Assembly: GCA_963678705.1 (NCBI GenBank) | Contig: OY783205.1 | Coordinates: 2,852,001 to 2,916,000 of the forward strand | From: Panorpa germanica | Taxonomy: Eukaryota; Arthropoda; Insecta; Mecoptera; Panorpidae | DNA length: 64,000 bases | Direction: 5' to 3' | Part shown: positions 1 through 64,000 of the stretch, piece by piece | Position numbering within the stretch: the stretch's first letter is position 1 | Layout of the letters: every line of letters begins with the position of its first letter | Notes under the pieces: generated by a model | What the model was told of the DNA's origin: nothing | Seen by the model: the letters and a program-made list of their open reading frames with translations, nothing else | Databases searched by the model: none | Made by a program: the position numbers and the translations under genes

Positions 1-269
1 GTATATATTTTGTAGGTAACCGGCAATATTTTGTTTTATATAGAAATTGTTGATTCAAAAAACAGATGTAGTAATTATGCAATCGGATCTTAGACTATAA
101 GGACTTGATACTGATTCGGCATAACATTTTTCTGCCTTAGTACAATACATTTTAATCCTTAATATATATATACATATTTCTACCAGAACCAAAAACCAAA
201 AACCTCAATTCTCCTAATATCTACAAGAAAATAAATGGTTTTGCACATTTTCAAAAGATTTAAACCTAT
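1..269. other. AT-rich flank, nothing recognised
   Basis: No coding potential, repeat match or structural motif was seen here. It precedes the retrotransposon relic. Confidence 0.5.
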
Positions 270-980
270 GTGGGAGGCAGAGGGGGTATAGTGATCGACT
301 ACGTGGTGACAACGCTGGGAGGAAGAAAGAAGGTAGCCAGAATGAAAGTGGGACTTGGAGGGTGGACTTGGATCACCTACCTCTTGTGGTGGATTTGGGA
401 GCGAGAAGAGGAGAAAGAAGTGAAGATGAATGGAGAGAAGGCAGCGATTGGACGGAAGAAGAAAGGAGGAAGTTTATGGAGGAATTGGAACGGAGATACG
501 AGAAAAAAGGAGCAACAGAGGAGATAGAGGAAATTGAAGAAAAGATGAAGGAAGCAAGCCAAGGTAAAAGGTGGAGAAGGAGTGATAGAACTGGAGAAAA
601 ATAATGGTGGGATAAAGAGTGTAAAGAAAGGAAAAAAGAGTTAAAAAGAGAACTAAAGATATGGAAGAAAGGAGAGTCAAGTAAAGAAGACTTCAAGAGG
701 AAGCAAACGAAATATAACGATAAAATAAGAGATAAAAGAAATGAGTTCAAAACAAAGATAGAAACAGAAATAAGAGAGATAAAAACGGAAAGGCAGGCAT
801 GGGATTACATAAATAGGAAGAACAGTCAAAGAAAAGAGACATGGAAGAGTGGACGAAACACTTTATGGGAGTACTAGGAGGACAGAAGAGAAACGAGAGT
901 ACAAAGAAGGGGAATATAGAGAATGAGAAAGTAAACGAAATAGAACTAAATGAACTAAAAACACAAATTCTAGGCACTAG
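270..980 (+). mobile_element. Non-LTR retrotransposon relic (end of endonuclease, linker, edge of RT)
   Basis: A purine-rich stretch that, read across frames, encodes the end of an apurinic-type endonuclease and the linker to reverse transcriptase. Near 275 one frame gives GRGGIVIDYVV and, in another frame near 370, DHLPLVV, which resembles the conserved SDHLP end of such endonucleases. From 605 the frame reads WWDKECKERKKELKRELK, a charged linker typical of insect non-LTR ORF2, and near 840 a third frame gives EEWTKHFMGVLGG, the usual lead-in to RT. An in-frame stop (602-604) and at least two frame changes make it dead, and both ends are missing. The long minus-strand hydrophobic ORFs here are shadows of the purine-rich strand. 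Clade not assigned. Confidence 0.75.
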
Positions 981-1897
981 TTAAACTCTTAAAATATCAT
1001 TAATAAAACTAAGTAAATATAAATTAACATTTTTAGAAAATGTGCAGATGGTCTAACTTGTTAGGCAACTCTATGGTTTTGTCAATTCTAATCAATAATA
1101 ATCAACCAACAGGTTTTATTGCTAAGGACATTGTAATTACTAAAACTGTAAATAATTCAATATAATAATTACCTTGAACGCCATTTTGAATTATGTGTGT
1201 ATGTTTACAAAGATGGTGCACAAATGATACTGTCTGGAGTCATGTGGTCAGCTTTTATATCGGACTGATTGCGTGAGCTATGCCTCGCATTAATAAAAAA
1301 AATGGACAAAATAACAGTGACTGTATTTAGCGAAATTAAAAGCATATTTCATCAGTGAACACTGGGCGCCGAACATTCCTTTCTAACTGCCGTGCTCTAC
1401 TAGCCAGGTAGATGTGACCCAGTGGGGCCCAACTACCGGAGCCCCAGGCGTTTATTGATTATAAATTGACCTACACATTAGGTAGTCGATTGACAGCTGA
1501 CAGACATTGTTGGTGTCGGGTCGGTGACAGTGACAGTATTCCATATTCTTTGTGACCATATTATGTGGTTACTGTATTAAGTAACACCGGTTTTATAATC
1601 CGAGGTATGATAAAAAACTAGAACTTGAATAATCAGGAATTATTTAACGCGCTTGCTTAAGCGTTTGTAGTGCACTGTGAGCAATAGAAATGTATATAGT
1701 GCTGCTGTTACGCATGCACACTCTCGTAACGAAAATAAAGCTATTACTTACATACGAGTACCCATATTTGATTACGCATTACTTATTTTTTGTCATGTAC
1801 AATATTTCCAAAACCTAGAAAGGCTTGTGTACTCATTTTTTAGGGATCGATTTAGAGATTGTTGTTAATCAATGTATATTATTGGCATTTTTATTTT
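981..1897. other. Intergenic or intronic sequence, no gene seen
   Basis: AT-rich except for a GC-richer patch at about 1360-1560. That patch holds short stretches loosely like LTR primer-binding sites (for example TGGGGCCCAAC near 1420), but no paired LTRs were found. If the kinase gene has further 3' exons they could lie here or beyond the left edge; none was recognised. Confidence 0.4.
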
Positions 1898-1948
1898 ATT
1901 AAAAATATAAATGTTGACGGAGATATAGCAACTAAAAATTTGAATTGA
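1898..1948 (-). repeat. Fragment of the GGGCTTGTGTCC MITE
   Basis: The stretch around TTGACGGAGATATAGCAA matches (reverse orientation) the interior of the MITE family seen at 3318, 3904, 20479 and elsewhere. It is fused directly to a Helitron-like unit on its right. Confidence 0.6.
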
Positions 1949-2880
1949 GCGAGTTAAATATTTAAGTAAGCTTTATTATTGAGCGAGTCAAGTATTTTAA
2001 TTTGAAAATAGAATAAAAATTTGAATAGAATTAAAATTTGAAATGAAATTACGAATTATTTTATTGGATTCAAATCATACACACGAAGAAAACGTCGCTT
2101 TGCGACGGGGGTATGCTCTAGTGTACTTATATGTGTCCGAAATTCGTATGGTAAAACGAAAACGACTTCGGCGATGTTTTTGAAAATTTTCTATTTCGTA
2201 GAGAAAAAAATTCTAAGACTTTTGGCGTCCTTGGATTTTCTCCTGAATTTCTTCTGAATATCCTGGAAACCTGTAATTTTGGAAAAACTGGAATAAAATA
2301 ATCACTTTTCCTCGTAACGTTTTAATTCGTAACAGATAGAAAGTTGAAATTTTGCATGTATATTATGCTATTTAATTCGAACATAATTCAAAATTTAGAA
2401 ATTCAAAAATTTATAAAATGGGCGCGGGCAAATTTGGGGGGCACGGTAGGAAACTTTGGAGAAAGCTCAAATTTTTGCGAATTAACTAAATATCATATTT
2501 AGAAAAAAAAATCAAAACTCAAAACTTTTATTTGGGCGCACGGGGGTGGTTTTTGCTGAGAGTAAAAATTGTGCTAGAAAGTTGAAAATTGTATATGGGC
2601 TAACTTTGGTACTTAATTTACAAATCGAAAAAAAAAATACCAAATTTTGAAAAAAAGTTGGTCAAATAACGAATAAATTGAAAATATTTTATATTTTGTT
2701 GAAAAAATTATATATTTTTTTGTCAATTTATATGAAAAATTATTTTATTATTGAGCGAGTTTATTATTTCAATTTGAAAATAGAATTAAATTTTGAAATA
2801 AAATTCGAATTATTTCATTGGATTCAAATCATATACACTAAAAAGACGTCGCTTTGCGACGGGGGTACCCTTAGTACTTT
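1949..2880 (+). mobile_element. Two diverged Helitron-like units (right orientation)
   Basis: Related to the big array at 8.3-20.3 kb. A partial unit ends at about 2117 and a full unit at about 2875. Each ends in the hairpin core CGTCGCTTTGCGACG followed by GGGGGTA. After the first hairpin there is CTAG; after the second, CTTAG. The order of conserved blocks (TATTTCGTAGAG, TTTTGGCGTCC, G-runs, hairpin) matches the array. More diverged than the array copies, so older. Confidence 0.75.
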
Positions 2881-3317
2881 ATATACTGTGATAATAATAT
2901 ACATTGTCTGCAGTTTTAATACATACACTTTTTACAAGAAATATACGAGTATTTGGATCAATTTAAAACTCTAAATAGTTCGGTTTATTTCAGTCATTTA
3001 TTATTTAATTAAATTCAGTAATTTACAGTTACCTTCTCATTTGGAAATAAATTGCGTAATGAATATTACATATCATTATTTTGTCATAATTAAAACACAA
3101 TGGCACGAGACTTGAACATCTGAGCGTTACAATCAAGGTTGAAATCTTCTTGTCATTTAACACTTAAAATGTGCTAATTGTTTGTTATGCATCCTATAAA
3201 AGAAACAGAATTGTTAATAAACTCACATATGCGAACTCGGATTCGATTATCCTACCAAATTTGTTTTTTGTTTTGCATTTAAAAACACAAACACCTAGTT
3301 AGAATATCATGGCAAAT
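2881..3317. other. AT-rich spacer
   Basis: No gene or repeat recognised between the Helitron-like unit and the first MITE copy. Confidence 0.4.
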
Positions 3318-3713
3318 GGGCTTGTGTCCTATGTCTTAATTTCTATGAAAGTGTACTATATATTGATAACGTGGGTTACTAGAACCTCAAATGTTCAATT
3401 ATTTTTTAATAACTCCTTATATGTTAGGAGATATTAACAATTAATAAAGTCATTTTGTCCTTTTATGTTAATTATTAAAGGGATTCAACGTTGTACACAT
3501 TCCAAGACACAAGAGTTGCTAACAGAGCGTAAAAGAGATAGCATATACAACACCGAACTCTTATCCATAGAAAAAATAACTGACCTACATCATAATATTG
3601 CTATATCTCCGTCAACATTTAGATATTTATTAAAATAAAGACCCCAATATACATTTATTAACAACAATTTCAAAAATTGAAAAATCGACCACTAATAAAA
3701 GAGTCCACAAGCC
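3318..3713 (+). mobile_element. MITE copy 1 (GGGCTTGTGTCC family)
   Basis: Starts GGGCTTGTGTCC and ends in the near-complement GTCCACAAGCCC, so it has about 12-bp terminal inverted repeats, each flanked by AAT/ATT-like bases. Interior blocks are shared with the other copies in this window (AACTCCTTATATGTTAGGAG, GGGATTCAACGTTGTA, GCTATATCTCCGTCAACATT). No ORF, so a non-autonomous DNA transposon of unknown superfamily. About 396 bp. Confidence 0.75.
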
Positions 3714-3903
3714 CATTGAAAAAAATTTAAGAAATTACTGTACTTTAATAAGACCATCACTGCCATCTCTTAGAATGTTACAGAAAACTTATATATAATC
3801 AGTTGTATGTAAAAGTTTGAACCTATGCTAATAGTTACACCCTTTGAATATAGATGGATGCAATAAGTATACAACAGCATAGACCAGTGATCCCCTATGA
3901 AAA

Positions 3904-4538
3904 TTGGCTTGTAGTCTGTCTTAATTTCTATAAAAGTGTACTATATACTGATAAAGTGAGTTACTAGAACCTCAAATGTCCAATTATTATTTTTTAATAA
4001 CTCCTTATATGTTAGGAGATATTAACATTTAAAAAAATCTTTTTGTCTCTTTAATTATTAAAGGGATTCAACGTTGTACAACATTCCAAATGCATGAGAC
4101 CTCACAAGTGCTATGTTGCTATCTCTTTGACAGAACGCTGACAACTTTTCAGGTTACCAACCTTACAGCTCATAAATCTCTGCTATATGTATTTATATAT
4201 AAATATCAAGTATTATTTACAACTATTTCAAGGAACAATAAAATTTCAGTATTATGTCTGCCGTAACAGGGTTAAATAAAATAAAAACTTATTAGTCTTT
4301 GACTTGAATTGATTATTTCGACTACCAACAGCTTCAAAACATTACCACAGCACTGACCTAATCAACAAATAACTGACGTTAAAATGCATTTCACTAAAAC
4401 TACAATTTAACTTTTAATTGCTATATCTCCGTCAACATTTAAATATTTAATAAAATAGACACACCAATACACATTTATTAACATCAATTTTAATCAACAA
4501 TTGAAAAATCGACCAATAAAAAATGAGGACACAAGCCC
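3904..4538 (+). mobile_element. MITE copy 2 (GGGCTTGTGTCC family)
   Basis: Same family and orientation as copy 1, with a degraded left end (TTGGCTTGTAGTC) and a clean right end GGACACAAGCCC. About 635 bp: it keeps a middle part that copy 1 lacks. Confidence 0.75.
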
Positions 4539-4914
4539 ATTGAGGTCCGCATGTCGAATCTGTCCTATTGACTCATTTCATACGGCACGCTTTAATCATT
4601 AAATGGCAATAGTTAAAAAAAAAAACTACGTTCCGGTTATGCATCAATTAATTTAACATTTATTTTTGCTTTTAACTTTTTTTATTGTAAAATTTAAAAC
4701 AGACATGATGAAGGAAAGAAACGAATCCAGCTTAATAAAAATGCACGGTTAGTCTCTTTGTAAAGACGGATTTCTCCGGCTATAAAAGAACAGAACGATC
4801 TTTAAGACTCAAATACAAGATGACATCTCCCTCACGGAGTACTGTCTACTATCAATCAAACTAGATCTTTGACAGTAGAGTTATGACGGTGCATAGTCAC
4901 CGCATTTCTAAGAG
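4539..4914. other. Spacer between MITE copies
   Basis: No gene or repeat recognised. Confidence 0.4.
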
Positions 4915-6639
4915 GTCGTTCTTTTATTTTTAAATAACCCTAAGTCGACGAAGATATAGCTATTTAAAATTTGAATTTCAGTTTTATCGCTTGTGATAGT
5001 TCTGCATATGACGTTGCAATTGAATCGAGTAATCAAGTTTATTTTTCTTTTAACATAACAATTATAATACAAAACTGCTGTTAGTAGTAAATGACGTATC
5101 ATACACACACACACACGTATACATCTCTGTTGTATAAAAATTACGTGAAATCATCAGATGTAACATCACACGCAGATTTTTTTTTAATATTGCCAGTTAA
5201 TGATGAAAGCGTCAAAATGACTTTATTTGTTAATATCTCCTATAATATTGTGACTTAATAGGGCTTCACACGAGACGAGATAAGCCGAGAGTTTCTAAAA
5301 TCTCGCCTCGTTCTCGATAGTTTAGAAAAAAATAGGTATCGTTTTAGTCTCGGTTTCGTAATCGTTTGTCTCGCCTCATCTCGTTATTGTGAGAACTTAC
5401 TCCTCCCAGTAAACATTTTGGAGTCAATTCTACTTCATTTCTATTACTTATCATGTTATACAAGTGTAACGGTGAAAAATATATTTTACTTGTCTAACCG
5501 CATCTCGTTTCTCTCTCACTTTGGAATGAAAATGAACTAAAAAAAAATATATCCTAGTGTGAAAGAAACAACTGCTACTTTATGAATGATGTTAGAAAAA
5601 GAAAGAATATTATTATGAAAAAATTCTAACAACTAACACAAAATCTGTGACAGGTAGAGAATCAATTTGAACTAAAAGCTACTTTTTTGTACCAATTTTG
5701 AACTATTAACGAACTTGCTAAGACTACATATATCAGTTTTTATTTCACAAAATCTTGACAGGTAGGGAATAAATTTGAACTAAAATTGGTTTCTGTGTTG
5801 TTGCTTCGAACTTGTAAAGCGTTAGAATTGAATTGTACGAGTGACTCGAACGTCACTAAATAGGGCACTTCACCAAATTGTTTACTGGGCTAAGATAGTC
5901 CTAAACAAAGTAATTCATTATATTATTTCTCCTTTTTTTTTTTTTAATTCTAATTTTTTTACATACTAAGCATATCGCTTCTTTCTCACCATTAATTGTA
6001 TCAAATCTAAAAGAAAATTTAAACTTTGAACAATTTTTACAGTTATACACAGTTTATCAACTGGTTCAATTTCACTTAATGCATCATCACTTTCATCTAA
6101 TCTCGTCCTTTTTGTCAGGTTTACACTACTAACACCTACACTCAACGACATTTTTGCGGCAAAATGTCTTCAAACAATCGTATTGTAAATAATTTATATT
6201 CACATTTATTATCACTTAAAACATTCGTTTCCGTTCGGCTACAAAATGTTGTAAAAGACAAAATTATAAAATAAAATATTTAACAGATGTTTGTTTACCA
6301 GATTTTATATTCCGTAAATTTACGACCTAACCTTTTTTGTAATAAAAATAGGTTGTTGAACCTTTATATTGCTGTTAGTTTATTTTTCTTAAATTTTTTT
6401 TTTTTAAATAACGTCAGCGAGACTCTCTGGTCTCGCCGTATATGGTCTCGGTAAAGTCTCAATAGTTTTCTCGTCTCGTCTCTCTTTTACGAGACGAGAA
6501 GCGAAACAAGACGAGAAAAGTCTCGTGCTTGTGTGAAGCCCTACGACTTATTAACAAATAATTGAAAATTTGAGGTCCTGACCAACTTTATAAATTTAAC
6601 GGACAGTTTTATAGAAATGAAATCATGGATCACAAGCCC
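4915..6639 (-). mobile_element. MITE copy 3, reverse orientation, interrupted by a hAT-like insertion
   Basis: The left part (about 4920-5258) carries the reverse complement of the GCTATATCTCCGTC block and the Lys-tract region; the right part (6544-6639) resumes with ACTTATTAACAAATAATTG and ends at CACAAGCCCA. The two halves are joined by the element at 5259-6543. The left TIR is not recognisable, so the left edge is approximate. Confidence 0.65.
5259..6543. mobile_element. Non-autonomous hAT-like transposon nested in MITE copy 3
   Basis: Ends are TAGGGCTTCACAC and its exact complement GTGTGAAGCCCTA. The 8 bases outside are TGACTTAA and CGACTTAT (6 of 8 equal), as expected for an old 8-bp hAT target duplication. 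The subterminal zones are packed with CTCGTCTCG/GAGACGAG repeats, typical of transposase-binding repeats. The interior has only a 61-codon minus-strand ORF (5966-6151) with no recognised domain. The TAGGG start and 8-bp duplication favour hAT; superfamily is an inference. A fragment of the same interior is at 31520-31840. Confidence 0.75.
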
Positions 6640-6702
6640 ATTTGAGAAATAGGTGCTACCATGATTGCAACTGACATCGTGATCTAGAGCCTTTGCAGTT
6701 CC

Positions 6703-6978
6703 TTACCGATCGAATTCAATCTTCTTAAACCAAGAAAACGCCAGAGCATCTTTTGCCGTGATTCTTCTGTTGGGATTCAATTCCAGCATTTTGTCAAATA
6801 AATCCAGGGCACGTTTAGGCACGGAAGTACAATAGTCCTGTAGAATACGGCGTTCAAGAACTTCTAGCGGTCTCATAGTGTAGTACAACGGCAATGTAAA
6901 AGCGGACGGCCAATCATTAAGAGATGGCGTGCCACAAAGTTGGTAGATGTCTTCAAGTAGTTCAAGTTCTGATTCACA
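6703..6978 (-). CDS. CDK12-like exon 8: kinase C-lobe
   Basis: Reads [19 protein letters not shown], then [29 protein letters not shown] and [11 protein letters not shown], then TAA. The last bases, CG|GTAAGG, also form a good splice donor, so either the protein ends one helix after the kinase domain or a further exon lies to the left. This exon is 14.4 kb from exon 7, across the repeat array. Confidence 0.85.
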   Translation of the reverse strand, partial: CESELELLEDIYQLCGTPSLNDWPSAFTLPLYYTMRPLEVLERRILQDYCTSVPKRALDLFDKMLELNPNRRITAKDALAFSWFKKIEFDR

Positions 6979-9900
6979 CTGTAAAGCAATATATTGACAG
7001 TTTGATGTTTTTAGTTTGGCGACAGCTGAAAGATATCTTAAAGGTATTCAAATTAAAGAGATAGTTAGATAAGTAAGTTAGAAAGTAAGACAACATTGAA
7101 AATATATGAAAATCTTATCACTGTTCAATATGGCAACCTCTGGTGCGGATGCGGATGCGGATGCGGATTATTGTGTGAAGGTTTCCAATGACACCTCTGC
7201 AAGTTGGTACTATACTTATATTTTACTAAGTACCAAGCCTACGAAACATATCGTTTTATGTTCGTAGTTAAAAATAAATATTCCAGATGGAATTTGTTCA
7301 GCGTTTATTCCAGTGTCGAAAGACTTTAAGGGTTGCCACATCGATCAATGACACATTTTTCGGTAATATACGGAACCATCCATAAATTACGTAACACTTT
7401 TCATGCTTTTTGCACCCCCTCCCCGTTGTTGTAACGTCACATATTTTAAAAATTTAAATTTAGAACTTTATTGAAACAACACATTTACAAAATTAATAAT
7501 CCCAAAATAACAGAAGTAAGTAAATGTTCCGTTAAAGACCGAAAGTAAAAAGTTGATATAACTCCAACTATTCCATAATTCGGTGGACGTCGGATTCTTT
7601 CAGGTTCTTACGAGTGCCATTGGGCGTTCGAATAGATATCGTTAGCCTTGGAATTGGACACAAAAACCATTTGGTATTTAGCACTTCTTTATGTTAGTAT
7701 AACAGGTAGAATTCAGCAAACAAACAATTTTAAACTTCAAAATATCTTACTTATTGTTCCGTACTAATTAACAATCTACAGTATTCAAATATGCTACCGG
7801 GCAATTTTGATTTATGCATAAGACTTATTATTTTTATGGTCTACCTTTATTAGGGTTTTAGGTGATAAAGTAATTTAAATAAGTAAACGAAATTAATCCA
7901 TTAAATATTGTGAGTTTGTAAAATTGTCGTCGGTCTTGTCGGCAGTATGCTTAAATGTATTTTTATTCGGGTCTCTATAGCTATTTAATGGATTTTCAAC
8001 AGACCAGTTACTTGTTATTTTAAGGTCCTTTACTACCAGTATTTTGGACCACGCCCACATATTCTGGTTCCCCTACTCCCAGGTTTATTTACTTACAAAA
8101 ACTGTGTTTCAATGTATATCATTCTTAATCAAAATTTAATGCAACGAGCTTTTTAGTTTAAGTTTCAAATAACAACTTTCTTAGTCTTAAGCTTCAAGCA
8201 ACGAGCTACTTAGTTTAAGATTCAACTATCAACCATCACTGTTATTTTTTAAGCTGCATTCATTCTTAATTGTAGTCACCATTGTTACATGCTGCTACAA
8301 CATTAAATAAACTAGCTTTTCCCCCGTCGCAAGCGACGTTTGTTTTTTATGAGTAGCTTGAATTTCATGTCAAAATTTAATTCCATTTTTAAATTGAAAT
8401 AATAAATAAACTCGTCCTATATTGATTTTAAATTTAATAACAAATAATTTTTCATACAAACTGACTAAGAAAATACATTATTTATATCAAAATAAAAAAT
8501 ATTTTGAATTTATGCGATATTTGGACACCTTTTTTTCAAAATTTCTGATTTTTTTTTCGATTTGTAAATAAGTTACCAAGGTTAGCCTATATACAAAATT
8601 TAAACTTTTTAGCACAATTCTTACTCTCGGCAAATACTACCCCCGTGCCCCCCAATAAAATTTTGAATTTTTTTTTTAATAATAATATACTTAATTATTC
8701 TAGAATCCAGAAAATGATTTTTCTCCAAAGTTCTCTACCGGGCCCCCGAATTTCTTTAACCCCCCCTTTTTCAATTTTTGAATTTCTAATTTTTGAGAAA
8801 TGTCAGCATTGAATACCTTAATGCACATGCAAAATTTCAACTTTCTATCTAATACGAATTAAAAGTAATACAGCAAAAAAGGGATCACTTTTTTCCAGTT
8901 TTTCCAAAATTACGGGTTTTCAGGAAATCCAGGGAAAAAACCCGGGACGCCAAAAGTCTTAGAATTTTTTCCTCTACGAAATAGGAAATTTTTAAAAACT
9001 TCCCTGGAGCCGTTTTCGAGATGCCATACAAAATTCGAACCAAACATATAAACACATAAACATATAAGAATATAAATATACACCTGGGACATTATAATAT
9101 ACTTGAGTTTACCCCCGTCGCAATGCGACGTCTTTTTGTTGTGTATCATTTGAATCCAATTAAATTTCGTATTTAACTGTTCTATTTTTAAATTGAAATA
9201 ATAAATAAACTCGCGCACATATACACACATATAAATTGACTAAAAAAATATTATTTTTTTTTCAAAATAAAAAATATTTTCAATTTATGCGTTATTTGAC
9301 CAACTTTTTTTCAAAATTTGGGATTTTTTTTTTCGATTCGTAAATAAGTTACCAAGGTTAGCCTACATACAAAATTTCAATTTTCTAGCACAATTTTTAC
9401 TCTCGGGAAATACTGCCCCCGGGCCCCCCAATAAAATTTTGAAATTTTGTATTTTTTTTTAATAATAATATACTTAATTATTCTAGAATCCAGAATATGA
9501 ACTTTCTCCAAAGTTCCCTACCGAGCCCCCGAATTTCTTCAACCCCCCCTTTTTCAATTTTTGAATTTCTACTTTTTGAGAAATGTCAGAATTAAGTACC
9601 TTAATACACATGCAAAATTTCAACTTTCTATCTTTTACGACTTAAAAGTAATGCAGCAAAAAAGGGATCACTTTTTTTCCAGTTTTTCCAAAATTACGGG
9701 TTTCCAGGAAATTCAGGGAAAAATCCAGGGACGCCAAAAGTCTTAGAATTTTTTTCTCTACGAAATAGGAAATTTTTAAAAACTTCCCTGGAGCCGTTTT
9801 CGAGATGCCATACAAAATTCGAACCAAACATATAAACATATAAGAACACAAATATACACCTGGGACATTATAATATACTAGCTTTTACCCCCGTCGCAAG

Positions 9901-12900
9901 CGACGTCTGTTTTTTGTGTGCGTCCATTTTTAAACTGAAATAATAAATAAATTCGTCCTATATTAATTTTACATATTATAACAATTAATTTTTCATTCAA
10001 ACTGACAAAGGAAATATATTTTTTATATAACAATTAATTTTTCATTTAAACTGACTAAGGAAATATATTTTTTATATCAAAATAGAAAATATTTTCAATT
10101 CATGCGTTATTTGACCAACTTTTTTTCAATATTTGGGATTTTGTTTCGATTAATAAATAAGTTACCACGGTTAGCCTATATACAAAATTTCAACTTTCTA
10201 GCACAATTTTTACACTCGGAAATTACTGCCCCCCGTGGCCCCGAATAAAATTTTGAAATTTTGAATTTTTCTTTTATTAATAATACACTTAATTATTCTA
10301 GAATCTAGAATATGAACTTTCTCCAAAGTTTTCTACCGGGCCCCCGAATTTCTTCAACCCCCCCCTTTTTCAATTTTTGAATTTCTAATTTTTGCGAAAT
10401 GTCAGCATAAAATACCTTAATACACATGCAAAATTTCAACTTTTTGTCTTTTACGAATTAAAAGTAATACAGCAAAAAAGGCTCACTTTTTTTCTAGTTT
10501 TTCCAAAATTACGGGTTTCCAGGAAATTCAGGGAAAATCCGGGGACGCCAAAAGTCTTACAAAAATTTTCTCTACGAAACAGGCAATTTTCAAAAATATT
10601 GACGAAGCCGTTTTCGCGCTGCCATACAAAACTTACTACCAAACATGTAAGAATATAAGATCCCTAGAGTTTACCCCCGTCGCAATGCGACGTTCTTTTG
10701 TCGTGTATGATTTGAATCCAATAAAATAATTCGTAATTACATTTCATATTTAATTCTATTTTTAAATTGAAATAATAAATAAACTCGCCACACATATAAA
10801 TTGACTAAAAAAAATATTTTTTTTATCAAAATAAAAAATATTTTCAATTTATGCGTTATTTGACCAACTTTTTTTCAAAATTTGGGATTTTTTTTTTCGA
10901 TTCGTAAATAAGTTACCAAGATTAGCCTAGATACAAAATTTCAACTTTCTGGCACAATTTTTACTCTCGACAAATACTGCCCCCGTGCCCCCAAATAAAA
11001 TTTTGGAATTTTGAATTTTTTTTTATTAATAATATACATAATTATTCTAGAATCCAGAATATGAACTTTCTCGAAAGTTCCCTACCGGGCCCCCGAATTT
11101 CTTCAACCCCCCCTTTTTCACTTTTTGAATTTCTAATTTTTGAGAAATGTCAGAATTGAATACCTTAATACACATTCAAAATTTCAACTTTCTATCTTTT
11201 ACGAATTAAAAGTAATACAGCAAAAAAGGGTTCACTTTTTTTCCAGTTTTTCCAAAATTACGGGTTTCCAGGAAATTCAGGGAAAAATCCGAGGACGCCA
11301 AAAGTCTTAGAATTTTTTTCTCTACGAAATAGGAAATTTTTAAAAACTTCCCTGGAGCCGTTTTCGCGCTGCCATACAAAATTCAGTACCAAACATATAA
11401 GATCATAAGAATATAAGAATATAAGAAAATAAACATACAGTTGGAACATTATAATATAGGATGACTAGCTTTTACCCCCGTCGCAAGCGACGTTTGTTTT
11501 TTGTGAGTGGCTTGAATTTCAAGTCAAAATTTAATTTTTGAATTGAAATAATAAATAAACTCGTCCTATATTGATTTAACATTTAATAACAATTAATTTT
11601 TCATACAAACTGACTAAGAAAATACATTTTTTATATCAAAATAAAAAATATTTTGAATTTATGCGATATTTGAACAACTTTTTTTCAAAATTTAGGATTT
11701 TTTTTTCGATTCGTAAATAAGTTGCCAAGGTTAGCCTATATACAAAATTTCAACTTTCTAGCACAATTTTTACTCTCGGCAAATACTGCCCCCGTGCCCC
11801 CCAATAAAATTTTAAAATTTTAAATTTTTTTTTTGTTAATAATATACTTAATTATTCTAGAATCCAGAAAATGAATTTTCTCCAAAGTTCCCTACCGGGC
11901 CCCCGAATTTCTTTAACCCGCCCTTTTTCAATTTTTGAATTTCTAATTTTTGAGAAATGTCAGCATTGAATACCTTAATACACATGCAAAATTTCAACTT
12001 TCTATCTTATACGAATTAAAAGAAATACAGCAAAAAAGGATCACTTTTTTTTCCAGTTTTTCCAAAATTACGGGTTTCCAGGAAATTCAGGGAAAAATCC
12101 GGGGACGCCAAAAGTCTTAGAATTTTCTTCTCTACGAAATAGGAAATTTTTAAAAACTTCCCTGGAGCCGTTTTCGAGATGCCATACAAAATTCGAACCA
12201 AACATATAAACACATAAACATATAAGAGTATAATATACACTTGGGACATTATAATATACTTGAGTTTACCCCCGTCGCAATGCGACGTCTTTTTGGCGTG
12301 TATCATTTGAATTCAATAAAATAATTCGTAATTAAATTTCATATTTCACTGTTCTATTTTTAAATTGAAATAATAAATAAACTCGCGCACATATACACAC
12401 ATATAAATTGACTAAAAAAATATTATTTTTTTATCAAAATAAAAAATATTTTCAATTTATGCGTTATTTGACCAACTTTTTTTCAAAATTTGGGATTTTT
12501 TTTTTCGATTCGTAAATAAGTTACCAAGGTTAGCCTATATACAAAATTTCAACTTTCTAGCACAATTTTTACTCTCGGAAAATACTGCCCCCGTGCCCCC
12601 AAATAAAATTTTGAAATTTTGAATTTTTTTTTAATAATAATATACTTAATTATTCTACAATCCAGAATATGAACTTTCTCCAAAGTTCCCTACCGGGCCC
12701 CCGAATTTCTTCAACCCCCCCTTTTTCTATTTTTGAAATTCTAATTTTTGAGAAATGTCAGCATTAAATAGCTTAATACACATGCAAAATTTCAACTTTC
12801 TATCTTTTACGACTTGAAAGTAATACAGCAAAAAAGGATCACTTTTTTTCCAGTTTTTCCAAAATTACGGGTTTCCAGGAAATTCAGGGAAAAATTCGGG

Positions 12901-15900
12901 GACGCCAAAAGTCTTAGAATTTTTTTCTCTACGAAATAGGAAATTTTTAAAAACTTCCCTGGAGCCGTTTTCGAGATGCCATACAAAATTCGAACCAAAC
13001 ATATAAGAATATAAGATCACTAGCTTTTACCCCCGTCGCAAGCGACGTTTGTTTTTTGTGAGTGGCTTGAATTTCAAGTCAAAATTTAATTTTTAAATTG
13101 AAATAATAAATAAACTTGTCCTATATTGATTTAACATTTAATAACAATTAGTTTTTCATACAAACTGACTAAGAAAATACATTTTTTATATCAAAATAAA
13201 AAATATTTTGAATTTATGCGATATTTGAACAACTTTTTTTCAAAATTTGGGATTTTTTTTTCGATTCGTAAATAAGTTGCCAAGGTTAGGCTATATATAA
13301 AATTTCAACTTTCTAGCACAATTTTTACTCTCGGCAAATACTGCCCCCGTGCCCCCCAATGAAATTTTAAAATTTTAAATTTTTTTTTTATTAATAATAT
13401 ACTTAATTATTCTAGAATCCAGAAAATGAATTTTCTCCAAAGTTCCCTACCGGGCCCCCGAATTTCTTTACCCCCCCCCTTTTTCAATTTTTGAATTTCT
13501 AATTTTTGAGAAATGTCAGCACTGAATACCTTAATACACATGCAAAATTTCAACTTTCTATCTTATACGAATTAAAAGTAATACAGCAAAAAAGGGATCA
13601 CTTTTTTTCCAGTTTTTCCAAAATTACGGGTTTCCAGGAAATTCAGGGAAAAATCCGGGGACGCCAAAAGTCTTAGAATTTTTTTCTCTACGAAATAGGA
13701 AATTTTTAAAAACTTCCCTGGAGCCGTTTTCGAGATGCCATACAAAATTCGAACCAAACATATAAACATCCTATATTATAATGTCCCAGGTGTATATTTA
13801 TATTCTTATCCTATATTATAATGTCCCAGGTGTATATTTATATTCTTATAGTCTTATATTCTTATATTCTTATCATCCTATATTATAATGTTCCAACTGT
13901 ATGTTTATTTTCTTATATTCTTATATTCTTATATTCTTATGATCTTATATGTTTGGTACTGAATTTTGTATGGCAGCGCGAAAACGGCTCCAGGGAAGTT
14001 TTTAAAAATTTCCTATTTCGTAGAGAAAAAAATTCTAAGACTTTTGGCGTCCTCGGATTTTTCCCTGAATTTCCTGGAAACCCGTAATTTTGGAAAAACT
14101 GGAAAAAAAGTGAACCCTTTTTTGCTGTATTACTTTTAATTCGTAAAAGATAGAAAGTTGAAATTTTGAATGTGTATTAAGGTATTCAATTCTGACATTT
14201 CTCAAAAATTAGAAATTCAAAAAGTGAAAAAGGGGGGGTTGAAGAAATTCGGGAGCCCGGTAGGGAACTTTCGAGAAAGTTCATATTCTGGATTCTAGAA
14301 TAATTATGTATATTATTAATAAAAAAAAATTCAAAATTCCAAAATTTTATTTGGGGGCACGGGGGCAGTATTTGTCGAGAGTAAAAATTGTGCCAGAAAG
14401 TTGAAATTTTGTATCTAGGCTAATCTTGGTAACTTATTTACGAATCGAAAAAAAAAATCCCAAATTTTGAAAAAAAGTTGGTCAAATAACGCATAAATTG
14501 AAAATATTTTTTATTTTCATTAAAAAAATATTTTTTTTAGTCAATTTATATGTGTGGCGAGTTTATTTATTATTTCAATTTAAAAATAGAATTAAATATG
14601 AAATGTAATTACGAATTATTTTATTGGATTCAAATCATACACGACAAAAGGACGTCGCATTGCGACGGGGGTAAACTCTAGGGATCTTATATTCTTATAT
14701 AATGTTCCAACTGTATGTTTATTTTCTTATATTCTTATATATCATATATTATAATGTCCCAGGTGTTTGAATCTATTCTTATATGTTTATATTCTTATAT
14801 TCTTATATGTTTATATGTTTGGTACTGAATTTTGTATGGCAGCGCGAAAACGGCTCCGGCGATCTTTTTGTAAATTTCCTATTTCGTAGAGAAAAAAATT
14901 CTAAGACTTTTGGCGTCCCCGGATTTTTCCCTGAATTTCCTGGAAACCCGTAATTTTGGAAAATCTGGAAAAAAAGTGATTCCTTTTTTGCTGTATTACT
15001 TTTAATTCGTAAAAGATAGAAAGTTGAAATTTTGCATGTGTATTAAGGTATTCAATGCTGACATTTCTCAAAAATTAGAAATTCAAAAATTGAAAAAGGG
15101 GGGGCTGATGAAATTCGGGGGCCCGTTAGGAAACTTTGGAGAAAGTTCATATTCTGGATTCTAGAATAATTAAGTATATTATCAATAAAAAAAAATTCAA
15201 AATTTCAAAATTTTATTTGGGGGCACGGGGGGCAGTAATTTCCGAGTGTAAAAATTGTGCAAGAAAGTTGAAATTTTTTATATAGGCTAACTTTGGTACC
15301 TAATTTACGAATCGAAAAAAAAATTCCCAAATTTTGAAAAAAAGTTGGTCAAATAACGAACAAATTTAAAATATTTTTTATTTTGTAAAAAAAAAAAAAT
15401 TTTTTTAGTCAGTTTATATGTGTGGCGAGTTTATTTATTATTTCAATTTAAAAATAGAATTAAATATGAAATGTAATTACGAATTATTTTATTGGATTCA
15501 AATCATACACGACAAAAGGACGTCGCATTGCGACGGGGGTAAACTCTAGAGATCTTATATTCTTACATGTTTGGTAGCAAATTTTGTATGGCAGCGCGAA
15601 AACGGCTTAGTCAATGTTTTTGAAAATTGCCTGTTTTGTAGAGAAAATTTTTTTAAGACTTTTGGCGTCTCCGGATTTTTCCCTGAATTTCCTGGAAACC
15701 CGTAATTTTGGAAAAACTGGAAAAAAAGTGTGACTTTTTTGCTGTATTACTTTTAATTCGTAAAAGATAGAAAGTTGAAATTTCGCATGTGTATTAGGGT
15801 ATTTTATGCTGACATTTCTCAAAAATTAGAAATTCAAAAATTGAAAAAGGGGGGGTTGAAGAAATTCGGGGGCCTGGTAGAAAACTTTGGAGAAAGTTCA

Positions 15901-18900
15901 TATTCTAGATTTTAGAATAATTAAGTGTATTATTAATAAAAGAAAAATTCAAAATTTCAAAATTTTATTTTGGGGCACGGGGAGCAGTAATTTCCGAGTG
16001 TAAAAATTGTGCTAGAAAGTTGAAATTTTGTATATAGGCTAACCGTGGTAACTTATTTACTAATCGAAAAAAAATCCCAAATTTTGAAAAAAAGTTGGTC
16101 AAATAACGCATGAATTGAAAATATTTTTTATTTTGATATAAAAAATATATTTCCTTAGTCAGTTTGAATGAAAAATTAATTGTTATAATATGTAAAATTA
16201 ATATAGGACGAATTTATTTATTATTTCAGTTTAAAAATGGAATTAAATTTTGACATGAAATTCAAGCCACACACAAAAAACAGACGTCGCTTGCGACGGG
16301 GGTAAAAGCTAGTATATTATAATGTCCCAGGTGTATATTTATATGTTTATATGTTTGGTTCAAATTTTGTATGGCATCTCGAAAACGGCTCCAGGGAAGT
16401 TTTTGAAAGTTTCCTATTTCATAGAGAAAAAAATTCTAAGACTTTTGGCGTCCCTGGATTTTTCCCTGAATTTCCTGGAAACCCGTAATATTGGAAAAAC
16501 TGGAAAAAAAGTGATCCCTTTTTTGCTGTATTACTTTTAAGTCGTAAAAGATAGAAAGTTGAAATTTTGCATGTGTATTAAGCTATTTAAGGCTGATATT
16601 TCTCAAAAATTAGAAATTCAAAAATTGAAAAAGGGGGGGTTAAAGAAATTCGGGGGCCCGGTAGGAAACTTTGGAGAAAGTTCATATTCTGAATTCTAGA
16701 ATAATTAAGTATATTATTAATGAAAAAAAATTCAAAATTTCAAAATTTTACTTGGGGGCACGGGGGCAGTATTTTCCGAGAGTAAAAATTGTGCTAGAAA
16801 GTTGAAATTTTGTATATAGGCTAACCTTGGTAACTTATTTACGAATCGAAAAAAAAATTTCCAAATTTTGAAAAAAAGTTGGTCAAATAACGCATAAATT
16901 GAAAATATTTTTTATTTTGATTAAAAAAATATATTTTTTAGTCAATTTATATGTGTCAATGTATATGTGCGAGTTTATTTATTATTTCAATTTAAAAATA
17001 GAACAGTGAAATATGAAATTTAATTACGAATTATTTTATTGGATTCAAATGATACCCGCCAAAAAGACGTCGCATTGCGACGGGGGTAAACTCAAGTATA
17101 TTATAATGTCCCAGGTGTATATTTATATTCTTATATGTTTATGTGTTTATATGTTTGGTTCGAATTTTGTATGGCATCTCGAAAACGGCTCCAGGGAAGT
17201 TTTTAAAAATTTCCTATTTCGTAGAGAAAAAAATTCTAAGACTTTTGGCGTCCCCGGATTTTCCCCTGAATTTCCTGGAAACCCGTTATTTTGGAAAAAC
17301 TGGAAAAAAGTGAGCCCTTTTTTGCTGTATTACTTTGAGTTGGTAAGAGATAGAAAGTTGAAATTTTGCATGTGTATTAAGGTATTCAATGCTGACATTT
17401 TTCTAAAATTAGAAATTCAAAAAGTAAAAAAGGAGGGGTTGAAGAAATTCGGGGGCCCGGTAGGGAACTTTGGAGAAAGTTCATATTCTGGATTCTAGAA
17501 TAATTAAGTATATTATTAATAAAAGAAAATTCAAAATTTCAAAATTTTATTGGGGGGCACGGGGGCAGTATTTGCCGAGAGTAAAAATTGTGCTAGAAAG
17601 TTGAAATTTTGTATATAGGCTAACCTTGGTAACTTATTTACGAATCAAAAAAAAAAATCCCAAATTTTGAAAAAAAGTTGGTCAATTAACGCATAAATTG
17701 AAAATATTTTTTATTTTGATAAAAAAAAAATATTTTTTTAATCAATTTATATGTGTGTATATGTGCGCGAGTTTATTTATTATTTCAATTTAAAAATAGA
17801 ACAGTTAAATATGAAATTTAATTACGAATTATTTTTTGGATTTAAATAATACACGCCAAAAAAACATCGCTTTGCGACGGGGGTAAACCTTAGACTTTAA
17901 AAGAGACTTTAAAGAGAAAAAAATCTAAGACTTCTTGCGTCCCCGGATTTTTCCCTGAATTTCCTGGAAACCCGTAATTTGGGAAAAAATGGAAAAAAAG
18001 TGAGCCCTTTTTTGCTGTATTACTTTTAATTCGTAAATTATAGAAAGATGAAATTTTGCATGTGTATTAAGGTATTCAATGCTGACATTTCTCAAAAATT
18101 AGAAATTCAAAAATTAAAAAAGGGTGGGTTGAAGAAATTCGGGGGCCCGGTAGGAAACGTCAAAGAAAGTTCATATTCTAAATTCTAGAATAATTAAGTA
18201 TATTAACAATAATAGAAAATTCAAAATTTTATTTGGGGCACGGGGGACAATATTTTTCGAATGTAAAAATTGTGCTAGAAAGTTGAAATTTTGTATATAG
18301 GCTAACCTTGGTAACTTATTTACTAATCAAAAAAAATCCCAAATTTTGAAAAAAAGTTGGTCAAATAACGCATAAATTGAAAATATTTTTTATTTTAATA
18401 TAAAAAATATATTTTCTTGGTCAGTTTGTATGAAAAATTAATTGTTATTATATGTAAAATTAAATAGGACGAGTTTATTTATTATTTCAATTTAAAAATG
18501 GAATTAAATTTTGACATGAAATTCAAGCCACACACAAATAACAGACGTCGCTTGCGACGGGCGTAAAAGCTAGTATTCTTATATTCTTATATTCTTATAA
18601 TCTTATATGTTTATATGTTTGGTTCGAATTTTGTATGGCATCTCGAAAACGGCTCCAGGGAAGTTTTTAAAAATTTCCTATTTCGTAGAGAAAAAAATTC
18701 TAAGACTTTTGGCGTCCCCGGATTTTTCCCTGAATTTCCTGGAAACCCGTAATTTTGGAAAAACTGGAAAAAAGTGATCCCTTCTTTGCTGTATTACTTT
18801 TAATTCGTATAAGATAGAAAGTTGAAATTTTGCATGTGTATTAAAGTATTCAATGCTGACATTTCTCAAAAATTAGAAATTCAAAAATTGAAAAAGGGGG

Positions 18901-21900
18901 GGTTAAAGAAATTCGGGGGCCCGGTAGGAAACTTTGGAGAAAGTTCATATTCTGAATTCTAGAATAATTAAGTATATTATTAATAAAAAAAAATTCAAAA
19001 TTTCAAAATTTTATTTGGGGGCACGGGGGCAGTATTTTCCGAGAGTAAAAATTGTGCTAGAAAGTTGAAATTTTGTATATAGGCTAACCTTGGTAACTTA
19101 TTTACGAATCGAAAAAAAAAATTCCAAATTTTGAAAAAAAGTTGGTCAAATAAAGCATAAATTGAAAATATTTTTTATTTTGATAAAAAATATATTTTTT
19201 AGTCAATTTATATGTGTCAATGTGTGTGTGTACTGTGTATATGTGCGCGAGTTTATTTATTATTTCAATTTAAAAATAGAGTTAAATATGAAATGTAATT
19301 ACGAATTATTTTATTGGATGCAAATCATACACGCCAAAAAGACGTCGCTTTGCGACGGGGGTAAACTTTAGACTTTAATAAAGACTTTAAAGAGAAAAAA
19401 TTTCTAAGACTTTAGGCGTCCCATAGAACAAGTTAAATATTTGAATTTCAAAATGGAAATTAAATTTGACATGAAATTAAAGCCATACACAAAAGGCAGA
19501 CGTCGCTTGCGACGGGGGTAAAAGCTAGTATAAGAATATAAATATACACTTGGGACATTATAATATACTTGAGTTTACCCCCGTGGCGTGTATCATTTGA
19601 ATCCAATAAAATAATTCGTAATTAAATTTCATATTTAACTGTTCTATTTTTAAATTGAAATAATAAATAAACTCGCGCACATATACACACATATAAATTG
19701 AGTAAAAAAAAATTATTTTTTTATCAAAATAAAAAATATTTTCAATTTATGCGTTATTTGACCAACTTTTTTTCAAAATTTGGGATTTTTTTTTTCGATT
19801 CGTAAATAAGTTACCAAGGTTAGCCTATATACAAAATTTCAACTTTCTAGCACAATTTTTACTCTCGGAAAATACTGCCCCCGTGCCCCCAAATAAAATT
19901 TTGAAATTTTGAATTTTTTTTCATTAATAATATACTTAATTATTCTAGAATTCAGAATATGAACTTTCTCCAAAGTTTCCTACCGGGCCCCCGAATTTCT
20001 TTAACCCCCCCTTTTTCAATTTTTGAATTTCAAATTTTTGAAAAATATCAGCCTTAAATAGCTTAATACACATGCAAAATTTCAACTTTCTATCTTTTAC
20101 GACTTAAAAGTAATACAGCAAAAAAGGGCTCACTTTTTTTCCAGTTTTTTCAAAATAACGGGTTTCCAGGAAATTCAGGGAAAAATCCGGGGACGCCAAA
20201 AGTCTTAGAATTTTTTTCTCTACGAAATAGGCAATTTTCAAAAACTTCCCTGGAGCCGTTTTCGAGATGGCATACAAAATTTGAACCAAACATATAAACA
20301 TATAAGAAAATAAGAATATAAGAATATAAGAATATAAATATACACCTGGGACATTATAATATATGATAAGATCATAAATATACACCTGGGACATTATAAT
20401 ATATGATAAAATCCAACCAACAAAACTCATATGGACTCATTTCTTATATACGAGTACATCCTAAATACATTTCGGAATGGGCTTGTGTCCTATGTCTTAA
20501 TTTCTATAAAAGTGTACTATATATTGATAAAGTGGGTTACTAGAACCTCAAATGTTCAATTATTTTTTAATAACTTCTTATATGTTAAGAGATATTAACA
20601 ATTAAAAAAGTCATTTTGTCTCTTTAATTATTAAAGGGATTCAACGTTGTAAACATTCCAAGTGCATGTGACATCACAAACCTTGTGTAAGGTTACCAAC
20701 CTTACAGATCATAAATCTCTGCTATATGTATTTATATATCAAAATATCAAATATTATTTACAGCTATTTCAAGGAATAATAAAATTTCAATACTATGTCT
20801 TCTGCCTTAGCAGGGTTAAATAAAATAAAAACTTATTATTCTTTGATTTGACTTGATTATTTGACTACCAACAGCTACAGAACATTACCACAGCACTGAC
20901 CTACTCAACAAATAACTGACGTTAAAATGCATTTCACGTCATACAAATATGGCCGACCATTTCTAACGCTAAAACTACAATTCAAACTTCTAATTGCTAT
21001 ATCTCCGTCAATATTTAGATATTCAATAAAATAGACAATTGAAAAATTGCCAACCAAAAAATGAGGACACAAGCCCATTGCCAACCAGCACAATACGCAT
21101 TTACACAACATAGCCGCAGTAAACTAGCCGTGACTTAAACACTTATAATAAGTCCATTTAGTTAGATTACATGTGACATTACAAAGCTTATGGACCATCC
21201 TCCCCCTATAGTCATATCTAGCTACAATTTGTGGACTCTCTCCCACCTCCCCACTTCGTGACACGTAATAATAGATGATCCATTATGTATTTTCAACTAC
21301 ATCTTAAACGATTAACGACTGACGAAACTGCAGCATTTATAATGGGTCTTCACTTCGAGTTATCTGCTTACCTCAAATAGTCGAACTCCTGTAAACAGTT
21401 CTCCCAAAATGCACCCGCAGGACCAAATATCGACCCCATGTCCATACCATACGTCACCAAGGATAAGTTCTGGAGAACGGTAACCCATGGTAGCAACCTG
21501 TAAATGTTATGACACTATAATAAAACCCAAGTAGAAAATCAATGACACTAAAGGTCTAAACACAGTGATATGGACCCTCACCGCACCGCGTCCTCTTTTT
21601 CGAGACCAATTACTATAGTATTTTATTAGCAGAAGGGGTACATTTACCGTAAAAGGCGGTACACCAAAAGAAATATCTACATATATATTTCCTGTATATG
21701 ATAACAGAGTATAAAATACTTCACTAGATATCTGTTTTGAGTATTTCTATATATGTGTGTGTTCACATCTATATGAACAGGAGTCGGGCCTTACGTCTCT
21801 GGGCCTGTATTTATATGTTGACGTTTTCACTGCGAAGTAGTACTCTTAGGCCGTCCGCACATGGGTCGACTGATTGCAAACGCGAGCCCCGAATCGCCCC

Positions 21901-22664
21901 GAACCGAATGAGAATGAAACTGTGTTGTTAGTGAGAGAACGTGTATACGAGTGAAAGAACACACACGGCACGAAACTAAACTGATATGTAATAGGTTTAG
22001 AGCACGTTTTGAGCGACTGTATTTCTAGGTCGCAGGGCAATTACGTTGCATCCTGTTGATGGAGACATCATGAGCAGAGATGTGTACAAATACTATTCAA
22101 AAGTATTTAAATACATACATACATACAAATACGGCACGATAAAATACCCTGTAATGCTATTGTTAAAAATTCTATAGATTCACGAAACACTGCTCGACAT
22201 GGCTAATTTTTCGCTTTCGTTGGAAACTTCGTTTGCGGCTAGTTTGCAAACTCGACGTTTCCAACGAAAACGAAAAACGAGCCATGTCGAGCCATGTTTC
22301 GTGACTCTATAGAAATTTACTCTTATACTTTAGACTCTATAGAAATTTACTCTTTACTACTATAGACTCTATATTATGCGGAGCGGAGTCCGCATAACAC
22401 TTTTCAAGCCATTGCTTCGCTTGAACGGTATTTTATTCCATTAAAAACCAATGCTTTATCAACACACGAAATTCAGATTTTACCATTGTTTTGAAAATTA
22501 TAAAAGTAGCGTCACTCTTAGCACAATAACTCACAAACTACTGAATAGAATATCATGAAATTTTAACAGCTGTCTTTTGAAGGTTAGTATTAACTGAAAA
22601 AAAGGTGACTGCAATAAAACTAGCGCCATCTATGTGTTAGGCCCGGGACTTTTCAGCCCATGTG

Positions 22665-22704
<40 letters not shown>

Positions 22705-25700
22705 CATTATTATATCGTATTGTGAGATATTTGTGTATATATATATGTATATGTATGTAGGTTGTAAAAATAAATCGAGCATACAAAGTAATCATAACTA
22801 TAACACCCGATATAGCACATGCAAAAAAATTTAGCGCATGCAAAACCAAATCAGTTTTTTTTCGTTCGAGCTTGCGCATTCTCTCACTAACAACACAATT
22901 CCATTCTCATTCGGTTCGGGTAGATTCGGGACTCACGTTTGCAGTCAGCCGACCAATGTACGGACGGCGTAAATGTATAAACTAATACACTAATACCTTA
23001 ATATTTGATCTAGAAAGAAGGGAAAAAGACGACGCGGTCCATCTCACTGTATTTCGACCTTTAGGAGGCCCACTTTACCTGAGTTGTATACGGACGTTTA
23101 TTTTCAAAACGCTGCATGCGGGAGATTCCAAAGTCTGCTAACTTCACTTCACATCTGTCACATAAAGACATATAATTAGAATCCCGTGTTGATCCAGTGA
23201 AATAAGGATTCACTCTCGGAACGAAATGTAATATGTTAAAAACTTATATAAATCTAAGTTAACTCAAAAGTCACATAGAATCTCGTGTACACAAGTCTTA
23301 ATTGCCAATGCTCAAAGGTCACAATTTTGTTTGTATATACGAGGCGGGTTCTTTAAGTAAGTACCGTTTTGGAATTAAAAAAAGACGTGCAAAGATATCG
23401 CAATAATTTTATTTTACATGAAAGCCTGTACCTTAATCTACTTTTCTACATAATTTCCGTGAATATTGAGGCACTTGTCATAACGTGGCACCAGTTTTTG
23501 AATACCCTCCTCATAAAATTCTGCCGCCTGACTTGTTAACCACTGTATCACAACTGTTTTGACTTCGTTATCGTCTTGAAGACGCTGACCACCCAGGTGT
23601 TTCTTCAAGTGCAGGAACAAATGGTAGTCGCTGGGCGCCAGATCAGGGCTGTATGGAGGATGATCTAGAGTTTCCCATTTAAAAGATTTGATGAGATCTT
23701 TGGTCCGATTAGCCACATGTGGACGGGCATTGTCATGCAGCAAAACGATACCCTTACTCAACTTGCCACGTCTTTTGTTCTGGATTGCACGACGCAGATT
23801 GTTCAATGTCTCACAATAAGACGCTGCATTGATTGTCTCATTACGAGGCAGAAACTCCACTAGCAATACTCCTTTTTTGTCCCAAAAAACTGTGCACATG
23901 ATTTTCCGGGCAGAAATTGTTTGCTTAAACTTCACTCTTTTGGGTGATGATAAATGTCGCCATTCCATGGATTGTTGTTTTGATTCTGGTGTGACGTAGG
24001 CCACCCATGTTTCGTCACCAGTAACAATTTGGTCTAAAAAATCTTCACCTTCATTGAGGTACCGCTCAAGGAAAGTCAATGCACTGCCTAAACGTTGGGT
24101 TTTGTGCAAATCCGTCAACATTTTTGGAACCCAACGTGAACACAATTTCCGGTAATTCAAGTTCTCGGTCACAATGCGATACAAAACACTACGAGAATAT
24201 TAAGGAAACCAGTCGCACATTGATGAAATTGTAAAGCGTCTGTTTTCTCTCACCTTTTCTTCCACTTTCTGCACAAAATCTTCATTAAAGACCGAAGGAC
24301 GCCCACTCCGTTCTTCATCATGCACATTTGTGCGGCCATCTTTAAATGCTCTCACCCATTTCCTTACCATTCCATCACTCATAATGTTTTGTCCGTAAAC
24401 TTCACAGATCTCACGATGAATATCGATCGGTTTTACGCCTTTAGGACTAAGAAATCGTATAACAGCCCGTACTTCACAATCGGCGGGACTCACGATTGTC
24501 GGAGGCATCTTAAACACTCAGTAAACAACGTATACAATGAAGAATCAGACTGTAATGGCGTCAGTGAGTAGACAAGAGATGTAGGTAACCAGCGCGCAAA
24601 GGCGGAAACGCAAAACGGTACTTACTTAAAAAACATGCCTCGTATCTTGCTTCCTATGCCATAAATGACAGGATAGAATAGGGTAATGCTATCACGCGTC
24701 CATAAATTACGTAACACAAATTTCCTGCTGTTCCGACTCCTTTTTGAAACCTACTCCACCACTTTGCATGTGACTTCACAACGCTTCTGACCACTACCCC
24801 CATTGTCACATTCAAAGCGATGGCCACGGCGGCCGTACTCGTATAAATTTCCTGCTGTTCCGACTCCTTTTTGAAACCTACTCCACCATTTTGCATGTGA
24901 CTTCACAACGCTCCTGACCACTACCCCCATTGTCACATTCAAAGCGATGGCCACGGCGGCCGTACTCGTATAAATTTGATGTCTAAGTAACCGCTTAACA
25001 TATTTTAATTATTTTCACGGTAAATGAAAGCTGATTAAATTACTACTAGCTGATAATAAAGTTTATGAACTACAATATTCTCCAATGTACAAAAACGGAG
25101 GCCTGCAGAAATAATTTATATAGAGCTATAGAAAAAAATGGAGTGGTGTTGCCAACGACCCTACAAACAATTTTGATCGGAATCCAATTAGATGCGAATC
25201 GTATCACTCTGAATGGTGATTGGAATCCTATTAGACATTAGTGGGACATTACATGAAGCTTTGGACAGCATGTCTGCACCGTCCGGAACGCTCCGTACCC
25301 CCTCTAATTGCCTTCCTAATACTTTCCAAACGAGATTTACCGAGGTGCAAGTCGTGCTACTACCTAGTACTACCACAGTATTAACATATGTTCTCCCGAA
25401 ACGCTGTGTCACTACTGTCTAACCGCTCTCTGATACGAGATTGCTAAGATACGACAAATTGTTTGTAGGGGAGTATGCAGGAACACCTGAGATATCCGAG
25501 ATGGCCGGTGGGTTAGTGATAGACAGGATATGGAATATAACATGTTTAAAACTATAGGTGTAATAATAAATAAAATGTTAATATGGAAAATGTAAATAAA
25601 GGAAGCCCGGTGAATTATTCATTAAAAAAATAGAAACAACAATATTTTTTCTAAAAACCTGTTGTTTTTCGAACAGACACAAGAATTTGACACGTGTCCA

Positions 25701-28700
25701 GCGCCGTTTGAAGGATCGGTGCTGCCGCCCCGTACTCCTACATACTGCAAATTTTTCCTTATTCATTTGTCACAGAAAAGTAACTTGTAGGGGTAGGTTA
25801 CTTGTTCCTGACAATATCCGTGAGAACTAAAAAAAGGTAATTTCCCTTAAAATATCTTTTCTACAAATTAATATTAAACAATGCGCACGTTTCGAAATAC
25901 ACCTAGTTTTTTAAATATATTAATTAGGCACCCTAACAGATTACCCCCTCCCCAACTAGATCCGGAGTTGTATAAGATAAAAGTGGTTTTACAAAATAAA
26001 TGAAATTTCGCGCGCCTGTCATTCTTCACACTATAGCTCACTAACGGGAAATGATGCAAAAAATGTTTAAGTACGAATTTGTAGATAATTGTATACTCTT
26101 CAGCTTTAGTAATAATTGTAAATGTCATTTAGAACATAGGAATCGAGCCTAGTCATTTGGTCAGAAGAAGAAGAAAGAACAACGAAAGCCTGCAGCCTTT
26201 TCAAATCAACACTTGCGTACACGAGATTTTAGGAGATTTTTGAGAGAACTTATAAAATATCGAAACAAAGATTTCTACAAATCTGACCTTTCGTTTATCA
26301 AAACGTTTCCTGGTTTAATGTCCCTATGTAAAATTCCTTTCTGGTGACAGTAGGCAACGCCTTCTAACATCTGCTTCATAATGCTGGCGTTCAGACCCGA
26401 ACTAAAATGCACCTTTTTCTTGAATATGAGCTCCTCCAAGTCGTGATCCATGTACTCTAAGACTAAATATATAAAGTTACCCTGTAAGAACAAGTGAATC
26501 GTCAGGTGTTAGTCAACGACTTACAGATCCGGATAATCCCGAATATGGGAGGCTATCGCACCTACCTTCACACCGATGCTGGCATCATGCTTACTTGTAA
26601 TTATTGTTTTAAGATTGATAATGTTTTTGTGGTTAACTTGCTTGAGAACGTTTATTTCGCGGATGTTACTCATACAGAAACCTATATTGTCTTTTGCGTT
26701 TACATAATTAATTTTCTTTATTGCAACTTTATCACCTGTTTCCTTATCTCTGCATTCATAGACCTGTTTGATTAAACTTTGATGATAAATTGGTATTCAA
26801 GACAATGAACAATTTGCCAATCAAAATTAAATCGCTGTTAAATGGAACACTACATCAGAAATGACGCAGTTCGTCTTTATTTAGCAGCTTAAATATTAAT
26901 GTTCATTGTGCATTGTTCAGTGCGTTGTTCCACTTATGTAAATCGTCTGCAATCGAATCGACTGCGTACTTCACTGTCGTTGTTTATTATAGATTTCTAT
27001 TCAGAATGTAGGAAAATTATTACTCCAAAATTACTAATGGTATCTAGTTAAAATTGAAATTCTATAAAAATGAAAGAGAACTGAAACTCTTACCAGTTCA
27101 TATTCTACACTTCTACTAATAATATATTTTAAAAGAGCATAGAATTATTTACCGTACCGGCTCATATTCTACACTTCTACTAATAATATATTTTAAGAGA
27201 GCATAGAATTATTCTCCGTACCGGCTCCCGCATGTATTGTTTAGATGAAATCTTAACTTTCTTCAAAAATGAACACAAAATTAATAAAATTTGTAAGCTG
27301 TAATAGACTCTATTAACGTTATTTACCGTGCCATAAGCCCCTTGTCCAATAACATTCATCTTCTCAAATTGAGCAATGGTTCCATCGCTAAAACGTGCCA
27401 CCTGATATGAACATGTTGCCGCATTTCCAGTTTTTAGTTTACGCAGTATTTTAGGCACTTTCAGTCGACTATCACTTTCTAAAGATATCAGCACATTTCC
27501 TTTATCGCCAGATACAGCAGATGTATCTAAGAGAAATTGAATTTGAGTGAAATTAATTTAACCAACACCACCTAGATACAAAGCCTAACAACGAATTTAT
27601 GACGTCACGCATTGTAGTTCGGATGTACAACCAAAACGTATTGTATGTATCAATATTCATATAAAAAAAATTATAATTTAATTTAAACAGTCTAATCGTT
27701 ATGCATATAAAGATTTATTTACAAAGTATAATAAAAAATTAATAATATTAAAGTTACGATATATGATAATTCTTTTGTATTCTGTATATTTATATAAGTA
27801 TATTAATATATGTATTTAAATATTAACTACGAGAATTTACAAGCTATCAACCTAATGATTTATAAAAATTAATACAGAAATCATAATTAAGAAAAAAGAA
27901 TGGATTGAAATATATTTATTTTATTAAAGTAATTAATTTTCTCTTTCTTGATGGTTTTTCATTAACATAAATTATGTTACGTTATGTTGGTTGATATCCC
28001 AACTATTCTTTACATATATTATACAACTATGGCAGCAATCTAATTTGTCTTCCCAGAGCAATTCTCTTATTTTCAATACTTTTATTGTTTGATTTACTTG
28101 TCTATTGGTATTTTTTGTTTACACTGACCACATTTAAGTTTTTTTAACACAGCATGACAGATAATAACTTTTCCACTTGCCATTTCTGGATCAGTAACAT
28201 TATCTTATCATTATCGTTATCTATTATCATTATCGAACTACAATGCGTGACGTCATAAATTCGTTGCTAGGCCTTGTATCTAGGTGGTGTTGATTTAACT
28301 CACTACATATGTTGCTTTAAGGGATGATATACGATGTTGTAGGTATTCATGTACCACAAGACTATTCGCAGAAACTCGGATAACAATATACACCATAAAT
28401 GACTTATTTACCTGAATAGAAATGCTTTTGTAGATTAGATAATTTCCTTCTTAGTTCTTCTTCATCGGTTGAAAGGAAGGTGCAATGTTTATTGGTCGAT
28501 TGAAACATCTGTTTATGTTCTAATTCAGTTAAAGATGTAAACCAATGCGGTTTACTTACTTTAGAAGGTCGTACTGAACATGGTACACTCTCTTTCGGTT
28601 TTGTAGAGGCCATTCCACAATTTTTTAAAACTGCAGGATTAACAAGTTGTTTCATTTTACCTAAATCTGTTTTCGGTTTTTCTTTACTGGAATTTAGTGG

Positions 28701-31700
28701 AGTTGAAATAACTAGTTTACTATTAAAATAGTTTACTTGTTCTACAAAAGATTTGTGAACAAGATGTTCCTCACAGTAACTGCCAGACCTCCGTCTAATG
28801 CGTGATCCACATATTACATACGCCTTACAAGTCTTTTGCTCTACAACTTTACGATCCTTTTTTTTACACAAATTTCTTTTACTGTCATTCTTAGAACTAC
28901 TACAGCAAGAATTTGTAATCTCTGTAGAAGAAGACGATACATTATGCGCTAGGACTTCTTTACTCCGTCCTTTAGAACATTCTTCTCTTATGGAATTTCT
29001 GTTAGATGATTTTCTTCTCTTATAAGCTTTACATTTTGCGTACGTACTTTCGTTACTATAACTTTGATTTGGTCTTCTTGTTCTATAGGTTGATGAAGAC
29101 GAACTATTTCTGCACCGCTTCTTTTGTTCACTCCCAGAACTTCTAACGGAATATTCTTGGTTCTTTCCATTAGTTCTCGATGAATCAGACACTAAGACTG
29201 GTTTACTACGTTCTTTAGCACGTGATCTTCTTATGGAATGTGTATATTCGCTATCTTTAGAATTGGATAATGGCGAACTACTTACTAGGTGTGCCTTATT
29301 CCCATAACTCGTAAAACCCCTAGAAGATGAAGAAACTTGTCTGTTACTTAAGGGTGAAATGAATTAGGGGAAGGTGTGTATAAGAGTTGAAATCATAGTA
29401 GGTTGTAATCCTTAAATGGCATGGATTGACAGCTCTAGTTGCATTATTGGTATTAGTGGACTACATGAATTATTTTCTTACAAGGAAAATAATGGTATTA
29501 CTGCAGAAACAATCTTACTTTATTATTGTGTAATGTGTATGCATAAAACATTTATAATTAGATAATAGAACTGTTTACTAAATGATCAATTTTAGGTTTT
29601 GAATGTCAACAGAAAATATTTTGAAAGAGCCAGGCCATGGTGTATTGAAAAAGCCGGCTCCTTCATGGCACGAATGCTGGCTCGTAATACTGTGAAATCG
29701 TAGATATCACAAGACAAGAAGATTTGCTACCATCAAGACCCCGAAGCAGTAATTCCTAGAAAGAATTTGCCTAATGCCATCTGCTATAGTATATATATTT
29801 CAATCGAAAATTAAAAAATCTACCCCTTAAAAATGAGCACACAAACCCATTTATGGTACAACAATATTATTCATGGAACGGAAAAATATCGTAATGTAAT
29901 GTAAATAACTTAAAAATAATGATTTCATTTTCAATTCAATTCCATTCCGTTTTATGTTACGTTATTACGCAAGTAGCTTTACATAGAACAGAATACGAGT
30001 ATAACGTAGCTTTAAAAAAATCATCACACAATCTTAAAGTAACGATAACGAATTGAAAATTGTATTGTTATGAAATGAAATGACAGTACGCTAGAAACCG
30101 TTATTTTAGAGTTATTATGAATTAAAGATAAACAGATAGTTTTTACTAATTATATTAATAATAGACTCTATTAGCTTTAAAGAATTTATTTTATATTTAA
30201 ATTTGATTGTTTTTATTTTTGTTTGTTATGGTGTAGGACTATTGTATATTGTCTATCATTGTTTATATATTCTATTTCATTTTTATATACTCGTATGTTT
30301 AATGCTAATACTGGCTAAAATCAGTTTTTTAAATTATTCATTAATAATTAAAACTTTGTTGCTAAATTTAAGTTCCACGAAAAAAGGTTAAAAGAAATTT
30401 CTAAGTAATCTTTGGAATAGGTTTGAACATTGAAAAACTGCTGAATGATAGAATGAATGCATTCAAACTTGATGAATTTATTTAAGTCGTTCAAAGAAGT
30501 CAATTTTATTCTTTCAAAACAATCCATCTCTTTTACGATCTGTTGTATAAAAGAGATATCAACATAGCGGTCGTGATGTCACATGCACTTGGAATGTGTA
30601 CAACGTTGAATCCTTTTAATAATTAAAGAGACAAAATAACTTTTTTATTTGTTAATATCGCCTAAGATATAAGAAGTTATTCAGAAATAATTTGAGGTTC
30701 TAGTAACCCACTTTATCAATATACAGTACACTTTTATAGAAATTAAGTCATAGGACACAAGCCCATTTCTTAAGTAAGTAGTAGACCAATATTACAAATT
30801 TTAGATTAAGAAGAGTTCGCAAAAGTTTGTTAGTAGTAAATTGTACTTGAAAAGAATAATAATTTAATGGTTATTTTTTTCTATTATTTTGTTTAACCAC
30901 CATTATTGAAAATTCGATTATCCATGCACAATGTTCAATTCAAACGGACAAATGCGTCTGATCCATGCAAGCCTCTATATCAGTAACATTTGATTTTAGC
31001 AGTTATTTGTAGTAAAATGACGGAATGGTAAAATTTGACTATCAGACCATTCTTTATAGACCATCAGACCATATTTTATGCGTCGCCGCTTCGACGGTTT
31101 CGGCAGTCGGTTATGATTTATGACCGGAGTTATAAACTTGACACTAGCAGGGATAGCAGGGGTATAAAACTTAATGAAATTCTACTTTTTAGAGTCTGCA
31201 AAATATAAATATTTAAATGAAGAAATAAATAGATGTAATCTTTAGTACGGATCGTGATTTTTTTAATGAATATTATTCATCTTCAACAATACTCGTTATA
31301 TTAGTTTTTTACATTGTTTTGGTGATTCAAAAATTCACGATCGGCAGGTCTGCGTTAGGTTTAAAACCTCTGTCTTACCATCGCTGGATACTATCTTCGT
31401 TTAAATACATTATATTCGGGGATTGAGGGAGATAGCGTCTGTCTATTACCATTAAAGAAATATTTGTTGAAAAAGGATAGCATATACTTTAAACATACTG
31501 TATTGAACGAAATACTATACAAGTATACAAGTGTAACGGTGAAAAATATATTTTACTTGTCTAACCGCATCTCGTTTCTCTCTCACTTTGGAATGAAAGT
31601 GAACTAAGAAAAATATGAAAGAAACAACTGCTACTTAATGAATGATGTTGGAAAAAGAAAGAATATTATTATAAAAAAATTCTAACAACTAACACAAAAT

Positions 31701-32431
31701 CTGTGACAGGTAGAGGATGAATTTGAACTAAAATTGGTTTCTGTGTTGTTGCTTCGAACTTGTAAAGCGTTAGAATAGAATTGTACGAGTGACTCGAATT
31801 TCACCAAATAGGGCACTTCACCAAATTGTTTACTGGGTTATTAACATCAATTTCAAGAAACAACCGAAAAATCGACCACTAAAAAATGAGGACACAAGCC
31901 CATTACAGTGTCGCATTGCCACACATTATGATGTAAACAAGTTCCATTTTAATTTTTACATCTTCTTTTACACTCTGTTGTATGAGAGAGGTGACAATTC
32001 AGGGAAGGGAACGGAAGTCAAGTTATCACAAGTCTTCTTATTTTTCAACAACAACATTGAATCTCTTTGTTGATTGAAGAGTTAAGGATGATTATATTAA
32101 ATTTAAATATCTCCGTCAATATTTTGATAGCTATAAAAAGGCAAAAGTCAATCGAAAGATATATCAATTAAGATACAACATATCAAATAAATATTCAAAC
32201 GTTTCAGTTTGCTAATTGTATTAATTTTGTAAAAGGTTATTATTGTTGAATTTATTGTTAAATTTCTCTTTGTTTAGGGATCTATAGAATGGTTATAGGA
32301 ATTGTATTACTTATATTACTTATTGTATTACAAATAATCATTTAAATTAACGAATAATATGACAACTGTACTTACGTGTTCCGGAAGTCTATATCGCTCT
32401 CGGACGAAACGTCACGGTTTCCTTCGTACAT
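6703..32431 (-). CDS. Divergent CDK12-like cyclin-dependent kinase (8 coding exons)
   Basis: Joined exons, 5' to 3': 32431-32376, 29319-28412, 27526-27327, 26763-26566, 26481-26288, 23154-23079, 21497-21372, 6978-6703. All junctions are GT-AG and in phase, giving 677 codons plus stop. Residues 1-370 are Ser/Arg/Lys-rich like the RS region of CDK12/13. The kinase domain runs from about 374: glycine loop GQGAYGT, catalytic K404 in VAIKK, alpha-C E424, [11 protein letters not shown] hinge, HRDIKPGN (D508), DFG (526-528), T-loop T542 in RPYTTQ, then SPEL and the C-lobe [16 protein letters not shown] and the C-lobe wording point to CDK12 rather than CDK9 or CDK11. Known role of the family: with cyclin K, phosphorylation of the RNA polymerase II tail in the nucleus. 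The protein is more divergent than expected for an orthologue and may be a paralogue. The stop at 6703 overlaps a good donor, so the true C-terminus may lie further left. Confidence 0.85.
7142..7168 (+). repeat. GATGCG microsatellite
   Basis: Four to five copies of a 6-base unit (GCGGAT/GATGCG) in the big kinase intron. Confidence 0.8.
7169..8311. other. Kinase intron sequence left of the array
   Basis: No exon recognised. At 7367-7442 there is a short dispersed motif, GACCATCCATAAATTACGTA followed by a C-rich run and GTAACGTCACAT. Similar wording is at 24700, 21180-21290 and 60520, so it is a worn repeat family. Confidence 0.4.
8312..9101 (-). mobile_element. Array unit L0 (type A1)
   Basis: Reads on the minus strand as a Helitron-like unit; on the plus strand it begins CTAGCTTTTCCCCC then CGTCGCAAGCGACG. 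Ends with CGAGATGCCATACAAAATTC and the AT-rich spacer. Closest to L4 and L6. Confidence 0.8.
9102..9877 (-). mobile_element. Array unit L1 (type B)
   Basis: Plus strand starts CTTGAGTTTACCCCC then CGTCGCAATGCGACG, the longer-stem B hairpin. Terminal tetranucleotide (minus) is CAAG instead of CTAG. Confidence 0.8.
9878..10663 (-). mobile_element. Array unit L2 (type A2)
   Basis: Starts CTAGCTTTTACCCCC plus the A hairpin. Has a small internal duplication of TATAACAATTAATTTTTCAT near 9980-10040 and shares private variants (ACACTCGGAAATTACTG) with unit R3 in the opposite arm. Confidence 0.8.
10664..11464 (-). mobile_element. Array unit L3 (type B)
   Basis: Starts CTAGAGTTTACCCCC plus the B hairpin. 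Carries private variants (TCTCGACAAATACTG, ACTTTCTCGAAAGTT, CCAAGATTAGCCTAGA) that recur only in R1, in inverted order. Confidence 0.8.
11465..12258 (-). mobile_element. Array unit L4 (type A1)
   Basis: Starts CTAGCTTTTACCCCC plus the A hairpin. Very similar to L6. Confidence 0.8.
12259..13019 (-). mobile_element. Array unit L5 (type B)
   Basis: Starts CTTGAGTTTACCCCC plus the B hairpin; closest to L1 and L7. Confidence 0.8.
13020..13768 (-). mobile_element. Array unit L6 (type A1), last before the inversion point
   Basis: Starts CTAGCTTTTACCCCC plus the A hairpin. Its far end stops at AACATATAAACAT, where orientation switches. Confidence 0.8.
13769..13947. repeat. AT-rich minisatellite at the inversion centre
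   Basis: Repeated CCTATATTATAATGTCCCAG blocks (two full, one variant) and many TATTCTTATA decamers, the same material that separates units elsewhere. It separates seven left-facing from eight right-facing units. Confidence 0.75.
13948..14681 (+). mobile_element. Array unit R1 (type B), inverted partner of L3
   Basis: Begins near TTTGGTACTGAATTTTGTAT and ends with hairpin CGTCGCATTGCGACG, GGGGGTAAACT and CTAG. Shares the private variants listed for L3. Confidence 0.8.
14682..15549 (+). mobile_element. Array unit R2 (type B)
   Basis: Ends with the B hairpin and CTAG. Starts with an extended decamer/minisatellite head containing another CATATATTATAATGTCCCAG block. No clear partner in the left arm. 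Confidence 0.8.
15550..16312 (+). mobile_element. Array unit R3 (type A2), inverted partner of L2
   Basis: Ends CGTCGCTTGCGACG, GGGGGTAAAAG, CTAG. Shares AGTAATTTCCGAGTGT and the tail with TATAATATGTAAAATTAATA with L2. Confidence 0.8.
16313..17096 (+). mobile_element. Array unit R4 (type B)
   Basis: Ends with the B hairpin, GGGGGTAAACT and CAAG, the same altered tetranucleotide as L1 and L5. Confidence 0.8.
17097..17893 (+). mobile_element. Array unit R5 (type B, decayed end)
   Basis: Hairpin altered to CATCGCTTTGCGACG and end to CTTAG. The open frame across its start is an accident of the repeat. Confidence 0.75.
17894..18573 (+). mobile_element. Array unit R6 (type A2, 5' truncated)
   Basis: Lacks the head (starts ACTTTAAAAGAGACTTTAAA and joins at the GAGAAAAAAAT block). 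Ends with the A hairpin, GGGCGTAAAAG, CTAG. Confidence 0.75.
18574..19371 (+). mobile_element. Array unit R7 (type B)
   Basis: Full unit with decamer head; hairpin CGTCGCTTTGCGACG, end TTTAG. Confidence 0.75.
19372..19528 (+). mobile_element. Array unit R8 (type A, mostly deleted)
   Basis: Only the first GAGAAAAAATTTCTAAGACT block and the last 100 bases remain, ending with the A hairpin and CTAG. Confidence 0.75.
19529..20410 (-). mobile_element. Array unit L7 (type B), orientation flipped back, hairpin lost
   Basis: From 19568 it follows the L orientation, but the hairpin is reduced to CCCCCGTGGCGTG by a deletion. Its tail (20301-20410) has two copies of the CACCTGGGACATTATAATAT block. Confidence 0.75.
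20479..21076 (+). mobile_element. MITE copy 4 (GGGCTTGTGTCC family)
   Basis: Best-preserved copy: perfect 12-bp TIRs GGGCTTGTGTCC and GGACACAAGCCC. Starts about 70 bases right of the array, in the same kinase intron. The 68-codon minus-strand ORF in it is accidental. Confidence 0.8.
21372..21497 (-). CDS. CDK12-like exon 7: APE-equivalent and alpha-F
   Basis: 126 bases, phase 0 to 0. Reads [20 protein letters not shown] and [23 protein letters not shown] replaces the usual LWYRPPE of the CDK family. Confidence 0.9.
22186..22305. repeat. Foldback repeat
   Basis: Arms CACGAAACACTGCTCGACAT ... CGTTGGAAAC and GTTTCCAACG ... CATGTTTCGTG are complementary over about 45 bases with a short centre, so the stretch could form one long hairpin. 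Confidence 0.75.
22665..22703 (+). repeat. TA dinucleotide microsatellite
   Basis: About 19 uninterrupted TA units bounded by GC on each side. Confidence 0.9.
23079..23154 (-). CDS. CDK12-like exon 6: DFG and activation loop
   Basis: Only 76 bases. Reads [16 protein letters not shown] then NKRPYTTQ with donor GTAAAG. The Thr of YTTQ aligns with the activating T-loop Thr of CDK12. Confidence 0.88.
23340..24642 (-). mobile_element. Mariner transposon, 1303 bp
   Basis: Bounded by TA at 23338-23339 and 24643-24644. TIRs: CGAGGCGGGTTCTTTAAGTA at left and, read outward, CGAGGCATGTTTTTTAAGTA at right, both continuing GTACCGTTTT (about 30 bases, few differences). Size and TA target are as usual for mariner. 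It sits in the kinase intron between exons 5 and 6, in the same direction as the gene. Confidence 0.93.
23438..24517 (-). pseudogene. Mariner transposase, one in-frame stop
   Basis: Start [16 protein letters not shown] at 24517. Helix-turn-helix DNA-binding part at about residues 15-105 ([24 protein letters not shown]). Catalytic motifs [16 protein letters not shown] and [13 protein letters not shown], with 34 residues between the last two Asp, the D,D34D signature of mariner. About 359 codons, near the usual 345. A TAA at 24200-24202, just after CDWFP, breaks the frame-continuous gene into 105 and about 250 codons, in the linker where mariners usually read FPNISR-like. The rest of the frame is intact, so inactivation looks recent. 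Confidence 0.93.
24718..24971 (+). repeat. Tandem duplication, 2 copies of 127 bp
   Basis: Unit AAATTTCCTGCTGTTCCGAC ... GGCCGTACTCGTAT is repeated with only about two differences, giving out-of-frame matching ORFs on the minus strand. Just left of it is a TCCATAAATTACGTAACAC motif shared with 7370. Confidence 0.88.
24972..26287. other. Kinase intron 5 remainder
   Basis: No exon or named repeat recognised. 25180-25440 is less AT-rich and open in two frames over about 70 codons, without recognisable protein similarity; it may be decayed transposon sequence. Confidence 0.4.
26288..26481 (-). CDS. CDK12-like exon 5: hinge and catalytic loop
   Basis: 194 bases. Contains [27 protein letters not shown] and [12 protein letters not shown]. 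Ends with a less usual donor, GTCAGA, which fits the phase of exon 6 (AG|A). Confidence 0.88.
26566..26763 (-). CDS. CDK12-like exon 4: VAIKK and alpha-C helix
   Basis: 198 bases, phase 0 to 0. Begins [17 protein letters not shown] and includes [19 protein letters not shown], where CMSNIRE stands in place of the PITAIRE-type cyclin-binding helix. Donor GTAGGT. The plus-strand reading of this stretch also looks open but is a shadow. Confidence 0.9.
27098..27226 (+). repeat. Tandem duplication, 2 copies of about 64 bp
   Basis: TCATATTCTACACTTCTACT ... AGAATTATT and ACCGTACCGGCTC recur with a 64-base period in the intron between kinase exons 3 and 4. Confidence 0.85.
27327..27526 (-). CDS. CDK12-like exon 3: kinase start and glycine loop
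   Basis: 200 bases, in phase on both sides. Ends [14 protein letters not shown], the first beta strands and glycine loop of the kinase, then donor GTAAAT. Confidence 0.85.
27557..28299. mobile_element. Non-autonomous DNA transposon with about 65-bp TIRs
   Basis: Left CCAACACCACCTAGATACAA ... TTATGACGTCACGCATTGTA and right TACAATGCGTGACGTCATAA ... TTGTATCTAGGTGGTGTTGA are complements with about four differences over 65 bases. AT-rich interior without ORF, about 743 bp. It ends about 30 bases from the acceptor of kinase exon 3, so it supplies part of that intron's branch and pyrimidine region. Confidence 0.8.
28412..29319 (-). CDS. CDK12-like exon 2: Ser/Arg-rich N-terminal region with Cys/His motif
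   Basis: 908 bases; acceptor preceded by TTTCTTCATCTTCTAG, donor GTAAAT. Encodes a low-complexity Ser/Arg/Lys-rich region and, at about residues 183-204, C-x5-C-x11-C-x2-H in an Arg-rich setting ([17 protein letters not shown]). This looks like half of a zf-C3Hc3H-type module known from KANSL2 and INO80D; that match is only by eye. Confidence 0.75.
29775..29848 (+). repeat. MITE fragment (right end)
   Basis: AAAAATGAGCACACAAACCC with the preceding AATCTACC block corresponds to the right end of the GGGCTTGTGTCC family. Confidence 0.6.
30530..30764 (-). repeat. MITE fragment, reverse, with intact outer TIR
   Basis: From TGTTGTATAAAAGAGATA to GGACACAAGCCC; the other end is missing. Confidence 0.7.
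31520..31840 (+). repeat. Internal fragment of the hAT-like element
   Basis: Matches 5456-5885 closely (CAAGTGTAACGGTGAAAAAT through TTTACTGGG) but lacks both TIRs and carries an internal deletion. Confidence 0.75.
31841..31901 (+). repeat. MITE fragment (right end)
   Basis: ATTAACATCAATTTCAAGAA to GGACACAAGCCC, directly abutting the hAT-like fragment. Confidence 0.65.
32376..32431 (-). CDS. CDK12-like exon 1 (start)
   Basis: ATG at 32431 followed by [17 protein letters not shown], then donor GTAAGT. It ends with 2 bases of a codon, completed as Thr by the first base of exon 2. No other in-frame Met lies upstream of exon 2's open frame, which supports this as the start exon. Confidence 0.7.
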
Positions 32432-32698
32432 TTTATTTACCAACTTTTAAAACTATTTACAACACAAAAAATTGACAATGCGCACTAACCTTAACACGTG
32501 TTAAATACAAAATTTACTAACCAAGAGCAGTATCAGATGATAACTTCACATTGGTTTTTACAAACCCTTTACTATCCGCATGAGCAATTTCAAAAAAAAG
32601 CTATAGTACTTCTCAGAATCACCGCTAGGCTGCAATCAGTTCGTTGATCCTTTTTGACGTGAATATTAGATATTGTGAACCGTGTTTTAATTTATATT
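32432..32698 (-). promoter_or_regulatory. Likely 5' UTR and promoter of the CDK12-like gene
   Basis: The 267 bases between the start codon and an upstream MITE must hold the 5' UTR and core promoter if exon 1 is right. It contains AACACGTGTTAA, a palindrome with an E-box-like CACGTG core. No clear TATA box was identified. Confidence 0.35.
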
Positions 32699-33282
32699 CG
32701 ATGTTTCAATTGTTGATTGAAATTGATGTTAATAAATGTGTATTGGCGTGTCTATTTAATTAAAAGTTTGAATTGTAGTCTTAGCGCTAGAAATGGTCGG
32801 CCATATTTGTATGACGTGAAATTTTAATGTCAAGTTATTTGTTGAGTAGGTCAGTGCTGTGGTAATGTTTTGTAGCTGTTGGTAGTCGAAATAATCAAGT
32901 CAAGTCAAAGAATTGGAAGTTTATTGTTCCTTGAATAGCTGTAAATAATAGTTGATATATAAATACATATAGCAGAGATTTATGAGCTATAAGGTTGAAA
33001 ACCTGTAAAGTTGTCAGAGTTCTATCTTGAATATGCAATCTCTTTTATGCTCTGTCGTATAAAAGAGATAGCAACTAGCGATTGTGTTGTCACATGCAGT
33101 TGGAATGTGTACAACGTTGAATCGCTTTAATAATTAAAGATACAAAATGACTTTTTTAATTGTTAATATCTCTTAGCATATAAGGAGTTATTAAAAAATA
33201 ATTGGACATTTGAGGTTCTAGTAACTCACTTTATCAATATATAGTACAGTTTTATAGAAATTAAGACATAGGACACAAGTCC
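32699..33282 (-). mobile_element. MITE copy, reverse, upstream of the CDK12-like start
   Basis: Nearly complete: from ATGTTTCAATTGTTGATTGA to GGACACAAGTCC, with all shared interior blocks. The inner left end is truncated. Confidence 0.75.
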
Positions 33283-33389
33283 ATTAATATTCTGTTTGTG
33301 AAACATGAAGAAATAAAAATAATTATATTAAATAACTATCAGTAATGCAGATCATGATATTATCGGTATATGTAAAATTATATATATAT

Positions 33390-33411
33390 AATTAATTAAT
33401 TAATTAATTAT
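33390..33411 (+). repeat. AATT microsatellite
   Basis: About five tandem AATT units after a short TA run. Confidence 0.8.
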
Positions 33412-34048
33412 ACGAGTACATATATAAAACAAATAACAGTGGTCTCAAACTATAGGGTGTACCACAGACTATACTAGAATGTACTCAAAAAAACTGAAAG
33501 GTTTGAATAAATGATAAATTTAAAAAACATAAAAATTTAGAAAGCGTATGTTGTAAAATACTATTTTTGCTTTATATAACTCATTGGCCACCTTTAACAT
33601 GTTCTTTATTTATAAGTTTCTTTATTAGTTATTTATTCAAACCGTCTTCTTGAAAACAACCTACATTTACATACGCAAATAATGTGTATATAGATATATC
33701 AAATAACAAGTATTATATATAAGTATAACTTTATCCTGCATTACCTATAGGTTTTACATTTGCAGGTTAATAAGTAAAATATCTATATTACCGGCAGCCA
33801 AATAACTTAAAATATTAAAATAAATAAAAAATTAAATATGGTATAAATTAATAAATAAAATATATTACACAAATGCTTTCTTTGTACATTATTATTATTG
33901 CTTATTACTAAGGATTATCGACGAATGACATACTACGGTCCATTAAGGCTCCTGATTTGACATTCATCTGACCCCTGAGACAGGCAGTCTCGTATTTTAT
34001 AAAAGCTGGCTGGTTAATATAATTAAAACTTAATTCTAATTTCAGTAA

Positions 34049-34161
34049 AGCTCATTCCATAAAATAGAATATTTGTAAGATGAATTGCGCCTACTTCTTG
34101 CAACGAATGCAACCAACATTACGCTTTTTTATGTCTATTATATTCATTTTTGGAATGAGCT
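34049..34161. mobile_element. 113-bp MITE-like element
   Basis: Perfect 11-bp terminal inverted repeats AGCTCATTCCA and TGGAATGAGCT. No coding content. A single copy seen in the window. Confidence 0.6.
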
Positions 34162-36919
34162 CTAAAGTCATAGTTTCTACTTTGTTTTGCGTTTTTTTTT
34201 TAAATTAAATATACATTTACATAAATACTACAATTATAATAAGCTTTAAGATTTAGATTAGAAAAATTGTGCTGGAATATATAAGTCTGGATAATTAACT
34301 AATAGCCTTATTCCAGCATCAGTTTCAAGTCACTTGCAACGTAATACTTTCTACTTATATTTACTTAATTTTATTTGTTTTAGCAAGGCGCGTTAAGTTT
34401 TCATTTTAAAATAAAACACTCTAAGAATAATGATTCATCATGCAATATATAATATCACAAATTTTGATCTCATTTTTCACTGGAGTTTTTTAACTAAAAA
34501 ATTATTGAAATTTACAAAAAAAATCATAATTTTGTCAAGTCACTAGAATCTCTAAATTGAAGAATCTTCAAATCAATAAGACAACATTATTATGAAGGTA
34601 TGATAACGTTAAAAATAATTGTTATTGAATTTTCTTATTAACACATTCAAAAAAAATCAAAGTAACATAACCAAAATTATGATTTCTTCTTAAATATTTC
34701 TAAAAATCATATATTAAAGTCTAGAAAGACTACATTTTAACAGACAATAGGCACAATTTGTTGTCTAAGAATTAATTAACTTGGTAAATTTTAGCAAAAT
34801 AAATTCCATTATGTTTTTGTTAATATCATTAAAAAAAACAATGATATGTCTGGAATTTTAAAGTTAATTTTACTTTTCAAAATATTTACTCATAAAGATT
34901 AATATATTTTACTTTTTATGTACTTTTTAGTGTAAATTTTAATATTATTTTACCTTTATAAAAAATAAATTAAGACGTATATGTAATTGTGAATCCAAGA
35001 ATCACACTGCGTTGAAACTTATGTGGATATCACAACCTTTTTGTAGGACAAATACATGGCATTGTTGGATTATTATTATATTTTATGGGGCTCATCTGAT
35101 GCTTATCCTCATCAGCATCCTTATTTAGCAAGTAATATTTTAGAATTCTTATATATTAAATATAATAATGTAGTTGATACCAATATCAAAAACAGTGAGA
35201 ACTGCAATAAATTGTAAAATGAAGAAACACAGACTGATTTGGTTGAAATAAAACTAAAAATGAAAAAATAATAACAACGGGATTACTTCTGTTCTATAAA
35301 ATAGTACTTTCAATTGTTAATATGTTTAGCAATTAAAACGAAAATTCGATAGCTTTACAAATGTATCAATGACAAGCATTCCTTAATGAATTGCAAAATA
35401 TACAATATACCTTCACAATAGCTTTAATATTAATTTAATATTATTATTTAAAAGCAGATGATATTATATTACTACTCGTTACAATGCAGGATAATAGAAC
35501 TTAAACAGGAGGTTAGTAACATATTAACGAAATTCCTAGTATGGTATGGGAAAAACCATAAAATATTCTTATTTAATGACCTGAAGAAAACTAATAAGGA
35601 ACTACAAATTATATATAATAATATATCAATTATTAACAATATTTTAAAGACTAAATTGGACATTGTCTACAAGGAGATAAATATTGCATACTACTAACAA
35701 ATAGTTCAGGAAAATAAACCGCAATTACTATATATTCCACATTTACGTACACCTATCCAAGTCAATTCGTGGATTTAGAGATTAAAAAGACTTAAGTATC
35801 ATTCCCACTCACTTATTATAGTTTTAATTTAAGGTTGTAACCTTAACTGTACATTTCAGCTTATGAAATCATGCGTTGTTAGTCATTAATACACATTATT
35901 TAGTATACTACCTATCTTCTTTACTATATGTAAAAGTACAGCCCGCCTATGTTTGTATCCGCAAAACTCTAAGTCGGTCGATTGACTTCGAAATATTGTT
36001 ATTCGAACACGCGCAGGTTTTTATAGTAAAATGCAGTAAAATGAAATTTTGACACAACGTCATCTGTGTTTGTGTGTTTTTTATATACTTTCCCATTCAT
36101 TTCATACCAGACTGAGCAAAGTGTGACCGAGTTTAGCAAGTATTTAATATAAATTATTAGTTCTTTATATTTCTCAAGCTAAATTGACAATTATCTTTAA
36201 AACCTTAAAATAACACTAAAACTCAGTGAGTGAGAATGGGTTAGTTCATTTGCTATTTAATTTAAAAGATAGAGCCGTTTAAATATTTTATATATATGAA
36301 CTTATTGTGTGCATAAGAAAATTTTTATCCAGACTTAAGTGCAGTGCAATTCAACACTGCACGAACACAATACAGGGGAAAATAGTAATGTATTCATTGA
36401 ACACTATAAGGAGTATTGGGCCCATATGCAAGGCAGTAGACAGTTAGCGTAATATAAAAAAAAACATTGCAAATTTAACTGACTTTAAAAGGAAATTGTA
36501 AGACTATTTAATAAATAAATGTCCATATGCCTACAATATAGACAATTTATTATTAAACAATATGTATGACTTGTGTATGTTTCTTTTTTTTAATCACAGC
36601 ACAATAAAACGTATTATTATTAAATTATTAGTTTGGCGCGTATCATGTACCAGTCTTTGCCATAAACTTCTCACTTTGACTACTACGGATATGATTATCT
36701 AAAATCAGATGAGCCCCTTCATAAGTAACACAAGTAAAATGATAAATTAAAAATCTAATCTTTATGTAATAATATCATTTGTGACCCGAAAGGAAAATTC
36801 AAATATAAAAATTACGTTAAAAATTAATAAATATGTATTATTTAAAAAATTATAAATATATATAGTTATATGTTTTTATCAGATACTATAAACGGGTGTA
36901 AAAATATTAATTTTGTCAA

Positions 36920-36925
36920 TTTATT
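36920..36925 (-). terminator. Poly(A) signal of the SLC12A8-type gene
   Basis: AATAAA on the minus strand (ACATAAATAAATTG context) about 90 bases after the stop codon. Confidence 0.6.
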
Positions 36926-37015
36926 TATGTTGGTCGTACGATACTTACGGATACAAAGAATTAAAAGTAATATTTTGAATCACTGGCTTCTTCCATTTGT
37001 TTGTTCTTCCAGGAT

Positions 37016-37178
37016 TCAATCGTCAACATTAACGTAATGGCCATGCACTGTAGCCGACTGGTGATACCTTCTGCGAGAAGAGAAATCTTCGTTATCTTCG
37101 TTTAGTTGTGCTTCCCGGACGTCCACACCGGGGTGCACTGGCGTTATGATAATTTGCTCGTATTCGTGGTTTCTTTTT
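37016..37178 (-). CDS. Slc12a8: Slc12a8 exon 8 (C-terminus)
   Basis: Soluble tail [19 protein letters not shown] to GHYVNVDD and TGA. Confidence 0.85.
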
Positions 37179-40100
37179 CTGTTAAAAAAAATGTTGATCA
37201 TTTTTTTTATATTTAGAATGACAATGGTAAAAATTGTAAGATTACATAATTTAGAAAGAAACGGATATTACATACATTCTATTAACAAAACTATTCTATT
37301 AACATTTACAATCAATTGACATTGAAAAATTTTTAGCCATAAGGTACGTATATCTTTCAAACCTGAACATCCATAAGAAAACAATTAGTAAACCTAAACG
37401 TTTAACTTATTTTATTATACCCTGAAATTTTTAAAGAAAATACAATGCAATCCATTATATATTGCAATGCAAGTAAATTGCATTGTTTTGCCACATTTTT
37501 TCTTACATTTCGACAAATTGCAGATAGTTTAATGCAAGCTTAGTCTTATATATGTTTTTCATCATGTTCTATTAAGTAAAAGATCAATAAAAATTGCAGA
37601 ATGAAGGCAACATTTTTCTTAATAAAAAACGCCATATAAATAATACTTCAAGAAAAATACTATTCTAACATCAAAAACAAGAAAAATAAAATCGATTAAT
37701 TATTTTAGATAATTTAATTATAATCATATAACGTCTAATATAACTAAAAATTAAATGGCAATGGCAAATGGCGGTAAGAATACGTGAGTGAAAAAATGAG
37801 TTAACAAGCCCACCATAATATCTATTCCATTTACAAATGTGGAATGGTGCCAAACTATTGGACATTTTTAAATAGAAATTCCGTCTACAAAGACTTAAAA
37901 CTATTAACTTACCCAACACATCTTAAAAATCCGTGTTTAAACCAAGCAAAGAAGTTAAATTCAGCTGCCAAACCAGGCTTCACAGCTGGATTAGCAGTTC
38001 CAACGTAAAGCCACACTAAAAATACAGCGACAATGCTAGCTAAAGCATACATCCAGTGTACTAGAAACATTATTAGGACTTTGATAAGAGCCTGAAAGTA
38101 AAAATTAAATTAATAATTGAATAAAACAACTAGCTGATAATAGAACTAAGTGTATTTATAGACAGACTTACGCCAAAGAGCGACGCCCATCGATTGCAAA
38201 GACTTGAGTACCAGTTTTTAGGCTTTGAATGGATTTGGGCTCTTACTGGAGCTATGGTCTGAGTGTCTTCAATGGGAGCATCGACATTAACACTATTGGA
38301 TGTAGATTCTATATTACGTATATGTTCTGCAGCTGATATTGATCTTGCAGGGGATCCCTGGAAAAATTATTAATAGAAGTATTATTAAAATATCATTACT
38401 TAATTTTTTTTCAAGTTGTACAATTATTCCATAGATTAAGTTGTATTAAAAAATTTTCATACGACATTTATGATATTATATATAAATCGACGACTCAGTG
38501 AACGAGAGCATTGATGTTCGACGTAGACTGCCCAGTCTAGAGTTATATTTTCTGAGTTTGATTGCTATTAAATCAAATTGATTTCGTCCATACATAATCA
38601 TAAACTTATTTGGTAGCGCTGTACGAATATTACACATATATGGTATGAGGCCACAACACCGCAAAAACTATATTAATCAATCTAAAGAATATTATAGGTA
38701 TATTTAAAAGGTAACACTATCTATACTTAGTTATCAAAAAAACGATGGGCACATCCCGTATAAGACACTTTATTATTTTGACTTGCCTATCACTGAATGT
38801 CCTCTAAGCAGGACAGATTGTAATAATCTATAGAAATCAAATTTAAAAAAAAAGTATAATTATCATATATGTAGTACTTACTGTTAAGTTTTTATGCCTG
38901 GTTCTTTCGGGGAACAGCGCATCCAAATCATTATTATCTCCCTCTCCCGTGCCGTAGCTCCTATTTAAATCACCTCTAGTAGGACTAGATAAATTTTGTG
39001 ATCTTTGTATTCTAAATCTTTCCTCTCTTATATGTTGAAGGTCAAAAGTTTGAGCCAACGCAAAATATGAATAATCAATGCAAGCGTATGTTAACAAAAA
39101 TGGCATGGTGACTATGGGCGCCAGAGTATTGATTCCTCCGACTAAAATGAATGTGATGGTCACGAAAGCAACGACAGCCATGGAATACAGAGGAACTTTG
39201 TTTGGGCCTCTCTGGAATAAATGAAATGTAGTATATCGATAATAATCAGCTATTGTTCAGCACCATTAAATGAACAAGACTTACACCCTTTCCAAGTTTC
39301 CCAATTCCCGGAATAACATTTTCTTTCGCTATGGATTGCAACACTCTCGGAGTACCGTACATAGCACCTAAACAGCTGGACATAGAGGACACGTAAATTC
39401 CAGCAACTAGAAGAACTGTAATAGCGGACACCTTAGCTGTTATCATGAAATCTGTAAGTAGTGTCTCTCTCTGGCAGGTGGCGCCGAGGAACAAAATGAA
39501 CACCAAATATAAAAATGTCCTGTAATATGAGAAATATTATTAAATAAAGATATTATATCACAATAATTATAAAACACATAAAAAAGTGTAAGTTGCATAA
39601 CGTCTTACATATATTCTATATGCATTTTCTATGTTTGCATGTGCGTTTCAATATTTAATAAAAATATTAATTATTTTTTTGTAGGATCACATAAATTTTC
39701 GATATTTTTTCTTATGTGTAATGTGCGAGTATTCAAAAGTCTTTGCGGTAACTAAATGCTTTGAAACTATAATTCAAATAGAGTTTCTTAGATAAATTTA
39801 AAACAGTTTTATATATAAACTGTATATAAATTTGATATAAACCGATGTAAGAGTTATTTCTCGATAAAGGTAATAAATATATCTTGAACAGGAAGAAATT
39901 CAATAAAAACTGTTGTATAATACTGTTTATTTATCAGAATTAACTCATGTTAAAAGAATCATTCAATTAGGTGTGTGTTTCACCAGCTTGAAATATTTTA
40001 ATGAAGTACTATACTCAGTCCACAAATTGAACTGTTAACAAGCAAAATAAATATTATGATATACTCGTACTAGTATCACCTACAAAGATACAGCTATTTC

Positions 40101-41508
40101 AAAATTTAATAATTTATAATTGCTTATAAAACTTCTTACTAATTACCGCAAAGATATCACGAAAATCATCACACAAAGTATTAGTTTCTTGAAATCATTA
40201 AATAAAAGGCACTGTCTCATTAGAAACATTCGTATGTTTTTCATTGACTCTAATTCGCATTATTTATGCGTTATAGGCCACCATTCTATCAACTATGCAA
40301 CCTGAAACTATATAAATGAATATAAAGTGAAAACTTATTTATAATTTTACCCTGTGCCGAAAGCTGCTAGAGTACCATTGGGAATGTCCGTAGATGGAGC
40401 CCTAAGATCCCCACTCATATTAATTCCTGACAAAATTCCTGTAACTGTCGGGAAAAATACACCAAATACTGTAAACCATGCATAGCCATCCCTGTAGTCT
40501 GACCAAGTATTGTTTGCCATGTTTCCACTGAGCCAACCATCAAAGCCATTTTCTGAAACATTTTGAAATATTTTGTAACAAATGTTATCACATCAGATCG
40601 TACTTTTATGGTAAAACGTATATTAGGAGAAAGGCAATTACCTACATCAGTCTGCACAAAACTTCCAACCATAAAATTTAACGCTGCCAATAATAATATT
40701 ATTAATAACATAAATTGTAATTTGACGACCCATTTTACGCCAGCAACATTTATTATTCCTAATAGTAATACTGCTCCAATGGCAAAACCTCTAACTGCCC
40801 AAGTATTGCCTTCTAAACCAACTAGGCCAGCTACAGATTCACCAAAACCTAGGACATTAAGTGCACATCCAACAGCTTGACCAAAACAATATAGCAATCC
40901 AAGAGAGCCCCCAAATCGGGAACCTAGTGTATGGGCAACAAGAAAATATACGCCACCACTTTCCATTCGGCATCTCTCACATATGCCTACAGCCGACAGC
41001 ACCGAAACTAGTGCTATGCTCACTAAAAAAAAATATTTTAGAATAAATACCAAAATAATTTATTAATGAATGCAACTTATATATATATATATATATGTAT
41101 ATGTTTACCTGTTGCAAACACAATGCCGACTGCATTTAAGACACCAGCTTGTCCAACGATCCACCCAGATCGCAAGAACACAATTACACCAAAAATATTT
41201 ATAAGACACGATGTGAAAACACCATCCCATGTACCAAAAAGTACAGGTTGAGATATAAAAAAGTTTGATTTCCACCACGGTATGTCACCTTGTTCTTCAG
41301 CAAATATTTCATTAGCTCCAGAAGCTTGATGCCCTCCTGCACCATACTGATATTCATTACCAAGATCTACAAAACCACCTGAGTTCCCTCGAGGTCGAGC
41401 CCTTCCATAAGCTGGAGCTTCATCATTGCCTAAACCAAATCTCGACCAATCAACATCTGTTCTTCTGGATTGTTGATCATTTCCATTTGTCCTCTCAGGA
41501 GATTCCAT
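37016..41508 (-). CDS. Slc12a8: SLC12A8-type solute carrier (cation-chloride cotransporter family member)
   Basis: Exons 5' to 3': 41508-41109, 41022-40642, 40552-40351, 39519-39285, 39211-38882, 38357-38172, 38091-37913, 37178-37016. All GT-AG and phase-consistent, 691 codons, near the human SLC12A8 length of about 714. Tell-tale stretches: [40 protein letters not shown] (first helix), AVRGFAIG and [29 protein letters not shown] (amino-acid permease fold), [20 protein letters not shown] and [20 protein letters not shown]. The membrane core of about 10-12 helices is flanked by a charged N-tail and a hydrophilic insert before two last helices, as in SLC12A8. Human SLC12A8 has been linked to polyamine, amino acid and nicotinamide mononucleotide uptake; the insect substrate cannot be told from sequence. 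Confidence 0.93.
37913..38091 (-). CDS. Slc12a8: Slc12a8 exon 7
   Basis: Last membrane segments: [19 protein letters not shown] and [15 protein letters not shown]; donor GTAAGT. Confidence 0.88.
38172..38357 (-). CDS. Slc12a8: Slc12a8 exon 6
   Basis: 62 codons, phase 0 to 0: hydrophilic linker from [15 protein letters not shown] to [16 protein letters not shown]. Confidence 0.85.
38465..38700 (-). repeat. Dispersed repeat, copy 1 of 2
   Basis: In Slc12a8 intron 5. Block order (GACTCAGTGAACGAGAG, CAGAGTTATATTTT-like, ACATACATAATnnTAAACTTA, CACATATATGnTATGAGG) is repeated at 63010-63230 with roughly 70% similarity by eye. No ORF; type unknown. Confidence 0.6.
38882..39211 (-). CDS. Slc12a8: Slc12a8 exon 5
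   Basis: Reads [18 protein letters not shown] through two helices into a hydrophilic segment with [19 protein letters not shown]; donor GTAAGT. Confidence 0.9.
39285..39519 (-). CDS. Slc12a8: Slc12a8 exon 4
   Basis: Reads [20 protein letters not shown] to [14 protein letters not shown]; donor GTAAGT. Confidence 0.9.
40351..40552 (-). CDS. Slc12a8: Slc12a8 exon 3
   Basis: Reads [19 protein letters not shown], an extracellular loop with two likely N-glycosylation sequons, then [14 protein letters not shown]. Confidence 0.88.
40642..41022 (-). CDS. Slc12a8: Slc12a8 exon 2
   Basis: Begins with the last bases of a Val codon then [17 protein letters not shown]; ends [12 protein letters not shown] with donor GTAATT. 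Several membrane helices. Confidence 0.9.
41109..41508 (-). CDS. Slc12a8: Slc12a8 exon 1
   Basis: Start [13 protein letters not shown]; hydrophilic N-tail, then WWKSNFF and the first membrane helix; donor GTAAAC. A short TA run follows in the intron. Confidence 0.9.
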
Positions 41509-42042
41509 TCTTTTACTTATATTATAACTATTATTTTGTGCGTTTCCTTTTATGACATCACTAACATATGTAGTAATTAAATGTCAAATGACTTTGGTTA
41601 TGATGTCATCCAATATGACAGATAATTTTTAGGTTATAATTTTAGTATCTTAATTGATAAGCTATCACTAATGTATGTATGATTAGCTACATTTGATCAG
41701 ATAATTTCATATACAATTAATTTTAATTACATGCTTAACTTTGTTACTTTAAACACACTCTTTTTTAATCATTTCTATTGCATACATTTCATAAAACCAC
41801 GATATAACTGTACTATAACCTACACTACTAATTTAGAATTCATTAAAACCAAAAGTCTTAATGACTAAGATGTAATACAATGCCAATGTATCTTAATTTA
41901 TTTATTCTTCATATTATCAGAGATAAGTATTTATGATTCATACCAAAGACAACTGATTCATACTGTAGATTTAAAATTAATTAAAACTCTCCCACTTATA
42001 TCTAAATCAAAATAAAAAAAAAATCCTGGCTGGCATATTATA
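41509..42042. other. Short intergenic region between Slc12a8 start and Smndc1 3' end
   Basis: Must contain the Slc12a8 promoter and 5' UTR. AT-rich; no motif could be assigned. Confidence 0.5.
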
Positions 42043-42048
42043 TTTATT
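42043..42048 (-). terminator. Poly(A) signal of Smndc1
   Basis: AATAAA on the minus strand about 140 bases after the Smndc1 stop. Confidence 0.5.
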
Positions 42049-42186
42049 ATTGAATAAAATACAATAAAATAATATTTATCACTAAAATTTATCAATTTTT
42101 CTTAAAAATCAAAAATAATTATCATTTTAGATACGTATGATTACAACATCATTATATATTTAAAATCTGGTACCATTCAGCACGCG

Positions 42187-42460
42187 TTAAGCACCCTTCT
42201 TTCGTTTTTCGCCGTGGGTAAATTCGGTCATTGGTTTACCTGACATTCCACATGTACCGATTCCTACACGACCATTAACATTATCAGGAGATGCAAATAT
42301 ACTTTTAGTTTTAAGACCTCCAACTTTTTTTGAAGATTTTGTACTAAACGCTAACCATTTATTTTTCTCTACTTCACGCTCAGCTTCAATTTCCTTGTAT
42401 CGCAGCTGCTTCTTTTGTTTTTTCTTCTTTAAATATTCTCTTTGATTTGCTCTTCCCTTT
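42187..42460 (-). CDS. Smndc1: Smndc1 exon 4
   Basis: Lys-rich segment and conserved C-terminus ending HGEKRKKGA. Confidence 0.95.
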
Positions 42461-43862
42461 CTGAAATTCAAAATATTTAATAAAGTTTAAAAGAAAAGTT
42501 TTTGAATAAGTGATACATCCTCAAAAGGACAGGCATTAATGAAGCAGTACTTTGTGACCATCCAAAGTGTATTTATTAAAAAAATAATTCATAGTTACTT
42601 ATGAGCTTGATCATTTTCTTCATCAGTAAGCCCTCGCTTATTTCCTGCGACTGGTTCTTTGATGTCAGCTAATGTTGTTGTCTCCCTATTTTGATAAGCA
42701 TCAAAAACAACGTTTACTTCTCCACTATCTGTTATACCTTCAATAGTAGCCCCATAGAATCTATATAAAGAAAAATCATTTAATAATAAACACCTTCGCA
42801 ATTCAACAATACAAACATTTTACATTTTAAAAATACCAAAATATCAACACGCAAAATATTATATGTTCCATATACAAGTGGAAATAGCGTCATATTTCAC
42901 ATTTATTGGTCAACTTTAAGCATAAATACTGTCTATTTTTTAATAAAAAATGGTATAAGGTATATTACGTGGTGATTTGTACATGTTTTCACTATATTAA
43001 AGGCATCGTAAAATATACAAAAGAGCAATAGTTTTTTTTATAACACTCAAAACAAAAGGTGTAGCTATATCGAATAATTACCTGCATTTAAAGTCAAATT
43101 CCCAAATCACAACACAATTCTTCCATATTGAAAGATAAATTTGTGTGAGGACACATGTTCGTCACATGTATAAGATTGCCAAGCGTTTGTCAGTACAAGT
43201 GACATCTACTCGTAAACATAACCACACTCCATTCTTGACTAAATTCGTATTTGATAGAAAGATAAATAGAATATAACTATCTTACTGATATAAGCTTCTG
43301 ATTGAAGTGTTCCAATAGAAAACCGTAATTACTTTAACCGCAAGTTAGGTTAATTCTATATTAATTAGGAAAGATAAAGAAATGAAAACTTACTGTCCAT
43401 CTTCACTCCATTTAGCCGTGCATTTGTCACCTATTGACCATTTTTTGGAATTCGAGTTTAGTAAGTGACCTTCTGCAGCTAGCAAAGACGCTGTAACATC
43501 ATCGTCGTCATAAATATTGTTAGATGAACTGGGTACCACTTTAGGAGGTTTAACTGATTCCTCAAGTTGTGTCTTTATCAAGTCTCTTGTTAGTTCAATT
43601 ACTTCCTCCAGATCCAATTTTAACTTTAATAGTTCTTCATTATTAGGATCCGTCATAAGCGCCGCTTCTACCTACAACGAAAATAAACTATAAACACATA
43701 GTGCAGAAGTAACAACAATAAATATAATATATGAATGCATATGTCAAATTCAAATGTTTGATTATTTAAGGTATATATTATAACATAGAGTACGATTAAT
43801 TGTATATTGATTATATTTACCTGTTGGAGCTGCAATTTGTAGTTCTGTAAATCGTCCGCCAT
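42187..43862 (-). CDS. Smndc1: Survival motor neuron domain-containing protein 1 / splicing factor SPF30
   Basis: Exons: 43862-43821, 43671-43394, 42760-42599, 42460-42187; GT-AG, phases agree, 251 codons against 238 in human SPF30. N-terminal helix MADDLQNYKLQLQQVEAAL and ELLKLKLDLEEVIELT; Tudor domain at about residues 88-145 (KKWSIGDKCTAKWSEDGQFY, NVVFDAYQNRET), which in this family reads symmetrically dimethylated arginine; basic stretch REYLKKKKQKKQLRYKE, probable nuclear localisation; conserved C-terminus KVGGLKTKSIFASPDNVNGR, VGIGTCGMSGKPMTEF. Known role: nuclear factor needed for assembly of the mature spliceosome (tri-snRNP recruitment). Complete and ordinary. Confidence 0.96.
42599..42760 (-). 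CDS. Smndc1: Smndc1 exon 3
   Basis: Second half of the Tudor domain (FYGATIEGITDSGEVNVVFD) and NKRGLTDEENDQAH. Confidence 0.95.
42761..43393. other. Smndc1 intron 2
   Basis: 633 bases, AT-rich, nothing recognised. Confidence 0.5.
43394..43671 (-). CDS. Smndc1: Smndc1 exon 2
   Basis: N-terminal helix, acidic linker NIYDDDDVTASLLAAEGH and the first half of the Tudor domain. Confidence 0.95.
43821..43862 (-). CDS. Smndc1: Smndc1 exon 1
   Basis: 14 codons, MADDLQNYKLQLQQ, then donor GTAAAT. Confidence 0.93.
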
Positions 43863-44139
43863 GGTTTTCGTTTTGTTAAATATATATTTTTTATATAATA
43901 TTTCTATTTATAAAAACCACAGATAATTAACAACTGCTATAGTTAAGTGTATCTCTCTTAGACAAATTTTAACTAAAACAGATATATTTATTCTTCATGA
44001 CATTTTCTTTTATATTCTTTACTCCGTCAAAAATCAACACAGCGACCACAGAAAGACATAGACACTATCAGAGATCAGACATACAATTAAATTTTATAAT
44101 ACTTTTGTAGATCAGAGACAAGTACGAATTAAAATCGTA

Positions 44140-44740
44140 AATGGTTGATTGAACTTGACGTTAACAAATGTGAATTGGCGTTTCTATTTTATTAAATTTC
44201 TAAATGTTGACAGATATAGCAATTAAAAATTTGAATTGTAGTTTTAGCGCTACAGATGTCGGCGATATTTAAGACGTATCGTTCGTATCCTGGTCAGGCT
44301 AGTATAGGTCTTAGAGCATATATATATACGGAGAGAGAATGCATCTATTTGTTCTCGACGCATGCGCGTAGAGAACAAATAGGAACATATACTTTTCTCT
44401 CGCACACATTTTGGACACACTTTTAATCTATAGGAAATATAGGCTATTTACTCTCCATATATATATGGTCTAAGGTATAGGTCAGTTATTTGTTGATTCG
44501 GTCAGTGCTGTGGTAATGTTTTGTAGATGTTGGTAGTCTCGTCTATCTAGTACGCATATTATCTCTGGTACGCATACATTAGATAAGTTTTCATTTTATT
44601 TAACTCTGGTACGGCAGACATAATATTGAAACTTTATTGTTCCTCGAAACAGCTTTAAATAATATTTTATATTTTGATATATACATACATATAGCAGAGA
44701 TTTATGAGCTGTAAGGTTGGTAACCTGTAAACTTGTAAGA
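44140..44740 (-). mobile_element. MITE copy, reverse, interrupted by a small TIR element
   Basis: Shares TTGACAGATATAGCAATTAA and GTAGTTTTAGCGCTA with the other reverse copies; both outer ends are lost. The left edge is about 280 bases upstream of the Smndc1 start. The right edge runs into Helitron-like debris. Confidence 0.7.
44305..44482. mobile_element. Small nested TIR element with internal hairpin
   Basis: Ends GGTCTTAGAGCATATATATA ... and TATATATATGGTCTAAGG are imperfect complements of about 25 bases. Inside is a hairpin with perfect 12-base arms CTATTTGTTCTC and GAGAACAAATAG around GACGCATGCGCGTA. Confidence 0.6.
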
Positions 44741-45190
44741 GATCTCTTTGAAAACTTCCTGTTTCGTACAGAAAATAATTCTAAGAGTTGTTGGTTTTGA
44801 AAAAAAAACAACGAGCCCCTTTTTGCTCTACAACTGGTAATCCGTAAAGATAGAAAGTCCCTCATATATTTCGTAATTCGTATTACAAAGAGATAAACTT
44901 TTTGCAGTGACGGTACGTCCTCTACCTCCTTAATACACATACAAAACTTCAACTTTGCATGTACATCTTTTACGAATTAATAGTTATACAGTGAAAAGTA
45001 AATTTTCTTACACAGTTTTTCCAAAAATTGCGGGTTTAAAAAAATTCTCAAAAACTAGGAAGTTTTCAAAAACATTGACAATACCATATCAGCCATTGTT
45101 CCATACCATACAGCAAGGGTAAACATATAAACATTGTTTGATTCACTTGGAACATTATAAAATACTACGGCTTTGCCCCATCGCAAGACG
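44741..45190. mobile_element. Decayed Helitron-like units, head to head
   Basis: 44741-44830 matches the R orientation (TTTCGTACAGAAAATAATTC); 44930-45190 matches the L orientation (TTTTCCAAAAATTGCGGGTT, GGAACATTATAAAATACT) and ends at a worn hairpin CATCGCAAGACGACG. Confidence 0.65.
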
Positions 45191-45628
45191 ACGTGTATAT
45201 AATATTTGTAATTATATTTAAAGTTATCATATAAAATATCTATTTACTAAAAATAACTGTTTAGCAATAATTGAAATATAAAATCCATCTTTCGCCATAA
45301 GCGCCATCTTTCAAACAGGAGATATAACATTTACAGTTAAATAATTCATAGCTTAATAGATGGCACTATTAGTTTATAAATTAGAACGCCTGTCAGACAC
45401 AACCTTATATACTTAAATTTCTGTTAATATAGTTGTATGCTGATCAGGCGTTGGAACTAAGATTTTCTGTATTATTTGAGATGTAAAAAGTAAATACTAT
45501 TCTTAAAAAAAAAGACATCAATATTTTTATTTTTAGCAAATGTAAGATTTTCTGCATTTCTTGAGACGATACAAGGATACCCTTGTTCAAATATATTAAC
45601 AATAACGTTTTATACATAAATGATTTCA
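45191..45628. other. Spacer, nothing recognised
   Basis: AT-rich; GCGCCATCTTTCAAACAG and similar short motifs appear, but no gene. Confidence 0.4.
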
Positions 45629-45964
45629 TCTTAATATATATAAATTAAGTGTCACGTTGTATGTCCGCGATGGACTCCTAAACTACTTAACCGATTTTAA
45701 TCAAATTTGTACACCGTGTGCAGTTTGATCCAACTTGAAAGATAGGATAGCTTACATCTCAATTTATTTATCTTATTGCTAATTATTTTTCTATTAATTA
45801 TCTGTATATGACATATGACATCTGGCGACGATGATGGCGACATCTGTTGACTAGATTGAGTAAATATTCTGTTGACTAGATTGAGTAAATATTCAATAGA
45901 TGGCGCTATGTAATGTAATATGACAAAAACGTTAGTCACAGCAACGCGTGGCCGGGACAGCTAG
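45629..45964 (+). mobile_element. Non-autonomous Helitron, 336 bp
   Basis: Starts TC after A and ends CTAG before T, the Helitron insertion pattern. The end is preceded by GC-rich GCAACGCGTGGCCGGGACAG; the 5' part has TGTCCGCGATGGACTCCTAA and AACCGATTTTAATCAAATTT, wording common in insect Helitrons. Contains a 26-base tandem duplication (CTGTTGACTAGATTGAGTAA ...) near 45848-45899. No ORF. Unlike the array units, its ends look intact. Confidence 0.8.
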
Positions 45965-45984
45965 TTTCAATATAAATTATAATT

Positions 45985-47150
45985 TCATTTCAAATTTTAG
46001 TAGTTTTGATAACAAAATAAAAAATATTTTCAATTTTCAAAATTTATGTGATTTTTATCAACTTTCATTCAAAATTTGGGAACATTTTATTAGATTTGTA
46101 AATCAGGTATAAAAAGTAGGTTTTTCAACTATGAAAGCGGAAGGAAACAAACCTTCGTCTCTTGTTTACAATTTACGGCTTTATACACAATTTCAATTTT
46201 CCTTGTGTAATTCTAATTAAATTTTAAGTTTTTTGATAAATCGATAATATTGTAAAATATTATTTTTAAGTAATTTTCAGTTAAATTTGCTCCCCATTCC
46301 ATCCTTTTGCTCTAAACCTACCATTTACCCAAATTAAGCCTAATTATTTATTTCCGTTATTGCAGTAAAATTGTCAAATTTTGGGTGAAATCCAGTTTGC
46401 TCGTACCCAAGATTACATATGATAAGTTATAACTTTTTACAAATTATACCTCTCTTGTTTTTTAAATAACCGTTTATAGATGCACCCATCTACCTCTATA
46501 TTGTTCTTATATTCGGCTTATCACCCACTGCCCTAATGTTACACTTAAGAAAACGTAGTTTTTTATTTCTGGTTTTTGGCCCCCGGTGCCTGCAGCGCTG
46601 GAATTTTGCAGTTTTCTATGGTTTGTCTATGATCGGCCCAGGCTCTTTTGTGACACAACCCCCAAAAATTTGCGCCGCTACTTAATTAAACTTTTGGTGT
46701 TTCAATTATTGGCAAATATGCACAATTAGCGTCTCAATACATACCCCTAGTTCCAATTTTCTTTATTCAATATTTCTGGCTTACTTTCCGCTGCAACCGA
46801 AAATTTGGGGTTTTCAATTTTTTTTATTAATAACTGTCTACAGTCAGCCTACACCAAATTTCAACGTTGGAACTTTATTCTAACATTGCCCCCAGACATT
46901 CGTGCCGCTACTGAACTTAAATATTGAACTTCAAATTATTGGCAAATGTGTACGAACAGTTATGATTTCAATACATACTCCAAATTTCAGTTTTCTATCT
47001 TTTCCATTTCGTGAGATATATGCAAAAGTATTTTTTGGATTTTTTCTGAAAAATTTCAGAGACGCAGAAAATCTTAGAAATTCGTTCTCTACAAAATATA
47101 TAATTTGGAAAACTCTGTAGGCGCCGTTTCTAAGATTTTGCGACTATTTT
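45985..47150 (-). mobile_element. Old, longer relative of the Helitron-like units
   Basis: Left part (AACAAAATAAAAAATATTTT, TTTCATTCAAAATTTGGGAA) and right part (GACGCAGAAAATCTTAGAAA, TCTCTACAAAATATATAATT, GGCGCCGTTTC) match the array unit in the L orientation, but the middle is longer. Two internal blocks recur about 235 bases apart (GCCGCTACT..., TTATTGGCAAATnTG). Confidence 0.6.
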
Positions 47151-47859
47151 GATGATTTTGATTTTTTATATAAACGGTGGAACATTTTGACAGTTATGAA
47201 TATTACAATAGGGAGAGAATTTAAGCAGATAATAAAACAGTTTTGTATAATGTCAAATTTATAATGATAAAAAATGATTTTTATAAAATTTATTCTATCT
47301 AAATTACAATACTTACATGCTTTATTTATGAATACAATAATAATATTAATAAAAAATAAAATAAATCAATGTACATCTTTATACAAATATTCTAACAATT
47401 AAATAAAGTTACAGTATACGAAAGCAGAAAAGAACCAATTCAAATTTGAATTCTTTTTCCACAAAATTAAAAATAAAATATAAATAAATGTTTTCTGTGC
47501 AAGTATTCTAATGTACATCTTGTAGTTATATATTTGGCAGTCATTTTTTAAATTACATCTAAAATATTATTTACCCATGTTTGACTAATAATAGCAATAC
47601 TTTTAAGAGAGCATTTTTACAGCATTTTTGTTTAAATATTACAGGTACACCATTGCTTCAACAGTCTCAAGCACTGGTAACTCTATTAAAATATACGTAA
47701 ATTTAATTCACTGATTGAATCCATTTTCTTCACTATTTATAAATTGCGTTCAGTTTCTCTTTTTAGTTTATAATGTTATATTACTTTTTACAGTTCACAG
47801 GACGATAATAAATACTGACTAAACTACACTTTACAAGTCCAAGTCTAAGCAACGGAGTC
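47151..47859. other. 3' UTR and downstream region of patched
   Basis: AT-rich; several AATAAA on the minus strand between about 47280 and 47330 could end the transcript. No gene seen. Confidence 0.5.
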
Positions 47860-48534
47860 TCAATGCCTTGACGAATCACTCTCATGGCCACTGTCGCGAC
47901 TCTCTCGGTGATGACTCCGCCGAGTGTGCACAGGGGCGTGCACCTCCACTTTAATATTAGCAGTGGCAGTGACTTTAGTGATAGTTTGAGGGGCGTTGGG
48001 ACTGGATCTGCCCGAGCTGCTGCTGTCGTTTGTGTTGTAAGTAGTCTCCACGACGACCTCCGGTTGAACGACAATGCTTTGCATCGATTGGGTACTCTGC
48101 CACGATTGCGGCTCTTCTGTAATCGTCGTAAGAGACGGTTGTGGAGATGGGGCATGCATTCTGCTACTAGATTTAGAACTCCTAGAGCCCGATCGTCTAG
48201 GCGGTTCTGGAGGTCGTGGTTTTCGTGGCCTCCTTGGTGATGGTTCTGGACTTGGTGTTGAAATTCTGTCGGGGTGTTCGAGAGGGATTAGCTCAGCAGC
48301 TGGACCGATTATAGATAGTAATACTGGGAAGAAGAGAAGCCCTGTCACTAGGCCGATTCCAACGAGACACAACAAAACGTTGAAGAAATATCGAATGATG
48401 AAATCAAACTCAGAGCTGGCTAGCATCATGACACCAATAAGCGTTGTTAATGCACCATGGAACACGGGGGCAAACACATGCTCTAGTGCCAGCCGTGCTC
48501 TACGCTCTCTGCTGCCGATAGAGGTCACAAAACT
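47860..48534 (-). CDS. ptc: ptc exon g: last helices and C-terminal tail
   Basis: SFVTSIGSRERRARLALEHV, SEFDFIIRYFFNVL, then a Pro/Ser-rich tail with SIVVQPEVVVETTYN, TKVTATANIKVEV and the final DSGHESDSSRH. Open frames on the plus strand here are shadows. Confidence 0.97.
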   Translation of the reverse strand, partial: SFVTSIGSRERRARLALEHVFAPVFHGALTTLIGVMMLASSEFDFIIRYFFNVLLCLVGIGLVTGLLFFPVLLSIIGPAAELIPLEHPDRISTPSPEPSPRRPRKPRPPEPPRRSGSRSSKSSSRMHAPSPQPSLTTITEEPQSWQSTQSMQSIVVQPEVVVETTYNTNDSSSSGRSSPNAPQTITKVTATANIKVEVHAPVHTRRSHHRESRDSGHESDSSRH

Positions 48535-51500
48535 CTGTAAAGATACATTCAAAGTTAACACAAATGCTACAATTATAGAAAATCGTTCTACATAGATATC
48601 TTCTAATACTGCACACTTACCAAGCAAAGATGAACTGTGAAATGAACGCCTAATCCAACGGCAACAATCAATAACACAGCAGGCATCGCAGACAGCTTGA
48701 TTCCCAACAAGAACATGGCCCCTAACAGCATTAGCACTATGAAGGCTAGGGTGATCACGACAAGCAGAGCCGCCCAGAGATTCAACATAAGGATTGACAC
48801 AACTAGAAATACAGCACCAAGAGCGCAGACCAGTGCCAGTCCCAATGCGGGCCGCAAACCCAGATATTGCTCCCAGAACAGGAAAGGAATACCTGCAAAG
48901 AAATCAAACATTTATAGATCTAAACGTTAAGAAAGTAGTAAACATAACCAATTAATTTTAGAAAGAATAGGATAATTAAATTCTTGAATATTATATGTTC
49001 TGTAGTGGAGTGTTTCAAATTCACTCTGTTAAAAGTAAGTAAAATTAATCATTAATTTAGTTAAGTGTCGCACTAATGTTTATGGAAATCACTCTATAGA
49101 ATGGACCGATGGAAAGTACAAGTAAAAATAATTTTATAGAATATAAGTGGCAGTAACTGCTAACCTGATGGATAATTCGGCAACCCTCTCGCTTCGAAGC
49201 GCTCACACAGTTCTCGGACTTGCCCAATTAATTCCTTGATCTGTGGCGTATCGTTGAGTCCACTAAGATAAAACGGAAGCTGTGAATAAATTAATGGTGC
49301 TGATTTGGGAATCTTTAGCTCAAAATCTCTGATGAATTCCCATTTCCTGGGTTCGGGTCTTAGATTAGCTTGTGACGCCTCGTAAGCCAAGGCTTCGTTC
49401 GTGGACCAAGCCGTCAAGTAATTGTAAAACGCCTTGGGGTTGATAATCCCATCGCTGTCTACTAGTCGAACTTGAGTAATCAAACTTTTATCAATGGGGT
49501 TATCTACATGCCCTGTCTGCACCAGGAGTTTATACGCGAACACAGCATCATTGGTTGCATTCTCATACCAGCGTTCTTGCGTAATACAGTTACGCGCGTA
49601 ATCTTTGTCGAAAGCTTTCTGTAGTCCAATTAACCAATCGCGAAACAGGCTTAACCAGAATTCAGGAAGACCGCCATTGTCGTTTTTGATTACGCTTTCG
49701 ATTCGTACGAAAGCCTCGTGATATTCGTAAAGTAGTCTTTGATTCGTAGGGTACTCGAAATCGCCTTTCGTGATGGCGTGCATATTGTAGAAGCCGAAGT
49801 ACTTCCCTTGTGCTGCGAGGAACTTGTGCTCGTCCGTATTTTGCGGGACAATGTCGGTGAGATCTAATCCGTCTTTGACCTTCGTAGCCGCGTACAAACA
49901 CGCCAAGCTGACACATATCATGAGCAGCACAGTGAACACCTGCAGAAGGAGAAAATATGTGTTACTAGAAGTATAAAGAGGAGCATAGCATTGTAATCTG
50001 CAAAGGGAAACGGAAACTGAAACTAACCTTAACTCCTCGTCGCATTACATAGGGTGCATAGTATTTCGCAGCAAATTTCGTCAAACTGAAACTCCAGCAG
50101 TCCGGTTCAGCGCAGCCCATCAGCGACAAGTTCTCCGCGTCGATCAAATCTTGCTCTGATCCGATCCAGGATCGCTGCTGTGATCCGTTGACAACTGAAG
50201 TGACAGTCCGGGGTCGATCGGGATGAAGGGTTCTTGTAACGGAATGTACCTTCAGTGGTACTACAGGAACTTCTGCAGGCGGAAGACAACAACAGAGGAT
50301 GTCGGATCGTCCAGATCTTCGTCGCCGAAGATCGAGAGATACCATCGCCGGGAAGACGATCAGCATAGAAGCGAGGTTGAATAGAAGCAAAATGGCGGCC
50401 TGCAAGTGGAAATATTTATATTTTTTATATCCGTACAACAATATATCTTACTTTACAAAACTATTATATCTCAGTGTCACTGTGTTGAAATAATGTTTGC
50501 ATAAATATCAGGAGAAAAGCATATGTGTAGACATATCACAAACCACACATGCAGTTATTTGTGATATATTCAATATATGATTTAAGCAACAGGTGATACT
50601 ATGATACTAAAATAATACTATGATTATGAGTTTAATTAATATTTAGAACAACTACAATTCACTTACAACAAAACTCCTAATTTGAACGCATATAAAATAG
50701 ATAATTGAATTATTTTTTATGTTAAAATTAAATCTTATGTTTTTGATTCTTATTTTAGAAAAATGAACCTTACCTGAAGAGAAAATGCACGAAGCGCCGG
50801 AATAGGAATTAAGGATGCAGCAAAGAAGGCCGCAATGTTGCACAAAGAAGCCAAAAGCACGCTGAGGCCAGTTTTTTTCAAAACTACTCCTGTTTGTTCC
50901 GAGCGGGGGACATCGTTGCACGCTTGTTCGGCGTAAGTGTGCGTTAAAAGGAACATATCGTTGACTCCGATTCCAGCTGCCAAGAACGGCACAATCTGCG
51001 TCGTGCTGGCGTTGAAGGCCGTGATCATGGCACAAACCCCTAGACCTGCTGCTACCGTGATGGAAACGAGGAACACTCCAGCTATCGCAATGCCAGCCTG
51101 AGACAGGACGGGATCTCTCCAGCGCATCAACGATATTCCAGCATATACTAATATACAAGCGTAACCGATACCAATTTTTACTAAACTGATTTCAGAGAAT
51201 TTTCCTAATATATCATTTAATGTTACAGTTGAAAATGCGTATATGTTATATGGTGTTGATGCAGAGTCAGTTTTTACATGTTTCTTTATTTCTTCTGAGA
51301 ATTTTCTTTGCCAGGCTTCTAAAACTCCAGCTGCCTTTTCTTGTGACCATCCGATGTGGTGTACTTTGTACGTTCCTTGGAAGAATTCAAACATTTCACG
51401 TTCCCCCATGAGTTGGACCACGGTTTGCAGAGCTTTTGCATGGCGGACGTGGCGCGTTCTGTTGCGAACAACGCCCCCTACAATCAGATCTTCGGGCCAA

Positions 51501-54500
51501 TGCATGTAGTTCGCAGCGAAGCCGTAACAACCACCAGTTAATTCTGCTCCAATATCTGGGTCCTAAATAAACAAAATTAAGTATTAAATACAAAATAATA
51601 GGAAACGTATATTTACAAAAATAAGTAGTTTTCTTTAATCGCATCTTAAAATTATTTTACAGTAACAATAACGTGAAAAATGTAATTTATTTAGTCCCTA
51701 CATGGTAGGCTACAACTTATACAAAGCATTCATTTATTTTTAAAGTAATTTGACAGTAATTTCTTTAATTATCTATCAACAGCTAGGTTGGTTATATTAC
51801 GCATTAATTGTATCAATAATAATAACATGTAAATAATTGTGTTTTATTAAGTCATACAAATTTCATGGTTTCCAAACCGCTTGTCATTGCGAGTCATGGA
51901 ATAAATTTATTTCATTTCCGGAAATAAAACCCGGACCGCAAACTAGTCGATTGTCTACGATTTAACCATCTCGGCCACCCAGAGGAAAACTGCAATTTCG
52001 ATATTTCTGTATAAACGACCTTTCTAATAATATTCTTTCATCGAACCGGTAGCTCAACTCATCTTTGAGATAATTCCTTATAAGGTATTTTAGGTATTGA
52101 ACGTTTTAGATCGCCGCCCGTCGCGCACCTGCTTGATTTCTGATTTTAAAATACCCTTAAGGCAGTCGAACCTCGAACCAGGTAAATTCCAGGTAAAACT
52201 CAGGAGGTGGGTCCAATGGAAGAGGTAGACGTACACAGCACAAATTATTTTAGGCTTATATTTAATTTAAAAACAGTAGATTTTGTAAAATCAACGACAT
52301 GTGAAATTAAAATTGATGAGGAGGAGTCTGAAAAAATGATCTTTCTTTGCTAGCGATTTGAAAGTTGATGTGTAATTAGATTGTTTACATAGAAATGTTA
52401 TCGTTTTAAATTTTACTAATGCTATACTTTTCAACAAACGATATGGTTTAAAACATTAATATTCCAAAAGATTTAAATAATAATGCAGAGAAATAAAAAA
52501 AAAATAACCGCATGAATATTTAAGGAAGTTTATTATAACCTAAAAAAATGACAGCTGTAAATAAATTAAACTATTTCTAAATTCAGCGCGGTATGAGTTC
52601 GTAATAAAACCTATACTGTCTGTTTAATAATGTAACAATATACAAAACTATATTTATTATAGTTTATAGAATTGCAACCTTGATACACAAGATAAGTAAA
52701 AAAAATAAGAAGGGACGAAACTGATTCAGGTATTCCAAGTAACGATATCCACCATAAATCAACAAGTAAAATCCAACTAAAATAAATAACAAACGTAAAA
52801 AAAAATTAAAATACATATAACAATTTCTTACGATTGTAAATTTGAAACTTGAAATTGACACTAAAGTTATCTGCCGTGGTGAGGTACAGAGTCTAGGTAA
52901 TAAAGTGTATAACAATACGTCGAGATTCGTCTCGTAATCCTATAGGACTCGGACTCGGCCTCGGCCTCCTCGAGTGTCACCACCCACGTTGCGCTGCTCA
53001 GGATTAAATTTTACTGCTGTAGTGCAATGAAAGAGTAGGTGAGACAGATAAGCAAATAACTAAACGAATGCTTTGGATAAACCCACAAAACTATCAAAAA
53101 GGTAATATTTATGATCAAATGTAACGGTGATTCTGAGTAATTAAAAAATAATTTCAGGAAAGTATCCAAAAGATGAACTAAAATTGAAATGCTTTGCTAT
53201 TATATTCAAAAGTTAGTTATTAAGACACATAAAACTCTAGAATTTAAACCAGGGACACAGTGCAGGGCATGAACGACCCACCCATAGAGCTATTGTAAAT
53301 CTCGATACTATTTCAAAGGAACGAACAAGAGGATGCAACAATAACTTCGCCCGAACAACGAAAAATACTGTCAAAAGAAAATAGATAACCTAAAAATGAA
53401 ATATCCAAGTTTTGTTAACAATTGCAGGTAAAACAGTTAAATAAATTATTAAGTTTTCTTAGAATTTGTTCTATAAAACGAAGACCACCTGATATTTTTA
53501 CCCAAATGCATTGTAAATAATGTAATAGACACATATAAACCAAAATGATTCAATATATTTTGAGGTTATGTCATTGATCTTAATTATGTTCTATTGAGAG
53601 AGTATCCGGAACGAATTGTTTTTCAACACGTATTGCACCACATATTTTGTAATTAATATTAAATTAATCGTGATAATTTTGAAGATGACCTTTATTTAAT
53701 ATGCTAAGATGTAACATTATTACTAGCCCAGGTACAACCCTCAGAAATATGTCTCAGAATTACTTTAATAAGAGTGTGCTAATTATGAATAAATCCAGAT
53801 ATTGTTCATTCGTACCTGCATAGAATTCTTGTTGGGCGCAGTTTCTGGACATTGAGGGTCTCTAGGATTAAGACAGGGTTTCTCCAAGTATCCTGTTGAA
53901 ATTCCAGCTTGTTTCATATATGATTCGAGAGCAGAAAATGGGAATTTTAAATTCGTTTTTCTGAATTGTTTCACCAGAGCCAACGGATTTAAAGTCATCC
54001 ACTGTACTTTCTCTAGGTTGTCATTACTGAAAATAAAAAAAATTAGTTATTATATTAAAAATTATCTAAAAATCAATAAAATTAAAATGTCTATCAACTC
54101 CTATAAATATTTTAAATCGTATGGTAGGTTTAGTGCTCTGATTATCATGACAATTTGCATGAAGAGCAATGAGAGTGAATAAGTGGCAACTGAATTTGAG
54201 GTGTAGTTAAACCAGTTTTCTATTTCTAATTGAAAAAAATTGATCATTTTGTAATAAAACATTCTGAGACTAGAGAAATATTTTCTGCGATTGTAAAAAA
54301 AAGTTTTCGTATAATGTCGTTTTGTTGACACTGTTTTTAATAATAATTTTAAACATTCTCGTATTCATTCTAAAAAGACAACTGAAATTTAAATTCAGTT
54401 TTAAATTAAAACTAGAGTAAGGAATGATTACGCATATTCTCATATGCTATCAATTTAAATTAAATTTAAAATTAAAAACAAAATTAAAACAGTGAGATGG

Positions 54501-54893
54501 AATGAAATGAAATTTGTACTTACTCTGTCCGCAGCGGTATCGCGACTGGGTTATCGGGGCCGAGAAGTTTCGAGCCTTCCCAAAAGCAATCCAATGGGGT
54601 GATAATAGAACAAGGTATGATATTTTCAAATATTTGTTCTATAAAATGTGTTTCGTAATAAGGCATGCTTGGTGCATAGCACATGTCTTTGAGTCTCCAA
54701 GTGGTTTCATACATTTCTACAGTGACGGCCGTCGCCGCCTTGACGACCTCCAGGTGTGATAGGAGCGCCGCGGAATGCAGTAGCGAGGCGTCGGGGTCCC
54801 GCGGCGTCTGGATGACTAGCTGATGTGTGGAAGAGTCTGTCTCTCCCAACACCTTTTGTGTGTAACTGAGTTCCTTTTCGAGACGACCTCCTT
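47860..54893 (-). CDS. ptc: Patched, Hedgehog receptor (partial, N-terminus outside)
   Basis: Exons: 54893-54524, 54026-53816, 51562-50774, 50399-50028, 49939-49165, 48892-48621, 48534-47860. GT-AG and in phase, 1153 codons; fly Ptc is 1286, so about 100-130 residues including the first membrane helix are missing. First extracellular loop with PLDCFWEGSKLLGP and CLNPRDPQCPETAPNK; sterol-sensing domain from about FSEISLVKIGIGYACIL; RND-type motif GIGVNDMFLLTHTY; central loop; second extracellular domain with KVKDGLDLTDIVPQNT, KYFGFYN, LLVQTGHVDNPIDKS; last helices with IKLSAMPAVLL and GVGVHF-like GLGVHFTVHLCL; Ser/Pro-rich tail ending RDSGHESDSSRH as in fly Ptc. Role: binds Hedgehog, represses Smoothened at the cell surface and endosomes, probably by moving sterol. 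No PPxY motif is visible in the tail. Confidence 0.97.
48621..48892 (-). CDS. ptc: ptc exon f: helices 8-10
   Basis: IPFLFWEQYLGLRPALG through LGIKLSAMPAVLLIVAVG and HFTVHLCL; donor GTAAGT. Confidence 0.97.
49165..49939 (-). CDS. ptc: ptc exon e: extracellular loop 2
   Basis: KVKDGLDLTDIVPQNTDEHK, NDNGGLPEFWLSLFRDWL, VDSDGIINPKAFYNYLTAW, IYSQLPFYLSGLNDT; ends YPSG; donor GTTAGC. Confidence 0.97.
50028..50399 (-). CDS. ptc: ptc exon d: central cytosolic loop
   Basis: AAILLLFNLASMLIVFPAMV, then RRRRSGRSDILCCC and a loop into FAAKYYAPYVMRRGVK; donor GTTAGT. Confidence 0.96.
50774..51562 (-). CDS. ptc: ptc exon c: end of loop 1 and most of the sterol-sensing domain
   Basis: 263 codons. DPDIGAELTGGCYGFAANYM, VVQLMGEREMFEFFQG, then the sterol-sensing helices and GIGVNDMFLLTHTY; ends IPIPALRAFSLQ. 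Confidence 0.97.
51563..53815. other. ptc intron between exons b and c
   Basis: 2.25 kb, AT-rich. Holds a tRNA-like SINE remnant (51885-51985). No exon seen; the ORF at 52664 is hydrophobic and accidental. Confidence 0.55.
51885..51985 (-). repeat. tRNA-derived SINE remnant
   Basis: On the minus strand GGGTGGCCGAGATGGTTAAA is an A-box-type tRNA start (Ser/Leu-like GGCCGAGnGG), with a worn B box GGTCCGGGTTTT about 50 bases on. Only the head is recognisable and the tail is not defined. Confidence 0.5.
53816..54026 (-). CDS. ptc: ptc exon b
   Basis: NDNLEKVQWMTLNPLALV to RDPQCPETAPNKNSMQ; donor GTACGA. Confidence 0.95.
54524..54893 (-). CDS. ptc: ptc exon a (first in window): extracellular loop 1
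   Basis: Opens GGRLEKELSYTQKVLGE and ends NPVAIPLRT; acceptor TTTTTGCAG, donor GTAAGT. The first two bases complete a codon from an unseen upstream exon, so this is not the start. Confidence 0.95.
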
Positions 54894-55214
54894 CTGCAAA
54901 AATTAGAAAGAAAATGTTATAAAATGTGGTTCAAATCTTTGCTACTTGTACATTTAATATATCTCTATGTGCATCACTGCAGAATGGGTATTATATGTTT
55001 CCTAGACCTGCCCGGATTCGTCTTGAACTCCTGAAAGGCGGTACTTTGATCTACATACGCATGAATCATAATATAAACATACGTATGAAATAAATATTTA
55101 TACGCTACAGTGATATATTGATAAACATTAAAATAAAAATTTTCTCCCATGATAAAATGTGCTAATGCGAGTACAGTATACGGATAAAGTCAACGACATT
55201 TAAAGTTTATAAAT

Positions 55215-55318
55215 TGTCAATTCCTTTCTATATAATTTTACTATAACCTCACAATATGCACTAACTAACTAACTAAAAACGTGAGTTTTGTCGACTCCAA
55301 ATATCAACTGTGTTTGCC
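55215..55318 (-). repeat. Inverted repeat, left copy
   Basis: TGAGTTTTGTCGACTCCAAA then TATCAACTGTGTTTGCC is the complement of 59183-59275. Outside that core both copies share the complement of GAGGTTATAnTAAAATTA after a 20-base indel. Confidence 0.7.
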
Positions 55319-55614
55319 ATTATTCCTATAGCGACATCTATGACGTTCATAAGTATATGTTTTCACTGAACGGTCACAAGAAATATAATTTCTTTACACA
55401 TATACATGCGATATTGAAAAATGAACACCCCATTGCGTCTTTGGTAACTTGTGACTTCTATAGCGTCCTCCTGTGAAGTTCTGAGAATAATTAAGTTAAG
55501 ATAGGCATTTTGGAGGAGGATAAACAATTCAAGTGTGTTAGTGTATTAGTACCATTGTTGACGTTTTAAAAGAAATTAACCAATTAATTAATTAGGGATA
55601 CGATCCATCAAAAG

Positions 55615-55956
55615 ATGAACCAGAACCAAGGATTCACATGCAAAACTTCGCAAGTAAAGGGATATTTTGGAGTTGGCACACACCACTATGGACCATACTA
55701 CCAGTATGATACAATAAGTGCGTGTATGAATGTGTCAACAATAAGCAATAAAATAAAAACAATCACAACCGACGTACGTCTACGTAACGCGGACATATGG
55801 TTCACTGCAGAGAGAGAATGTACAAACAACATTCAACTCGAAGGAATTGGAGGGGGAGGCAGTGTGCCCGGTGCCGCGTGTGTCACTTTGGGTGGCCAGA
55901 CATCGCGTATCTCTACAGACAGTTATGACAAGTTTACAACCCTCGAATTACATTAA
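55615..55956 (+). CDS. Unrecognised 113-codon open frame
   Basis: Starts MNQNQGFTCKTSQVKGYFG and ends DSYDKFTTLELH; contains a Gly run (EGIGGGGSVPGA) and mixed composition unlike the AT-rich accidental ORFs around it. No family recognised, no splice partner seen, no signal peptide or membrane helix. It lies between the two copies of the inverted repeat at 55215 and 59183. It may be a fragment of a decayed mobile element rather than a gene. Confidence 0.2.
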   Translation: MNQNQGFTCKTSQVKGYFGVGTHHYGPYYQYDTISACMNVSTISNKIKTITTDVRLRNADIWFTAERECTNNIQLEGIGGGGSVPGAACVTLGGQTSRISTDSYDKFTTLELH

Positions 55957-56279
55957 GCCATATTTATAACAAAAAGGAATTTTGTGCTATTCTGAGATAT
56001 ATAATTATAAACATGCAGAATATACGAATATTTTGCTAATATCTGTTAAATAAACTGTTGCTAAATAAATTTAAATGCTAAATGAAGGTCATTTAATGCA
56101 GGATTTGAATAAAATTTTGAGTAGTAGTAGTAGATTTTTTTTTTTTAATATTCAAAAGTTGACGAAATTAACTTCTATTTTCGGCTTAATTATTTGCAAT
56201 ACTTTGACTTAACACGATTGTTATTAGTCTGTAGAATAATAAGTAATCGACTGTATTTATCCTTTTGTCTTGCGATATC

Positions 56280-56395
56280 CTTTGTTAACACTTATAATTA
56301 AAGGAACTCCTATTATATTGCGACTTATTAACAAATAGTTTAATATTTGAGGTCGTGATAACAAACTTTTACAATATTTATTCGACAGTACTGAC
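56280..56395 (-). repeat. Old MITE fragment
   Basis: GGAACTCCTATTATATTGCG then ACTTATTAACAAATAGTTTA and GAGGTCGTGATAAC match the interior of reverse-oriented MITE copies. Confidence 0.55.
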
Positions 56396-58210
56396 TATCT
56401 TACCACCAAAAGATTTGGTCGTTAAAAAAAGTCGGTGACTAATCGGTTTAATACTAGCAATGTAAACGTCTCATATTTAGTGCATATAAACTGTTAACGT
56501 ACTCTCATACAAAAAAAGTAATAATAAAAACTTCGCATAATATGTTGATTTGCGTGTTTTGATTCAGAGATCGCATGGAATGAAGGACGCTTGAAGGGAG
56601 GAAGGGGATTGTTCTTAAGATGCAAATATGTACTACACTACTACTACTGGATGAATCACTTAAACCGCGCTTTTAATTAGATTACAACACAACAAGGAGG
56701 CAATTTATTTATACAACAGTATACAATGTATGTAAAACAAGCAGCGCAAGGCGACGGCCATAGAGGCCGAGTACTGGGACTTGTGGATTGGGATTGGGGA
56801 GATTGACATGAGAACGATATCAAGCTGCCAGAACCAGAGAACACACACGATGCAGGGTGACGCCTGACGGTCATATCGATAACTATAATATGATGTGTGG
56901 CTAACTATAAATATACATAGCACACATCATATGTAAACGCTCTATATATACGAGTACACTTTACATATGTTTGTATTTATTTATATTTAAATGGCATTTT
57001 CTGTCAATTATAATAACTATGTGAATTATCTGCCACTGTTTATGTTTATATTAATAATTAAAACCTTATCAATGATTTATTATAAAAGCAATTATGATAT
57101 GAGTATATATATAGAAATATAAGTTTTAAATGTTTTTTTTTATATTTATAAATACTGCAGTCTAGTAATCCCACGTCAAAAATTTGGCTGCATGAATTCT
57201 CCCAATGTGACAGCTGTGACTTGAAGTCAGGCCTGCCAATGACATCGTACAGAGAAACTTTGAAACATTGAAACTTTGACACATATAGATCCTTAAGATT
57301 AAGAGACGTGACAATATATATATTTGATTGAAATTGATTATTATTAAATGATTGTTATATAATTATTGACTTTTAATTGAGCGAACTCTAACAGTAGTAC
57401 AGTCTGTTCATTACAACACTTTAATTTAGGTTAATTTTGTTTACTATTTTTTACATGATGAAAAAAATGGCTGCTTTCCCTAAAAGTATAATTTCAATGG
57501 TGGTTATACTAGACTAACGAATTGTTCAGAACTTGCATCCTCTAAATAAATAATCATCTTGGAGACAGGAAGTTGAACTTTTAAGCACAACACGATCGTT
57601 ATCGTGAGGCAAATGATTGTACTTTATGTGTTAGTTAAAATTAATGATACGAGTAACTCTGGTTTTACCGTAATATTAATAACAACAGGACAAGAAATAT
57701 GAAAATAAATAAAAAACTTTAACATGTAAGCCAAGCTTCAAACCTACTAATACACTTTCAAATTTTATGATATTAATTTTATTGTAGCTAGATGCTTTAA
57801 ATAGAAATAAGATTCTCTAATGGAAAAATAATGCATAAAATACATTTTTACTACAGGATACATAAAAATATAGACATAAAATGATATTACGTGTGTTTTA
57901 TTAATGTTTTTGTAGATTTCGTCCGAGTGTTGACCTTATGAAAATGACGACATTTTGAATGTAAAACCATAAACGCAATCCACATATTATAAAACAGTCT
58001 CATAAGAAAAAACAACATTTTTATTGCATGTACACACTGGAATATATAAAAGTACTACTAAAAAAAGTTAGGTTATAAAAAATTAAAAACTTTGTTTTAC
58101 AATAAAAAAAAATGGCGATTGTACATAACAGACTATCTTTATAATGACGTATAAAGATACCATAAATATTTGCAAACTATTTGAAAAATGTTTTTAAAAT
58201 AAAACCTTAC

Positions 58211-58234
58211 CTCACAGTAAGATTTGTCTGCCAT
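58211..58234 (-). CDS. Possible tiny start exon (very tentative)
   Basis: Minus strand reads ATG GCA GAC AAA TCT TAC TGT GAG and then GTAAGG, a good start context (AAAATGGC) and donor. Its phase (0) does not fit ptc exon a directly, so another exon would be needed between. Could be chance. Confidence 0.15.
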
Positions 58235-58836
58235 TTTAGTTTATTTCATTTACAGATGGGACTACAAGTACTCGTATAGGTTGCAGTCGTATACCTGAGA
58301 ACACATGCTCTCTGAACATCCGGTGTAGATTAAATATAAATCCTCAACCCCTATCTTTAGCAGGTTTCTTTTTAACTACGTATAAATAATAACTAAGTAT
58401 AATACGACATAATCTTATTGTTAAAATATAATATTCTTGTGGTATGCTGGTTGGATAATTTTGCTGCTATTATACATTTAAATCTCTAATACTAATAGAA
58501 TGTATAAAGCAATTCAATTTGTGATACATTTTATTTTAAAACTGATCTTGAACAACGCCTGAATATATAGGCAACTATTGGTACTCATTTGACATAGAAG
58601 TTAGTTACATGATTATTGGTATACAGATATAGTAGGATATTTCTAATTATTAAAGATGAGAGTAAACAAACTGAGACTGCAAAGAACAAAATTTATGTTG
58701 CGATGAAAACTTTCGAGATAAATACAAATTGGCACTGGAAATAGTAAAATTTAAGCTCTAATAGTCTTGTTAAACACAACATATAGTGTTCTGATGTTGT
58801 GGTCCGATGAATCGGGTATACAAAACGAGTGTACTG

Positions 58837-58904
58837 AACGAGATAGTTTAATTGAAAAGCTACCATGTACTGGACGTGAGATCTGGGTTCGAATCTAGTT
58901 CCAA
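58837..58904 (+). repeat. tRNA-like sequence, probable SINE head
   Basis: A-box-like TAGTTTAATTG and B-box GGGTTCGAATC are spaced about 40 bases apart. The T stem pairs poorly (two mismatches), so not a working tRNA. Confidence 0.45.
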
Positions 58905-59182
58905 GAGAATATTTTATTTCTTAGTTACAGATTGTGGGCATAAACATGATCGGGATAGATCTTTCACTAATATTTACATTAGTTTAATATGTAACATTAT
59001 ACAATCTTGCATAAAAAAAATCTAAAGTATGTCGAAGGATAATTTTTGTTATGTAATATGACGTTATATATGTAAAGAATTCATATTTCTTTAGTTGGTA
59101 ACACTGACAAGAGATATTACAAGTGCATTCCGGTCAGATGAGCTACGGTATGTATTAGTTATAGCTAGTTTCATTGTAATGT

Positions 59183-59275
59183 GTGCCAACGGCCAACATA
59201 GTTGATATTTGGAGTCGACAGAACTCACTGTGAATAATGTTAGGTTATAATAAAATTAGATAAAAATGTAGTTTC
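59183..59275 (+). repeat. Inverted repeat, right copy
   Basis: GGCCAACATAGTTGATATTT then GGAGTCGACAGAACTCAC, and after an indel TTAGGTTATAATAAAATTA; partner of 55215-55318. Confidence 0.7.
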
Positions 59276-60033
59276 TTTGATTTCAAGTAAGATAGTATGA
59301 TTTAAGTTAAACAATGTAATTATTATGTGTATGTAAATTACTAAAATAAACTTAGATTTCAGAAACAACACATAAGTTTGCTTTTTTTATGTTAAATGAA
59401 TTATTAAATTTTTTAATTATCTTAAATTTATTTGCTGTATTTACCTTTATAAAAAGTTAAGTTGAGACTTATTGTAGATAAATAGAAAATTGTCTTGAGA
59501 CAGTTGTGTGCATTTCATGTGAAATGAATCACTTGAGAGATAACATTATATGTGACACTGCTAATAATTGCATTCCGAAATGAATTCGTATGATACATAT
59601 GTTTTTGTACTGCAAATAGATATTTCAGTGTTAAAACACATAATTCTGGGTTCAACAAGTTCCAGAAACAATCTAGAAAAGTGACTATTAGTAATTCGTT
59701 AGTTGTCATGTTCCAGGAGATTGATAGTAAATTCTGTTCTTTGAAGAACATCCAGCATTCCATCGTGAGTCACTGGACCGTGGAGAGTGACGTGGGTTAA
59801 CAGCATACCACTACGAGTGCAACAGAGATAGCAGCACTATGTTTTGTTTCATGTTTCAGTGTACATAAATAAAACATGTAACATTTCTATTTTGATTCTG
59901 ACAATACTTCAGTCATGCTGAACGAATAACAGAATACGGAAACCTTGCAAGATCACCAGGCGATCATAGATTGAATATAGATGATGGAGCGATAAAGATT
60001 GCTAAAGAGAGATAAGGATGGAAGATAAAAAAT

Positions 60034-60060
60034 AACGATAGCGATAGCGATAGCGAGAGG
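60034..60060 (+). repeat. GATAGC microsatellite
   Basis: Three to four copies of the 6-base unit GATAGC. Confidence 0.75.
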
Positions 60061-62734
60061 AGAAAGCTTCAATACGTTACAAATATTTAAAAAACAATGT
60101 TCAAAAGTAAAGTTGCTGTTTTTAAAAGGAAAGTATATAATTATTTACATTGTAAATAGACTGGAACGTCGTTTGTTGTATTACACAGATTGTTCTTAGC
60201 TTCTGATATTGGACGCCATCTTAAATGGATTTTATTTTGACAGATTGTGTTGTAAATTTCACAAAATTGGTCAAAAATTGAATTACAGAGAGAAATGTTT
60301 AGCTTAGGTTCAGAAGGTGTATCAAGACAGACAAGAAGGTGACAGAGTGGTGTACTAATAAGCTTTGTGACGTCACTTTTATTTTAAAATTCAACTTTCA
60401 AAAAAGAAAAAAGCAAGAACATAAAAAATGGAGCTCACAACTGATTTCGAGTGAGACCTAAACATATTTTCTTCAGTGATGAGTGATGTTAGGAGATGGG
60501 GTATACAATGTGTGACAAGACTTGACAACTGTCTGTGACGTAACTTATGGATGACCCATTATAAGTGCACGTGCACTTTGTTAAACGAGGATTTATACCG
60601 ATATTAAAAGCATCAATAAACTTATTTGAAAAATAAAGCGTGCGGTTGTATAGATTAAATATTCTTCAATTTTATTCAAGGACGTCCTAAGAAAATACTT
60701 GTTTTTCACTTTTCTTACGATTTTCTTGAAAATTTAAATATATATTTAAAAAATTGCAATACTCTTTGCGGTTTTTGATTTTTAAATTTTGTCTGTTAAA
60801 ATTTGCATCTTTAACATACGAACCCTACACCGAGTTATTTTGAAACGGATGTTTTGTGATATAGCAATAGTACTTTTCTTACGGTTGTTTTCAGAATCAT
60901 TAATTGAGAATATGACAAATATTGTCCAGTAAAGAAAATTACAGCAAGTGATATTCGTTTTTTAATAAAGTGGGCTACTTTTGATCGTTTTCGACTTTGG
61001 AAACGTTATTACTTTATCTGAGTTAATCACTTTGTAAAAAAAGCAAAATATATAATTTTTAAGAAAGTTTTATAAAATTTCAATTCAATATATAGAAGAG
61101 CTATTTAATGTCCTTCATATGATTTGATTTGATTGCTGTCTTATTGTTGGTTAGAGAATCCTCTCTCCATTGTGGTGCCTTCGTCAGGTGCAGTTTACGT
61201 ACGTAAAGGCACGTTTTAATTATATGGTGAATTAAGACGTCAGACGTGGTCGGGTCGAATGTAGTGGAACCAGCACCTCCCCCCACCCCTTCCTCCCGAT
61301 GAAGATAAAAACATTACGGGAAGAGAACCGAGAAGAAAAAAGATATACGAGGAAAGAGGGGAGGGTTAATTGAAATGTTACCTTTTTTTATAAACATAAC
61401 ATAAAATAAAAATATTTCTTTTAAAAAACTTCTTGTTGCACTCAATTGCAATCAATGCAATGAAACGCAATCAATGCAAAGCGAATTGTAGTATACTTGC
61501 ATTGTGTTTACTCTTTGTATTTGTAACTAGATTCAACAATATGGTTCGTTAAAGGTTGGAGAGATGCCGTATGTATGGTGGATACATATGGGTCATCTGA
61601 TATGTTCATACAGTTGACGTATTTCTTCATAGATGGCATTAGTAAAAACAGTCACTAAAAAAAAAAAAATACTACAATATTTTAGTTTCGTTAAAAGAAA
61701 AACAATGTCTTTGTACGATTTGTCAAAATCCCAGTGCTGCTTTTAGGATTGATGGACCTCTAAGCATAATCTGCAGTGCCCCCTCCCCCTCCTCACCCCT
61801 CTAACACACCCTATATACTGCGAATTTTTGGTATAGTTCAAATTACGAGAGTTCGGCAGCGACTCATACTTAAAACAAGTTGTGGGGTATAAACTGCCGA
61901 TATAACTAAAAAGCACTGACTCACTTATTTTTCTATAATGTATATAGAAACGAATAAGATAACATTTATTATCGTATTCTAGATTTATATCACTCTTATA
62001 ACCTCTTTTAAGTAAAAGTCGCCGCCGAACTACCGTGATTTGGACTATAATTTTATTCTTCCTATTTTTTTAATTTAATTTCGTTTAAAAGGTCAGCAAT
62101 GTTTCAATCGATAAGTCCAGTGGATGCTTACAAAAGAGAGGAGGAAAAAGAGCGATGTTTGTCTTTAGACAGTCCGGATGCTCAGTACGGATCTTGGATA
62201 CATAAGAATACATTAACACAAACAATCTTGTATGTCGGGCGTGAACAAGACCAAAACATATACATATGTATGTTTTTACGACTTTTCATTTTCCAATGCA
62301 ACATACTTACGTATACGAGAGCGCATTACCGAAAAGAGAGAGGGAGAGAGAAGACGACGCACAGTGGCCGAAAGCATTTTTGCTAACCACCCCTGTGTTT
62401 TAGGGTTCAATTCCCATACCAGCGCTATATTTCCAGGTTTTTGTTATCAAAATTACTTTGAGCATTTTGTAATAATCAGAAAACTTGTCAGGTGGCAGTA
62501 CTGTACATACGAGACCGCGACACTATAAATACTGCCAACAATGTTAGGAGACGTTAAATTTAATGGCGTTAAAAATATACGTTAAAAAACGTTAGAAAAA
62601 AAGAAGAAAAGCAACACCTTAAATCAAGTAGCTAAAATATGAGAAAAGTTTTTATTTTAAATTTTATTTTATATAAAATCTCGTATGTAATTAATTTCAA
62701 TTTTAATTATTATTATAGCTAAAATAGCTATTTA

Positions 62735-62935
62735 ATGGTGGACCCGTTAATCGGGAAGGGGCCCATCGGAGTCCCCGAATTAGAGCTAGAGCGCCCCTTT
62801 TGCCGAGGCAGAGCCGTCCAACATATTCCAACAGGACCGAGCAAAGAACTCGGACCGGACCACACAACAAGAAATAGCGGTGGTCCACAACGCAGTCAGA
62901 GCAAAGCCGTGTTTACAAAGCTCAAAAATTTGTTA
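62735..62935. other. GC-richer island of unknown nature
   Basis: About 200 bases distinctly richer in G and C than the surroundings (GTGGACCCGTTAATCGGGAA, GGCCCATCGGAGTCCCCG). Open in frames on both strands for 60-80 codons with no recognised family. Could be decayed transposon or a regulatory island. Confidence 0.4.
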
Positions 62936-63009
62936 ACTGTATTATATCAGAACGAAAAATCATATCGTATATTATTCTAACATTGTCAAACAAATTAGCG
63001 AGATATGAT

Positions 63010-63230
63010 TATATAATAGAGTGACAACACAGTGAGTGAGAGAATTTATGCTTGACGCTGTATCTTCGCCCTCGATCCCCGGATCAGAGTTATATTTTTT
63101 GGGTTTTATTGTTATAAAATTAAATTTATTACGCACATACATAATTTTAAACTTATTAGACAGTGATGTGGTTCACATATATGAGGCAACGACATCATAA
63201 ACGGAAATAGATCGACTTTAAATCAATTAA
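63010..63230 (-). repeat. Dispersed repeat, copy 2 of 2
   Basis: Shares its block order with 38465-38700 (see there). Confidence 0.6.
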
Positions 63231-64000
63231 ATGAAAAAAATAGCGTCGGTGAAGTAATAATATAAAAAAAAAATAAAAAGAAGGTAAAACTTTTAAAACT
63301 GAAAGTAAACTTTTAGAGTTAGAAAATATTTACTTTAAATAATAAAGCAGAGTCGGATTTACTAGCACAAGCTTACTAAACAAGCTACAACTTAATGCGT
63401 CGTGATTTTGATAAGAATCTCAAATATTCTCAATAGTTTGTGTATAGATAAAATTAATTTTCATTATAAGTAAAATTTCTAGAAACCTGACTGTTTACAA
63501 TAACCTAATTTTCACCTTAAGACCTTCTCCAAGGTAAATTACACAAATGAAGATCAAGCAAGCACTTAAAGGAATGAAAAGAGATTGACTGTACAAATCT
63601 GACGTCATTCCCATAGACATTCATCTAATATCTTAAATAACTATTTAGAAATATTTAGCCTGGGATATGATGTAAGAGCGCCCAGGTTAGACTTTAAAAT
63701 AAACTAAACGAAAAGAATGCAGCTGGCTTAGATTTTGCATGACTAATGAATTGGGTTAGCGCCGTCCATGCAGGTGGTAGACTAGGTCACATCGCTAAAT
63801 GGACGATAAATATACGAAACTGCCCAAGAAAAATAACTAGTAACTTAGAATTTAGTATACCATATAAAATACGAGTAGTAAACGAATATTTATGAATTAA
63901 TATATATTAGGTAACATAAATACATTAGCCTATCCAGAGCATATATGCAATGACCAGCAGGACGCACATTTAACTTGTTTCATTGTACAATGCGAGTGGT

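Follow-up and report, generated by a model that had tools for sequence, protein, structure and literature searches.

The window analysed here, a stretch of 64,000 nucleotides from the scorpionfly Panorpa germanica, holds minus-strand exon pieces of an apparent insect kinase gene and, between two of them, an array of short repeat units that mostly end in a hairpin (Table 1). A reading of the sequence alone had placed this array inside one intron. Kinase exon pieces on both sides of the array speak for that placement, but the piece on one side is weak and that on the other was recognised by eye; the intronic position is thus supported but not proved. The same reading had counted about 16 units, seven facing left, eight right and one left again, which unit mapping confirms: the 16 3' ends in the array show exactly these orientations, and belong to 15 units, most of them near-complete, and one 91-bp stub. 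It also had each complete unit close with a perfect hairpin and a CTAG-like end. The hairpins are perfect at 14 of the 16 ends; the one at 17865-17879 differs by a single base and that at 19568 is lost. With up to two mismatches allowed, the 3' motif GCGACGGGGGTANNNNCTAG matches 16 times in the window (15 times within the array and once at 2102) and never in 100 shuffles; the array end at 8312 carries a one-base deletion and is so missed by this pattern.

Table 1. Features of the window (positions counted from its first nucleotide).
Feature	Position	Strand	Remarks
Older two-copy relative, same family	~2024-2874	+	80-83% to unit B
Kinase exon piece	6706-7047	-	Pkinase 7e-4, under Pfam cut-off
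Outer left-facing array	8312-20406	-	flanks A8311 and T20407; one Helitron-type insertion
Left-facing block, 7 units	8312-13765	-	
Unit A, terminal unit of outer array	8312-9059	-	ends hairpin, GGGGAAAAG, CTAG
Unit B	9102-9843	-	CTAG lost, end is CTCAAG
Unit A	9878-10659	-	
Unit B	10664-11415	-	end CTCTAG
Unit A	11465-12217	-	
Unit B	12259-13014	-	end CTCAAG
Unit A, leader split by insert	13020-13768	-	5' part of leader resumes at 19529
Nested right-facing array	13769-19528	+	5760 bp, TC...CTAG, between A13768 and T19529 of outer array
Stacked 5' leaders of insert	13769-13950	+	two truncated leader pieces ending CTTA, TCA remnant, then first unit's leader
Seven right-facing units	13930-19371	+	one 5'-truncated
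Unit B	13930-14681	+	
Unit B	14796-15549	+	
Unit A	15554-16312	+	
Unit B	16334-17096	+	
Unit B	17134-17893	+	
Unit A	17926-18573	+	5' truncated
Unit B	18603-19371	+	
91-bp unit A stub	19438-19528	+	3' end of insert; hairpin; CTAG at 19525-19528
First unit of outer array (B, hairpin deleted), doubled 5' leader, next unit's split-off leader piece	19529-20406	-	
Last left-facing unit (B)	19584-20305	-	hairpin lost
Kinase exon piece, YRSPELILG...	21363-21482	-	recognised by eye; across array from 6706-7047 piece
Clear Pkinase exons	26278-26508 and 26524-26796	-	farther right of array

The units resolve into two arrays, one lodged within the other, and the span first given as 8312-20410 is refined to the two intervals in Table 1. 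The outer array measures 12095 bp with the nested insert and 6335 bp without it, and once the insert is removed its units follow one another in strict (B-A)x4 order. The insert opens with TCCTATATT... and closes with ...GCGACGGGGGTAAAAGCTAG. An AT-rich centre noted earlier at 13769-13947 is indeed present as sequence, but it consists of stacked copies of the 5' leader of the family, which reads TC[A/C/T]TATATTATAATG and continues into AT-rich TATTCTTA/TATATGTTT repeats.

The units had been proposed to be of Helitron origin, and the wider genome bears this out. The hairpin, CGTCGC-loop-GCGACG, is followed by 10 nt and then CTAG. There are 3,722 exact 3' ends in the genome, at 3413 of which, internal ends included, CTAG is followed by T; a reversed control gave 0. 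Among CTAG ends classed as flanking, T comes next in 35 of 35, a set that includes a few ends in family sequence, from which one false regex match was dropped, and beside which ends in other letters were counted apart (one 3' end at locus L013 reads CTAT). The base before the starts classed as outer is A in 22 of 25, G in two and T in one; three of the 25 lie within arrays (13769 in the window, 1712 in L012 and one on the minus strand of L026), giving A in 19 of 22 without them, and three A-preceded starts share one flank and hence are not independent. For TCN starts in family context, G precedes in 13 of 40. A search for single units found a solo unit (L042), bounded by A before TC and by T after CTAG, as is a B-A dimer (L044), and arrays with such A/T insertion boundaries are dispersed across many contigs. 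The family thus shows the canonical Helitron features, namely A before a 5' TC, T after CTRR, a hairpin located 10-12 nt upstream of the 3' terminus, and A/T insertion that leaves the target unduplicated, the last seen in the window's insert and in two inserts at L026. Its CTAG ends before T and its A before TC differ from the T-rich sites and terminal Ts of Helentrons and HINEs, and its defined borders at dispersed sites differ from a classical satellite, which has no defined insertion ends. Together with the in-window empty site and the helicase-bearing relative described below, these features support the assignment of the family, from sequence, as a putative non-autonomous Helitron. The exact 3' motif gave 0 matches in IMG/VR viral contigs.

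The array had been described as giant, inverted and nearly palindromic, but it is not one palindrome produced by inversion, and its halves did not arise as mirror images in a single event. When the insert is taken out and the flanks are joined across 13768/19529, the A/T junction of a leader is restored, yielding an ordinary unit junction that is close, with small indels, to those of other arrays. The joined sequence aligns through the join to 53 stretches (L011-L030 and the window; only rows spanning both sides were retained), and the gaps in these alignments fall where the outer unit has lost its hairpin and at a short repeat in the leader. Against L013 the joined leader shows two substitutions, and against L020 (L007 is the same DNA) one insertion and one deletion. 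An inversion as the origin of the head-to-head junction was rejected, because the element has kept both its ends in full and the flanking pieces make up a single interrupted leader. Repeats of this kind are prone to misassembly, and two unrelated arrays of the assembly might have been joined head-to-head in error; yet the right-facing block has complete Helitron ends on both sides, its flanks fit one leader interrupted at an A/T site, and L026 contains another inverted insertion built in the same way, which makes such an error extremely improbable. The apparent palindrome is one multi-unit element inserted in the opposite orientation into another, a reading that, jointly with the explanation as a whole, we hold to be highly probable. 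More specifically, a left-facing (B-A)x4 array would have entered the kinase intron between A and T, and a right-facing array from that family would then have entered an A/T site in the 5' leader of the second unit in the outer array, creating the head-to-head appearance.

The same process may account for the growth of the arrays. The AT-rich leader of the family would itself be a Helitron target, so that an incoming copy lands in the leader of a resident one, leaving upstream a short piece of that leader, with the remaining unit behind the newcomer's CTAG; landing in the same orientation would give a head-to-tail pair and landing in the opposite one a head-to-head pair. L026 preserves this anatomy exactly: once its two inserts are taken out, one inverted (1751 bp) and one direct (2393 bp), the three leader pieces beside them make up the 88 bp that are intact in L028. 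Across the examined loci and the window there are 61 internal CTAG junctions, 47 of which run on into T and internal leader sequence, nine into TC, and five into a non-T base, these five being outside what insertion between A and T explains. The arrays seem to grow mainly as new copies insert at A/T sites in resident leaders, in both orientations. Exact leader matching over all loci, for which the fragment list was restricted to pieces ending in A, paired 1 of 20 same-locus and 11 of 509 cross-locus combinations, and does not discriminate because the leaders are few and alike.

Two other routes to tandem arrays have to be set against leader insertion. Rolling-circle transposition can give tandem copies, as the sequence-only reading had noted; over-replication of this kind would produce concatemers from circles, with head-to-head arrangements arising through later inversion or template switching. 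The nine junctions in which CTAG reads on into TC have the form of a circle junction and fit this route; a recurrence of about 5281 bp among the 3' ends listed on C1, a spacing of about 3855 bp between the ends of the related H2 family, and the tandem arrays of plants and bats cited in support of rolling-circle movement in the available part of one account (PMC5876387) also agree with it. However, the 47 junctions with T and inner leader are unlike a circle junction, and what lies at the window's inverted junction is an A/T insertion with both ends intact rather than a sheared inversion, leaving over-replication a rather unlikely main source. Satellite behaviour, in which unequal crossing-over and gene conversion would have spread a few dispersed copies whose Helitron ends are now relics, finds some resonance in the B-A alternation and block repeats, which resemble higher-order repeats, and in the near-identical blocks shared by close loci (99.7% between L011 and the window, 99.6% between L013 and L014). 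Against it stand the dispersal of A/T-bounded arrays over many contigs, a block that begins at TC in both L039 and L046 with differing flanks, and the exact splitting of a leader by the inverted insert in L026; we regard it as quite improbable.

Beyond leader insertion, the loss of an internal terminator appears to have created a larger mobile unit. In the commonest pair the upstream CTAG has become CAAG; termination would skip it, and B-A would move as one element. CAAG ends are internal in 44 of 44 cases in the examined loci, and genome-wide 534 of 568 run directly into a leader, the 568 having one common junction and so counting as one event amplified. Nearest-end spacing among the ends listed, tried as a further test of their internal position, proved weak (21 of 37 CAAG ends against 34 of 100 CTAG ends). 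Larger multi-unit blocks have been copied as well. L039 and L046 have 2117 bp in common at 98.7%, and 3859 bp of the outer array recur at 99.7% in L011, about 70 kb away; the regular spacing of about 5281 bp between ends listed on C1 is better explained by such block duplication. On balance we favour, as probable, the view that a self-target leader builds tandem and inverted arrays, that internal CTAG loss fuses two units, and that the arrays themselves became mobile, multiplying their units.

The units had been suggested to move in trans, and a relative that carries a Helitron-type helicase (PF05970, 1.7e-58), a homologous 3' end and a shared 5' region supports this. Of the RepHel element with shared terminal bases that the sequence-only reading had proposed to look for, this covers the helicase, the 3' end and the 5' region. 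In 20 of 40 scored copies of this partner's 5' junction between unit-like and unique sequence, the helicase lies on the same strand, 7.6-9.8 kb downstream, as against 0 of 40 in each of two controls; the other 20 junction copies have none of the listed helicases nearby. This relative, recognised from its helicase, 3' end and 5' region, is a candidate driver that would move the units through the common ends, presumably by rolling-circle enzymology. A 1119-aa RepHel in L030 was rejected as the partner, having a different 3' hairpin and being itself nested in a unit. The genome also holds 893 other candidate Helitron Reps, of which 150 were scored, all 150 above the cut-off.

An apparent palindrome is thus explained as two ordinary insertions, and the model offers a concrete path by which a mobile element could give rise to satellite-like arrays. 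The arrays carry a readable record of their making, in which remnants of leaders mark the 5' edge and remainders stand behind each CTAG, and the change of CTAG to CAAG in the composite provides a natural test of Helitron termination. The model can be tested, since this genome also carries helicase copies with long open frames.

Tandem Helitron arrays were reportedly described by Xiong et al. in 2016, as cited by others. In the available portions of the published accounts, Helraiser/Helibat1 and the lepidopteran Hel-2 have a 5' TC, a 3' CTAG, a hairpin about 10-11 nt upstream and A/T insertion, and the hairpin is a terminator that can be bypassed (PMC4778049, PMC4344730). The Panorpa family has the same ends, hairpin position and target site, but differs from Helraiser and Hel-2, so far as those portions extend, in its several hundred two-unit B-A junctions with the internal CTAG lost and in the copying of multi-unit blocks. 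Helentrons, DINE-1 and HINE are described as rolling-circle elements that are short and non-autonomous, carry a 3' palindrome and simple repeats, and have T-rich insertion sites (PMC4067079), in contrast to the CTAG before T, the A/T target and the canonical hairpin position found here. Head-to-tail arrays of Helitrons or their derivatives are on record, in excerpts of the respective papers, from bat, Bombyx mori and plants (PMC4067079, PMC12628747, PMC5876387). The plant arrays, as excerpted, consist of truncated copies and have numerous 5' ends but only one 3' end, whereas the Panorpa units mostly keep their hairpin and end, their internal CTAG junctions lie mostly inside leaders, and inverted insertions occur. 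For FoHeli of Fusarium, Helitron-into-Helitron insertion was proposed to yield multiple 5' termini as well as composites, some of them with the partners in opposite orientation; the same partial account reports a tandem triple in Metarhizium, for which it names the same two candidate causes (PMC5148889). Those are single or few cases in non-canonical Helitrons, as far as that text goes, against a large family here in which three leader pieces rejoin exactly and a whole array lies within another. Helitron arrays and self-insertion are thus already known; what is new in Panorpa is the scale, the proposed self-target leader and the terminator-lost composite.

The nearly palindromic array of about 16 Helitron-like units that a sequence-only reading had described here holds up in the form of the unit, in the hairpin that closes it, and in how the units are ordered and oriented; the array's inverted form appears to come from one array lying within another. 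Of the 16 array 3' ends in the window, 15 were recovered by a search for the 3' motif allowing at most two mismatches, which returned none in 100 shuffles; the remaining end carries a one-base deletion. Two subtypes of unit, for the most part alternating along the array, can be told apart: A has a TT loop and the end AAAAGCTAG, whereas B has an ATT or TTT loop and ends mostly in AAACTCTAG or AAACTCAAG. At its centre, ...AACA is followed by TCCTATATTATAATG, and at the far side of the right-facing block ...GGGGTAAAAGCTAG is followed by TATAAG; both boundaries of this block are complete Helitron-type ends. When 13769-19528 is deleted in silico, ...CCAAACATATAAACA meets TATAAGAATATAAATATACAC... 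in an ordinary left-facing unit junction, leaving an outer array of the order B-A-B-A-B-A-B-A with its own flanks, A8311 and T20407 (+ strand). The joined flanks align through the join to 53 stretches from the window and loci L011-L030 of the same genome, counting only rows that span both sides, and the gaps in these alignments fall where the outer unit has lost its hairpin and at a short repeat in the leader, the AT-rich 5' part of a unit. The joined leader is itself present, with two changes, in L013 and in L020.

Across the assembly (464 Mb, 249 contigs), there are 3722 occurrences of the motif GCGACGGGGGTANNNNCTAG, against 0 for the reversed-pattern control, and 3413 of them, internal junctions included, have T directly after. 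Multi-unit arrays are present in all 20 of the loci L011-L030, which were picked for matching the unit best and include some neighbors; L031-L050, chosen from the listed 3' ends for their isolated look, contain single units and dimers of the B-A type as well as fragments and a small number of longer arrays. The expectation that copies elsewhere would end at CTAG and lie between A and T was borne out: A precedes 22 of the 25 starts classed by script as outer (three lie within arrays and three others have a common flank), and T follows 35/35 CTAG ends classed as flank, after one false regular-expression hit was dropped; a few of these ends sit within sequence of the family itself, and ends spelled otherwise than CTAG were counted separately. 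The same sequence just before a 5' end of the element is common to L012, L016 and L021, which may offer further empty sites.

The junctions within arrays are of two kinds. Junctions from B to A mostly read CTCAAG followed directly by TATATTATAATG, which, from the sequence, is a single composite that has been multiplied. CAAG ends are internal in 44/44 cases in the examined loci and the window, and 534 of the 568 exact CAAG ends genome-wide pass straight into a leader; CAAG would be bypassed during transposition, which would agree with the terminator and the read-through reported for Helraiser (PMC4778049). Among the 61 internal junctions that keep CTAG, 29 go on with T and a position deeper in the leader and 18 with TATATTATAATG lacking TCN, both of which would be the expected leftovers of insertion between A and T inside a resident leader; nine continue with TC, as would be expected of a circle junction or an exact end-to-end insertion, and five with another base. 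Leader pieces are stacked at the 5' edges of arrays, and TCN starts in family context (n=40) are preceded by A in 27 cases and by G in 13. The clearest case of insertion into a leader is L026, where a leader piece (1238-1277), an inverted insert (1278-3028), the leader piece TATTCTTA, a direct insert (3037-5429) and the leader remainder follow one another, the three leader pieces joining into 88 bases found intact in L028 at 8484; L014, with one direct insert, is a second exact reconstitution. Blind leader-matching over all loci was non-discriminating (1/20 same-locus against 11/509 cross-locus pairs), and the claim of leader insertion therefore rests on L026, L014, the window and the junction classes.

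Shared segments indicate that arrays also move as blocks. L039 and L046 have a 2117-bp match in common (98.7%) that starts with TC in both and ends a few bases past CTAG, with differing flanks; the outer array shares 3859 bp, covering several units, at 99.7% with L011, inverted and ~70 kb away; and the B-A dimer is found both alone (L043, L044) and within arrays. Among the listed 3' ends, those of the unit family are regularly spaced at ~5281 bp in G000 C1:4072534-4089969, and those of the related H2 (CGTCGCNNNGCGACGGGGCGAAGCGCTAG; 739 in the genome), a second Helitron-like family in regular tandem, lie mostly ~3855 bp apart in G000 C1:15743481-15765486, spacings which suggest that block duplication occurs too. 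In L016, L020, L021 and L039, units of the family described here directly follow H2 ends.

A candidate for the RepHel-encoding element that the sequence-only reading suggested looking for shows a helicase, an aligned 3' end and a unit-like upstream stretch. The same element, 96.2% identical over 4573 bp, lies in L011 and L014. It carries a helicase of the PIF1 type (PF05970, E 1.7e-58) as well as a repeat tract, and the last part of its 3' end, GACGTCGCTTTGCGACGGGGTAAAAGCTAG, aligns with A and B; L032 has about the last 1.1 kb of the element in common. This helicase is ~40% identical to that of an L030 element whose frame contains the Helitron Rep domain. A RepHel in L030 (178-3829, 1119-aa open frame, a different 3' hairpin end) is nested within a unit, and its open-frame length recurs at many genomic places. 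Of 1556 candidate matches to the L011/L014 helicase, 96 were scored (69-100% identity); an open frame of >2000 aa is present in 30 of these, 26 of them without a stop in the match; the L014 frame, given as 2228 aa, extends by its coordinates to the open frame of L015. Upstream of the L014 frame is a stretch resembling a unit (B positions 1-717, 88.7%), which gives way to unique DNA. Of 40 scored copies of this junction (from 1500 candidates), 20 are followed on the same strand, 7.6-9.8 kb downstream, by a listed helicase and the other 20 are not, the upstream and opposite-strand controls both giving 0/40. Because of this stretch and co-occurrence, the short units resemble relatives of the helicase-bearing element that have undergone internal deletion, and that element is their likely candidate driver.

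The placement of the array within a single intron is probable, with kinase exon pieces on the - strand bracketing it, one recognized by eye and one a weak Pfam match.

Kinase exon pieces and other features of the window
Feature	Position	Strand	Basis or remark
Kinase exon piece	6706-7047	-	weak Pfam match
Kinase exon piece	21363-21482	-	recognized by eye
Pkinase exons	26278-26796		clear
Two-copy tandem	2024-2874	+	older relative of the unit family, about 80% to unit B
Mariner-type transposase fragment	23441-24199	-	PF01359, E 1.2e-21
Open piece	24203-24517		accompanies the mariner-type fragment
Tandem repeat, 127 bp	24718-24977		two copies, 98%
Dispersed repeat family	3314-4512, 20476-21037, 30542-30768, 32698-33285, 44481-44745		copies 75-95% alike
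Exons resembling SLC12-type transporter and patched	38.8-41.5 kb and 47.8-51.5 kb	-	by eye

Tandem Helitron arrays have been reported from bat and Bombyx mori (PMC4067079) and from plants, where a single 3' end goes with numerous 5' ends (PMC12628747), and self-insertion was proposed in Fusarium to yield multiple 5' ends and inverted composites (PMC5148889). Within the literature searched, and set against these accounts, the Panorpa germanica arrays qualify as a variant because most units keep their ends, the leader is a recurrent self-target, a composite has lost its terminator and a whole array is nested in another.
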